From Theocolax elegans (Eukaryota > Arthropoda > Insecta > Hymenoptera > Cerocephalidae): DNA of 64,000 bases. Location: the NCBI GenBank assembly GCA_026168455.1, contig CM047431.1:3501603-3565602 (forward strand), written 5' to 3'. A program made the position numbers and the translations under genes. Below the pieces are notes generated by a model, which saw nothing but the letters and a program-made list of their open reading frames with translations, had not been told where the DNA came from and did not search any database. This document shows positions 1-64,000 of this stretch, piece by piece (the first letter of the stretch is position 1; each line of letters begins with the position of its first letter).

Positions 1-210
1 TGCACGGAGCTCACTGACTCAACTCTTGGTCCGCGGCAGTTTTGCGCGGGACTGACGAGTCCCCGAATCGGTCGCTATCAGCGGGTACGATCAATTGTCA
101 GGCCGCGGCTCTCCCTGGCCTTTGGCAACGGGATTACGCCACCCGAATTATCGGGTGCTTTGGGACTTGGTAGGACGATCCTACGGTTTCGTCATCGGAC
201 GGAGCGCTAG
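1..210 (+). other. Open frame running in from the window edge, unidentified
   Basis: Frame 1 is open from the first base to a TAG at 208-210 (about 69 codons). This stretch is far more GC-rich than the following sequence. The peptide is rich in Arg, Gly and Leu and I do not recognise it. It may be the 3' end of a TE ORF or chance in a GC-rich repeat. A GGGACT/AGTCCC hairpin sits at about 49-65. Confidence 0.2.
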
Positions 211-257
211 TTATGTAGACTATTTAACGTCACCTGTAAAGTAAAGTAATAAAAATT

Positions 258-1765
258 TTTTTCACTAAAAAATTACTGGTTTAAAGTGCAACTATTCTCG
301 TCGCTTTTCTTCACATTTTGAGTGTACATTATAAAGCTCCATAAAAAGTTTCTGCAATTGAAAGTACTGAAATCGAAATAGTAACGGCAAGTATTTTATA
401 GATATCAACAGAAATTTTTTATTTATTCATTAGAGTTTCACTTTCAGTAATTTTATTATACATTATTAAATATTCCACGTTTAATTTGTACCTCTAGACA
501 GTATTTTATATAAAACACATTCTACGAAGGTGTCAACATTCGCAAGTATGATTTCCAATCACACTTTCAAAAATGTTATCTGATAAAAAAATCTTTAATT
601 ATTACTCCCATCCTATTTCTACTTATATTTTGCTTAAAGTCCATAAAAAGTTTCTGCAATAGAAGGTACTGAAATCAAAGCGGAATAATCTACAAGTATT
701 TTTTACCATACCATATTTTGTATTTTTGTATATTCTTTTTTTTATTCTCTTTAAATAAACAATGTCTATCCTTCCCGTGCTTAACATCAGTAGATAAACA
801 ATTTTATAGTATAATAATAATTCATTTGTGCAAAATTAATTTCTGCATAACTAATAAAAAGTAATTTCTCTCTTTTTTATGCTCTTTTATCAGTTTTGTG
901 GAAATTAATAAAAACTTTTTATAGAGTTTAAGCAAAATATATAAAAGTTTAATTGAGAAAAATACAAAATATGGTATGGTAAAAAATGCTTGTCGATTAT
1001 TCCGCTTTGATTTCAGTACCTTCTATTGCAGAAACTTTTTATGGAGTTTCAGCAAAATATATAAATTTTAATTAAACTACGATCTATGGTATCGTAAAAA
1101 TACTTGTCGATTATTCCGCTTTGAATTCAGTACTTTCTATTGCAGAAACTTTTTATGGAGTTTAAGCAAAATATATAAATTTTAATTAAACTACGATCTA
1201 TGGTATCGTAAAAATGCTTGTCGATTATTCCGCTTTGATTTCAGTACCTTCTATTGCAGAAACTTTTTATGGAGTTTCAGCAAAATATATAAATTTTAAT
1301 TAAACTACGATCTATGGTATCGTAAAAAACTTGTCGATTATTCCGCTTTGAATTCAGTACTTTCTATTGCAGAAACTTTTTATGGAGTTTAAGCAAAATA
1401 TAAGTAGAAATAGGATGGGAGTAATAATTAAAGATTTTTTTATCAGATAACATTTTTGAAAGTGTGATTGGAAACCATACTTGCGAATGTTGACACTTTC
1501 GTAGAAGGTGTTTTATATATAGTACTGTCTAGAGGTGCAAATTCAACGTGGAATATTTAACATGAATAACAAAATTACTGAAAGTGAAACTCTAATGAAT
1601 AAATAAAAATTTCTGTTGATATCTATTAAATACTTATCGTTGCTATTTTGGTTTCAGTACTTTCAATTGTAGAAACTTTTTATGGAGCTTTATAATGTAA
1701 ACTCAAAATGTGAAGAAAAGCGAAGAGAATAGCTGCTCTTTAAACCAGTAATTTTTTAGTGAAAA
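258..1765. mobile_element. Fold-back type element with long inverted arms and tandem repeats in one arm
   Basis: About 370 bp at 258-640 reappears as a diverged reverse complement at about 1396-1765. The middle holds a roughly 115-120 bp motif containing the phrase ACTTTTTATGGAGTTT. It is present about four times in tandem at 1000-1400, again near 890-1000, and once inverted near 635-720. Long inverted arms with internal tandem repeats and no ORF are the hallmark of fold-back (FB/Galileo-like) elements. A diverged piece of the arm end also occurs at about 2930-3000 and 4880-4955. Confidence 0.55.
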
Positions 1766-1929
1766 GAATTTTTTATCTACCTTATAATCTGCAAATAACG
1801 CCTGAAATGTACGAAAATTTACAATTTGTTACATTTTGATACATTTACGATGGCCATGTAGATTCCGCTATGCATAAACTATATGGTTAGACATTTATGT
1901 TTATCAAGAAGCTATAATAATATATAAGT

Positions 1930-2856
1930 TGTAATGGTAAGTGATATTCACCATTATATGAATTCGGTAGGTAAACACGAGTGCTATATATAGATATAGA
2001 TATAGCCAACGAGCGCAACGAAAATCGGCAATTCGGGAGAGAGCGTTTGCGCGCGCAGGACTACCGGTACACGAGAGATCGCGACGACATGTGTGACGGA
2101 TATATCACGGTTGATATAGTTTTTCTCCACGAGTTTTTTTCCGTGTGGTTTTACCTGTGTTATTTTAAGAGACGTACGACGCAGATTGATCGGCGGTCGA
2201 GGAGTTATCCCGCCGACATCTCAATCAAGCGAGATATAGAGAGCGAGAGAGAAGAAGCTAACTGTTCTTTTTTGTGGGCTTATTCGTGATTCGAACGAAA
2301 AGAAAAAGTAAGTGGTACCACTTCTCACGCGGGCGATAAATATTGTGTATTAATTAGTTTATTTAACGTGATCGTTCGACTATTTTTAAGAGAGTTAGTT
2401 CGCGTACCCCTTTCCCCTCTCGCGTTGAGTCAGACAATAATTGTCGTTGTATTTATTTGTTATTCATTTCATTTAATAAATCTGTTAATAATTAATCCGA
2501 CGCATATATTTGTTCCTCCGTTATCCTACGAGTCATATATAAATATACGGACTCTCGCGAACTCACATTTAATTTTCTTTCCGCGGTCCATTTCAGGAAA
2601 GATTATCATTATTTTACCTGTCGTTGTTGGAAATCGAAATACGATTTCCGAACAACTTTAACGGCAAGTGTGCGGACAGGTAACCGCAGCCGCTACGCGG
2701 GAAATGTTTGTAAACATTATATATAGTTGCATATTCTGTTTAATCATCGAGTACGAGATATCTAGTCGGCGATACTAGACAGGTTTGTTCACCACGAACT
2801 ACGTGTCTATAAGACGGCAACTCGATAATTATTCCCCGGGCAAGCACACCGTTACA
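1930..2856. mobile_element. Solo LTR, Gypsy-like, with 4-bp target duplication
   Basis: The 927 bp block starts TGTAATGGT and ends ACCGTTACA, imperfect inverted termini of the TG...CA type. It is flanked on both sides by AAGT (1926-1929 and 2857-2860), the 4-bp TSD expected of Gypsy integrases. It contains a TATA-like TATATAAATA near 2535 and AATAAA-like signals. There is no internal gag or pol beside it, so it is a solo LTR. The open frames inside it (for example 1981-2289) have no recognisable similarity and are best read as LTR sequence. Confidence 0.6.
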
Positions 2857-2860
2857 AAGT

Positions 2861-3657
2861 TACTTTGATGATTCAAGGTTACTTATTCGATAAATTAACA
2901 ATAATTTGAAAAAACGTGTATTATTCAAAAAATACTGAATTAAACAGCAACTATTCTCTTCACCTTTGTTCATATTTTGAGCATAGATTATATTTGCAAT
3001 AACATTCTGAAAACATGCAGTAAAAGTTTTTTTTATTAATGTTGGTGTTTTTTGTAGTATTTAAATTGGTTTTGTCATTTCTCCTTTAAATCTGGCCAAA
3101 TATTTGACCAGGGATTCTGAATGAACACAAAATTCTACATCAGAGTATGTGGAAGCAAAATTTTTCAATGCCAGTAACAAAAACCATCGCATTGTAAAGA
3201 CGCTAAAATATTTGTAGGCTTCAGCGCAGAAGTGAGATTTTTTTTTCGTATTGTTCTTATAAACTATTAAAATTTTTTTTTTACTTTATCTATTATTTAA
3301 TGAAATCCATCTATTTTTAATTTATATTTTGTGATTATTAAATCTTAAAAATGTCTTAGCAATGAATGTGTTAGTCTGAATGTTTTAGCAACATACCCAA
3401 AATATTCCAGATTTTTAAATTGATTATTTATGACTTATTTACTAATAATTAGCGTCTAAAAATTGTTTACTCAATTATTATTAAAAAAATTATTATTTCT
3501 TAAAAAATCAAAACGCTATGCCTGTATGAATTTTTTTAGATTTTTAATTTAATATATTAATTATCATATTTATGTTGAAAGGTGTAGATTCGTGTTATTT
3601 AGGTCTGACATTTCGTTGAGGAAAATTTAGTCAAATTAAAAGTTTCATCACACACTC
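2861..3657. other. AT-rich spacer without recognisable gene (duplicated at 4813-5610)
   Basis: The spacer is low-complexity AT-rich DNA with several T-runs. Apart from a short fold-back-arm relic at its start I see no ORF, RNA or regulatory signal. It ends at the TTAA insertion site of the Kolobok-like element. Confidence 0.5.
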
Positions 3658-3883
3658 TTAAGGGGTCAAGCCTGGGTTAACTGCTCAAAAAATCGATTTT
3701 TTTTTATTACTTTTTTTAAAAGAATTTTTTATCTACCTTATAATCTGCAAATAACGCCTGAAATGTACGAAAATTTACAATTTGTTACATTTTGATACAT
3801 TTACGATGGCCATGTAGATTCCGCTATGCTAAACTATATGGTTAGACATTTATGTTTATCAAGAAGCTATAATAATATATAGT

Positions 3884-4808
3884 TGTAATGGTAAGTGATA
3901 TTCACCATTATATGAATTCGGTAGGTAAACACGAGTGCTATATAGATATAGATATAGCCAACGAGCGCAACGAAAATCGGCAATTCGGGAGAGAGCGTTT
4001 GCGCGCGCAGGACTACCGGTACACGAGAGATCGCGACGACATGTGTGACGGATATATCACGGTTGATATAGTTTTTCTCCACGAGTTTTTTTCCGTGTGG
4101 TTTACCTGTGTTTTTTAAGAGACGTACGACGCAGATTGATCGGCGGTCGAGGAGTTATCCCGCCGACATCTCAATCAAGCGAGATATAGAGAGCGAGAGA
4201 GAAGAAGCTAACTGTTCTTTTTTGTGGGCTTATTCGTGATTCGAACGAAAAGAAAAAGTAAGTGGTACCACTTCTCACGCGGGCGATAAATATTGTGTAT
4301 TAATTAGTTTATTTAACGTGATCGTTCGACTATTTTTAAGAGAGTTAGTTCGCGTACCCCTTTCCCCTCTCGCGTTGAGTCAGACAATAATTGTCGTTGT
4401 ATTTATTTGTTATTCATTTCATTTAATAAATCTGTTAATAATTAATCCGACGCATATATTTGTTCCTCCGTTATCCTACGAGTCATATATAAATATACGG
4501 ACTCTCGCGAACTCACATTTAATTTTCTTTCCGCGGTCCATTTCAGGAAAGATTATCATTATTTTACCTGTCGTTGTTGGAAATCGAAATACGATTTCCG
4601 AACAACTTTAACGGCAAGTGTGCGGACAGGTAACCGCAGCCGCTACGCGGGAAATGTTTGTAAACATTATATATATAGTTGCATATTCTGTTTAATCATC
4701 GAGTACGAGATATCTAGTCGGCGATACTAGACAGGTTTGTTCACCACGAACTACGTGTCTATAAGACGGCAACTCGATAATTATTCCCCGGGCAAGCACA
4801 CCGTTACA
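3884..4808. mobile_element. Second copy of the solo LTR (in the tandem duplicate)
   Basis: Near-identical to the LTR at 1930-2856, with the same TGTAATGGT and ACCGTTACA ends. The left flank has lost one A (TAGT instead of AAGT), while AAGT is kept on the right. It arose by duplication of the whole block, not by a second insertion. Confidence 0.6.
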
Positions 4809-6613
4809 AAGTTACTTTGATGATTCAAGGTTACTTATTCGATAAATTAACAATAATTTGAAAAAACGTGTATTATTCAAAAAATACTGAATTAAACAGC
4901 AACTATTCTCTTCACCTTTGTTCATATTTTGAGCATAGATTATATTTGCAATAACATTCTGAAAACATGCAGTAAAAGTTTTTTTTATTAATGTAGGTGT
5001 TTTTTGTAGTATTTAAATTGGTTTTGTCATTTCTCCTTTAAATCTGGCCAAATATTTGACCAGGGATTCTGAATGAACACAAAATTCTACATCAGAGTAT
5101 GTGGAAGCAAAATTTTTCAATGCCAGTAACAAAAACCATCGCATTGTAAAGACGCTAAAATATTTGTAGGCTTCAGCGCAGAAGTGAGATTTTTTTTTTC
5201 GTATTGTTCTTATAAACTATTAAAATTTTTTTTTTACTTTATCTATTATTTAATGAAATCCATCTATTTTTAATTTATATTTTGTGATTATTAAATCTTA
5301 AAAATGTCTTAGCAATGAATGTGTTAGTCTGAATGTTTTAGCAACATACCCAAAATATTCCAGATTTTTAAATTGATTATTTATGACTTATTTACTAATA
5401 ATTAGCGTCTAAAAATTGTTTACTCAATTATTATTAAAAAAATTATTATTTCTTAAAAAATCAAAACGCTATGCCTGTATGAATTTTTTTAGATTTTTAA
5501 TTTAATATATTAATTATCATATTTATGTTGAAAGGTGTAGATTCGTGTTATTTAGGTCTGACATTTCGTTGAGGAAAATTTAGTCAAATTAAAAGTTTCA
5601 TCACACACTCTTAAGGGGTCAAGCCTGGGTTAACTGCTCAAAAAATCGATTTTTTTTTATTACTTTTTTTAAAAGTATTTCTTATATAAAACATTATCCC
5701 AAAATTTGAAAAAAAAAAAAAATTTTTCGCAAGTTTTAATTGAATAAAGTAAGCATTAATGGACATTTTTTCTCTAAAATTATTTTTGCAAAAAAACATT
5801 TTATTTTAATATAACTAAAATAATAATTGCGAGGTTTTCATACAAGTATATTAAACGAAGCAACTATCAAGCGTAGAGTTGGGTAAAGTAGAAATCTATT
5901 TTACCATACGATTCAAATTTAACAGTTAATAAATAAATGATTCCTTTTACTCTAATATACTGCACAAATACCTACAGTTCTATTTGAAGTTAATATTGTC
6001 TGCATTGATAAAGTATTTACATTATTTTAGTAAATACTCAGTGGATTTTAAATTAAAAGTATATTTTTTACTATAAATTTTATTAGTTTTAAAAAATTAA
6101 TTATAAATTTATACAAAAGAAGAGCAGTAAAAAATGCCAGACTCAAGGAATAGAATACCTGGTACATCTGCTCATATAAAAATTATCAACATCAGTAAGA
6201 ATTCACAACACCAAAGCTACAATCCAGATCAAGTAAAAAGTTAAAAACTGATACCATTGAAGAAAGTAGCATACAAAATAGAATTATAGATATATCACTA
6301 CTTTTTCCAATATTAGAAGAACTTTAGTTTGTCAGATTGTCATGGTACAGTTAAATTTTCTGAAGTTGATGTGAGAGGTTTGGGAAGTAAAATAACAATA
6401 ACATATACAAACTGTTATAAGGTATTTGTTATTGATTCAAGCAGAAAAGTTGGAAAAGAAAGTAATGCTTATGAAATAAATTGGCGTATAGTGTACACAA
6501 TGAGAACTCTTGGTCATGGGTATGCTGGTTTAGTTACTTTTTGTGGAAATATGGATTTGCCGAGTCCAGTTTCTCACAGTCACTATGACATTATTAATAC
6601 AGAGATAGAAAAT

Positions 6614-7118
6614 TTGAAATAAAATGAATTTATCGTTCGGTGATATGTATATGTGTAAATTATATAATATCGGTCTCTCCGAACTAAATGTTTATTTTAG
6701 AATAAAGTAGGCCTATCGTACTCTTTGTCCACTATGGTTGGTGGAATTTCCCAGAGCACGGCCTTTTAAAATAATTAAAGGCGTTTCGTCCTCGATCTCC
6801 AGCTTGGACTCCTCAGTAAGGAACTGGATATCTTACCTTAGACGCCTGTCGCAAGATGAACCGCGACGCCAGCTAGATGTTCTGCGGCTATATATAGAAA
6901 AGAGACGACGATCTCTCCAACGAGTGTAGAGAGATAGTCGTCTCCATCTGGTGGTGGGAAAAACCACCAGCCAGAGAGACGAAACGCCTTTAATTATTTT
7001 AAAAGGCCGTGCTCTGGGAAATTCCACCAACCATAATGGACAAAGAGTACGATAGGCCTACTTTATTCTAAAATAAAGCATTTCGTTCGGAGAGACCGAT
7101 ATTATATAATTTACACAT
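6614..7118. mobile_element. Inverted-repeat element carrying a hammerhead ribozyme, with 13-bp target duplication
   Basis: Flanked by the direct repeat AGAGATAGAAAAT (6601-6613 and 7119-7131). Arms of about 135 bp start at 6651 and end at 7118, and share TCGGTCTCTCCGAAC and the phrase TGGTTGGTGGAATTTCCC. The ~190 bp between the arms is strongly structured. It holds a hammerhead ribozyme at 6780-6846, a hairpin pairing GAGACGAC with GTCGTCTC at about 6903-6945, and a CTGGTGGT/ACCACCAG hairpin at about 6949-6971. A 37-bp stretch (6614-6650) lies outside the left arm. No ORF is convincing. The variable-length 13-bp duplication suggests target-primed insertion as in Penelope-like elements or SINEs, not cut-and-paste. 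Confidence 0.65.
6780..6846 (-). ncRNA. Hammerhead ribozyme, type III
   Basis: Read on the minus strand: stem III GGCGT followed by the cleavage-site C; stem I TAAGG/CCTTA closed by a 14-nt loop; core CTGAGGA (fits the invariant CUGANGA); stem II GTCC/GGAC closed by a 14-nt loop; core GAAA; stem III CGCC. All invariant core positions are present and stem II closes with the required G-C pair. TCCAG in loop I can pair with CTGGA in loop II, the tertiary contact typical of active natural hammerheads. Stem III is the open stem, making this type III. Predicted from sequence only, but the match is complete. Confidence 0.85.
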
Positions 7119-7599
7119 AGAGATAGAAAATATTTGTAAAGAAGTTGGTAAAGAGTCTATGAAAGCAGCTATCGAGCAAATATATGATTCAACGAATCAG
7201 AATTGCCATATAAGTGTATCAGATGATAGTTCTTGGAGGAAGCGAGGATCCAATTCTCTTCAACATGTTCCAAGTTTGACACTGCATGAGAATGGAAAAG
7301 GAATTGACGTTTCTCCAAAGCAATCTATTTGCGGAGCATGTGAATTGCGATCAGAAGAAGGCACAGAAGAATATAGAGAATGGTACAACGTACATCAAAC
7401 TAATTGCTCCGCGAACCACACTGGTAGTTCTGGCAAGATGGAAGTAGATGGAATTGTAGAAATGTTTCAAAGAGCTGAATCACTTTATGGCATAAAATAT
7501 GCTAATTATATTGGAGATGGAGACTCCAAAGTTTATAAAGCTTTGTGCGATGTTAAACCTTATGGAAAAGATGATTTTTATTCCACTGGAGCATATTGA

Positions 7600-8398
7600 G
7601 GTTTGTAACACTTTCACAAATACACATAAAATAACTTCAACCACATAATATCACACTAAGCACAAATACACTGAACATAAGAAAACACTTGTTGATCCAA
7701 TTTTATCCGTATATTGCAAATCATGTATATCTAAGTGTTGACACATTGGTTATGCTGAAATGGAGAAACAAAGAATCAATTTCTTGACATAAACAAAATA
7801 TAAATTTAAGGTTATGCAGATACTTATCTGATATAATTTGTTCATGCAGTTTTATAAACCACTTATTTCTTTTACTTATTTTATTTAGATACTATATAAT
7901 TATATTGTATATATATATATATATAATTATAATTGATATATAATTCTACTTGATATTATAATAGCTTAAAACTGAACTACAAACGTGTGGCTGGTGCACA
8001 CTTCCATTAACAGCTGTAACACTATATATGCCTCTCTCTTTCTCTATCACGTGACAAGGCTATCCGAAAAATCAATAATCTTATGAAAGACTTGTCATGT
8101 GAGAGAGAGAGAAAGATATATTGTACACAACTGTCAAACAGTATTTGTTTTTATTGCATTCTTTACATATTTTAATTAAATTTAATGCTTATAATAAAAA
8201 TTATAATCATATAATATAGTATATGATTTTTTATCAAAATATTTGTTAAAATCCATATAATAATGCATTAATATTCAATAATAGCTAAGTATTCTTGTAG
8301 TTTGAAAAAATTTTATTCCTCTTTTTATAAAGAAACTGATTCTTGAAGTTGATTTTCTGTTATTTTAGATAATACATGTACATTAAAAAAATATACTG
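7600..8398. other. Non-coding interior of the transposon, with a short inverted repeat
   Basis: AT-rich with a (TA)n run near 7908-7925. An imperfect inverted repeat at about 8010-8138 has arms of CT/AG-rich sequence (CTCTCTTTCTCTATCACGTGAC and its mate), consistent with a tiny hairpin MITE. No ORF is recognisable. Confidence 0.4.
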
Positions 8399-9070
8399 AC
8401 AAGGGAAGTACATGACCTCCGGAAAACGGATCTCATCCTAACTTTGGTATGTCTTTTATAATATAAAAATATGAAGAAAGCCAAGTTATCTCTTGCCAAT
8501 GGCCACTTTTACGGAAGTTATTCGACATCCAATAATAATAGCAGTAAAAATTACTTCCGATTCGATCGCTTATAACTCGGAAACAAATAAAGATAAACAA
8601 TCAAACCAAAAATCAGAAAAAAGTTGAGTTCAAGTAGATATGGTTTGAAAAAAGAAGAAGCTCAAATTGCTTAATTTGAAGCAAAGTTATGAAGAAAATA
8701 AGAAATTGAAGATTATTAGGCCAAAAGAAACAATAAATTTTTCATATTAAATTTTGGTTAAAATTTCTACAATTTTTTATTTTCTTCATAACTTTGCTTC
8801 AAATTAAGCAATTTAAGCTTCTTTTTTTTCAAACCATATCTACTTGAACTCAACTTTTTTCTGGTTTCTGGTTTGATTGTTTATCTTTATTTGTTTCCGA
8901 GTTATAAGCGACCGAATTGGAAGTAATTTTTACTGCTATTATTATTGAATGTCGAATAACTTCCGTAAAAGTGGCCATTGGCAAGAGATAACTTGGCTTT
9001 CTTCATATTTTAAAAGACATACCAAAGTTAGGATGAGATCCGTTTTCCGGAGGTCATGTACTTCCCTTGT
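8399..9070. mobile_element. Palindromic MITE family 1 (ends ACAAGGGAAGTACATGACC)
   Basis: Two arms of about 310 bp are near-perfect reverse complements around a short A/T centre near 8735-8765. Both ends read ACAAGGGAAGTACATGACC. There is no coding capacity; the 61-aa frame at 8949-9134 merely reads through one arm. Copies occur at 11658-12327 and 15349-16018, and a partial one starts at 17511, all because the surrounding region was duplicated. Confidence 0.6.
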
Positions 9071-9271
9071 GAGTATTATATTAATAAAACCAGAAAAAAG
9101 TCATTATAAACCTATTAAATATATATATTATTAAGATTATATAGATATAAATTGTATGATACCTGAAGAATACGGTATTAGAATTATAAAATAAGTAAAA
9201 CTTAAATCTAATAAGTGAAACTTTAAATGCATTTATCTCATTAATGGTTTTTTTATCATTTTAGCTTACTC

Positions 9272-9579
9272 GCCGCAGGATATTTCAGAGCCAGGTTGAT
9301 AAATCACTTTGAAATTTTGGGAAAAATTTTAAAATATATATTTCTACTGACTTATGTTGCCCAATTTTCAAAAAAATAAGTTTTAGGTGAATGTTATGTA
9401 CGTATACGTACATAACATTCACTATTTTTCTTATCATTATCAACTTTTATATTTAATACATTGTTATTAATTTTTTTTTCAAAAAAAGAAAAACATAAGT
9501 CTGTAAACATATGTTCCATGAACATTTTAAGACTTATTAGACATTAAAAGATGCATTCAGTGCTTCAATATCCTGCGGC
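9272..9579. mobile_element. MITE family 2 (inverted ends GCCGCAGGATAT)
   Basis: Starts GCCGCAGGATAT and ends ATATCCTGCGGC, 308 bp, non-coding. At 9387-9422 it contains an uninterrupted 36-bp perfect palindrome, with halves GTGAATGTTATGTACGTA and its complement. Further copies produced by the regional duplications lie at 11153-11458, 16221-16528 and 17804-18111. Confidence 0.6.
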
Positions 9580-9688
9580 AACTGTAAAAATTGATCAATT
9601 TTTTAATATCATTATAAGTTTAATAACCAGGATTAAAAATGCATAATAAACATTTTTATATTGATAACTATAAAGTATAATGTATATA

Positions 9689-10124
9689 AAAAAAAATTTT
9701 GGTAGTTTCCACGTACACCTTTTTACAGGTTTTTACGTATCCCCTAGACCTTTATTCCATTTCCAATTTTACCCCCTCTTTACCCCACCTTCTCGCATTC
9801 GCCCGGGGTTATGCCCGTGGAGAGAGGGAAAACCTGTGGCCAAACCCGTTGGGATAAATGCCATTAAGGAAAACCTCCTCCGAGAAGGGCGGTGTATTCG
9901 AGAACAATTCTGTTTGGGTGGCAAGGTCACATTGCGTAGACTTTAACACCGAAACCGAATGCCTCACACCTCCTGCTCACGTTGTCGAATGTGAAAAAAC
10001 ACCTAACCGATCATTTAAGCTAAGTCCGAGAACGGTCACCCATCCAAGTGCCAACCGCGCTCGGTGCTACTTAACTTTCATGACCGGCCAAGGTCCGTTT
10101 CCGCCACTCCGCCACCGTGTCGGT
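9689..10124 (-). mobile_element. 5S-rRNA-derived SINE (SINE3 type), copy 1
   Basis: On the minus strand the first ~110 nt contain the 5S rRNA internal promoter region: GTTAAGTAGCACCG (A box), the intermediate GCGCGGTTGGCACTT, and TTGGATGGGTGACCG (C box). The 5' end is diverged from true 5S. An unrelated body of about 320 nt follows and ends in a T-run. The element is flanked by the 13-bp direct repeat TATAATGTATATA (9676-9688 and 10125-10137), a target-site duplication. RNA polymerase III transcription from the 5S-type promoter is expected for this class. The 88-111 aa frames across it are incidental. Confidence 0.75.
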
Positions 10125-10205
10125 TATAATGTATATATATTATGTAAAAAAAATAAATTTGTAAGCAGAATTGAAAAAAAAAATTTATACTAATAATAAT
10201 TGTTT

Positions 10206-10530
10206 ATTTATTTAAAACACTTAACCCAGGCTGGACCCCTTAACCCCAAAGAGTAAAAACTGAACCTTTAATGAGTAATTTGTTGACTTTACTACTCTTT
10301 ATGAACAAAACTACACCTTTTAAAACGACTAAATAACTAAAATTACTCTTTGAACAGTGGTAAAATATAAAATTACTCTTTACAATAGGGTAAAAAGTAA
10401 AAATTGCAGTCCTTTAAAGAAAGAAAAAAGTGGAACGAATATAATCTGAATGGACTTCCAGTTACTCGAGTTATATATTAATACTATTAATTTCCAATCA
10501 CTGGAGGTTGTAGTGAATTTTATCATGTTT
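10206..10530. other. Palindrome spacer: Kolobok right end plus flanking DNA
   Basis: Holds the right Kolobok terminal repeat and TTAA (10221-10243), then about 190 bp of AT-rich DNA with repeated ACTCTTT/AGAGTAA words. It ends with a truncated copy of the 120-bp mini-MITE also found at 18985-19388 (GACTTCCAGTTACTCGAG). It is the unduplicated centre of the palindrome. The same DNA follows the Kolobok right ends at 17188 and 18772. Confidence 0.6.
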
Positions 10531-10610
10531 AAACAATTATTATTAGTATAAATTTTTTTTTCAATTCTGCTTACAAATTTATTTTTTTTACATAATATAT
10601 ATACATTATA

Positions 10611-11044
10611 ACCGACACGGTGGCGGAGTGGCGGAAACGGACCTTGGCCGGTCATGAAAGTTAAGTAGCACCGGCGCGGTTGGCACTTGGATGGGTGACC
10701 GTTTCGGACTTAGCTTAAATGATCGGTTAGGTGTTTTTTCACATTCGACAACGTGAGCAGGAGGTGTGAGGCATTCGGTTTCGGTGTTAAAGTCTACGCA
10801 ATGTGACCTTGCCACCCAAACAGAATTGTTCTCGAATACACCGCCCTTCTCGGAGGAGGTTTTCCTTAATGGCATTTATCCCAACGGGTTTGGCCACAGG
10901 TTTTTCCCTCTCTCCACGGGCATAACCCCGGGCGAATGCGAGAAGGTGGGGTAAAGAGGGGGTAAAATTGGAAATGGAATAAAGGTCTAGGGGATACGTA
11001 AAAACCTGTAAAAAGGTGTACGTGGAAACTACCAAAATTTTTTT
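10611..11044 (+). mobile_element. 5S-rRNA-derived SINE, copy 2 (inverted arm)
   Basis: Same element as 9689-10124 in the opposite orientation, flanked by TATATACATTATA (10598-10610 and 11045-11057). It shows small indels against copy 1, including loss of an A in the 5S intermediate element and a TC to T change after the C box. It was created by the inverted duplication. Confidence 0.7.
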
Positions 11045-11152
11045 TATATACATTATACTTTATAGTTATCAATATAAAAAATGTTTATTATGCATTTTAA
11101 TCCTGGTTATTAACTTATAATGATATTAAAAAATTGATCAATTTTTACAGTT

Positions 11153-11458
11153 GCCGCAGGATATTGAAGCACTGAATGCATCTTTTAATGTCTAATAAGT
11201 CTTAAAATGTTCATGGAACATATGTTTACAGACTTATGTTTTTCTTTTTTTGAAAAAAAATTAATAACAATGTATTAAATATAAAAGTTGATAATGATAA
11301 GAAAATAGTGAATGTTATGTACGTATACGTACATAACATTCACCTAAAACTTATTTTTTTGAAAATTGGGCAACATAAGTCAGTAGAAATATATATTTTA
11401 AAATTTTTCCCAAAATTTCAAAGTGATTTATCAACCTGGCTCTGAAATATCCTGCGGC
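11153..11458. mobile_element. MITE family 2, copy in inverted arm
   Basis: Reverse-complement copy of 9272-9579, with both GCCGCAGGATAT ends and the central 36-bp palindrome preserved. Confidence 0.55.
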
Positions 11459-11657
11459 GAGTAAGCTAAAATGATAAAAAAACCATTAATGAGATAAATG
11501 CATTTAAAGTTTCACTTATTAGATTTAAAGTTTTACTTATTTTATAATTCTAATACCGTATTCTTCAGGTATCATACAATTTATATCTAATAATCTTAAT
11601 AATATATATTTAATAGGTTTATAATGACTTTTTTCTGGTTTTATTAATATAATACTC

Positions 11658-12327
11658 ACAAGGGAAGTACATGACCTCCGGAAAACGGATCTCATCCTAA
11701 CTTTGGTATGTCTTTTAAAATATGAAGAAAGCCAAGTTATCTCTTGCCAATGGCCACTTTTACGGAAGTTATTCGACATTCAATAATAATAGCAGTAAAA
11801 ATTACTTCCAATTCGGTCGCTTATAACTCGGAAACAAATAAAGATAAACAATCAAACCAGAAACCAGAAAAAGTTGAGTTCAAGTAGATATGGTTTGAAA
11901 AAAAAGAAGCTTAAATTGCTTAATTTGAAGCAAAGTTATGAAGAAAATAAAAATTGTAGAAATTTTAACCAAAATTTAATATGAAAAATTTATTGTTTCT
12001 TTTGGCCTAATAATCTTCAATTTCTTATTTTCTTCATAACTTTGCTTCAAATTAAGCAATTTGAGCTTCTTCTTTTTTCAAACCATATCTACTTGAACTC
12101 AACTTTTTTCTGATTTTTGGTTTGATTGTTTATCTTTATTTGTTTCCGAGTTATAAGCGATCGAATCGGAAGTAATTTTTACTGCTATTATTATTGGATG
12201 TCGAATAACTTCCGTAAAAGTGGCCATTGGCAAGAGATAACTTGGCTTTCTTCATATTTTTATATTATAAAAGACATACCAAAGTTAGGATGAGATCCGT
12301 TTTCCGGAGGTCATGTACTTCCCTTGT
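11658..12327. mobile_element. MITE family 1, copy in inverted arm
   Basis: Reverse-complement copy of 8399-9070, with both ACAAGGGAAGTACATGACC ends retained. Confidence 0.55.
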
Positions 12328-13121
12328 CAGTATATTTTTTTAATGTACATGTATTATCTAAAATAACAGAAAATCAACTTCAAGAATCAGTTTCTTTATA
12401 AAAGAGGAATAAAATTTTTTCAAACTACAAGAATACTTAGCTATTATTGAATATTAATGCATTATTATATGGATTTTAACAAATATTTTGATAAAAAATC
12501 ATATACTATATTATATGATTATAATTTTTTTATAAGCATTAAATTTAATTAAAATATGTAAAGAATGCAATAAAAACAAATACTGTTTGACAGTTGTGTA
12601 CAATATATCTTTCTCTCTCTCTCACATGACAAGTCTTTCATAAGATTATTGATTTTTCGGATAGCCTTGTCACGTGATAGAGAAGAGAGAGGCATATATA
12701 GTGTTACAGCTGTTAATGGAAGTGTGCACCAGCCACACGTTTGTAGTTCAGTTTTAAGCTATTATAATATCAAGTAGAATTATATATCAATTATAATTAT
12801 ATATATATATATATACAATATAATTATATAGTATCTAAATAAAATAAGTAAAAGAAATAAGTGGTTTATAAAACTGCATGAACAAATTATATCAGATAAG
12901 TATCTGCATAACCTTAAATTTATATTTTGTTTATGTCAAGAAATTGATTCTTTGTTTCCATTTCAGCATAACCAATGTGTCAACACTTAGATATACATGA
13001 TTTGCAATATACGGATAAAATTGGATCAACAAGTGTTTTCTTATGTTCAGTGTATTTGTGCTTAGTGTGATATTATGTGGTTGAAGTTATTTTATGTGTA
13101 TTTGTGAAAGTGTTACAAACC

Positions 13122-13600
13122 TCAATATGCTCCAGTGGAATAAAAATCATCTTTTCCATAAGGTTTAACATCGCACAAAGCTTTATAAACTTTGGAGTCT
13201 CCATCTCCAAATAATTAGCATATTTTATGCCATAAAGTGATTCAGCTCTTTGAAACATTTCTACAATTCCATCTACTTCCATCTTGCCAGAACTACCAGT
13301 GTGGTTCGCGGAGCAATTAGTTTGATGTACGTTGTACCATTCTCTATATTCTTCTGTGCCTTCTTCTGATCGCAATTCACATGCTCCGCAAATAGATTGC
13401 TTTGGAGAAACGTCAATTCCTTTTCCATTCTCATGCAGTGTCAAACTTGGAACATGTTGAAGAGAATTGGATCCTCGCTTCCTCCAAGAACTACATCTGA
13501 TACACTTATATGGCAATTCTGATTCGTTGAATCATATATTTGCTCGATAGCTGCTTTCATAGACTCTTTACCAACTTCTTTACAAATATTTTCTATCTCT
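13122..13600 (-). pseudogene. Transposase C-terminal half, inverted copy
   Basis: Reverse-complement copy of the transposase segment at 7119-7599, starting at the edge of the second ribozyme element. It has picked up frame-breaking changes. TAATTGG in place of the sequence coding YIGDG shifts the frame near 13212, and the start region differs near 13490. It retains the DSSWRKRG-type block only in part and cannot encode a working enzyme. Confidence 0.65.
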
Positions 13601-14065
13601 ATGTGTAAATTATAATATCGGTCTCTCCGAACTAAATGTTTATTTTAGAATAAAGTAGGCCTATCGTACTCTTTGTCCACTATGGTTGGTGGAATTTCCC
13701 AGAGCACGGCCTTTTAAAATAATTAAAGGCGTTTTCGTCCTCGATCTCAGCTTGGACTCCTCAGTAAGGAACTGGATATCTTACCTTAGACGCCTGTCGC
13801 AAGATGAACCGCGACGCCAGCTAGATGTTCTGCGGCTATATATAGAAAGAGACGACGATCTCTCCAACGAGTGTAGAGAGATAGTCGTCTCCATCTGGTG
13901 GTGGGAAAAACCACCAGCCAGAGAGACGAAACGCCTTTAATTATTTTAAAAGGCCGTGCTCTGGGAAATTCCACCAACCATAATGGACAAAGAGTACGAT
14001 AGGCCTACTTTATTCTAAAATAAAGCATTTCGTTCGGAGAGACCGATATTATATAATTTACACAT
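13601..14065. mobile_element. Second copy of the ribozyme-bearing inverted-repeat element, at the pivot of inverted duplication
   Basis: Same element as 6651-7118 but lacking the 37-bp left extension. The transposase sequence abutting it is the same on both sides, in opposite orientation (TCTATCTCT on the left, AGAGATAGA on the right). It therefore sits exactly at the axis between the inverted copy (10531-13600) and the direct copy (14066 onward). Internal structure, including the two hairpins, is retained. Confidence 0.65.
13728..13794 (-). ncRNA. Hammerhead ribozyme, damaged copy
   Basis: Copy of the 6780-6846 ribozyme with two one-base changes. The core reads GAAAA before CGCC (one extra A beside stem III), and loop II is 13 nt because one C was lost from CTCCAGC. 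Stems I and II and CTGAGGA are intact. Reduced or no activity is expected, unless these are assembly errors. Confidence 0.65.
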
Positions 14066-14546
14066 AGAGATAGAAAATATTTGTAAAGAAGTTGGTAAAG
14101 AGTCTATGAAAGCAGCTATCGAGCAAATATATGATTCAACGAATCAGAATTGCCATATAAGTGTATCAGATGATAGTTCTTGGAGGAAGCGAGGATCCAA
14201 TTCTCTTCAACATGTTCCAAGTTTGACACTGCATGAGAATGGAAAAGGAATTGACGTTTCTCCAAAGCAATCTATTTGCGGAGCATGTGAATTGCGATCA
14301 GAAGAAGGCACAGAAGAATATAGAGAATGGTACAACGTACATCAAACTAATTGCTCCGCGAACCACACTGGTAGTTCTGGCAAGATGGAAGTAGATGGAA
14401 TTGTAGAAATGTTTCAAAGAGCTGAATCACTTTATGGCATAAAATATGCTAATTATATTGGAGATGGAGACTCCAAAGTTTATAAAGCTTTGTGCGATGT
14501 TAAACCTTATGGAAAAGATGATTTTTATTCCACTGGAGCATATTGA
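14066..14546 (+). pseudogene. Transposase C-terminal half, direct copy
   Basis: Identical in protein to the 7119-7599 segment, with DSSWRKRGS and YIGDGDSKVY retained and the same premature end at STGAY. The N-terminal half is absent from this copy because duplication started at the ribozyme element. Confidence 0.65.
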
Positions 14547-15348
14547 GGTTTGTAACACTTTCACAAATACACATAAAATAACTTCAACCACATAATATCA
14601 CACTAAGCACAAATACACTGAACATAAGAAAACACTTGTTGATCCAATTTTATCCGTATATTGCAAATCATGTATATCTAAGTGTTGACACATTGGTTAT
14701 GCTGAAATGGAGAAACAAAGAATCAATTTCTTGACATAAACAAAATATAAATTTAAGGTTATGCAGATACTTATCTGATATAATTTGTTCATGCAGTTTT
14801 ATAAACCACTTATTTCTTTTACTTATTTTATTTAGATACTATATAATTATATTGTATATATATATATATATATAATTATAATTGATATATAATTCTACTT
14901 GATATTATAATAGCTTAAAACTGAACTACAAACGTGTGGCTGGTGCACACTTCCATTAACAGCTGTAACACTATATATGCCTCTCTCTTTCTCTATCACG
15001 TGACAAGGCTATCCGAAAAATCAATAATCTTATGAAAGACTTGTCATGTGAGAGAGAGAGAAAGATATATTGTACACAACTGTCAAACAGTATTTGTTTT
15101 TATTGCATTCTTTACATATTTTTAATTAAATTTAATGCTTATAATAAAAATTATAATCATATAATATAGTATATGATTTTTTATCAAAATATTTGTTAAA
15201 ATCCATATAATAATGCATTAATATTCAATAATAGCTAAGTATTCTTGTAGTTTGAAAAAATTTTATTCCTCTTTTTATAAAGAAACTGATTCTTGAAGTT
15301 GATTTTCTGTTATTTTAGATAATACATGTACATTAAAAAAATATACTG

Positions 15349-16018
15349 ACAAGGGAAGTACATGACCTCCGGAAAACGGATCTCATCCTAACTTTGGTAT
15401 GTCTTTTATAATATAAAAATATGAAGAAAGCCAAGTTATCTCTTGCCAATGGCCACTTTTACGGAAGTTATTCGACATCCAATAATAATAGCAGTAAAAA
15501 TTACTTCCGATTCGATCGCTTATAACTCGGAAACAAATAAAGATAAACAATCAAACCAAAAATCAGAAAAAAGTTGAGTTCAAGTAGATATGGTTTGAAA
15601 AAAGAAGAAGCTCAAATTGCTTAATTTGAAGCAAAGTTATGAAGAAAATAAGAAATTGAAGATTATTAGGCCAAAAGAAACAATAAATTTTTCATATTAA
15701 ATTTTGGTTAAAATTTCTACAATTTTTTATTTTCTTCATAACTTTGCTTCAAATTAAGCAATTTAAGCTTCTTTTTTTCAAACCATATCTACTTGAACTC
15801 AACTTTTTTCTGGTTTCTGGTTGATTGTTTATCTTTATTTGTTTCCGAGTTATAAGCGACCGAATTGGAAGTAATTTTTACTGCTATTATTATTGAATGT
15901 CGAATAACTTCCGTAAAAGTGGCCATTGGCAAGAGATAACTTGGCTTTCTTCATATTTTAAAAGACATACCAAAGTTAGGATGAGATCCGTTTTCCGGAG
16001 GTCATGTACTTCCCTTGT
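15349..16018. mobile_element. MITE family 1, direct copy
   Basis: Copy of 8399-9070 within the third copy of the region, with single-base indels in the second arm. Confidence 0.55.
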
Positions 16019-16220
16019 GAGTATTATATTAATAAAACCAGAAAAAAGTCATTATAAACCTATTAAATATATATATTATTAAGATTATATAGATATAAAT
16101 TGTATGATACCTGAAGAATACGGTATTAGAATTATAAAATAAGTAAAACTTTAAATCTAATAAGTGAAACTTTAAATGCATTTATCTCATTAATGGTTTT
16201 TTTATCATTTTAGCTTACTC

Positions 16221-16528
16221 GCCGCAGGATATTTCAGAGCCAGGTTGATAAATCACTTTGAAATTTTGGGAAAAATTTTAAAATATATATTTCTACTGAC
16301 TTATGTTGCCCAATTTTCAAAAAAATAAGTTTTAGGTGAATGTTATGTACGTATACGTACATAACATTCACTATTTTTCTTATCATTATCAACTTTTATA
16401 TTTAATACATTGTTATTAATTTTTTTTTCAAAAAAAGAAAAACATAAGTCTGTAAACATATGTTCCATGAACATTTTAAGACTTATTAGACATTAAAAGA
16501 TGCATTCAGTGCTTCAATATCCTGCGGC
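16221..16528. mobile_element. MITE family 2, direct copy
   Basis: Copy of 9272-9579, with both inverted ends and the central perfect palindrome present. Confidence 0.55.
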
Positions 16529-16638
16529 AACTGTAAAAATTGATCAATTTTTTAATATCATTATAAGTTTAATAACCAGGATTAAAAATGCATAATAAAC
16601 ATTTTTTATATTGATAACTATAAAGTATAATGTATATA

Positions 16639-17073
16639 AAAAAAATTTTGGTAGTTTCCACGTACACCTTTTTACAGGTTTTTACGTATCCCCTAGACCT
16701 TTATTCCATTTCCAATTTTACCCCCTCTTTACCCCACCTTCTCGCATTCGCCCGGGGTTATGCCCGTGGAGAGAGGGAAAACCTGTGGCCAAACCCGTTG
16801 GGATAAATGCCATTAAGGAAAACCTCCTCCGAGAAGGGCGGTGTATTCGAGAACAATTCTGTTTGGGTGGCAAGGTCACATTGCGTAGACTTTAACACCG
16901 AAACCGAATGCCTCACACCTCCTGCTCACGTTGTCGAATGTGAAAAAACACCTAACCGATCATTTAAGCTAAGTCCGAGAACGGTCACCCATCCAAGTGC
17001 CAACCGCGCTCGGTGCTACTTAACTTTCATGACCGGCCAAGGTCCGTTTCCGCCACTCCGCCACCGTGTCGGT
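16639..17073 (-). mobile_element. 5S-rRNA-derived SINE, copy 3
   Basis: Copy of 9689-10124 with its flanking TATAATGTATATA duplication (16626-16638 and 17074 onward), carried along by the regional duplication. Confidence 0.7.
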
Positions 17074-17803
17074 TATAATGTATATATATTATGTAAAAAA
17101 AATAAATTTGTAAGCAGAATTGAAAAAAAAAATTTATACTAATAATAATTGTTTATTTATTTAAAACACTTAACCCAGGCTGGACCCCTTAACCCCAAAG
17201 AGTAAAAACTGAACCTTTAATGAGTAATTTGTTGACTTTACTACTCTTTATGAACAAAACTACACCTTTTAAACGACTAAATAACTAAAATTACTCTTTG
17301 AACAGTGTAAAATAAAAAATTACTCTTTACAATAGGGTAAAAAGTAAAAATTGCAGTCCTTTAAAGAAAGAAAAAAGTGGAACGAATATAATCTGAATGG
17401 ACTTCCCAGTTACTCGAGTTAATATTATACTATTAATTTCCAATCACTGGAGTTGTAGTGAATTTCACCATGTTTAAACAATTATTAATTTATATCCTTT
17501 ATACTGAAGTCATTGGCAAGAGATAACTTGGCTTTCTTTATATTTAAAAGACATACCAAAGTTAGGATGAGATCCGTTTTCCGGAGGTCATGTACTTCCC
17601 TTGTGAGTATTATATTAATAAAACCAGAAAAAAGTCATTATAAACCTATTAAATATATTATTAAGATTATATAGATATAAATTGTATGATACCTGAAGAA
17701 TACGGTATTAGAATTATAAAATAAGTAAAACTTTAAATCTAATAAGTGAAACTTTAAATGCATTTATCTCATTAATGGTTTTTTTTATCATTTTAGCTTA
17801 CTC

Positions 17804-18111
17804 GCCGCAGGATATTTCAGAGCCAGGTTGATAAATCACTTTGAAATTTTGGGAAAAATTTTAAAATATATATTTCTACTGACTTATGTTGCCCAATTTT
17901 CAAAAAAATAAGTTTTAGGTGAATGTTATGTACGTATACGTACATAACATTCACTATTTTTCTTATCATTATCAACTTTTATATTTAATACATTGTTATT
18001 AATTTTTTTTTCAAAAAAAGAAAAACATAAGTCTGTAAACATATGTTCCATGAACATTTTAAGACTTATTAGACATTAAAAGATGCATTCAGTGCTTCAA
18101 TATCCTGCGGC
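17804..18111. mobile_element. MITE family 2, fourth copy
   Basis: Same inverted ends and central palindrome as 9272-9579, inside the tandem duplicate. Confidence 0.55.
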
Positions 18112-18221
18112 AACTGTAAAAATTGATCAATTTTTTAATATCATTATAAGTTTAATAACCAGGATTAAAAATGCATAATAAACATTTTTTATATTGATAA
18201 CTATAAAGTATAATGTATATA

Positions 18222-18657
18222 AAAAAAAATTTTGGTAGTTTCCACGTACACCTTTTTACAGGTTTTTACGTATCCCCTAGACCTTTATTCCATTTCCAAT
18301 TTTACCCCCTCTTTACCCCACCTTCTCGCATTCGCCCGGGGTTATGCCCGTGGAGAGAGGGAAAACCTGTGGCCAAACCCGTTGGGATAAATGCCATTAA
18401 GGAAAACCTCCTCCGAGAAGGGCGGTGTATTCGAGAACAATTCTGTTTGGGTGGCAAGGTCACATTGCGTAGACTTTAACACCGAAACCGAATGCCTCAC
18501 ACCTCCTGCTCACGTTGTCGAATGTGAAAAAACACCTAACCGATCATTTAAGCTAAGTCCGAGAACGGTCACCCATCCAAGTGCCAACCGCGCTCGGTGC
18601 TACTTAACTTTCATGACCGGCCAAGGTCCGTTTCCGCCACTCCGCCACCGTGTCGGT
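18222..18657 (-). mobile_element. 5S-rRNA-derived SINE, copy 4
   Basis: Same SINE with flanking TATAATGTATATA (18209-18221 and 18658 onward). It is followed by another Kolobok right end with TTAA at 18773-18776. Confidence 0.7.
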
Positions 18658-18984
18658 TATAATGTATATATATTATGTAAAAAAAATAAATTTGTAAGCA
18701 GAATTGAAAAAAAAAATTTATACTAATAATAATTGTTTATTTATTTAAAACACTTAACCCAGGCTGGACCCCTTAACCCCAAAGAGTAAAAACTGAACCT
18801 TTAATGAGTAATTTGTTGACTTTACTACTCTTTATGAACAAAACTACACCTTTTAAACGACTAAATAACTAAAATTACTCTTTGAACAGTGTAAAATATA
18901 AAAATTACTCTTTACAATAGGGTAAAAAGTAAAAATTGCAGTCCTTTAAAGAAAGAAAAAAGTGGAACGAATATAATCTGAATG

Positions 18985-19388
18985 GACTTCCCAGTTACTC
19001 GAGTTAATATTATACTATTAATTTCCAATCACTGGAGTTGTAGTGAATTTCACCATGTTTAAACAATTATTAATTTATATCCTTTATACTGAAGTCACTG
19101 GGAAGACTATGATTATACGCAAGCTATCTTCTATATATAAAGTTTCTATTTTACTTCATGAATATAGGCTCTCAAAAGACTTTCTGGCAAATAAATAAAA
19201 CTAAAACTAACCAATTGATAACAATTCATAACATATGATAGCTTGCATATAATCTGAATGGACTTCCCAGTTACTCGAGTAATATAATAATTGTACTATT
19301 CATTTTCAGTGACTGGAGTTGTAGTGAATTTTATCATGTTTAAACAATTATTAATTTATATCCACTATACTGGAGTCACTGGGAAGTC
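18985..19388. mobile_element. Pair of ~125 bp mini-MITEs around a hairpin
   Basis: Two related non-coding units at 18985-19107 and 19261-19388 share the ends GACTTCCCAGTTACTCGAGT and, as reverse complement, ACTGGAGTCACTGGGAAGTC (18 of 20 match in the second unit). Between them GATTATACGCAAGCTATC (19111-19128) pairs with GATAGCTTGCATATAATC (19238-19255). Both units are preceded by ATAATCTGAATG. A truncated unit lies in the palindrome spacer near 10450-10530. Confidence 0.5.
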
Positions 19389-19695
19389 TATTAAGAAATA
19401 ATAAAATAAAATATTTTAAAATTTAGATTTTCCAACTATTAGAAAAATTCGTGAATTTATTGCTTTTTTACACTATAAGTTATATGATAAATGAATTTAT
19501 TGATCTTTACAAGCCAAAGAAACATTCCTCACATCTCAAGTAAGGCGGACTGTATTAATACCAGCCACTTTAGAAACCTCACAGGATGAGTGTTTTTGAA
19601 AAAAGACTAAGACAAGCTAATTCAACAAAAATATAAAATTTAATTGATTGTAGTATAAAATTAATAAAAACTTAATAAAACGGAAAAAAAAAAAT

Positions 19696-19766
19696 TTTGT
19701 ATTTCGCCCTGAGTATGCCTGGTGGGCTCATCAGTAGAGTCCAGGCATCTCGTCTCTAGATACAAA
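19696..19766 (-). ncRNA. Hammerhead ribozyme, type III (left arm)
   Basis: Exact reverse complement of the ribozyme at 20187-20257. It has the same 7-bp stem III, 5-bp stem I, 4-bp stem II, CTGATGA and GAAA core and 14-nt loops. It is transcribed away from the palindrome centre if read as a ribozyme on the minus strand. Confidence 0.9.
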
Positions 19767-20186
19767 TGACAGATATAAAAATTTTTGAAAACCAGCTCTA
19801 TCCTGACGAGGAAGACATGGGGTATATATGCAATGCAGAAATGGTATTAATACAGTCCGCCTTACTTGAGATGTGAGGAATATTTCTTTGGCTTGAAAAG
19901 ATCAATAAATTCATTTATCATATAACTTATAGTGTAAAAAAGCAATAAATTCACAAATTTTTCTAATAGTTGGAAAATTCAAATTTTAAAATTATATGGC
20001 ATTGGATCACGAATATGCCTTATGTAACAATATTCTGCCGACTAAGACATTAGTTCTATGTAAGTGCGTTAGGGGGCTACCTGTCAATATGTGGCACTTA
20101 TTAAAGTTTGCTATCGGTAGGGCATATATACCCCATGTCTTCCTCGTCAGGATAGAGCTGGTTTTCAAAAAATTTTATATCTGTCA

Positions 20187-20257
20187 TTTGTATCTAGAGA
20201 CGAGATGCCTGGACTCTACTGATGAGCCCACCAGGCATACTCAGGGCGAAATACAAA
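20187..20257 (+). ncRNA. Hammerhead ribozyme, type III (right arm)
   Basis: Order on the plus strand: stem III TTTGTAT, cleavage-site C at 20194; stem I TAGAG/CTCTA (20195-20199 with 20214-20218) with a 14-nt loop; core CTGATGA (20219-20225); stem II GCCC/GGGC (20226-20229 with 20244-20247) with a 14-nt loop; core GAAA (20248-20251); stem III TACAAA. ATGCCTGG in loop I (20205-20212) is perfectly complementary to CCAGGCAT in loop II (20231-20238), giving an 8-bp kissing contact. Every conserved position is satisfied, and the NUH cleavage triplet is AUC. Confidence 0.92.
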
Positions 20258-20470
20258 ATTTTTTTTTTCCGTTTTATTAAGTTTTTATTAATTTTATACT
20301 ACAATCAATTAAATTTTATATTTTTGTTGAATTAGCTTGTCTTAGTCTTTTTTCAAAAACACTCATCCTGTGAGGTTTCTAAAGTGGCTGGTATTAATAC
20401 AGTCCGCGTTACTTGAGATGTGAGGAATGTTTCTTTGGCTTGTAAAGATCAATAAATTCATTTATCATAT

Positions 20471-20692
20471 AAAAATAAAATGTTCATCAAATTATGTATA
20501 ACCAAAAAAAAATATTGTGTGTCAGTCACAAATAAATATACAGTAGCTCCCTCTCGCTGCCATGTCTGAAATTCTGCGCCTGCCAATCGTTGGGAGCCCT
20601 GCACGCGTTCTTTGATCGGCTGGCACGCAACGCTGTCTTTCTATCTCACACATCTCCCATATCGCTATCTCTTTTCGCTTTCTATAGGCATA
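20471..20692. other. Short spacer
   Basis: AT-rich start, then a more GC-balanced stretch (20540-20690) with no recognisable gene. Confidence 0.3.
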
Positions 20693-22991
20693 TACAGGGT
20701 GTCCTAATAAATATTCCAGGTAAAAGCTTTTTTAAAAAAGGTGACGGTCATTCCTTAAGTAACTTTTTACGACAAATCCAGTGGTGAACTTGGATTTGAC
20801 CTTCAACTTGTCATTCAAGGTCATTTCAAGGTCAACTTTGTTGTTTTAAATGGGAACCCCTATTTTTGACAACAGCAATCGAAAGAGCGAGAAATTTTAC
20901 GTCTAAACATGTACTCAGGTCATAGGTCAAGGTGACCTTGAACCTTCTGCTGAAGGTTATTAAGTTTTAGGTATGGATCGGCTCCGCTCTGTACTTGTTT
21001 GTCTTAGGGGTATTAAAAAGGTCAAGGGAATTCTTGTAATAATGGTATCCAATGGTGACCTTGGATTTGACCTAGCGTTAGACCTTAAAGGTCATTCGAA
21101 GGTTAACTTTTTTTTTAATGAAAACGGCTATTTTTCACAACAACAATCAAAAGAGCGGGAAATTTCACTCGAACCTGCTATGGATTAACTCCAATCTGTA
21201 AGTTTGAACCTTCAAGGTCATTGCGAGGTCATTTTTTTTACATTTAGCGTTACCCAGGATCAACGACGTGGACGTAGTAAAATCTGTTCCCTTTAATCAA
21301 CAAGAATATATTCCAAAAAGAAACTCCTTTTAATTTACAGAAATTATTTACTTTTGAATGTCCTCAGTATTATTAAAATAGTTATTACAATTATTACAAT
21401 AAACTCTTCAAGTAAAACAAGAAAAAAAGCTTATATTACCACCCAAATATCACAAAAATGTCAGTACAAAATACAATTATAAAATTGCAATCAGTGTTTT
21501 TAATTATTTACCAAATGAATTAAAGACATTTGATATGAGTAAAAAATCAAATATTATAAAAATAAAGATTTGGATAACAAAAAATGGCTAGTATAAAAAT
21601 AGATTCGAATATAGACTGCAAGCAACTCAAATTATGGCTACTGAACACTTTTTCACAAGAAAAAATATCAAAAATGTCAAAAACACAAACAAGAATAAAC
21701 GATCTCTTGAAAATAGGTATATTTCCATAAATGACTTAGAACAATACGAGAACATAGTAACTGTATATATTATAATAATAGACTACGTCGCCGTATATCG
21801 AATTTGAACTACTCCAAAATGATCACTCTATACTCAAAAATCGAAGTAAAAATATATAGACTTACCAAAGAAATTATGTATTAGTACATTACGATACAAG
21901 TGCGGAAAATAGGTGTTATGTACATAATTATTGTCGAATATAAACTCAGCCTATCTAACGGCAGCGCCACTTCTGCTCGCCAATTTTCGGGTGGCGGATT
22001 TGTGAAGCTATTAGTTCGGACTGCCCTTAACAGAATTTCAATTTGTCGAGACAATGGTGGCGGTTAGGTGCAAACATACATAGAGTTCTATACAGGCTCC
22101 GCCATATCACATAACGCACAAGAAGGGGCAAAATCATAAGAGGCAAAGGATCAAGAATGAAGAAAAGGCGGCAATTGAATTTTAGCAAAGGATCATAGAC
22201 TAACCTGCTCTTATTCCTACTGTAACGTTACAAAATTATGTTTGCTTTTTACTATCAATTAACGTACCATCAAAAAGTGAATGGGAAGCAGCTCGAGCGG
22301 TTAATGTAAGATGTAATTATTATCTCTAATAATTATGTGTGATAGGTATTGGGACTCACGCTAATAAAGTACCCCAAAGGGAACATATTTTACTATCTCC
22401 ACGTCGTTGTTTCTGGGTAACGCTAAATGTAACAAAATTACCTCGCAATGACTTTGAAGGTTCAAACTCCATTCAGATTGGAGTTAATTCAAGGCAGGTT
22501 CGAATATATTTCCCGCTCGTTTGATTTTTGTTAAATATAGCAGTTTACATTAAGAAAAAAAAATTAAACTTGAAACAACCTGGAAAGACAAGTTCAAGGT
22601 CATATACAAGGTCACCAATAGATACCGTTACTACAAGAACCCTTTTGATCTTTTTAGTACCCCTATGCCAAAAAGTACAGATCGGAATCGGTCCATACAT
22701 AAAACTTAATAACCTGTATCTGAAGGTTCAAGCTCACCTTGATTTTTAATCTAAATACATGTTTAGACGTAAAGTTCCTGGCTCTTTCGAAAGTTTCCAT
22801 TGTCAAAAATAGGTGATCCTATTTAAAAAAGCAAAGTTGTCCTTGAAAAACCTTGAAGTTCAAGCTCAAATCCAAGGTCACAACTAGACTCCACGTATAA
22901 AGTTACGTAAACAATTACTTTCACCTTTTTTTAGAAAAGTTTTTACCTGCAATATTTATTGGACATATCGTTACTTTTAGAACGCCCTGTA
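20693..22991. mobile_element. Long inverted-repeat element (ends TACAGGG), rich in AGGTCA motifs
   Basis: The left arm begins TACAGGGTGTCCTAATAAAT and the right arm ends with its diverged complement (GCCCTGTA at 22991). The arms extend about 570-590 bp each (to about 21270 and from about 22400) at modest identity, so the element is old. The arms hold many copies of AGGTCA and its complement TGACCT, several as TCAAGGTCA. The interior (21270-22400) is AT-rich with a GC-richer island at about 21960-22100 and has no recognisable ORF. The listed short frames inside the arms are incidental. Confidence 0.5.
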
Positions 22992-24255
22992 CAATTTATT
23001 TTTAGTAAAGCTTGTGCAATTCTAGTGGATTTTCTTCCATTTTTTATTTGTAAAAGAAAATTGATCGATCAACGGTTTAATATCCTCACTGCTGCGCTGT
23101 GCATTCGGATATCGATGAGACGTATATAATGCTCTCATACCACCTTAATTTGGAAGATCTGCAGACCATTCCGGATAAACTATTCGTCCTCGCCAGGGAT
23201 TTATTTCGTTATTTATTAATGCGTAGAGTTATCGATTGAATTATAGAGTTATAGATAGAATTTCACATGAATTATTTCTCATTTGTATACCAGGAAACAG
23301 TTCCTATAGTTGCAACAAAATCGGTGACCCTTCCTTATCAGTTTGCTGCGCTACTGAATCAGGCATTAGTTCCTAAAAAGTACATTGGAAATAAATGGGG
23401 TTGGAAGGAAATTATCGTGTTGTCACTGTTAATATCATCACGTATAGACAGCAGATCTCAGTACATTTATTGCTGAACGTAGAAGCAAAAAGAGTACCCC
23501 TGATCAAGTAGAGCAAAGAAGAAAGAATTAACACCTTAACAGTAAGCATAAAGCGCAGCTATTGTTGCAAACCAAAGTTTAATAAATAAATGGAAAAAAC
23601 TGAATAGCCTGTTCCAGAAATGGAGAACGTTGATAAAAATTCAGAACTGGTGGAAGTAAACGTGTTGAAAATAATACTCGAGCTATTACCATTTGAAATG
23701 CATGCACCAGGATAAAAATTTTGTGGTCCAGGTACAAAACTGATTGTAATCCATTGGACGAAGCGTGTCGCCAAAAGCATACCCTGTACACTGACAAATA
23801 TACTAATCGTAGTAATGCTGATCGGTGTCTGGCTGAATACGGTTTTACTCGTATGTTAACTGGTGACACCGGATGATGAGCAAATTCTTGCAATGATGAT
23901 TGCTTACTGTATAGTTAGTAATATTACCATTACAAATGTTAAACCATATTAAAGTGATCAAGTGCCAGGATAAAAAAACAAGAAGATAAATTGATTAAAA
24001 AATAAAAAGTATAATAATGCTGAGCAGAAAATTAACAAATGTTAATTCATCTTGGTAATATGACTTTATCATTCGGTTGCATTTTAATGTAGAATTGTAG
24101 AATTTTATCGATTTTCCTGAGTCAAATTATTTAAGATGAAGGTAAAAAGAAAAGAGTTATCACATTTTTTTCTTAGTAGCGTTTTGCTGATGAATGCCTC
24201 CCTCTTCAGACGAAGAGTTTGTGACGCCTCACTAACGTCTTATAGACAATAAATC
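22992..24255. other. Intergenic or intronic DNA without recognisable gene
   Basis: Short overlapping frames on both strands (for example 23267-23476 and 23579-23893 on minus) carry no recognisable motif. I see no RNA gene or repeat structure. Confidence 0.35.
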
Positions 24256-24269
24256 TAATACTAAGTGAA

Positions 24270-24346
24270 TGCTGATATAGAGTAATAGTCAAGTTATATG
24301 CCTAGCAATACGTATGTCGGAGTTCGCATCCCGACATATGTCAACG
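24270..24346 (+). mobile_element. tRNA-like SINE head, degenerate
   Basis: AGTTCGCATCC at 24321-24331 resembles the tRNA B box (9 of 11). It lies in the hairpin TGTCGG...CCGACA, shaped like a T arm. A T-run and AT-rich tail follow, as in the tRNA-like pieces near 30.0 and 47.0 kb. The D and anticodon arms are not convincing, so this is not a functional tRNA. Confidence 0.35.
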
Positions 24347-24349
24347 TTT

Positions 24350-25231
24350 TTTTATTTGAGAAAATTAACTAAATTAATGCAAATAAACGATATTTGCATT
24401 AAAAATTATTTTGCTTATTTTTTTATTTTTTGGTGAAAATGAAATAATAATTTTCAACCAAATTAAAGCAAATTCAAGAAAGTTAACAATTCTTGTTATC
24501 TATATAAATAAAATAAATTACTTTATAATAAAATATACAAATAATACAAATACTTTAAACAGTTACATATTAATAAATAATAATAAATAATTGTAGAAAT
24601 TTATGTAAAAGTGTTTCAACGCGCGAAACTAAAATTCAATTTCAAATTTACACAGATCTAAGTCGGCTCGATACCAGTAGTTGGCTACTAGAAATTTCCA
24701 GCTTCCGCAACTAAATGTGCGTCTTAAGGAGATAAAAGGAGCGATCCGAAGGATCCTAAAAAGACCATCATTCGATCGACTTTTGTTTTGTAAAAGAATC
24801 GATGCCATGCATCGATTCTACTTTTTAATTAAGTCTCTAGGATATAGTAGCCATTTAGTGCTAGACATCAAAGAGACAGAACTATAAGTTTATTAAAAAA
24901 TGAATTATTAAAATAATTTCCATTATTTTGTTGAAAGTCTATCGAACCTTACACTGAATTGCACGGACATACAAACCTAACTATAAGAACTCTACAACCT
25001 ACGGTGCTATAGAGAGAGCAAAGCGCGTTTCTCTAGTTTCACCTACACTTCTTTTCAGAGCTACTAATGTCGTGCAATCAAACGTGCACGTCACAATTTA
25101 TATAAAATAATTTAAATGCATCTTGGATAATAATGAGAAAAAATTGAATACAATAAAAATAAATTAAAAATGATACCTTCTAATATCAATATTGCAGTCA
25201 ATACGTATAGTAATTAATAAATTTGTTGTAT
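24350..25231. other. AT-rich DNA, no gene seen
   Basis: Contains a short hairpin AGAATCGATGC/GCATCGATTCT near 24795-24821. Otherwise no structure or coding signal is recognised. Confidence 0.35.
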
Positions 25232-25235
25232 ATAT

Positions 25236-25882
25236 TGTAACGGTAAGGTATTGTTTACCTTACCGTTTGACGAATTCGAGCAACACGAGCGAACAGTATC
25301 GTAATGTTCGCATCGGCTCGGGCCGGCGAGATTCGGCTCGGCTCGGTTAGTCGTGGCTGCACGGGCGAGATCGGATTCGTGCCCGCACCTGAATACATGA
25401 CCTGAATAGAAAAGAAAGCTTGGAGCAATACCTTTCAAATGCTCTGTAGCATTTTTATGGCCTTCAATTCTGTAAAAAGTTATGATAATTTAAAGAAAGA
25501 AAAAATTCACAAAAATTAACATGGAAAATTCCCTTTTAAATTTTTAAAAACATTTCGTGTTTCTTTAAATTATTATAAATACTCGGTACTAGGCTGGAGC
25601 GAGGACCTGGATGTTAGAGCGAGGCCACTCCATGTGTAACCTGGGAGCGCTATTGGACCTCACAGCCTCTACTGCTAGTCCACGGCTTCTTAGCATGGTG
25701 CTGGATTCAAGGATCAAGGGGGATCAATTCCAAGGAGTAGGACTGGTGCTGGAGGTTTACTCGAAGGGATAGTGTGCGTGTGCCTCCTCTCTCCGAGCAT
25801 CTTGTGGCTTGCTCGACTAGTGCCACTTATTAAACGTAGAATAAGATATCACAGTGAAATGTGATGTAAGCACATCGTCACA
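25236..25882. mobile_element. Candidate solo LTR
   Basis: Starts TGTAACGGT and ends ATCGTCACA, imperfect inverted termini, flanked by ATAT on both sides (25232-25235 and 25883-25886). GC content is well above the flanks (25270-25400 and 25590-25840). The flanks are AT repeats, so the 4-bp duplication is weak evidence. The first ~30 bp form a hairpin (GGTAAGGTA/TACCTTACC). Confidence 0.35.
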
Positions 25883-26281
25883 ATATATATATATATATAA
25901 TTTTATTTATTTAAAATCGAACGTAAAAATGCAAACTTGGTAAATATTTTGAAGGCCTGTAATTAAGTATTATTTACTTTTTTTAGTAGAAGTAAGGATT
26001 CCAATGTTATAAGCAAATTACTCGTTTTTCATACATTTTCCAATTATTTAAATTGTGTGTTATTTCCTGCATTTGACCGTAAACATAAACACCAATATCC
26101 TGACACCCCCCTACAACATCTTATAATAAAATATCCTCTTAAAATATGTTTTCAAAATGACGCTTTCTCTTTATTATCACAACTTTGGATCACATATATT
26201 TTATGTAATATAAACTTATATTATACAAACTGTTATAATATAATGAAAACATGAGTTTAAATATTTTTATTTGTGTTTCAG

Positions 26282-26506
26282 CCATAATACAGAAAAAGTT
26301 ATATACTTTTTACTACTTGAACGAAAACGAAAGCGACCATCGTATGAAGACGAATTAGAGATTCGAAACAATACTCGTACTGTAATTAATCAATTGGACG
26401 ATCCACCCAAGAAGCGTATCGATATTTGTAAATTAAATGGTAATAACCATCTTACCTTAGGACAAATTAGTCAAGGCTCGCCTTTAACACCGAGGAGACA
26501 ATCTAG
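26282..26506 (+). CDS. Internal exon of a SAD/BRSK-type serine/threonine kinase
   Basis: The frame is bounded by a polypyrimidine tract and AG acceptor at 26280-26281 (TTTGTGTTTCAG) and a GT donor at 26507-26508 (TCTAG/GTGA). The ~75 residues contain HNTEKVIYFLLLERKRKRP and later DPPKKRID and GQISQGSPLTPRR. These are the blocks that follow the kinase and UBA-like domains in insect SAD kinase (BRSK family; Drosophila sugar-free frosting). The family acts in neuronal polarity and synapse organisation. The exon begins with the last base of a split codon and ends with two bases of one. No neighbouring exon is visible in the window, so the flanking TE-rich DNA is probably its introns. It is the only host gene piece I can support. 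Confidence 0.7.
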
Positions 26507-28037
26507 GTGATTTAATATTATCCATTTTCTTCTATAGAAAATATTGCAATATCATAATTATAAATAATGAATAAATAATAATTGTAAATGTATAATTTAA
26601 AGAGAACCCAAAGGCGTAAAATGCTGCAATCAATGTTTAATTGCACAAACTGTGACAAGTAATCGTCACGTAAGGTTATATGTGACTGCAAATGAATTTA
26701 TTTAAATTCACGAATAATGTATTTAGGAGCATACGAGTGGTCAATACCTCAAGGGTTAAGGCAGTTGCCTTCTGAATCTGACGCTGTTAAAATACCATAA
26801 GTGTATATTCCTGTCTTAAATTCTCAGGGGCATTTTTTCAGACATTATAAATTACTATACAGATTAAGTCTACTGATCATTCACATTAGATTCATGTTAT
26901 AGATTATTTATTATTTTTAATCATTTCTTTAACTACTGGATTTATTAGTTACATTTTATCAATATTTGTATAGTAATTGTAATAACTCTTGTGATTTTCC
27001 TCTATACCAAAGCTTTTTCCCCACTTCAACTGAAGTTTTTTAATACTAGTGTTTGCTTTAATAAGTATTCAGATAATTTAGTATTAACTTTAATCATTTT
27101 TATGTATTATTCATTATTTTGCACCTTTGCATAATTCCTTACACTATTCCTTCATAATCACCCATATTATATTTTGAATGAATATTCAACAAACAAATTT
27201 CAATAAACACGAGCCAAGGAGGATGGCCCAAATCCTCTAAACCGTATATCCTGACGAACGTTTTCCTCGCGACACTTGCCAGTATTGTCGTGTAGTTTGT
27301 GACAAGGTATTTCATACCTGTCAAATAGAAGCGAGCAAGGTAGGTGGCGCCAGTGGTAATAGGTCACACTAATACAAATATTGGTTGGTTTTCGATCGGA
27401 ATCGATAACTAAAACTAAATAACTAGCGCTACCTAGAAGGACGAAGTAACGCGATATCACGCGACATAACCTGGTGGCAATTTATCGGTTACAATAAATT
27501 CTTTGTAAGTGTATGCAAGGTTTAACCAGTTTTTGCTTGCACAGAAAGTTAGCTAACAACCTGGCTCAGATCTTTACAAGTTGTATTATAGGTTATATGA
27601 TTGCAAGAGGTCAAGCGCGGTAATGGAGCTTGGAAGGAGGGAATGCGCACGAATCCTAGAGTGTTCCACAAGCGCGCAGCTCGCCAAACGCCAGCGGGAC
27701 ATTGTTTAGACCAAGCTACTCTGTATCCTTGAGGATGGATGGAACACCTTGAGACGTAGGTGGCATTGTTAGGAAGTGGCAGGTCTAATTCTTTGGCTAC
27801 AGAATCCAGAGCATTGACGTCTTCCTCACCAGGATCGAATGTTGCAGGATTCTGGCCAATCTGTCAGAGAAGGTGTTACTCTCTTCCTTCTCGGAATTAC
27901 TGACAGACACCGCCGCCACATGGTGCCAAAATGAGAAACATAAGTAACACAACGTTTTCAGCAGAGGATTATTGATGAGTCAAATGCATAGCTTCAACGG
28001 CTGTTTAAACGACCTCGATTAAACAAATAAACAAGGT
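26507..28037. other. Probable intron downstream of the kinase exon
   Basis: AT-rich at first. A tRNA-like scrap (GGTTAAGGCAGTTGCC then TCTGAATCTGACG) lies at about 26729-26800 without a B box. A more GC-balanced patch at 27230-27480 and another at 27600-27940 carry short frames I cannot assign. TGGTGCCAAAATGAG near 27920 looks like a primer-binding site ahead of the gag-like frame, but no LTR is evident. Confidence 0.3.
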
Positions 28038-28415
28038 ATGATAGAAGGGGAAAAAAACTATCGTCCACCACCCACAGAGGAAGGATCTCTGCTTCCGGAG
28101 ATGGCGTATAAACCGAAAAGCAAGAAAGGATCGCCAAAGGCTAAGGTAGCGGCCACTGAGGTAACCTCAGCCAAACCGAGCGAGCCCGATGTCGTCGACC
28201 GCATCGCCAAGATGCTGGAAGATGCGCTGCGGCCCATCTTCTTCGAATTGACGTCGACGACTCGACAGTGTTATAGGAGGAGCTCAAGGTCCGACTCCCC
28301 AAAGAAAGGCTCGCCCGGTATCCGATGTCCGCGGAATAGGAGATTTGGAAGGAATCAAGGACCGACTAAGAACTCTGGACGACGGCAGGAGAAAGAAAAA
28401 GCAAATCCGTCATGA
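28038..28415 (+). CDS. Gag-like ORF fragment, probable retroelement debris
   Basis: 125 codons, basic and proline/serine-rich, with a predicted helical stretch EPDVVDRIAKMLEDALRPIF. The composition and the primer-site-like sequence ahead of it suggest a retrotransposon gag N terminus. The following frame (28446-28754) is also basic but in another phase, consistent with decay. No diagnostic motif is present, so the assignment is tentative. Confidence 0.3.
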   Translation: MIEGEKNYRPPPTEEGSLLPEMAYKPKSKKGSPKAKVAATEVTSAKPSEPDVVDRIAKMLEDALRPIFFELTSTTRQCYRRSSRSDSPKKGSPGIRCPRNRRFGRNQGPTKNSGRRQEKEKANPS

Positions 28416-28759
28416 GAGAAGAGAAAGGAGCAGCCTAAAAACGAGATGAGATGCGGCAAAATAGGATATTCCACAACAAGGAAGCGATTCAATGGGACGA
28501 AAGCCACGACCCAAGGATTAGAGTCATTGGGGACAGATTCTCTACGACCGAACGGATGGTCCAGAAAGGAGCATGATCGGGCCTCAAGAGGAGGAACAGT
28601 CCCAAGAGCCTGTAAATCAACCTTATGCTATAAACCGGAGGATAAGAGTCTTTGGTGGCTTCTAGTGGAGATCAAGGGCTTTCGTATAAGAGGATTTGGA
28701 GGTTTGAAAATTGAAGGTTACATTTCAAAATTTATTTCTTCTGTGCATTTTTAATTTAA

Positions 28760-30020
28760 ATGATGGACCGCAATATTGGATGTAAATGGGCAAGTAATAT
28801 TTGCTTTTATTTACATTCGTATTATTTATTTTTGGAAACCTAAACGTAATATACATTTATTAATTTATTTATTGAAATAATATTAATATTTTTTAAATTT
28901 AAATAAACGTAAAGTACATTTATTAATTTATTTTGTGACGTGCATGTTTATTTACTTGTAGACCTTGCTTTTTTGAAGCTCCTGCAAAAACTGTAGAGCA
29001 GTTAGCTTGATAAGACGCCTTGCTTAACAAGTAGTACTCGTAATTCGTTAGTGTAATTTGTTTTGTTTGTGTTGTTTTGTGTTAGATATCGAATATCAAA
29101 TGAGTACGAAACGCATTTGTAAACGATTAGCTTTTAGTGTATATGAAGCATTGAAAGTCAGTCCTAGAAATAGAACTGCAAGCAATTACTTTAATCTATT
29201 GTGTATTTGACTTGTAGGCGAAATACAAAATAAATATACAATAAGTAATTAAATATAATAGCTTTATTAAATAAAAATGAATACAGGGATAAATTGATGA
29301 TTAAATCAATCCATCCTCGTATCATCGCCTTTGAAAACAAGTCTTTGAGCACGGGAAATTCGACCCTTATATAGCTCTTCGGTAGTGAGTTGTTCTCTCC
29401 CTTCCATAGCCTCGCTGTTGAAAATCATACGATATTCGCTTAACATCTTAATTTAAACTGATTTTATAAATTATATCTATATTTACAATGTCTAATTTTA
29501 TTATTTATAAATTAACATACAATTTTCATATGATTTAGATAAGTACAATTTATTCGCTTAGCATTTATTTACCTACTTTTTCGCATAAACTATTTTTTAT
29601 GTCTTGTATATTATTTATAATATTTATTCACAAATGGATCTTATTGTTTTCCCTCAACATTTAAATTAACCCGCTACCGTTTTGTATTTTCTACGCATCA
29701 TATAATGTTACATAATATAACTCTTATCACTACTTTCTATTATTTAAATATATTTGTATATAATTATTTATCGATTTTACAATTTATAATTTCTCATTAA
29801 TTAATGTATTTACTGTTAAAAAACTAATTTTTTGAATTTTTTGAATTTTTTCAATTTTTTCAATTTTTTGAATTTTTTCAATTTTCAATTACCTTGAAAA
29901 TTTCATTATAATATCTGAATATAACAAAAATTAAAAAGTAATTATTTATTTTACAAATTTTTATTATTTACAACATTTGTATGTAATTTAGTTAAAAATA
30001 ATTAAAATAACAAATTTTAG
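28760..30020. other. AT-rich DNA with small unassigned frames
   Basis: Mostly AT-rich. A 46-residue frame on the minus strand (29306-29446; MLSEYRMIFNSEAMEGREQL...) follows an AG and looks more protein-like than its surroundings, but I do not recognise it. A 10-bp repeat (AATTTTTTGA/C) occurs about six times at 29825-29885. Confidence 0.3.
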
Positions 30021-30026
30021 TATCTT

Positions 30027-30105
30027 ATGAGATTTGAACCCCTAACCTTCCAGATTCAGAGTCTGACGATACGGATCAGTACATCTGTACTGAGTGATTC
30101 GACAC
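30027..30105 (-). mobile_element. tRNA-Gln-like SINE head
   Basis: On the minus strand CAGACTCTGAATCTGG resembles the anticodon arm of tRNA-Gln (CTG), followed by GGGGTTCAAATCTC, 10 of 11 to the B box. The D-arm side is scrambled and there is no acceptor-stem pairing, so it is not a working tRNA. An AT-rich tail with repeated AATTTTTTGA-type words follows, in line with a tRNA-derived SINE. Confidence 0.45.
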
Positions 30106-30129
30106 CATTATGAACACTCAATAGGGGAC

Positions 30130-32226
30130 GAAGCTACAGGAACTAATGGCGTACTGTGTAATCCGTAAGGACATCTTAGATAATCAAGGTCTTGAGTGTG
30201 CACACACACGCGGTCGGGAGAAGTGAAAAAAGGGGCACTTATTGGGATTTGTGAGCAGCGCAAGGTAATCCTCATCACTCGCTATTTCGCACTCTCAAAA
30301 TCTTTAACTTCGTTGAACTCGGCATTGCTGATCAGGAACAAACTGGTGTACAAGTCTTGAGCGCACGCAAACACTCTAGAAAAATTACAAAAGAACGTAT
30401 ATCATTCCATCGATTAGCTTGGCCGAGCGAATTCTCTCGCGCGTATACGAGAGCGACCGTGACCAGACATGAAGTGTCGGTAGCGGGACGAGGTTCTGCT
30501 TATTGTCCTCGGGCGACAAAACCTTTTCTCGGACTCTGTTACGGGGAGGCATCGTCTACAGTTGTTTTAACATGGTTAGTAATTAAGCGTGTGGAATAAA
30601 TATTTACTTTTAGTATAATAAAAAACATTGTTATGACACTCATAACCTCACACTTATCATATTGCTGTTTCCGTTATCTGCTTCCGCACTATCAGCAAAC
30701 TATGGTACTCGTACGGCCCTATCCTGATCCTCTTAATTGGGATATCTACTAAAGCCTTATTGATTTAGCCGTACTCCGTCAGATGAGGTCGAGCCCATCG
30801 GGGCAGAAGAGCCAGTCTTGCGGTAAGGCCCAATTTATTCACTGAAAATATCTTATTTACTAAAAATGATCTGCAGGACCTTTTATCTCGTGTTTATGAA
30901 AGCTTTTCCAGACCATCTGAGGTATAATGTAATTACTTTCATATTTCTATATTGTAATCTGTTCTTTAATAAATTAGGGCTAAGTTTTAATTTTTACGGG
31001 ATGTAAGACGCCGGAGAGTTTGAATTCAAAATCAACAAAAATTTATGATTATAATGCAGATTTATATTTATCAACTTCTGACACTGCTGATTCGTTTATT
31101 TCAAAATTGTACGAAACCGCTGGCAAAACTTCCAAGTATGGCGCGGATTCATCCTGATTGAAATAACACAACATATATATGGAGGTGATGGTGATATTTA
31201 GACCGCGATCATCCACCGAAAACAACGAGTTTTTCGATTCCAAAAAAGATCGACGATGAAATTCGTGGTCATGGTGAGCGTTTTATAATATATGAGGAAA
31301 ATCACAAATACATAAGTAAATACAAAGTTAACGATGAACGATTGTTTAATTAAAATAGTGTCATACGTGATACACATTTTTTATATTTTCACGAACTGCT
31401 CCAAATGATTTTATAAGGGTTCGAATACAAAGTTTGAATTTAGCCAAGGGTCCAGCGGGTCACTCGTATCGATCCGTAAATAATTTTCTTACAAATGATC
31501 TCTGGTCGTTAATCAGTAGGTTGACTTAAAGTAATCAATGTTTTCAAATGTATGAATCCTTTATACCAACTGTACCTATTGTTGAAGTATCTACCAATGA
31601 GGGTTGGACAAGAAATAAATTGTGACAAATAATTTAGAAATGCAGTCGATTGCAAATATAAGAAATAGATAATAAACGTTTACCTCGAGCACTCGTAGTA
31701 GGAGGAGCATTTGTTAACTTAAAACTATTGTCAACGGATAAGTCTTACAAAGAATGAGAATTTATTTGAGACGGACGAGGAAAAATTGCAGGAACAAAAA
31801 GCTGACCAACTTCTTGTATCATCAATCGTTAATATTCCATTGAAAGGATGCAGAATTCATGATATAAAACTATTTCAACAACATTATGTAGTGAGCTTGC
31901 TTTTTTCAATGGTCGACCATAAGTAAACGAAATAGTAACAGTGTACAGGGTAATATAAATATTTTATACGATTTTAATACATGACATTTTAATACGATTT
32001 TAAAGTTAACTGCAGTATCATAATTATCATTCTTTTGTGAATTTTGCAATGAAAGTAAAAAATAAAATAAAACGTACATAAATTCTCATAAGTGTACTCG
32101 GTGATTCACCTCATTGTGCGTCGGAAAGTAGTGCGTCAGTTACATGTAATGATTACTGTAGGACATTTATAATCAACATTATTTGGATAATCATAAAAGA
32201 TATAGCAGTTTAAAAAGATAATAAAA
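30130..32226. other. No confident gene; possible eroded Polinton
   Basis: Short frames only. A stretch near 31830-31900 reads IPLKGCRIHDIKLFQQH, which may be an eroded part of a protein-primed DNA polymerase. It lies just upstream of the clearer PolB scrap, but stops intervene throughout. Confidence 0.25.
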
Positions 32227-32352
32227 ATGTGCTTTAATTGTTGTAAAGTTTTTAATGTAAATAGAGGGAAACACGAATGCGGTCAAAATAACTGCAATTT
32301 ATGTCGTTCAAAACATAATACAAATGACAAGTGTTATATTCAACCAATAAAC
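32227..32352 (+). pseudogene. Polinton/Maverick DNA polymerase B fragment
   Basis: About 40 codons read CFNCCKVFN...HECG...CNLCRSKH...CYIQP. This cysteine/histidine cluster, ending in CY-QP, matches the region between the exonuclease and palm domains of protein-primed family B polymerases of Polintons. The frame then degenerates into unrelated AT-rich sequence. It is the only PolB trace seen and lies about 5.4 kb upstream of the other Polinton genes, in the same orientation. Confidence 0.5.
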
Positions 32353-32529
32353 ATATTTCTAGTACGATTACATTTTCAAAGAAATATTTGTTCATTTTTT
32401 AAGATTCTCCATATCGCGGTAACGTTACCATACAAAAAAATATATCGAATTTATGTGTAGTTCAAAAAGTTTGCAACAAACTGTATGAATATAGCCTTTT
32501 TATGTTACAATCAGGCAAGGCAACACTGC

Positions 32530-32925
32530 ACTTTATTGCTCGCATACGATTTGCGCCCCTACCTGCTAGTTTGTCCGCTTCTTCATTACCTATTATTCTA
32601 GAGTGACCTGGTACCTAAAGTAGGTTTATTTCGTTTACCTCTGCCAAGACCTCCAGTGCACATCTACACTTTAGCAGTACTTTTGTAGTGATTGCAGTGT
32701 TCTCTAGTGTTATTAAGGCAGCTTTGTTTTCCAAACAAAAGGCAACATTTCTGTGTTTAAGCATCCGGTCCAACATACTATCGGCCTCGGTGATAGCCCT
32801 TACTTCTGGTTGGAATATCGTGGCTGCGTGTCAAGTGATCATGCTATTTCTAGAATACTCCCCCTCTCCCACGTTCTAGCCCCAACTCTTTCTTCCTTCT
32901 TAGAACCATCAGTGAACCACATCAT
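32530..32925 (-). pseudogene. RNase H fragment of a non-LTR retrotransposon
   Basis: On the minus strand the frame contains WFTDGSKKEE (first RNase H acidic block). After a frameshift it reads EVRAITEADSMLDRML, then VPGHSRIIGNEEADKLA (last block with the catalytic His/Asp region). Stops and at least one frameshift break it. It is a different, more decayed lineage than the I-like element at 47.4-54.3 kb. Confidence 0.65.
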
Positions 32926-33619
32926 GCTGCCTTTTAGCCGCTATACGGTTTACAGAAGAAAATCCTTCTCGACATTTTGTTACAATTTCTTTGTTTGATA
33001 AGTGAAAAATTCTGAATTATCAGCTCTTTATACCACGCGTAAAACCACTTATAGATCTGTCTACAAATACCTGCTTTTTTAAGTTGACGAATAGGCTATC
33101 CACAATAAGACACCAAAGATCCGCACTATCGGAAAAAACGAAAATATTAGTTTCAAAAACAAAAATCTCCAGATTGAAGCAATATAATGAAAAAAATGAA
33201 AGATCATTTTGAAGTTAAAGTAATTCTGAATAAAAAAAAAATACTTTGGTGCAGAAACACTTAATTCATGACCTTGAATTTGTGACGTAGCGTTTCCTAC
33301 ATAAATATAAGAAATACCGTACACTACGTACAACAGATAATAATAAACATTGATATATATATATATATAAACACCAGTATCGGTACTTATGGTGACACTT
33401 CGCGTTATCTTGGTGTTTTGAGGTTATAAAACATATGTAACGACTCAGCTATAAGGGGGAGAATATTAATTGACAGAATAATGCATAAAAAACCAATAAC
33501 CCAAATATCCAATAACCCAAATACCTAAATACCCCTCACCGGTAAAAAAGCACACTTTGACCTTATAATATTAATGAAGGATTGAAGCTATAACGTCTTT
33601 CGAGGTGCCGGAGGCCGGA

Positions 33620-36325
33620 GGCGAATCCCGTAATTAGTAGCGTCATCCCGAAATACCAAAGAAACTTCCAAAAGATCCAGAAAATCCCGTAATTGGTAGA
33701 GTCATCACGAATTTTCTTAGATATTCCCGAAATACCCTGGAAACCCCGTAATTAGTGAAGTCTTTCTGAAATATTTCAGAAATTCCCAAATATCCTGGAA
33801 ATCCCGTAATTAGTAGCGTCATCCAGAAATACCTCAGGAAATCCCGAAATAACCAGGAAATACCATAATTAGTGGAGTCTTGCTGAAGTCTTTCAGAAAT
33901 TCCCGAAATACCAGGAAATTCCGTAATTACTAGACTCATCCCGAATTTCCTCAGAAATTCGCGTAATATCCAGGAAATCCCGTAATTGGTCGAATCATCC
34001 CGAAATACCTCAGAAATTCCCGAAAGATCCAGGAAATCCCGTAATTGGTAGATTCACCCCGAATTTCCTCAGATATTCCCGAAATATTCAGGAAATCCCA
34101 TAAATAGTGGAGTCTTTCTGAAATATTTCGGAAATTCCCGAAATATCCAGGAAATCCCTTATTTAGTAGAGTTATCCAGAAATACATCAGAAATTCCCGA
34201 AATATCCAGGAAATCCCTTAATTTGTAGAGTTATCCAGAAATACCTCAGAAATTCCCGAAATAACCAGGAAATACCATAATTAGTGGAGTCTTTCTGAAA
34301 TATTTCAGAAATTCCCGAAATATCCAGAAATTCCCGTAATTAGTAGAATCATCCCGAAATAGCTAAGAAAATCCAGAAAGATCCAGGCAATCTCGTAATT
34401 AGTAGCGTCATCCCGAAATACCGCAGAAATTCCCGAAATATCCAGGAAATCCCATAATTTGTAGAGTTATCCAGAAATACCTCAGAAATTCCCGAAATAA
34501 CCAGGAAATACCATAATTAGTGGAGTCTTTCTGAAATATTTCAGAAATTCCCGAAATATCCAGAAATTCCCGTAATTAGTAGAATCATCCCGAAATAGCT
34601 AAGAAAATCCAGAAAGATCCAGGCAATCCCGTAATTAGTAGCGTCATCCCGAAATACCGCAGAAATTCCCGAAATATCCAGGAAATCCCATAATTTGTAG
34701 AGTTATCCAGAAATACCTCAGAAATTCCCGAAATAACCAGGAAATACCATAATTAGTGGAGTCTTTCTGAAATATTTCAGAAATTCCCGAAATATCCAGA
34801 AATTCCCGTAATTAGTAGAATCATCCCGAAATAGCTAAGAAAATCCAGAAAGATCCAGGCAATCCCGTAATTAGTAGCGTCATCCCGAAATACCGCAGAA
34901 ATTCCCGAAATATCCAGGAAATACCATAATTAGTGGAGTCTTGCTGAAATCTTTCAGAAATTCCCGTAATATCCAGGAAATCCCGAAATTAGTAGCGTCA
35001 ACCCGAAATAAATCAAAAATTCCCGAAATTTCCATTATATTCCACAATTAGTGGAGACATTTCGAAATACCTCAGAAATTCCCGAAATTTCCAGGAAATC
35101 CCTTAATTTGTAGAGTTATCCAGAAATACCTAAGATATTCCCGAAATATCCAGGAAATCTCATAATTAGGGAATCTTTCTGAAATATTTCAGAAATTCCC
35201 GAAATATCCAGGAAATCCCTTATTTAGTAGTTATCAAGAAATACCTCAGAAATTCCCGAAATATCCAGGAAATCCCTTATTTAGTACAGTTATCCAGAAA
35301 TACCTCAGGAATTCCCTAATTATCCAGGAAATTCCATAATTAATGAAGTCATTCCGCAATTCCTCAAATATTCCCGAAATATCCAAGAAATTCCATAATT
35401 AGTGGAGTCATTCCGAAATACCTTAGAAATTCGCAAAATATCCAGGAAATCCCGTAATTAGTAGAATCATCCCGAAATAGCTAAGAAATTCCCGAAATAT
35501 CCAGGAAATTCCGTAATTACTATACTCATCCCCAATTTCTTCAGAAATTCCCAAAATATCCAGGAAATCCCGAGATTAGTAGCGGCAACCCGAAATAAAT
35601 CAGAAATTCCCGAAATATCCAGGAAATTCCACAATTAGTGGAGACATTGCGAAATACCTCAGAAATTCCCGAAATATCCAGGAAATCCCATAATTTGTGG
35701 AGTTATCCAGAAATACCTCAGAAATTCCCGCAATATCATGGAAATCCCGTAATTACTGGAGTCTTTCTGAAATATTTCAGAAATTCCCGAAATATCCAGG
35801 AAATCCACTTATTTAGTAGTTACCAAGAAATACCTCAGAAATTCCCGAAATATCCAGGAATCCCCTATTTTGTAGAGTTATCCAGAAATACCTCAGGAAT
35901 TCCCTAATATCCAGGAAATTCCATAATTAGTGGAGTCATTCCGAAATACCTTATAAATTCGCGAAATATCCAGGAAATCTCGTAATTAGAGAATCATCCC
36001 GAAATAGCTAAGAAAATCCAGAAAGATCCAGGCAATCCCGTAATTAGTAGCGTCACCCGAAATACCTCAGGAATTTCCGTAATATCCCAGAAATACCATA
36101 ATTAGTGGAGTCTTGCTGAAATCTTTCAGAAATTCCCGAAATATCCAGGAAATTCCGTAATACTATACTATCCCCAAATTCTTCAGAAATTCCAAAATAT
36201 CCAGGAAATCCCGAGATTAGTAGCGGCAATCCGAAATAAATCAGAAATTCCCGAAAATATCCAGGAATTCCACAATTAGTGGAGACATTGCGAATACCTC
36301 AGAAATTCCCGACATATCCAGGAAA
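33620..36325. repeat. Minisatellite, ~60 bp unit, with a 236-bp higher-order repeat
   Basis: Over 40 diverged units of the form GAAATTCCCGAAATATCCAGG / AATCCCGTAATTAGTAGAGTCAT run without a break from about 33.62 kb to the assembly gap. At 34258, 34494 and 34730 a block of four units repeats with a period of exactly 236 bp. Open frames of 70-98 codons on both strands result from the repeat period and contain no domain. I do not regard them as genes. Confidence 0.85.
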
Positions 36326-36425
36326 NNNNNNNNNNNNNNNNNNNNNNNNNNNNNNNNNNNNNNNNNNNNNNNNNNNNNNNNNNNNNNNNNNNNNNNNNNN
36401 NNNNNNNNNNNNNNNNNNNNNNNNN
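36326..36425. other. Assembly gap of 100 N
   Basis: Exactly 100 unknown bases, the usual placeholder for a gap of unknown size, located where the minisatellite ends. The true array length is therefore unknown. Confidence 0.99.
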
Positions 36426-36702
36426 AAATCATCTTGTGATAATTCCATGAAACACTCGCCACTGATGCATTCGTCTGAAAAAGAACAATTATAGTTTGAA
36501 AGTGTATAATTAGTACAAGTATCTTTTACGTTTAACACTAAATTATTAACAGATACTATACTATCAGCGTGCAAGATTTTTGAGTTAGTATTGAAAAGTT
36601 AATGTGTAATTATTATATGTATTTATGGCTAAAGCAAATAGACAACACAACTATATTGAATTTATTCCAATTTGCAAACTAATGCTTACCAAATAAATAA
36701 CG

Positions 36703-37440
36703 TCATAGTATTATGTGCGGAAGACTGATGTATAGTCTATCTGATGTTGCTTTGTTCCAACAGCAAAATGTTTTATAAAATGGAAGAGTGGATATTTCAA
36801 TAAACTTGTAGGCATTGCTATAGTCGACCAGTTGTATGCAATAAGCATGTACAGTTGTATCAAAAAATAGACTTTTGGATGGAGATACAAGCAAATAAGG
36901 AGTATTATTTTGTAAAATTATAATTTCTCTTATCCGTCCAAATACTAATAAATCATTTGATGTTTCAGATGCTAATTCGATCACAACGAACAAATTTGGT
37001 CGATACTCTATTCCATTTACAAAAATCGATTGAGCACAAAGAGCTAACTCCGTATGAGATAAATTAAAATTTTGAAGATGGTTTCTGCTTTGCAAGCTGT
37101 CAACAATACTCAATTTAGCTGATGCTACTTCAAATCTATTAATTGGTAGATTTTTTACATTCCACTTTACGCTTTGTATACATTGGCATACTCGTATAAG
37201 TGTTTTTGGAGGATTCTTAAAATTGTGAACATTGTGAGCTCGTAATTTTAGATCAATATGCTTCCTTTCAAAGTGCATACAGTGGTACCGCACTAAAGGT
37301 CCAAATGATTCTATACATTCTCTATAGTGTTTCATGTGGTGGAACTTGTTAATTAAATTGACATTAGGAAATATTCGAATAAAGAGTATAATGAAATCGT
37401 GTATCAGAGAATCAAGATAATCATGAAGTGTTGAAAAAAC
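36703..37440 (-). CDS. Uncharacterised TE-associated protein, C-terminal part
   Basis: A 210-codon frame (36703-37335) can be extended upstream in phase to about 37440, where a stop lies. It has the phrase SFGPLVRYHCMHFERKH followed by a basic NVHNFKNPPKTLI stretch. I associate this block with an uncharacterised family common in repeat-rich insect genomes, but I cannot name a function. The C terminus has several aromatic/hydrophobic strands. There is no start codon with context at the extended 5' end, so it may be an exon or a truncated copy. It lies between the gap and the Polinton, transcribed away from the latter. Confidence 0.4.
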   Translation of the reverse strand, partial: VFSTLHDYLDSLIHDFIILFIRIFPNVNLINKFHHMKHYRECIESFGPLVRYHCMHFERKHIDLKLRAHNVHNFKNPPKTLIRVCQCIQSVKWNVKNLPINRFEVASAKLSIVDSLQSRNHLQNFNLSHTELALCAQSIFVNGIEYRPNLFVVIELASETSNDLLVFGRIREIIILQNNTPYLLVSPSKSLFFDTTVHAYCIQLVDYSNAYKFIEISTLPFYKTFCCWNKATSDRLYISLPHIIL

Positions 37441-37760
37441 GCCGTTATATTAACACAATATTATCACTGCCTTTTGGATATAAAATGTAATTAATAAATA
37501 TATTTTTTATTTGTTAATTCTATAATAGACGTTTATAACCCATTAATTTACTATAAACATAATAATAATAAGCAAATTTACGTATAATTAGCTGATAAAA
37601 CGCGGCTAGACCAGCTTATACATTGAAATCAGCTTATTACTCTGCGGAAAATATCTAGCAAAGCTCCCGCGCCGCGCCGCCGCCGCTGGTCAGCGTTTTC
37701 TTTTATATATAATTTCATATAAATACCCAGAATTCTTAGTTTTGTAGAATAGTTTAAATA

Positions 37761-38882
37761 ATGGAGACGCAGTGGATACATCCATTTACGTGTATAATCA
37801 GTGGACCAACGGGTTTTGGTAAAACTATATTCGTTAAAAAGTTTCTTCATAATCTTACCGATATTTGCGATTCAAAGTTTGATAGAGTTTTATTTTACTA
37901 TGGTGAATGGTAAGAGAGCTACAGAACAGACTTCAAGTCGGGGGGATACATCGGTAAAACAATAGAATTTCACGAGGGTCTACCGCAACCTTCCGACTAT
38001 TCTCACGACAACAATAAGAATAAATTAATAATCATTGATGACCTGATCAGAGAATCGTCAAATAACGTAGTGTTACATCTGTTTACAAAAGGAAACCATC
38101 ACAAAAATATTAGCGTAATTTTTATTACACAAAATCTGTTTCATAAAGGATTCGGACAACGAGACATATCTTTAAACGCCAATTATATCGTAATTTTTAA
38201 AAATCCACGAGATCGTGCACAGATTCAATACCTCGCTCGTCAAGTCTACCCTCAAAACCCAAAATTTTTACAAGAGGCATATTCGGATAGTACAACTCCA
38301 CTCCATGGATATCTTTTGCTAGATTTGAAACAGAGTACTCGAGAAGAAATACGATTTCGCACGTCAATCTTTCCGGACGATAGAGTGCAGTACGTGTACG
38401 TGCCAAAATACAGCTCGAAATTTCGATATGAATTGAGAAGGAAGAAAACGATGGACACTGTTAATCAAACTATGAGACAGAAAAGATCGAGGAGACAAAT
38501 AGAAGGCTGTATACCCAACCATTTCAGTAAAAAGTGCGTATCCGTGTTTAATGCTCTGTGTCACGCAGATAATAAACAACGGTTAGCTCTTATACGCTCA
38601 GCAAATAAAGAGTTAATTAACTGTATATGCGAGTGTGCGTTGAATATCTTGAAAGGTGTTGTCTCATTGAAACAGTCACAAAAATCTAAATTGAAAAGAT
38701 ATCGTAAAGTTTTGCAAAAATTGGTTGAAACAAAAAAAAGAAATAGCAACAGAAATTGTAAATATGACTGGGTAAAAAAGAAACGAGTAATTGTGCAACA
38801 AGGCGGCGGTTTCCTTCCTCTCTTGCTGGCACCAATTATAGAAACATTGATTTCTAAAATATTTGGAGGTAGTCAGCAGTGA
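37761..38882 (+). pseudogene. Polinton packaging-type ATPase fused in frame to a basic Polinton protein
   Basis: The frame from ATG 37761 contains Walker A GPTGFGKT (residues 15-22), Walker B LIIIDDL and the FITQNLF sensor-like motif. These are the signatures of the FtsK/HerA-type genome-packaging ATPases of Polintons. A TAA at 37911 (codon 51) interrupts it. From about 38450 the same frame continues into a second conserved Polinton protein of ~140 residues. That protein is Cys/Lys/Arg-rich with a hydrophobic GGGFLPLLLAPIIETLI end before the stop at 38882. Apart from the single stop the 374 codons are open. Confidence 0.7.
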
Positions 38883-38905
38883 GAGAAAATGAATCGTGCT
38901 AAAAA

Positions 38906-39586
38906 ATGGTGATGGTTCGCCAAGACGTGTTTCAAAATACAGTTCTACAACAACACCAACAACAACAAGATTACGTAAAGGACACGTCGGAAGAATGTAG
39001 AATTCAAACAAAAGGTAATGTGTTATCGCGTCTTGATGCCGAAATGCACGACATCTTATTCTCCAAGAGTATAAGAGACGAACGAGAAAAGAGTCTAAAA
39101 TATTTACAAGTATTACGTCGATATTTACACTTTAAAAATATTGAGCGTACCGTAGAAAATGAAGAAGAAGATGAAAACGAAGAGGTAAACGCAACAACAT
39201 TATCCAAACAGGAAATTATTGATACTCTTCCAAAAACATACACAAAGAAAGGCCAAATACTTCTTAAATACTGGAAAACTAATAATCTTCACCGTTTAAC
39301 TTGGAATGAATGTGGAACTGTATTAATAGATAATAAACCTATATCCAATTCTAACGTTGTAGAAATTGTAAATTACATCAGAAATAAGAAGACAGTGGAG
39401 GAACCTACAGGAGCTATTGAAATAGCTAGGTTTATATCGTTGTCTCAAACTCCTGTAAATCTTGTTGGAAACGCAAACCTGTTAAAATTGATTGAAAGAG
39501 TTTATCCCAAAAAATTGAAGAAAAAAATTAGTCATACACCTCAAGCGTCGGTAAGAGGTGAAAAGTGGTTGAGAATTGTTGCATAA
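38906..39586 (+). CDS. Conserved Polinton protein of unknown function
   Basis: 226 codons, complete, opening MVMVRQDVF with a Gln-rich run, then a coiled-coil-like charged middle, an acidic ENEEEDENEE patch, and a C-terminal domain with LTWNECGTVLIDNKPISNSN. The latter pattern (TWN...G...I.GSN) is recurrent in arthropod Polintons next to the integrase. I would not assign it a lettered name. It is the only gene in this Polinton without a visible lesion. It sits two codons ahead of the integrase start. Confidence 0.5.
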   Translation: MVMVRQDVFQNTVLQQHQQQQDYVKDTSEECRIQTKGNVLSRLDAEMHDILFSKSIRDEREKSLKYLQVLRRYLHFKNIERTVENEEEDENEEVNATTLSKQEIIDTLPKTYTKKGQILLKYWKTNNLHRLTWNECGTVLIDNKPISNSNVVEIVNYIRNKKTVEEPTGAIEIARFISLSQTPVNLVGNANLLKLIERVYPKKLKKKISHTPQASVRGEKWLRIVA

Positions 39587-39588
39587 AA

Positions 39589-40576
39589 ATGCCTTACGTT
39601 AAAAAATATTACGATGTTTCCCATGCTAATGGTTACACTGGTGCTCGTCAGTTGATCGAAAAAAAAAATCGTAAAGAAAAGAATCGGATATACGAATGGT
39701 TGAGTAATCAAGATGCATACACTTTACACAGACCAATTCGTCGTAAGTTTCCTAGATTATATTACAACGTTTCTAACGTCGACGATTGTTGGGAGATAGA
39801 TTTATGTGACATGCAATCGCTCAAATCTGATAACGATGGATACTGTTACATACTGGTAATAATAGACATTCTCAGTAAGTATGCATGGATAGAGGTATTG
39901 CGTAATAAAACTGCAAAAACAGTATCCGATGCTTTTCAAAATATACTTTCGAGATCAAATGGAAGAGTACCTGTATATGTACAGTCTGATGCAGGGAAAG
40001 AATTTGTTGGATCTAATTCTCAAGAATTTTGCAAGAAAAAGAGGATTTTGTTTCGTGTACAGATATATCGATATAATTGATAAAATTGTTAACGCATACG
40101 ATCACACAAGACACACCGGTACTCAAATGATATCGGCTAATGTTACCGTTTACAATGCTTCCGAAGCGAGAAAAAATTTATAGAAACGTGCTTTAAATCA
40201 ACGAAAGTCATCTCGTTCCTATATATACAAAGTGGATGATTATGTCTGTATCAGTCGTGCAAAAGGTACCTTTGAAAAAGGTTATGAAAAAAACTACAGT
40301 GAAGAAATTTTCGAAATCTCTCGCGTTTCTGAGCGACAAAATTTATACACTTATGAACTAACAGACTTAAATAATGAATTGATTGATGGTTTTTTCTACC
40401 CTGAAGAATTAGTTTTGGTAGGTGACAAACGTGTACGCAAAGGATCTGAATTTAAGATTGAATGCATCATCGAAAGTAAAGGGCGTAATTCAATCAAACA
40501 AGTATTAGTAAAGTGGTTAGGTTATCCCCACAAATTTAACTCTTGGGTGAAAGCCAGTGAAATTAATCAGATTTAA
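39589..40576 (+). pseudogene. Polinton retroviral-type integrase with chromodomain, catalytic region partly deleted
   Basis: ATG 39589. The rve core shows the first Asp in WEIDLCDM and the second in QSDAGKEF. After about residue 158 the frame fails. The sequence jumps to the helix VNAYDHTRHTG in another phase, so the segment with the third catalytic residue (Glu) is missing, and further shifts follow. The C-terminal part is readable from 40232 to 40576 and ends in a chromodomain-like block (IECIIESKG...VLVKWLGYP...NSWVKASEI), typical of Polinton integrases. It is non-functional as written. Confidence 0.75.
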
Positions 40577-40583
40577 AAAAACA

Positions 40584-41383
40584 ATGGATAGTGATAATTT
40601 TTACGTAGTTCTTCCTAGTAATAGTAGCATGCGATACTTTCCTGAAAATACCACGTCACGTTACACCACACATTTGTCACACGTAATTTCTTTACATGGT
40701 CATTAGAGCGTAGAGTTAACAGAAATACAAATTCCATGTACAATATTCCACATTCAAGAGAAGGAATCGAGTTTCTCGTATCGGATTGACAATTCAACTG
40801 ACAGAATCGCGACAGATATCGTATGTTCGTTTCCATCAGGCATATACGAAGACATTACCGATCTTCAACGTGCAGTAAATCAATCAATCGAATTTGCAAA
40901 ACACATCCAACTCAAACGAACAGTTAAATAAGGGGTTTTTATACTCTTCATAAAGTTTGTGATTGTGAGCAAACTTATTATATTTTTTTTTAAGAAAAGC
41001 TCAAGCGCATATTTGGATTTGAAAATGAAAGCTACAAAGATACAGGAATTCCGATAAATTTCAATGGAATTACAGTTGAGGCTGACAGACCTGCTTCTCT
41101 CGCAAGAGCAATTCCTGATCAACTTTTTGTTTACACGGATATTTGTGAGCCTTACACAGTAGGTGATGTCAGAGCTGCTCTATTCCATTTAGTGTGCTAC
41201 AATAACACAAAGTACGAAAGCGGTGGAACCATGATCAAACAATATTCTCCACCTAATTATATTTCATTGTTAAATAATTATTTTCATAATATTGTAATAG
41301 ATATAAGAGATCAATATGGTAATCACGTGCCATTTGAATACGGAACATTGACAGTTACACTTCACTTTAAACGCGTTAATTAA
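40584..41383 (+). pseudogene. Polinton minor capsid (penton-like) protein, broken
   Basis: Starts MDSDNFYVVLPSNSSM, the conserved N terminus of the Polinton single-jelly-roll penton-like protein, and ends PFEYGTLTVTLHFKRVN, its conserved last strand. A TAG at about 40707 and a disrupted middle (40925-41000) with a T-run break the frame. It indicates descent from a virus-like Polinton. No major capsid gene is seen in the window. Confidence 0.65.
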
Positions 41384-41399
41384 ACTAGTAACTAATGAT

Positions 41400-41797
41400 A
41401 TGATCCAATTCAATTCGTATTACAACCATCAGATTGGAGGTGGTAATGTTCATCACGTTTTTGCCGGTTCACCGTACCAACGGGGACATGGTATTGGCAG
41501 TTTTCTAAGCGGTCTTTTTAGATAAGTTTTACCCTACATTACCAGTGGAGTTAAAGCAGTAGGTAAAGAAGCATTTAGAACAGGACTAAACGTTTTGGAT
41601 GATGTTAACAATAGTGGAATGAAAATGAAGGAGTCAGTAAATATTCGTATGCGTGAATCTGGACAAAATCTCAAGAGAAGAGCAGCCAATGAAATTCCTG
41701 AACTAATGAAAGGGTCAGGATATAAACGTCAAACTAGGAAAAAAAGACGTGAGTTACTCAAGAACCGGTTGAGAGCACACAATAAAACTAAACAAGT
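41400..41797 (+). pseudogene. Polinton minor virion-like protein, truncated by Gypsy junction
   Basis: ATG 41400. It has the pattern GGGNVHHVFAGSPYQRGHGIGSF, then a TAA after SGLFR. It continues in the same frame with GVKAVGKEAFRTG and a basic KGSGYKRQTRKKRREL tail. This order (Gly-rich N terminus, amphipathic middle, basic tail) is known from the Polinton gene following the penton-like one. Its 3' end runs in frame into retroelement gag at about 41798. Confidence 0.55.
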
Positions 41798-41799
41798 AA

Positions 41800-42512
41800 G
41801 TGTAAATAATGCAAAAGAATGGTGGTATTTACAAGAACATGAGATAAATGATTTCAATGATTTCAAAAATAAATTCATAGAACGATATTGGAATTCTTCT
41901 ACTCAACGGCAAACACGTAGGAATATTGAATTTGGGCAATATTTTGCAGGAAAAATGAGTAGGGTAGAATATGCTACACATATGTTTGGTTTAGCAAAAG
42001 AATTAAATTATGAATTTACTGAAGTTGAGTTAGTTGAGAAAATTAGTGAACATTATGAACGTTCAATTAAACATTCAATTTTAGGACAACAAAATAAATC
42101 AAAAGAAAACTTATTAAAAATTTTAGCAGATTTTGATTCTGATTTTGATAAAAACCGAAAATACGATAAGATTACAAATCGATATGAAAACCATATGCCT
42201 AATCAACGCGAAGGGTATAAAACTTATGAAAATAAAAATATAAATTCAAATATACCAAAAGAGAATCAAAATTATACTGCATATCAAAATAAAATGCATA
42301 GGGAAGGTTATCAAAGAAATAGTACGCCCATGATTAATTCTATACAAACATATAAAAATAAAAAATGTATTGTTAAACAAGGATCGGAGAATAAAAAATT
42401 AATTGAACAGACTAATAACAATTATGATAAAATTGAAGTTCTAGCAGATATACATAATTCAAATGATATTCAAAATGAAATAACTAGTAGAGTATATAAT
42501 CAGGGAAACTAA
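41800..42512 (+). pseudogene. Gypsy gag, 5'-truncated and fused to Polinton sequence
   Basis: From AKEWWYLQEHEINDFNDF onward the frame has the Ty3/Gypsy gag capsid pattern (W-Y, then FKNKFIERYW, then the arginine-rich RQTRRNIEF). A long Asn/Lys-rich tail without clear zinc knuckles follows. The N terminus and 5' LTR are absent because the frame begins inside the Polinton gene. The 305-codon open frame from 41595 is therefore a chance chimera of two elements. Confidence 0.6.
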
Positions 42513-42597
42513 AAGGAGTTGTATTTTCCTACTCGGAAACCCCTTTAAAAATTAATGAAAATGCAACTGCAGGGAAAAATAATAAATTAACTCAAAA

Positions 42598-43077
42598 TTG
42601 AATACAGTTGAAAAAATAAATAAAGAAAATTTTATGATAAATACGATATATGAAGATCCACGTAAAGATCTAATTTACGATATTGAACCGGATAATAATA
42701 ATAAAGAATTTGAAAATAATAATGCTCTTACTTGTCCAGAAATTAAAATAAAAATTGAAAATATTGAAATTAACGCTTTAATTGATACAGGTAGTGAAGT
42801 TACTTGTATCTCAGAAGAATTTTATATTAAAAATATACAATCATTAGAAAAGATTCCTACTTTACCAATATCGGGAAAAATTATAAAAGGTGCTACCAGT
42901 TTAAAATCTACGCGAATAAATAAGCAAATACTAGGAAATGTTAAAATAAATAATTTAAAAACACAAATAATTTTCTTAATTATACCGAAATTAGTTAAAT
43001 CATGTATTATTGGGTATGATACTCAAAAAGAATTAAAAATGTGTATGGATACTAAAAAAAGAACAAATTACTTTTGA
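42598..43077 (+). CDS. Gypsy aspartic protease segment
   Basis: Contains ALIDTGSEVTCIS, the retropepsin active site (DTGS), and a downstream IIGYD that matches the second conserved G(Y/M)D turn. The frame ends at 43077 before reverse transcriptase, so pol is broken here or read in another phase. Confidence 0.6.
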   Translation: MNTVEKINKENFMINTIYEDPRKDLIYDIEPDNNNKEFENNNALTCPEIKIKIENIEINALIDTGSEVTCISEEFYIKNIQSLEKIPTLPISGKIIKGATSLKSTRINKQILGNVKINNLKTQIIFLIIPKLVKSCIIGYDTQKELKMCMDTKKRTNYF

Positions 43078-43119
43078 AACAAGGAAGGAAACAAGTAAAA
43101 TATATAATAACTCAAAATT

Positions 43120-44934
43120 AATAAAATTAATAAAAATGAATATGAATCCTTAACTATTCAATATGATAATGGGGATGAAAAAATTAAAAATTATAAAATT
43201 GAGGAAAATTCAAAATTAGAAGATTTTCCGAATTATAATATAAAAACCGTCGATATTGACGAGAAAATTGCTTTGTGTAATCAAATAAATGATATGCAAA
43301 AATTCAAATTAAAAGAAGTTATAACATACTATAAAGATGTTTTTCAAGAAAGCCCTGGATTATTGCATAATTTTAAATACAAATTAATACTAAAAAATAA
43401 TTATGAGTATTATAAAAAACCATACCCGATACCGATTAAATACTGAGAACAAGTAAGCATCGAAGTAAACAAAATGTTAGAACAAGGTATAATTCGTAGA
43501 TCAAATAGTAATTTCATAAATCCATGTGTTATTGTACCTAAGAAAGATGGTTCTATTAGAATATGTTTAGATGCCAGAAATTTAAATTTAAATTTAAAGA
43601 ATGATTACGAGTCTCCACCGGGAATAGAAGAAGTATTAGCACGATGTAAAAATCATGTATGGATGTCTAGTTTTGACATGACGGCTAGTTTTAACCAAAT
43701 TCCTTTAGTAGAAGATAGTAAACAATACACTGCATTTATATGTGATAATAAGGTATATGAATATAATGTAGTTCCATTTGGAATAAAAATTAGCAGTGCA
43801 GCTCTTTTGAGGGGATTAGATAAAGTCATAACGGCATTAAATGATTTTTTATTAACGTTTGTAGACGATTTGTTTGTTTTTTCTAAAACATTTGAAGAGC
43901 ATTTGATGCATCTCGGAATATTATTCAATCGATTAATAAAAGCCAATTTAAGGTTAAATTTTAAGAAATCAAATTTTGTACAAAAAGAAATTAAATTTTT
44001 GGGAAATATTATTACATATAAGGGAATAAAACCCGATCCAGAAAAAATACAAAATATCAAGAATTTTAAAGTACCTAAAAATGTAAAAGAATTGCAAGGT
44101 TTCTTGGGTTTTGTTAATTTTTATTCGAAATTTGCTAAGAATTATGCCCAAGAGACTGTTCCATTGTTAAATTTATTGAAAAAAGATGTAAAATTTATTT
44201 GGAAAGAAGAGCATTTTAAAGCTTTTAACAAAATAAAGAGTCTTTTTAATGAAAATGTAATTTTAAAAACAGTTGATATTAATAAACCGTTTATACTAAC
44301 AACGGACGCGAGCGACATAGCAATTGCCGGAATTCTTTCTCAAATTGATGAAGAGGGCGAAGAAAGAATTGTAACTTGTATTAGCCGTACATTAAAAGCG
44401 AGCGAAAAGAATTATTTCACAACTGAGAAAGAATTACTTGCAATTGTGTGGTCAATTCATAAGCTAGATATATTTTTAAGAGGAACTAAAGAGCTTGTAA
44501 TTCGAACTGATCATGAAGCTTTGAGTTTTTTGCAGAAAAGCAAATTCGGTAATTTAAGATTGACACGATGGATTTTATCGATCCAAGATATTGATTTTAA
44601 ATTAGAATATCTACCGGGTGTAAAAAATGCAGCTGCAGACTACTTAAGTCGAATGAATGAAGATGATCAGTGTAATATAAAAAATTCAGAAATTGTTATT
44701 GCAGCAATTATGAAACATGCAATTGATACAGAATTGATAAAAAATTTTAAAGATTTAATTAAAATACAAAATGAAGATGAATTATGTCTAAAAATCAAAA
44801 AACAAATAGAAAGCTATGAGAGTTTCTGTAGATTTAAATATATAAATAACTATTTGTGTAAAGTAGCACATAAGGAAAATAAAATAGTAATACCAAAGTG
44901 TATTATAGTTAATTTAATACAATATTATAGTTAA
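43120..44934 (+). pseudogene. Gypsy reverse transcriptase and RNase H
   Basis: One TGA (43444) lies just before the main open stretch at 43474. RT motifs include GSIRICLDARNLN, SFDMTASFNQIP, PFGIKISSA and FVDDLFVFS (catalytic DD with F in place of Y). The RNase H block has LTTDASDIAIAGILSQ, YFTTEKELLAIVW and TDHEAL, which is Ty3/Gypsy order. A 22-bp tandem duplication at about 44901-44944 shifts the frame before the integrase. Base composition is very AT-rich with strong A/T third positions, unlike the Gypsy at 59-64 kb. Confidence 0.8.
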
Positions 44935-44937
44935 TTT

Positions 44938-45978
44938 AATACAAAATTTACATATTTATTATGGACACGTTGGTTCAAGAAAAATTTATTTAATGATTTT
45001 GGTGTATTTTTATTTTCCCAAATTGCGAAAAAAATGTGCAACAACGTTAAAAACGTGTGATATTTGTCAAAGGACTAAATGTTTAACTGTATCATATAAA
45101 GAGGAAGTACAACCAATAATAATTGAAAAACCGGGTGATCTGTTATCCATTGATTTTTATGGTCCATTAATACCGTCAACTAGTGGAGTTTGCTATATTT
45201 TATCCACTATAGATGTTTTTAGTAAATTTGTTGTACTTTATCCTATTAAAAAAGCAAATACGGCAATTGTGATAAATAAAATAATAAATATATTATAGAT
45301 ATAGGTAAACCAAAAGCTATAATATCTGATCATGGGTCACAATTTGCGAGTGTTGAATGGGAACATTATTTGAAAAAACAAAATATTAAAATGATATTTT
45401 CAAGTATAAGACACCCACAATCAAATATTATAGAGCGATCTCATAGAGAAATAGGTCGAATATATAGATCGATTTTAAATAAGCATACTGGATGGGCTAA
45501 TGAAATCCATTTTGCTGAAAATGTACTAAATAATACGCATCACGAAACTACGGGTTTTCCGCCAGTAGAATTACAATTTCCAATCAAAAGCGAAAGATTT
45601 TGGAATAATTGTGTAAAATCGAATCCAATAAATATTAAAGAAGATTATGAGGATGAAATTGCTAAAGCAAAAGATAAAATGCATAAATTCATCATAAATA
45701 GAGCGAATAATAAAAATATAAATAGAAAAATATATAAATTTAATATAAACGATTTAGAGTTAATTAAAGCATTACACGTATCAAATGCGAATGAAAAGCG
45801 ACTTGCGAAATTTATGTACCTATGCGAAGGTCCATATAGAATAATTAGCAAATTTGGAACCGACACTTATTTGTTATTCGATGACAAAATGAAATTAGAA
45901 CGGGGAAAATTTCATATTAATCAACTGAAACCATATTATATGGAAAAAGAATCTGAAAATATTTTAGAAAAGAATTAA
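44938..45978 (+). pseudogene. Gypsy integrase, frameshifted
   Basis: The zinc-binding N terminus (H in YYGHVGSRK, CDICQRTK) and first catalytic Asp (LLSIDFYGPL) read to 45298. After a frame change the second Asp (IISDHGSQF) and the Glu (SNIIERSHREIGR) follow to 45978. All three catalytic residues exist, but in two frames. Confidence 0.75.
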
Positions 45979-46253
45979 CAATAAAAAACAATGTAAAAAA
46001 AAAAAGAAAAATTAATATATTATAGTTTTCTGAAAATAATAGAATAAATTAAAAGTTGTCAAATTAAAGCGAATTTAATGATACAAAATAAAAGAGTGTT
46101 AGTGACTATGAAAATCAAAACAAAAGGTCAATCAACCAACGAAGTTTAAACACAGGGTGAGAAGTAAGCTATCCTTAATCCAGGCTTGTCAGTATTAGTT
46201 TAACTGTCTCCATAGTCAGTCAAGTTCAAACCAAAACGGATCTATAAGAAAAA

Positions 46254-46697
46254 GTGAAAATGCCAGATTTTACTCAAAATACTGAGAAAATTGCTACTTG
46301 TGAAGCTTCAACTCAAACATCTACTAGTTGTGAAAGTGATGAAGGAGTGAAGTGGTTTCGTCATCATGAAAAATGTATAAGACTGATCCACCAAAAAAAT
46401 AAATGGGTAACCAGTTTTTCCACAAGAATATGTAATGGTACTTATGTACAAACAAGAAAAGTAAAAACAAGAACGGTACCTACACAAACATCTAGAGCAG
46501 AAAAAAGAAAATTCATAAGTGAAGAGATGGAGAAAGTGGAAGAAAAAATAAAAAATTTAGAAAAGAAAATTAAGGAAAAACAAATAGAAAAAATAACATC
46601 AGCATCGACGGATGAACTTGAAGAACTTTTCAACAGTTTAAATCATCCAGGGATGTCAGCAGAAGAATTTGATATCTTCATGACCCAACAAAATTAA
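46254..46697 (+). CDS. ORF in env position of the Gypsy element, coiled-coil protein
   Basis: 147 codons downstream of integrase. It has ASTQTSTSCESDEGVKWF, a repeated TQTS/VPTQTS phrase, and a long charged coiled coil (EEMEKVEEKIKNLEKKIKEK). There is no signal peptide or transmembrane segment, so it is not an envelope. Some insect Gypsy lineages carry a third ORF here and its function is unknown. It seems intact, unlike pol. Confidence 0.5.
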   Translation: MKMPDFTQNTEKIATCEASTQTSTSCESDEGVKWFRHHEKCIRLIHQKNKWVTSFSTRICNGTYVQTRKVKTRTVPTQTSRAEKRKFISEEMEKVEEKIKNLEKKIKEKQIEKITSASTDELEELFNSLNHPGMSAEEFDIFMTQQN

Positions 46698-46931
46698 ACA
46701 ACGTTGTTTCATTGATCGGTAAATAAAATATAATCTTTATATGTATATAAGAAAAGAATTGAATTCGTTTTATTAGGCAACTACATATGATATTTTTTTT
46801 GAAAATTAATGTTGTTTGATAATCATAAAAGAACACAAATTTAAAGGGGGGTAATATGGGGTATATAGTGATAGTTTTTTTTTCCATAAATTTGTGTTTC
46901 ATTTATTTTTCACAAATTTAAAGGGGGGTAA

Positions 46932-47414
46932 TGTGACGGGCATAACTATATATATAGATGTATGGTTAGGCTCCAGTCACATAGCGTAATAGCTCAAGCG
47001 ATAGTGTAAGAACGCCACGCAAGAGGTCCGGGTTCAAGCCCGACTCTCGGAAGATATTTTTAATTATTTAAATTAATTTATTTAAATAATTAATAAATCA
47101 AAATTAATAAAATTTATAATTTTATTTAAAGATTTTTTTTATTTTGCAAAATATACATATTCTGAAATTGAAATACGAATAAAATTAACTAAGTTGCAAA
47201 TTTATATTGTTTATAGTTAATAATAATAAAATTTGAAATTATACAGTATATTGTAATATTATAATATAAAATATATGTGAGAAAAGTGATAAAAAATAAA
47301 TAAGTATTTGAACAATAAATTAAAGTAAAATGAATTAAAATTAAAATTAAGATTGTTTTTCACGATTGTTAATTATTATATTAATATAAGATTCAGATTT
47401 TGAAAACTAATGTA
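46932..47414 (+). mobile_element. Gypsy 3' LTR, left part (split by I-like element)
   Basis: Preceded by the polypurine tract AAAGGGGGGTAA (46918-46931; an additional copy at about 46842-46853). It begins TGTGACGGGC, and the matching end GCCCGTTACA occurs at 55083-55092 on the far side of the I-like insertion. The two parts add to about 1.23 kb. The AT-rich half from 47060 has no other feature. Confidence 0.55.
46981..47053 (+). mobile_element. tRNA-like SINE head within the LTR
   Basis: TAGCTCAAGCG (46990-47000) fits the tRNA A box, and GGTTCAAGCCC (47031-47041) is a perfect B box at normal spacing. The anticodon stem does not pair and the acceptor stem is absent, so this is a tRNA-derived promoter, not a tRNA gene. 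An AT-rich tail follows. It could be a SINE inserted in the LTR or part of the LTR itself. Confidence 0.45.
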
Positions 47415-47580
47415 TTATTATTATTAAGTTACTCAGTTGGCACCCTCCTATTTGACTAGGTTATGCCAGGCACTTGGGTATTCCCTTTGCGCCCTGTTTT
47501 CCATTTCCCATCTTTAGCCCCCCAAGTGTATAGCAATATTGCCACACCTGGGTGAGCCTTCTTATGGGTCCTTGGTTTTT

Positions 47581-50500
47581 TCAATCGGGCACCGCCCAGA
47601 GACCCTGCCAAACAGCAAGTATTCTCTGGACATCCCAACTGGGGATATCTCCTGAATCAATTAGAAATTCACCTGTGAGGCGCCATCTTCTTGTCATGAT
47701 TCTGGGGCATTCACATAAGATGTGTAGAGGTGTTTCGTTTGCCTCCTTGCACATTCGGCATAATGGATCTGTTTCCAGTCCCATTTTATACCTATGGTAT
47801 CGCAAATCTCCATGTCCAGTAAGTATGTCCATTAGCTTGCGAGCTGTCTTTCTGCTAAGTTTCCTAAGCCCTTCTTCCCAGTGTCCGCTTATTGCGTTTC
47901 CGAGTGCGGCTTTAGCTTGTCTGCATCCTGCAGTTTTTACCCAAGCCCTTTGGTGTTCCTTCACCAGCCATTCCTTTAATAATTCTATGAGGTGGCTATG
48001 TGGCATCTTCATCATCATGCTTGGTTCCGCATGTTTTCCATTTGTACCTATCTTTGCTAGGTCATCGGCTATCTCGTTACCACGTATGCCTACATGACTT
48101 GGTATCCATGTTAGCGTTAGCCGCTTATTCAACTCTGCCAGTCTATTTAGTGTCTTATGACATTCCCAAATTAGTCTGGACTTAGTGGTGTGACCATTCA
48201 GACTCTGTAACACAGTTCTGCTGTCCGAGTAAATGTATATCTCTTCGTCTTTGCAATTCTCCTGTGCCGCTTTAGCACATTGCAGGATTGCAAATGTTTC
48301 CGCTTGGGAAATGGTATTGTATTCCTTTAAGGAATATATCCTACCCTTCCCATTTTTTCTGCAGTATACCCCTGCTCCGACTCCCTGGATATTCTTGGAC
48401 CCATCAGTATACCAGAGTTCTTTGCCCTCCGGCACCCTAACACGTCCTTGACTCCAGTCATCTTTGCTAGGCAGACTGACTCTGTATCTCTTATCGAATA
48501 GGAACTCAGTGCTGCATCTATCAGTTCCCTCGTATAAGTTCTCTCTTAGATTTCGCGGGAGTGTACTTAGGAGTCCCCTGTCCGCCCGTCGATCTAAGAG
48601 ATTTCTAACTCTTAAGTATCCTTTTATGGCTTCTGACTTAAGAGTGAGCTGAAAGGGCTCAATATTCGTTATGACCCCCATAGCTTGTACTGGCGTGGTT
48701 CTTAGAGAATTGGTGATGCAGCGCAGAACCAATCCTTGTACCCTTTCCAGCATTTGGTTCGCAGTTTTCAAACCTGCTCGCTTCCACCAAATCACTGACG
48801 AATACGTGAGTTTTAGTTTCAGAATTGCTGTGTAAATCCACATCATGGTTTCTGGTTTAAGACCCCAGTTCAAGTGCAGAGCTCTACGTGTTTGCCATAG
48901 TACTCTTATAACTTTATTACACTGATTCTCAAGGTGCTCTTTCCAGTTTAACTTACTGTCAAGAATGACACCTAGATATTTAGCTTTTTCTTTTATTTCT
49001 AGCCGTTTTCCTCCATATTCGAGGTGTTTTATGCTTGTTTTCCACTTATATTTACGTGTAAACACCATAACTTCCATTTTTTCCGGGTTAACCGATAGTC
49101 CACCTCCTTGGCACCACTTATATACCTTATTCAAGGCATTTTGCATGATGTCAAATAGTGTTTCTAAAAATGGTCCTCTAACTATTATTGCTAGATCATC
49201 TGCATATCCTACAACCTCACATCCCGTGTTGGTTAGTAGGCATAATAGTGTGTTCATTACAAGATTCCAGAGGGATGGGGAAATAACCCCCCCCCTGTGG
49301 GCATCCCGTGTTCACCCAGCCAGTTACCTTGGTGTTACCCTTGGTCATTACCAGCTTTCTGTTTGATAACATGAGTTCGACCCAGTCAGCAACTGGCTGA
49401 GCTATTCCATGTCTCCTCATTGCCTCCTTGATTACTCTTTTGGAGGTATGGTTGAAAGCTCCTTCTATGTCTAAAAAGACCACTAGAGCGAAGCCTCCGT
49501 TTTCAATTTGTTCTTCAATCAGGTTCACTATTTTGCACAGAGCAGTCTCAGTAGAGTGTCCTGCTCTGTACGCATACTGATCCCTATGAAGTGGTCGTTC
49601 TTTTAAAGGTTTATCTTTAATATGTCTATCTATGAGCCTTTCCATTGTCTTCAGCATAAACGATGTAAGACTTATAGGTCGGAAGTCTTTAGGAGAAGTA
49701 TAGCTCCCCTTACCTGCTTTCGGAATGAACGTCACTCTCGTTCCCTTCCAACTTTCTGGAATATGGCATAATTCCGGACTTGCCCTAATAAGTCTGGTCA
49801 CTGGACGGATAATGCACTCCCCCGCCCTTTGTAATAGTGCGGGGTAAATACCAAATCCAGTCCTGGTGACTTATATGGCCCAAAAGATCCGATGGCCCAC
49901 CTGACTTTGTCCTCTGAGGCAATTTCGGTCCCCAGCACACTGCATGATCCGGTTTGGATCACCGCATGCCGGTTTCCCGTTCCGTAGTCGTTTGACTCAT
50001 GAACTTCCATCGCCCCTTCCCCTTCTTTCGAGAAATCCGGGTAGAAGGATTCGATCAGGCGGTACAACGTTTCTTCGTCCGTCATGGTGTATTTCCCATT
50101 TGGCAGTTTAAGTGCTCCCAATATAGCTTCCGGATTTTTTGACAAGATCTTGTCCAACCGGGCTGCCTGTGAGCCTTTTTCTATATCGCTGCAAAAGTTG
50201 GCCCATGATTCTGCTTGTGCCTTCCTAATTGCTGCTCGATAGCTGTCTCTTTTACTTGCGTAATGATTCCACTCGTTTTTTTTGGGCCAGCTTGTAGGTT
50301 CTCCTTACTTGTTTCTTGAGACACTCTAGGTTCTCGTTCCACCAGTAGGTTTTATCTCGCTTACCCACCAATGTGGGTCTACAGTTGTTCTCAAAAGCTG
50401 AGATAATTCCTTTATTTAGTTTATCAGCAGCTTCTTCAAGCTCCTTCCAGTTTCTTATATGTTCTGGAAAATTTGCTAGTGAGCTGCTTATTTCTTCCTT

Positions 50501-51232
50501 GTAGGTTATCCAATTTGTCTTCTTCGGTTTCCTGGTCCATGTTCTAGGATTTGTACCAGGTTCCACTAACTCGAAAACAATTTTGGCATGATCAGATAGT
50601 GTCGGTTCATCGGATACCCTCCACCTCTTGATCCTATTTGTAATTTCTCCAGTATATAACGTGATGTCCAATACTTCTGCTCTAAATTTATTACAGAATG
50701 TTGGCGTTGTACCAGTGTTTAGAATATCTAGTTTGGTTGTGGCTAGATATTCTACCAGTTCCTCTCCTCTCCTATTGATGTCTGTGCTCCCCCACAGTAT
50801 GTGATGTGAGTTAGCGTCACAGCCTATTAGGAGCGGCAAGTTTTTCCTCTCACAGAAGGTAATTAACCTTTTAACTTCCGTGGGTGGATTTACCTCTCCA
50901 TCATATGGAAAGTACGCTGAGGCAATGACTATGTTTCCAATGCCTTCCGATTCCGTCCTAACCGCTGTCAGGTCTCTTGTACAGAAATCCATCAGCGGGG
51001 TTACATTTACTCCCTTAGTGATGATACACGTTCTGGGCGTCTCAGCTTGCATGTCCCTGTAACAAACAAGCCCCTTTCCCCTTAAACCCTTGATTGTTCC
51101 TCTCACCGTCCATGGTTCTTGGACCAGTGACAGGCCTGTGTGCATCTCTGCCAAACCCTTACGCAATAGTGCAGAAGAGTCTTTGCAGTGATGCAAGTTA
51201 ATTTGTGAGATTTGCAGCGCCTTGAAGGTCAT
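47581..51232 (-). pseudogene. I-like ORF2: endonuclease, reverse transcriptase, RNase H
   Basis: Starts at 51232 with an APE-type endonuclease (INLHHCK, VQEPW, GCDANSHHILWGS, and LSDHAKI). RT follows with FIPKAGK, the Gly-Cys-Pro-Gln-Gly block and YADD near 49205. RNase H follows with TDGSKNIQGVGAG near 48405 and WIPSHVGIRGNEIADDLAK. The C-terminal CCHC-like segment reads CRMCKEANETPLHILCECP. The reading frame changes three times, near 50278 (A8 run), 49858 and 49289 (G9 run). All changes are at or next to homopolymers and no other stop was noticed. The protein could be intact in the genome if these are base-call errors. Confidence 0.75.
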
Positions 51233-53132
51233 TATTTCGAGCTTCCCGGCACTGCTGCCTCTTTATCAGACTCCGCTACCGCCGGCGCGTGTACTTTGAA
51301 AGTGACACGCTCCAGTGAGTAGAAGGGTCTGCAATCTAGAGCCTGAAGGGCTCTAGCTTGGGACTCCGGCATCTGCACCAGAAGAAAGTTGTCCTTCGCT
51401 GCAGCACCGTCGGTAGCCCCCTTATCGCATTTTACGACCCGCCATGTTGCGGTATTTAGCGTCGGATTGTACCGCATCAGCCTCTGAAGAACCAGCTCCG
51501 TGGGTTTCGGTGCTCCCGGTATCCACGCGCTGGCCTTCACCAGCCTCTGCAGCACCTCCGTTCCGCTGACTGTCAGAGCAGGACCCCGCCAAGATTTTAG
51601 TCCGGGCACGATCCCACTCAGCCAATCCGCGGACCGTTGATCCTCTGCAATTATCACAAACACTCCCCCCCTGCAGAAGGACGCAACAAACTTTGGCAGC
51701 TGCTCAGGAGGAAGGACATTTGTCTCCTCCTCCAGAGCATTCCTGAAGTCTTCAAACTGTCCTGTAGTAAGAAGCACCTCAGGATATTCTGCTGATGTCA
51801 CGACCCTCGACAGAGGGTTCGTTCTCTGTGCTGTTGTAAGTCCCACACTACATTTCGGCTTTTCAGCACTCTGAGTGTTACTTACCTGTGCCGGCTTGTT
51901 TTTATGCCGTTTTTGTGTCCGCGGGTCCTCTGGCGGCGTGTCCTTCCCTCTTTTCCCCATAAGAGGCGTTGAGGGAGCCTATTAGGAGCGGCAAGTTTTT
52001 CCTCTCACAGAAGGTAATTAACCTTTTTAACTCCGGGGTGGATTACCTCTCCATCATATGGAAAGTACGCTGAGGCAATGACTATGTTTCTCCAATGCCT
52101 TCCGATTCCGTCCTAACCGCTGTCAGGTCTCTTGTACAGAAATCCATCAGCGGGGTTACATTTACTCCCTTAGTGATGATACACGTTCTGGGCGTCTCAG
52201 CTTGCATGTCCCTGTAACAAACAAGCCCCTTTCCCCTTAAACCCTTGATTGTTCCTCTCACCGTCCATGGTTCTTGGACCAGTGACAGGCCTGTGTGCAT
52301 CTCTGCCAAACCCTTACGCAATAGTGCAGAAGAGTCTTTGCAGTGATGCAAGTTAATTTGTGAGATTTGCAGCGCCTTGAAGGTCATTATTTCGAGCTTC
52401 CCGGCACTGCTGCCTCTTTATCAGACTCCGCTACCGCCGGCGCGTGTACTTTGAAAGTGACACGCTCCAGTGAGTAGAAGGGTCTGCAATCTAGAGCCTG
52501 AAGGGCTCTAGCTTGGGACTCCGGCATCTGCACCAGAAGAAAGTTGTCCTTCGCTGCAGCACCGTCGGTAGCCCCCTTATCGCATTTTACGACCCGCCAT
52601 GTTGCGGTATTTAGCGTCGGATTGTACCGCATCAGCCTCTGAAGAACCAGCTCCGTGGGTTTCGGTGCTCCCGGTATCCACGCGCTGGCCTTCACCAGCC
52701 TCTGCAGCACCTCCGTTCCGCTGACTGTCAGAGCAGGACCCCGCCAAGATTTTAGTCCGGGCACGATCCCACTCAGCCAATCCGCGGACCGTTGATCCTC
52801 TGCAATTATCACAAACACTCCCCCCCTGCAGAAGGACGCAACAAACTTTGGCAGCTGCTCAGGAGGAAGGACATTTGTCTCCTCCTCCAGAGCATTCCTG
52901 AAGTCTTCAAACTGTCCTGTAGTAAGAAGCACCTCAGGATATTCTGCTGATGTCACGACCCTCGACAGAGGGTTCGTTCTCTGTGCTGTTGTAAGTCCCA
53001 CACTACATTTCGGCTTTTCAGCACTCTGAGTGTTACTTACCTGTGCCGGCTTGTTTTTATGCCGTTTTTGTGTCCGCGGGTCCTCTGGCGGCGTGTCCTT
53101 CCCTCTTTTCCCCATAAGAGGCGTTGAGGGAG
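50823..53132 (-). repeat. 1155-bp tandem duplication inside the I-like element
   Basis: 50823-51977 and 51978-53132 are almost identical. They span the 5' part of ORF2 and most of ORF1. The junction at 51977/51978 joins ORF1 sequence to mid-endonuclease sequence with two or three shared bases. The outer copy of ORF2 (52082-52387) is thus a 101-codon stub. Confidence 0.85.
51232..51960 (-). CDS. I-like ORF1, 3' copy created by tandem duplication (5'-truncated)
   Basis: Identical in protein to the C-terminal 242 residues of the ORF1 at 52387-53485. It ends in the TAATG that opens ORF2 (stop of ORF1 overlapping the ATG at 51230-51232). It contains the DUF4780-like domain found in ORF1 of insect non-LTR elements (GGVFVIIAEDQRSADWLSG, WRGPALTV, LVKASAWIPG). 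Its 5' part is replaced by duplicated ORF2 sequence. Confidence 0.65.
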   Translation of the reverse strand: MGKRGKDTPPEDPRTQKRHKNKPAQVSNTQSAEKPKCSVGLTTAQRTNPLSRVVTSAEYPEVLLTTGQFEDFRNALEEETNVLPPEQLPKFVASFCRGGVFVIIAEDQRSADWLSGIVPGLKSWRGPALTVSGTEVLQRLVKASAWIPGAPKPTELVLQRLMRYNPTLNTATWRVVKCDKGATDGAAAKDNFLLVQMPESQARALQALDCRPFYSLERVTFKVHAPAVAESDKEAAVPGSSK

Positions 53133-53485
53133 GTCTCTCCGCGATTTGAGCCCGCATTTCTTGCTTTCTGAGCTTTCGCCTGCGGTTTTTTCTCCGCATA
53201 GCGTCCACTCGTCCAGCTTCTTCCTTCATTGGTATCCATTGGCATTCCAGCTCCCGGTTCGGGATTGGACACCGTCAATGGCCCATCAGGATTTTTAAAT
53301 TCAGTGGGTTGGTAAGCAGACATCCCACTGGGCGCCGCCTGCTCACCTACCTTTACTCCAACTACCGGTGACACCGAAGTTACCACCGGCAAATTGGTTG
53401 TGTTGAGAGTTGGGATCTCTCCAGGGTTTGTTGACACTTTTGGGCTAGCATCCGAATAGCCCGTTGCTTTTACAGGGAAGGACAT
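52387..53485 (-). pseudogene. I-like ORF1 (gag-like RNA-binding protein)
   Basis: From ATG 53485 (MSFPVKATGYSD...) a Pro/Thr-rich N terminus runs to about 53220. There the frame slips (GAAGGAAGAAG) into the frame of a strongly basic stretch (MRRKNRRRKLRKQEMR), then the DUF4780-like domain, ending at the TAATG at 52385-52389. Such proteins coat the element RNA. The N-terminal half exists only in this copy. Confidence 0.65.
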
Positions 53486-54336
53486 ATCATGGGTTTTTTT
53501 TTTAAGGGGGGTTTTTGATTTGTGTTAAGTGTCTATGTCTGTGGCTCCCTACGAGTGTCCCCCCTCGTCATCCGAACAGCCCTCGCAAAACAGGCAGCGA
53601 CCCACTTCGGTCCTACTATAGGAAAGCCCCCCACCCGAAGCAGTAGGGTCCCATCCGGTCACTATCCGGCACTACTACCCCTGGCGCGATTATACACTGA
53701 CTGATAGGGCAGCCAGGCTTTGCTAGTTAGGCCAGCCCGGGCCCCTGTACTATTCAGCGGCCTAGGAGTGTCTCAACCTAGTTTATCCTAGGGTGCCTCC
53801 ATGGGTACCCCACCCGTCCGCTTGAGCAGTCTTACTACGAGGAAAGAACACCCCCCGAGAGCCCCAGTGTGAGAAGATGTTTGTGTGTGTGTGAGTGTCT
53901 GTTTGTGTCATGTGAATGTGTATAGGTATAGGTGTAATGCTCACTGATAAAGTCCCAGCGTGTCCATCTATAACCCGCGCGGAGCATACCCGTTTATAGG
54001 GATCTCCTCTTTCACCAGCGAGCCCGTTTATAGAGCTGCCTCTTACAAGCGCTTGGAAAGAGCCGTTTATAGGCCTCCCATTCATACCTCTGAGACCCTA
54101 CCAGTAATACATGAGTGTAAATGATGTGTTGTGTGCCATTCCGTGTCCTGGATAGGAGCCCTTACGTGGGAATCCCTTCCGGGCCAGAAAGGCCACGGTT
54201 TTTTTAGAGAGGTGTTACTCCTCTATCCCTCCCCAATTACACTGTTTCCAGTGACTTCCGGGCTTGGGACCGGCTTGCTGAGGTTCACCCGTGGCTACTA
54301 GATTTCACCACAAATAAACCTCATCAGGGCTGGGTT
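53486..54336 (-). promoter_or_regulatory. 5' UTR / internal promoter region of the I-like element
   Basis: 850 bp, GC-rich, between ORF1 and the 5' target duplication. The phrase CTATAAACGG occurs three times on the minus strand (plus-strand positions 53989-54000, 54023-54033, 54062-54073), spaced 34 and 39 bp. A (TG)n-type run lies at about 53880-53925. Non-LTR elements need promoter activity in the 5' UTR; the repeated word is a candidate, by inference only. Confidence 0.4.
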
Positions 54337-54347
54337 AAACTAATGTA

Positions 54348-55092
54348 AATTAATATAAAGACAGAGAGGTTGACGACCCTGTGCCAAAATCATATAAAAC
54401 AACAAAGAAGTTAATGAGAAGAGAGGGAAACCGAAAACTCCAGCTGTAGGTGTGAAGAAGGTGGGAGAGCAGTCGCCACCTCTAACCAAAGGTACAAAAC
54501 CGGCCGTCTCGCTGTCGAATTCAGCATTCGCCTCGAGCTGTAAGGCGAGGAAGGAAGCACCCTCCTCGCCACTTCTAGAAATAAATGAATATTGATAGTT
54601 AAATTTTGTGAGTTTAATTAAACAGCTAGAGGTGTGATGTTCATTTGAAGGTACTTGGACAAGATGGAATGCTGGAATCATTCCAATCTTTACCCAAGTC
54701 CTTTTATCCTTTAAAGCCAATTCCTTAGAATACATTCGGACGAAAAGGAGCGCTAGATTCGCATTTTCTTCTACCCGAATTATTCCAATTTACATATTTT
54801 CCATAGAAAAATACTCAGATGATGTGGAATACTGGATTTATTCCAACGTCTACCTGATTTTTCCAAATAATACATTCACCAAAGAGTTTATTGGGCTAGG
54901 CCGAACGCTGGATTCGTTCGAACCTCTATCCCACCTCTTATTCCATTAAAATATCCAGAGATCGTTCTGGGATGAGACGAAACACTGGATTTGTTTCTAA
55001 TCTACCCCAGACGTTTTCACTTCATACATTTATTACGGTCCTGCTAAAAATAAATGTATTTTTATGTAAGGGATAAAAATAAGCCCGTTACA
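54348..55092 (+). mobile_element. Gypsy 3' LTR, right part, with degenerate ~80 bp repeats
   Basis: Continues the LTR after the I-like insertion and ends GCCCGTTACA. Between about 54650 and 55030 five diverged units occur with the scheme GGAAT-CTGGATT-ATTCCAA-CTCTACCC, starting near 54655, 54740, 54820, 54897 and 54970. The 131-codon minus-strand frame (54340-54735) shows no domain and I do not treat it as a gene. Confidence 0.5.
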
Positions 55093-55207
55093 CACCAATC
55101 AGATTAGAATTTACCCCCTCTACATTGAGTTACCGTTATTTACTAGTCTTATATAATTCAGATCAAAGAATATTTTACTTTTAGTAATTGTTTAACCGTC
55201 TTTGAAG

Positions 55208-55345
55208 ATGGGTAATACAAATAGTAAAAATTTTAATAATAAAAATTATACAAATAACTTTACAACTGAAGAACGGCAACCGTTATTAGAAAAGAAGTCT
55301 AAGGAAAAAGATGAAACAAAATCAAATCATTATTTTAAAAACTGA
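55208..55345 (+). CDS. Short ORF with myristoylation-like start (MGNTNSK), possible gag N terminus
   Basis: 45 codons beginning MGNTNSKNFNN, polar and Lys/Asn-rich, 115 bp after the LTR end. An N-terminal Gly after Met with a Ser at position 6 fits an N-myristoylation signal, as on some gag proteins. If it is gag, a second element copy once shared this LTR. Nothing recognisable follows the stop. Confidence 0.3.
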   Translation: MGNTNSKNFNNKNYTNNFTTEERQPLLEKKSKEKDETKSNHYFKN

Positions 55346-56690
55346 CTTACTTAAGTGAGTAAAAAAATGTACTTAGTTATGGAGTGATTTTGAAATAGAG
55401 TAACCTAAGTTTTACAGGTTCAATGACCGTAGGAGAAATGAGAACTTATAAAAAAAAAGAATAAGAATCAATATATATAGCGAGACGATATCACACATGA
55501 GATGACAGTTGATGAGGAATACGAGTAACACTGTATACAAATATGGTGATACACTATAGAACAATGACGTCATCAAGGTCACGTGTTAGGTTACTTGTTT
55601 ATTTATATAACAAATAAAACCGAGTCTAGGACTATGTACCAGACGCACATTGTGCCAGGCGCGGAAAAACGGGGAATCGTATAGAGTGGAAGGGCGAGCA
55701 TCTTATCTTTCAGTTCTACCAAATTAACGGGTTGCTAAGCGGCCGATTTGAATTATAAAATACTAATTGTAATTACGAAATGTAAATTTTTTAATTAAAT
55801 GGCATCTGCAGTAGTGAAGCCCGTAAAAAATTTTTTCTCAGCAAATTTCAGCCTTTTTCGTTCATTAACTAAAGAGAAATGAGTGTTAGGTAAATCCTTT
55901 ATATAGACAAAGGTTGTGAATAATTAATTTTTAGCACATAAATTTTTGGAGCTTCGAATTAAAATAATCAAAAATTAATTTTCATTAAATCATTATAAAT
56001 TAAAATAAATGCGTTTTGGTACAAAAAATATTCAAAATTTGGTTAGAAATATTAAAATAATTTCGAGTATTTCATATCTTTATTGTAAGAGTAGATATTG
56101 CAAAAAAAATTATTTTATTATTATTATTACTATTATCGTTATTATTATAGAAATTGTAATGAAATAAATTTATTAATTATTCTTTCATTTAAAATTAATT
56201 AAAATATTTGTATAGAATAAAAATTCGACTGTAAGGAATAGAAAAATTTTATTACTATTTTATAACTATAATATAATTGTAAAATTAGATATACATTGTA
56301 TCTATAAATTTTAAATAAAACTGTTACAAAAAAAAATCAATCTGTTGTATATTTACAAAAGAAATTTATAATCAAAGAGTCTCTCAGTTTAGTCATACAC
56401 GTATCATCCAAATGTAAATATTCAGCTAAGATGTCATAACTTAGTTTTCACATTTTAAAAGAAACATATACACTCTTTCTAATTTGGAAGTTGCTTACTC
56501 TCTTTTAAAATATTCAAGTTAACTTTTAATTATGCATTATTACATTTATATTTCTTATTTTCGTATTTAACCATTAAGTTACAGAAAGTATTTTGTAGTA
56601 TCATTATACTGTAAAGAGTGATTGAATAAATAAAAATTAAATATGTAATCATTGATTCAATTAAATATTATTTAAAAAAAAACAATATAT
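55346..56690. other. AT-rich DNA, no gene seen
   Basis: Low-complexity A/T tracts and no ORF over 60 codons with any motif. A slightly GC-richer stretch at 55480-55740 has no recognisable feature. Confidence 0.4.
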
Positions 56691-58762
56691 AATAATTGCG
56701 ACGTTACCAAATTTTTGGTTAAAATAATTAACCGTTTCCCGGTGGAAACGCCGAAAATATTAACAAATAAAATAAACCCTGCACGGCCGACTCTCTCAGA
56801 GGAGATCCCGTCGAATTTACAGTGGACCGGTTTCCACTGTACTCTATAATAATTTTTAGTTGGCGTAAATACACTTGTTTTCCCGCACAGAAAATTAATA
56901 AGCGGATTCCTTGCGGAATCCACTGTCACCACTACCACGAGAGAGATTAGTGAAACTTAATATTTATTAATAACGCGCGAAAAAAACCCAACGTAACGCG
57001 ACGTAATTAACAAATAAAAACCCAATGAACCCAACGATAGAAAATCAATCACTCCCGAAACAACCACGTTTGACCAACAATTGATTATAAAATACGGACG
57101 CCACTATAATAATTAAATTGCTTACCAATTCTCGGAGTATAATTGTTAAATAAACTAAATATATGGCTCTATGGAATTTCGCTCCAATTCTCCGTTATTT
57201 TCCTACTAACAATTACTCCAAGTATCTCCAAGTTCTTGGATAAAACAATCAAAATTGTGGTTCCGCTACAAAAATGTCTACGAATCTCTTTTTCCCAATA
57301 TCTCTCTCTCACTCAAAATAACTCTGCTCTCGAAAACTTGACTTTACTCTCCAACTCACGATACTAGAATGCTCCCTTTCCGGAAACTACCCTCCGTAAC
57401 CGAAAATTTAAATACTCTCTCCTTTTCTCACTTGTTGTCCCAGTTCCTTATCTCTCTCGTGTCACCTGCGGGAGGTAAGTCATTATTTTACTTATCTCCA
57501 TGTAATTACATGTCACAGGTGCCCCCCCGCTACCGTATAGTCCTTACTAATATCAAAATTGACAACTCATTTACATAAGTTATCATTGTCCCAACTATTA
57601 CAGTAAATATACGTGTATTACGGAATTACTGTCATAATACTATTTTATACAGTAATTCCATACACGACACATCGTCCTTACTATAAAACATTTAGTAATA
57701 TCACCAAAATCTCATTGGCGCGAGATTTGAATCTCTTATTCGCCTCTATATATTATACACGTAAAATATATATATACCCGAACGATCCCCACTACACGTG
57801 TTCCGAAACTCCCTACTTATCGATACATATATCCCTACGTCGATGAAAGCGCGGACCGCCTAGTTACTATGCGCGCGCTTGAATCTCGATCGATTCAAGA
57901 TGGACGCAACTGAGCTCGAACCGGCACGTAAACAACGTGCTTCGCGACCGGTTCACCGCGTGCGCGCGATCCCCACCGGCGGGGACGACGATAAATCGTT
58001 CCGCGGGTGTAGTGCGCGTGTAAAATGTGTGTGCGCGTACGTATACTCGCGTGTATACGCCGTGCGCGAGGACGACAACGAGTTCTCCCCACCAACGCTC
58101 CACGAGGCAATACACACAGCGATCATGGTAATGTTTACATCATTGTTTATTGCATATTTGCAATAAACAATGATGCAAAACTCCTGAAATAGGTAAGTCT
58201 TAAAGTAACTTTTCACCAAATCAATTCTTTACGGCTTTCCAATGTCTATGTTCCCCTATATTTAATAAATAACATCAATATTAACCTTAATTATCCCAAT
58301 TCAGTTAACTAATTCTATTAAAACAACAACGGTTTGTTCATTCCTTCAATGAATGAACAAGCCACTATTTACTAAAGTAATTTACCTAGCAATCATGATA
58401 TTAACCCATAAATATGTGTCAATAGATGTATCGTTATCTATTGACACGTACTCACCCAATATTTGTATCCTCACTAATATACATATCTATTCAACATATT
58501 AAAATATTTTTCCCTTTACAGATGCAGTCCTCCAGGAGCAGGTGTCCACCACCGAAACCTCATCTTCCTGCAGATGAGAACCCCGGAGCGGACAACCTTA
58601 ACACTTCCAAGACCACACCATCAACGTCCTGACCCTACGCTTCTGGCTAACCACCGAACCAGCTAAGTATAACATCTCTTATAATTTCCATAGCTAAATA
58701 ACACCATATTAATATTCCTTATTTATTTTCAGGTACCCCCTATATATGATGACACCATCACA
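56690..58762 (-). mobile_element. Probable 3' LTR region of the minus-strand Gypsy element
   Basis: On the minus strand a polypurine run (TTTAGGGGGGGGCAA) ends at 58763, and TGTGATGGTGTCATC begins at 58762, as at a Gypsy 3' LTR. The lower boundary is not defined because the 5' LTR is outside the window. Sequence with a promoter-like or leader-like look continues to about 56690 (TTTGGTAACGTCGC near 56700). A second G-run followed by TGTGACATG lies near 57510-57530. Short frames at 57867-58219 lie in a GC-rich patch and carry no domain. Confidence 0.4.
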
Positions 58763-59025
58763 TTGCCCCCCCCTAAACTTTAACTTACCCCGTAAGAATT
58801 AAGTTTACTCTTATCACTCTCTTATTCATTACCTGATTCATATCGAGGGACCACGAATAAAAGGAAATACAATATCATGAATTCAATACTACAAAAACAC
58901 AATAAAACAATAGATTAATCAAATAAAATGATAAAAAAAAAAAAGTAAAAGAAAACTCACATTGCTTCCTCTTCTCTCTTCTCTTTTCGCTGACACTGAA
59001 AATTCCTACCATAATATGGTAGGAA
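57622..59025. repeat. Cluster of short perfect hairpins
   Basis: Perfect inverted repeats: 57622-57659 (11-bp arms), 57878-57899 (8), 58138-58175 (17-bp arms, 4-nt loop), 58334-58360 (10), 58416-58447 (12), 59003-59025 (11-bp arms, 1-nt loop). Their sequences are unrelated. They lie in the LTR and 3' untranslated DNA of the Gypsy element, not in its pol. Confidence 0.6.
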
Positions 59026-59121
59026 GGCCCTACTATCTACCCATCTACCGAATCACCCCACTAATATCTCTAACTCTACCCTAATGACCCCACAAACCCC
59101 AAACCCTAACCACCCCTAAGC
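58763..59121 (-). promoter_or_regulatory. 3' untranslated segment and polypurine tract of the minus-strand Gypsy
   Basis: Lies between the pol stop and the LTR. It is T-rich and A-rich in turn on the minus strand and ends in the polypurine tract next to 58762 that would prime plus-strand synthesis. Confidence 0.5.
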
Positions 59122-62100
59122 CTACAAATTGTTTTTTCCGAAAACGGACCTGAGAACCATGTCTCTTATGTCCCCCGGAACATCCCGTAATCCCTCCAAC
59201 AACCTAAGGGTAGCATTCAAGGTAGGTGGACCCTCCTCCGCAATTTCCCTTACGGGCACGGACCTCGACGGCCGAACGACACCCCTCGGGGTCCGGATAG
59301 GACCTCCTCCACTTCTCGAGTCACGCTGGTCCGACCCTGTCTCGGTCGACTGGAGTCTTACCCCCGCTACGCGGGGTACGCTGGGAACCGACCTATCCGA
59401 CTGCCCATACTTCATCCGGATATATTCCCGGTGCACCCTAGCACATCGTGGGCAATTGGAAAGATCGACCCCCCTCCGTCCACAATTTCTGCAACACACA
59501 TACTCCACTGCCTTCGGACAACACAGTTGCCCATGACCCCTCTGCCAGCAATTGAAACATGCCCGATGGGGAGGGTCCACCTCAGGATTCGTGGGAATGG
59601 GGTCTAAACCCCCAAACATAGCTCCACTCCGACGCACGGGGAGGGTATGAGACCCTACCGTGGTCTCAGGAAGCGGTTGTGGGGTCCACTGGACCGCCGC
59701 GACGACTGCACGGGACGAACCATTGATTTCGTCCGGTCCAGTCCTCCCAGCCCGTCCAACTGGCCGATTGTCCCCACTAAATTCTACCGCCCGTTCATTT
59801 CTACGGGTAGGGGGCCCTGGCGGGGTTGGCGAGCGCGGTCGAATCAAATGCACCGTCTCGTAATCGTCCATTTGGAGTTGGCGCCGGGGATTGTACTTTT
59901 TGGTCTTTCTCGATTTCTTTTTCTTCTTTTCCGGTCCCCGGATCGTCACCTCCTCCTGGACTAGATCCGGCAAATTTGATGGGCCCGCCTCCACCAAGTC
60001 CCGAGAGGACACCCCACCGCCCGTCACTCCATTCCACATAGGGATTTGAGAATTTAACATCGGGGGGGGAGATGGATGTTCTAACAACCAGTCATCCAAC
60101 TCCCTCACATATTCTGAATTGTCCAACAAATCCACCTCTAACCTCGTCGCCGCAGCGACGGACCCAACTACATTTGGCGGTTCTGATACCACCGACGCTA
60201 ATTTAGTGGTCGCTGAGGGTGGAGGTGGTGTCAGCTCCACCTCCATCTCAGCCCCTTCGGAGACCATTTCTGGCTGCACCTGATCCGGTTTTGGAGGATC
60301 GAGGCTCAGTTGGCGCACTCGGCGCTCCTCCTCCGCCAACCACTCCTCCTCAGTCTCTCGGTCATCCGCCCAGTTGAACCAGGGTAACGGCCGGATTCCC
60401 GAAGAAACCGAGGAGACCGGTACCGAATCACCGGAGGCAGACTCGGAACGCCCAGTACTCCCTCCGACCCCCAACCCCTCCGACCGGTTTTGGCAATCTT
60501 CCTGAGCGTCCCCACTGCTTCCTGGTTTCCTTGATTCAGCCATTCCTAAAAAAGAATTTTGAATTAACCTACGTTCCCTACTACCACGTGGGGGAATATA
60601 CCTCTTTAAATCCGACACATGTACTTTGTTAACACGACCCTTCGATTTCGAACTCATGTCCAATATATACGTATTAGGGGATTTAACCTCTACAATAGTG
60701 AAAGGACCTTCAAATTTGGGAGCGAGCTTTGCTGAGAACCTATTTCCTCCATGTGATTGGAAATGCATCCTAACTAAAACTTTATCCCCCACTAAAAATC
60801 TGGTATCCTTCCGACCCTGGTTATATACCCTAGCTTGTTTCTCTCTCGATTTCTCTAAATTCTTAGCTACTATATCCCTCACTATATCTAACCTACGAAC
60901 CCTATCAACCCACACAGAATCATCAACCCTACTAATTGGTTGAGGTTTCTCGACCTCCCTACGTAAACTCTTTACTGGTTTTGGGTGTCTCCCATAATTT
61001 AGAAACGCTGGTGACACCCGTGTCGACGATTGAATTGCCGTGTTTAAAGCGTGTCGGAATTCATGGAGATGTTGATCCCAAGTCCGATGATCCGCTTCGA
61101 CAAACGTTGCAATCATCGTTTTAAGCGTGCGATTGCTACGTTCGACAGGGTTTGCTTGCGGATGGTAAGGAGGTGTAGTGATATGTTTCACCCCATATCC
61201 TACTAAAATATCGTTCAGATATTTATTCTCAAACTCCTTACCATTATCCGTAAGCAAATATTCTGGAGTTTCCCACCGAAATAAAACTAACTCCTCGAAC
61301 GCTCTCGCTACCGCTTTCCCATCAGCAGATCTCAGTGGTTTCAACTCTATCCAGCGAGTAAATAAATCTTGAAATACCAGCAGATATTTGCATTGATTTT
61401 TACTGGCCGGAAACTCCATCATATCCGCCGCAACGACAACCCACGGTTTCTCTACTACCCTACTACTCATTAGTCCCTGGGGCCCTGATTGAGAAACTTT
61501 GTACTTTTGACAAGTTTCACACCCTACTACGAATTTATGAATGTCGTACCACATTCCTCTCCAGAAATACTCCCTAGCGACCTTATCATATGTCTTCTCG
61601 ACCCCTAAATGACCTGCGGAGGTAACGCAATGGGCATCACTCATGACCCGATCACGTTGCTCCTCCGGAACTACCAATTTCCAGGACTCTTCTCTATTGG
61701 TCACTGGGTCTAACAGTGGTTCGTTCCGGAATCTATATAGCATTCCATCTTCCACTTTCCACTGCTGATACCTATCAGGGAACTGCTGTACATTGCTCAG
61801 CATGTTGAGGTACCACGGATCTCCAATCTCTTTAAAGGCAGCTACTACATTTTCTTCAGACTCGTACATCCTGGAGAGAGCATCTGGGACTTGATTCAAG
61901 GCTCCTTTCCTATGAATTATCTCAAAGTCCCATTGCTGCATCTCCAGGGCCCAACGAGCAAGTCTACCCGTCGGCTCTTTTAAATTTCTCAGCCACCTAA
62001 GAGCACTGTGATCCGTGATCGCCGTAAACTTATAACCCTCAAGATACGGCCTCAACTTCTTGATTGCCCAGAGCAATGCCAAACACTCCTTTTCAGTGGT

Positions 62101-64000
62101 TGTGTAATTTCGCTCCGCAGCGGTCAGGACCCTACTAATATAGACGATGGGATGTTCTCCGTCCTCCTGATCCTGTGTCAGCACAGCCCCCAAGGCAAAG
62201 TTGCTAGCGTCGCACTGAACCTTGAAAGGCCTGCCGAAATCAGGTCTAGCAAGAACAGGAGCGGCAGTCAAGGCTTGTTTCAATTCATTGAAAGCAGCTT
62301 GCTGCTCCTCTCCCCATGTCCATTCCTGTCCCTTACGCAATAGCCTCACTAACGGTATCTTTATTCTAGCCTCGTCTTCAATGAACCTCGAGTACCACGC
62401 TACCATACCAAAGAACCTTCGCAATTCCTTAATCGTTGTAGGTACTGGATAGTTAACCACCGGAGCTACCTTATCTGGATCTGTCCTAAGTCCATCCTTA
62501 TCTAAAATAAACCCTAAATATGTAACCCTACTACAACAAAATTCACATTTGTCCCTATTCATAGTCAATCCAGCATCTAACAACTTTTTAAGAACTAGTT
62601 CTAGGTATTTCAAATGATCCTCGAACGATTCAGTCACCACTATAATATCATCAAGATACCCAAACACGAATGGCTCAAACTCAGGCCCAAATATTGCATC
62701 AATTAACCGTTGGAAGGTCATTGGTGCATTGGTAAGACCAAACGGCATCCTTCTAAATTGCCATAGACCCGATCCCGGCACGGAAAACGCAGTATACCTC
62801 CGACTAGCAGACGCCATCTTAACTTGGAAGTAAGCCTGCTTTAAGTCGATCTTACTTATAAATTTCGCTCTCCGTATCTTATCCAGGATCGAATCTATTT
62901 GAGGCAAAGGATATGCATCTCGTTTGGTTACCGCATTCAGGTCCCGATAGTCAATACAGAATCGAATGGAGCCATCGGATTTGCGGACAAGAACTGGTGC
63001 ACTACTCCAATCACTGGCTGATCTCTCAATCACCCCTAACTTCAGCATCTTCTTAACTTCCTCCTGAGCCACCTCCAGCATCTTGGGAGACATCCTCCTC
63101 GTACGATGCTTGACTGGGGAGGCATTCTGCACGTCAATAGAATGCTCCGTCCAATCAGTCATTCCCAACTTCTCCGGATTATACTCAGGAATCAGCCTCT
63201 GCACCAATTCTTGTACTCGAGCCCTCTGATTATCCTGCAATTCGGATATACCAGAGCACTCACCATGGATATTCGACGACTGCCTTTCAGCATTATCGTC
63301 GAATGTTCTCCATTTCCCTTCGCTAACTCTCCATTGATTCCGTCCCAATCGAACATCGAAATCAAAGGCCTTGCCAAAATCCATCCCAAGTAACATGTCA
63401 GTGTCTAAATCACTGACTACGTTGCAGTGGATTTGGCCCACCTGACCGTCAACTTCTAACATGATGTCGATTGTCCCCACCGCACTAATTGTACCACCAC
63501 TAAAATTTCTAAGTACCGAATTATTAGTTCTAATTCTACTCTTGTACCGCTGCGCAATTTTAGACCCAACTAAAGACAACGTAGACCCGGAATCGACCAA
63601 AGCCCTATACGTAATTCCTCCTAATTCGACGTTAAGAAATTTACGATTATCTGCATTAATCATGGAGATTCCCTGTCTAGTTCCCTCCTCAATTGATGGA
63701 TCTGGTGTCTCTTTGTTACGAGAAAAGATTTCCGAATTCGTAACATTAGGTTCCGTTGATTCTAACCCCAATAAAATGTCAACCCCCTGATTAATTATAT
63801 TTAATCTTGAATAATCTAAATTCTCTTCCCGATTACTAAATCTTTTCTCGTTAACCTGAGTCCCGCCACCATCAATTGATTTCCTAGTTGGCCTAACCTT
63901 CTCTGAAACTCGCACCATAGATTCTGACTTCCCTACGTTTACCTCACTATTAGGATTAGGAACAGATGAATCCGAATCGCGATCTAATCTCACTACCTCA
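59122..64000 (-). CDS. Gypsy Pol polyprotein, intact in window, C-terminal zinc knuckles
   Basis: One uninterrupted frame of at least 1623 codons, open at the window edge; the first in-window start is GTG at 63993, so the true start is upstream. Numbering from 63993: protease ALVDSGSTLS at about 131-140; RT with SKIDLKQAYFQ and YLDD at 446-449; RNase H from VQCDASNFALG at about 592; integrase zinc-binding GHLGVEK...CETCQK at about 794-829, catalytic Asp857, Asp916 (LLTDNGKEF) and Glu951 (NPVERSNRT). After a GPF-type motif a Pro/Ser-rich tail of about 400 residues follows. It contains CFNCWQRGHGQLCC and a second Cys cluster at about 1479-1517 (59443-59559), resembling gag nucleocapsid knuckles. 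No lesions are visible, so the element looks recently active. No gag lies in the window. Confidence 0.88.
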   Translation of the reverse strand, partial: EVVRLDRDSDSSVPNPNSEVNVGKSESMVRVSEKVRPTRKSIDGGGTQVNEKRFSNREENLDYSRLNIINQGVDILLGLESTEPNVTNSEIFSRNKETPDPSIEEGTRQGISMINADNRKFLNVELGGITYRALVDSGSTLSLVGSKIAQRYKSRIRTNNSVLRNFSGGTISAVGTIDIMLEVDGQVGQIHCNVVSDLDTDMLLGMDFGKAFDFDVRLGRNQWRVSEGKWRTFDDNAERQSSNIHGECSGISELQDNQRARVQELVQRLIPEYNPEKLGMTDWTEHSIDVQNASPVKHRTRRMSPKMLEVAQEEVKKMLKLGVIERSASDWSSAPVLVRKSDGSIRFCIDYRDLNAVTKRDAYPLPQIDSILDKIRRAKFISKIDLKQAYFQVKMASASRRYTAFSVPGSGLWQFRRMPFGLTNAPMTFQRLIDAIFGPEFEPFVFGYLDDIIVVTESFEDHLKYLELVLKKLLDAGLTMNRDKCEFCCSRVTYLGFILDKDGLRTDPDKVAPVVNYPVPTTIKELRRFFGMVAWYSRFIEDEARIKIPLVRLLRKGQEWTWGEEQQAAFNELKQALTAAPVLARPDFGRPFKVQCDASNFALGAVLTQDQEDGEHPIVYISRVLTAAERNYTTTEKECLALLWAIKKLRPYLEGYKFTAITDHSALRWLRNLKEPTGRLARWALEMQQWDFEIIHRKGALNQVPDALSRMYESEENVVAAFKEIGDPWYLNMLSNVQQFPDRYQQWKVEDGMLYRFRNEPLLDPVTNREESWKLVVPEEQRDRVMSDAHCVTSAGHLGVEKTYDKVAREYFWRGMWYDIHKFVVGCETCQKYKVSQSGPQGLMSSRVVEKPWVVVAADMMEFPASKNQCKYLLVFQDLFTRWIELKPLRSADGKAVARAFEELVLFRWETPEYLLTDNGKEFENKYLNDILVGYGVKHITTPPYHPQANPVERSNRTLKTMIATFVEADHRTWDQHLHEFRHALNTAIQSSTRVSPAFLNYGRHPKPVKSLRREVEKPQPISRVDDSVWVDRVRRLDIVRDIVAKNLEKSREKQARVYNQGRKDTRFLVGDKVLVRMHFQSHGGNRFSAKLAPKFEGPFTIVEVKSPNTYILDMSSKSKGRVNKVHVSDLKRYIPPRGSRERRLIQNSFLGMAESRKPGSSGDAQEDCQNRSEGLGVGGSTGRSESASGDSVPVSSVSSGIRPLPWFNWADDRETEEEWLAEEERRVRQLSLDPPKPDQVQPEMVSEGAEMEVELTPPPPSATTKLASVVSEPPNVVGSVAAATRLEVDLLDNSEYVRELDDWLLEHPSPPPMLNSQIPMWNGVTGGGVSSRDLVEAGPSNLPDLVQEEVTIRGPEKKKKKSRKTKKYNPRRQLQMDDYETVHLIRPRSPTPPGPPTRRNERAVEFSGDNRPVGRAGRTGPDEINGSSRAVVAAVQWTPQPLPETTVGSHTLPVRRSGAMFGGLDPIPTNPEVDPPHRACFNCWQRGHGQLCCPKAVEYVCCRNCGRRGVDLSNCPRCARVHREYIRMKYGQSDRSVPSVPRVAGVRLQSTETGSDQRDSRSGGGPIRTPRGVVRPSRSVPVREIAEEGPPTLNATLRLLEGLRDVPGDIRDMVLRSVFGKNNL

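Follow-up and report, generated by a model that had tools for sequence, protein, structure and literature searches.

Metazoan non-LTR retrozymes are short AT-rich tandem repeats with one hammerhead ribozyme per unit; they are flanked by duplications of more than 4 bp and share their genomes with Penelope-like elements (PLEs) (PMC7229834; this and all other papers are cited from partial texts). They are proposed to move as circular RNA, and PLEs are named only as "a strong candidate" for the enzyme that moves them (PMC7229834). Their hammerheads are type I and their RNAs 170-400 nt long (PMC7229834). Plant LTR retrozymes are non-autonomous elements with a type III hammerhead and a reported circular RNA intermediate (PMC4918200); they have LTRs, a PBS, a PPT, and 4-bp duplications (PMC7229834).

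Type III hammerheads are unusual among animals, a point made by an earlier, sequence-only reading of this DNA and in agreement with PMC7761336 and PMC7229834. They are reported from termite and dipteran genomes; those of termites are isolated motifs in which helix I bears an additional hairpin and the contact spans 4 nt (PMC7936874). According to the excerpt cited, nothing similar came up when hymenopterans and other groups were searched by structure, and dipteran work is referred to as in preparation (PMC7936874).

PLE insertions have a characteristic shape. Purified PLE protein cuts and extends both DNA strands, and reverse transcription starts at two adjacent internal sites, on both strands alike; the stretch between these sites has been equated with the 30-40-bp "tail" of genomic PLE copies (PMC11167929). 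In genomic copies the pLTRs are inverted, one of the pair optionally bears a 31-bp tail, and the duplications measure 8-10 bp (PMC3846280). From these partially available descriptions, the shape of the insertions described below is already known for PLEs.

Here, we analyze a palindrome within a 64,000-nucleotide stretch of Theocolax elegans DNA (the window). Most probably, it arose by insertion of an element that resembles animal retrozymes, is non-coding and non-autonomous, and carries a type III hammerhead; PLE enzymes would move it in trans, using as template an RNA that has cut itself and is probably circular. Like metazoan retrozymes, the element consists of short, AT-rich, apparently non-coding tandem repeats with one hammerhead each, has target duplications longer than 4 bp, and resides with PLEs. 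It differs in that the hammerhead is type III with 8-12-bp complementary loops, the units are 545 or 509 nt long, and insertions are head to head with PLE tails. The element would function as animal retrozymes do, and its ends are of the PLE type; taken strictly, however, the published retrozyme definition does not cover it (PMC7229834, in part). With termite, dipteran, and delta-like type III hammerheads (PMC7936874), it shares an insect genome and potential Watson-Crick contact of the helix I and II loops; in contrast to the termite motifs, it forms mobile tandem units whose terminal loops are complementary over 8-12 bp. Its insertions, inverted and tandem with duplications of about 10 bp, show none of the LTR architecture of plant retrozymes, as judged by arrangement and duplication length. 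The literature consulted, in partial texts and with few subscription journals covered, gave no account of type III hammerhead retrozymes in Hymenoptera or of a strict end rule.

Type III hammerheads in a head-to-head insertion

Both arms of the palindrome carry the same 71-mer, at the coordinates that the sequence-only reading had given (Table 1). In an Rfam search of 2 kb, each copy aligns to RF00008 end to end. The core is AUC / CUGAUGA / GAAA, with stems I, II, and III of 5, 4, and 7 bp; stem III reaches 8 bp once the next bases are included. The invariant core, the 7-bp stem III, and the 8-bp complementarity of loops I and II, all claimed earlier, were confirmed in the sequence, and in both arms the conserved core is accompanied by a stem III that opens to the flanks. 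The type III model, which had been suggested as a check, matches both arms over its full length, though at 36.6 bits the matches lie under the RF00008 gathering cut-off of 48.5 bits, and an Rfam search at gathering cut-offs gave no match across the window. The low score is probably due to loops that exceed the model's loop length. We conclude from the sequence that the motif is a real type III hammerhead, for which cleavage is predicted.

Rfam places the motif in one polarity of the unit only and gave no ribozyme in the other at the E-values listed. Weak Rfam matches to a miRNA and a Brucella sRNA were dismissed as far under their own cut-offs, and one scan of viral_contigs with the family-1 ribozyme sequence gave no match.

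Table 1. Features of the hammerhead insertion, in window coordinates.
Feature	Position	Strand	Basis or remark
Whole insertion, two partial 545-nt units head to head, sense strands outward	19413-20472	.	Reference unit L009:4352-4896 mapped to window
Target-site duplication AAAATAAAAT, left	19403-19412	.	10-bp duplication
Target-site duplication AAAATAAAAT, right	20472-20481	.	First base common to the element's end
Left arm, long ("tail") end outside	19413-19831	(-)	Unit 343 down to 1, then 545 down to 473
Head-to-head junction, ten bases outside unit alignment	19832-19841	.	Gap between blast segments
Right arm, short end outside	19842-20472	(+)	Unit 193-545, then 1-276
Type III hammerhead, left arm	19696-19766	(-)	RF00008 36.6 bits, E 9.7e-6; predicted cleavage 19759/19758
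Type III hammerhead, right arm	20187-20257	(+)	RF00008 36.6 bits, E 9.7e-6; predicted cleavage 20194/20195
Loop I kissing segment ATGCCTGG, right copy	20205-20212	(+)	8-bp complement of loop II
Loop II kissing segment CCAGGCAT, right copy	20231-20238	(+)	Complement of loop I
Loop I kissing segment, left copy	19741-19748	(-)	Identical 71-mer
Loop II kissing segment, left copy	19715-19722	(-)	Identical 71-mer

The palindrome extends beyond the span first recognized, with a 10-bp duplication outside its arms. Both hammerheads point outward, and each arm finishes on the outside with a sense-3' end, which corresponds to unit position 343 on the left and 276 on the right. The palindrome had been read as a special pair of ribozymes; instead, it appears to be the head-to-head product of a Penelope-type insertion, a form shared by the three coding PLEs examined, which were picked as inverted pairs. 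Self-cleavage of transcripts from either end, as expected earlier, is not assured: a transcript entering from a flank would meet the antisense motif before the sense one, and the two would tend to pair. A GIY-YIG profile search listed no match within the insertion, where the longest ATG frame has 94 aa.

The repeating unit is 545 nt long (reference L009:4352-4896, numbered from the cleavage site). Units repeat head to tail at many loci, with one hammerhead per full unit. A second family has a 509-nt unit (loci L029-L036 and L046), with a homologous hammerhead and 12-bp complementary loops. The pattern CTGATGAGN{10,35}CGAAAYAC matched the 658-Mb genome 1590 times (755 + 835), versus four times (1 + 3) in a reversed control; the motif is therefore not a chance one, and as the census relies on a single sequence pattern it misses copies with an altered core. 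Among the first 100 listed of the 1590 places, 53 belong to family 1 and 47 to family 2 (read by eye), and neighbors less than 2.5 kb apart were head to head in 15 cases, in the same direction in 22, and never tail to tail. Whether the arms always occur paired had been put forward as a check: they do not, as single-orientation copies and tandem arrays occur besides head-to-head pairs.

Units are more alike within loci than between them. The mean difference is 0.6% within a locus (19 pairs) and 3.2% between loci (332 pairs), as expected if each array is copied from one monomer. Comparing the two arms within an insertion gives a divergence of 2.4% (16 insertions), as against 3.9% for arms across insertions (234 comparisons). 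In L043, which is 12% from the reference unit, the insertion's own arms differ at only 2 of 279 sites. Two adjacent units are 100% identical, which backs the earlier suggestion of recent activity. L014 and L022 are one insertion at a duplicated locus on two contigs, one copy having four full hammerheads and the other two; thus, array length changes after insertion.

The 545-nt unit looks non-coding. The longest ATG frame of the reference unit has 141 aa (L009 4698-5123, from unit position 347 to 227 of the next unit); it starts just outside the long end site and spans the hammerhead. Across 27 full units, this frame has 92 distinct substitutions spread evenly over the codon positions (31/29/32), of which 19 are synonymous, in line with 272 of 1278 possible changes. 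Moreover, 19 of the 27 units have a gap in the frame, its length varies among units, and a Pfam search found no match to it. On these grounds, we rejected the frame as a gene.

Loop complementarity and apparent decay of the ribozyme

The complementary loops are supported by covariation. The hammerheads of families 1 and 2 align in register, and the ATGCCTGG/CCAGGCAT columns covary with the homologous columns of family 2. Double-sided changes between sequences occur in 10 of 28 base pairs (stems plus loop contact), although five of the six sequences compared are from family 2, and most of these changes are therefore single events between the families. Pairing is found in 95.8% of cells; neither this value nor the 10 pairs was reached in any of 500 shuffles, while further pair types were matched by 18 of 500. 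In family 1 the loop contact spans 8 bp; in family 2 it spans 12 bp, although some variants of that family lack the full 12-bp pairing (90.3% of cells pair). Family-2 hammerheads score up to 42.9 bits against RF00008, also under the 48.5-bit gathering cut-off.

The predicted nested fold is not the hammerhead. In all four variants folded, the loop segments pair with each other as a hairpin, in whole or in part, in the minimum-energy structure. The nested fold has -23.2 versus -11.0 kcal/mol for the hammerhead stems alone in family 1, and -36.3 versus -13.9 kcal/mol in the main family-2 variant. Once the loop duplex (-12.8 in family 1, -25.0 in the main family-2 variant) is added and penalties are ignored, the pseudoknotted hammerhead is about as stable as the nested fold in both main variants.

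As so little energy separates the two states, a simple kissing contact has a live rival: loop complementarity may serve the same element as an OFF switch, instead of or besides such a contact, with the nested hairpin shielding the circle from reopening. In the predicted fold, this hairpin would dissolve stems I and II, and folding the whole unit gives it again. A kissing helix of 12 bp formed by two closed loops also appears sterically demanding, and the ribozyme in metazoan circles must be blocked by something (PMC7229834, in part). Nevertheless, the loop duplex energy brings the pseudoknotted hammerhead to near-equal stability, type II hammerheads are accelerated by pseudoknots (PMC3088659, in part), and the covariation is compatible with both readings. 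We regard the OFF switch as possible, yet on the unlikely side.

Inserted copies of the hammerhead appear to decay almost freely. Among 62 full family-1 copies from 21 sources, the core is intact in 53, the 8-bp loop pairing in 54, and every stem pair in 27; many stem losses affect the terminal pair of stem III alone. Random mutation of core and loops in genomic copies had been named as an argument against the ribozyme. Core and loop pairing have each mostly been kept, but core, loops, and all stem pairs together persist in only 19 copies. Variable locus-sites make up 53 of 1491 (3.6%) in the hammerhead and 509 of 9931 (5.1%) in the rest of the unit, with a Fisher p of 0.008 for sites that are not independent, and some other stretches of the unit vary as little as the hammerhead. 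With variability barely below that of the remaining unit, near-free decay is the likely reading, and the purifying selection on genomic copies suggested earlier finds no support.

The same observation raises the question of whether the units are satellite DNA that unequal crossing-over has spread, in which case the hammerhead would be a relic without a current RNA cycle. Some clusters are indeed satellite-like (L026, L027), unit number differs between the segmental duplicates L014 and L022, and hammerhead variation is just slightly under that of the rest. Yet a satellite of this kind is improbable given dispersed single insertions with target duplications and retrotransposon-type ends, a whole core in 53 of the 62 copies, and compensating changes between families 1 and 2.

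Asymmetric ends and Penelope-like elements

Each head-to-head insertion that could be scored has one short and one long end. In head-to-head insertions, both outer ends are sense-3' ends of the unit. Across the 24 independent insertions scored (16 of family 1, five of family 2, and three coding PLEs), one end always stops at an inner site, while the other extends 26-104 nt beyond it. In family 1, short ends fall at 272-284 (240-241 in L009 and L012) and long ends at 338-348 (312 in the divergent L043), with one of each in 16 of 16. The corresponding ranges are 288-295 and 323-331 in family 2, where all five insertions have one of each, and, in reference coordinates, 1654-1657 and 1683-1684 in the coding PLEs (L040-L042; 3 of 3). 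With an independent choice of site on each strand, at least half of all insertions should have equal ends, and the chance of 24 of 24 would be at most about 6e-8.

End positions played no part in choosing the scored loci. Twenty stretches were sampled from among the best matches to the window's own 571 bases, so that old, divergent family-1 copies are under-sampled. L029-L036 are the eight best RF00008 matches, L040-L042 were picked as inverted GIY-YIG pairs, and L043-L046 as minus-then-plus neighbors from the core-pattern census. We left out L022 (the same insertion as L014, at a duplicated locus), L031 (a duplicate of L030 with a rearranged left flank), L032 (one end only), L033 (the same locus as L034), L029 (no ends), L010 and L018 (right arm truncated), and L013, L017, L025, L026, L027, and the second cluster of L028 (not head to head, or duplicate). 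The right end of L043 was scored as long from a blast alignment that reaches 312 in this 12% divergent copy.

Insertions are accompanied by target duplications. In 23 of 25 insertions, a set that includes the duplicate L022, shared words resembling duplications reach a score of 6 or more, as do 3.2% of control pairs drawn across loci; L021 has no convincing duplication and L012 a marginal one. Inverted arms with a flanking 10-bp duplication, as in the window copy, could also suggest a fold-back or miniature inverted-repeat DNA transposon, whose transposase recognizes the inverted ends and which carries the hammerhead as a passenger. However, arm lengths and junctions differ among the insertions examined (the duplicate pair L014/L022 apart), whereas a cut-and-paste transposon would keep its interior constant; the tandem units have one hammerhead each, and none of the 24 scored insertions has both ends at the same unit position. 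This origin is thus very improbable. Least probable of all are genomic copies of an infectious viroid-like or delta-like circular RNA replicating from RNA to RNA: type III hammerheads with pseudoknotted loops do occur in delta-like RNAs of toad and termite (PMC7936874, in part), and the unit folds somewhat better than shuffles (z -2.24; 4 of 100 shuffles equal it), but Rfam finds the hammerhead in one polarity only, the 141-aa frame has neither coding constraint nor a Pfam match, and head-to-head insertions with PLE tails point to a DNA-encoded retroelement.

Coding PLEs are present in the same genome. GIY-YIG matches number at least 98 at E <= 0.001, not necessarily all of them PLEs, and several form inverted pairs. 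All three coding PLEs that we examined have the head-to-head form, their two ends lying 26-30 nt apart, and the ORFs of both that were tested contain RVT_1 and GIY-YIG domains. For one PLE ORF, the top named relatives among the best 120 listed are from Leptopilina and Trichogramma, which suggests a parasitoid wasp as host. L041 has a 28-nt tail at one end and a clear target duplication, cggatttca. It also has two copies on each side of the inverted center, the inner ones partial, with arms 99.9% alike. The PLEs examined carry a short CTGATGAG...GAAA motif, which we take to be the minimal type I hammerhead described for PLEs; Rfam did not report this motif in L041.

The end anatomy of the scored insertions matches the PLE "tail", the stretch between two internal reverse transcription start sites. 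Inverted and tandem arrangement, target duplications of about 10 bp, and two alternative ends 30-40 bp apart, with an optional tail at one end, characterize PLEs (PMC3846280, PMC11167929, both in part), and the hammerhead-unit insertions show the same arrangement, duplications, and one-end tail. The unit differs from PLEs in having no RT or GIY-YIG ORF, the coding PLEs lying at separate loci, and in its extended type III hammerhead, in place of which the PLEs examined carry the short motif. In addition, the ends of family 1 are mostly 61-76 nt apart versus 30-40 bp in PLEs (PMC3846280, PMC11167929, both in part). While the shape is known for PLEs, the strictness of the end rule in this 24-insertion sample and its occurrence on non-coding hammerhead units are new.

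These features suggest the following cycle for the retrozyme-like element, in the order we propose. The tandem array would be transcribed, and each 545-nt unit would cut itself at its own hammerhead. The monomer may then be closed into a circle, or a multimeric transcript may serve as template. A Penelope-type RT/GIY-YIG protein from co-resident partner PLEs would take the unit RNA as its template and cleave the target on both strands, at positions offset by about 10 nt. The target 3' ends would each prime antisense cDNA at one of two internal sites (near unit positions 276 and 345), one site per strand. The cDNAs may run more than one lap around the template before the two are joined head to head at arbitrary points. 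Only products of the last steps are visible in the sequence.

Several observations count against this explanation. The short ends of L009 and L012 are not at 276, and the long end of L043 aligned only to 312. L010, L013, L017, L018, L025, L026, and L027 are truncated or single-orientation and were not counted. The nested fold differs from the hammerhead, only 19 of 62 copies keep core, loops, and all stems, and L021 has no convincing duplication. We found no convincing shared sequence between the unit and the three coding PLEs (best E 0.004, 29 nt at 83%). Furthermore, ribozyme mutants of an Anolis PLE had no effect on insertion in vitro (PMC11167929, in part).

The short-plus-long pattern might reflect an obligately asymmetric enzyme pair on one RNA per Penelope-type insertion, starting at the inner site on one strand and the outer site on the opposite strand, both circling the ribozyme-made circle. 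We put this forward tentatively, at somewhat less than even weight. If true, the asymmetric-pair rule would cover PLEs as well as the type III retrozymes mobilized by them, and the identity of the enzyme behind animal retrozyme movement would be settled. The end rule itself, provided that a larger census bears it out, limits the ways in which PLE RNPs can prime the two strands. Non-coding hammerhead units bear a PLE-specific end mark in a genome with coding PLEs of near-identical arms, which makes the question of what moves retrozymes testable with purified PLE protein and unit RNA. The known range of the type III hammerhead also widens, to an animal retroelement in which its loops are complementary over 8-12 bp.

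Other repeats in the window

The hammerhead element adjoins another repeat. At 18971-19396, two direct copies, 276-281 bp apart, of a repeat with inverted ends TCTGAATGGACTTCCCAGT ... ACTGGGAAGTC lie next to it. The stretch at 18530-18660 presumably resembles a 5S-rRNA-derived SINE; Rfam at the gathering cut-off gave no match there.

The window also holds several transposon-related sequences. Near-identical Mutator-like transposase fragments occur in both orientations at 7072-7599, 13073-13531, and 14019-14546, with PF20700 found on the first, the sole one scanned. A run of ORFs at 36703-40080 includes an integrase core (PF00665), and we take it to be a Polinton/Maverick-like element. An LTR-retrotransposon-like pol at 41526-45978 has RT and RNase H-like domains and a weak integrase match under the cut-off. 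On the minus strand, a non-LTR retrotransposon at 47581-53524 has endonuclease, RT, and RNase H domains. Outside the window, L037 contains a nuclear copy of mitochondrial COI at 1420-2013, which presumably runs into COII. Sequence comparison of this COI copy yielded distant relatives only, the best named one an Octopus record at 71%, which we did not regard as informative.
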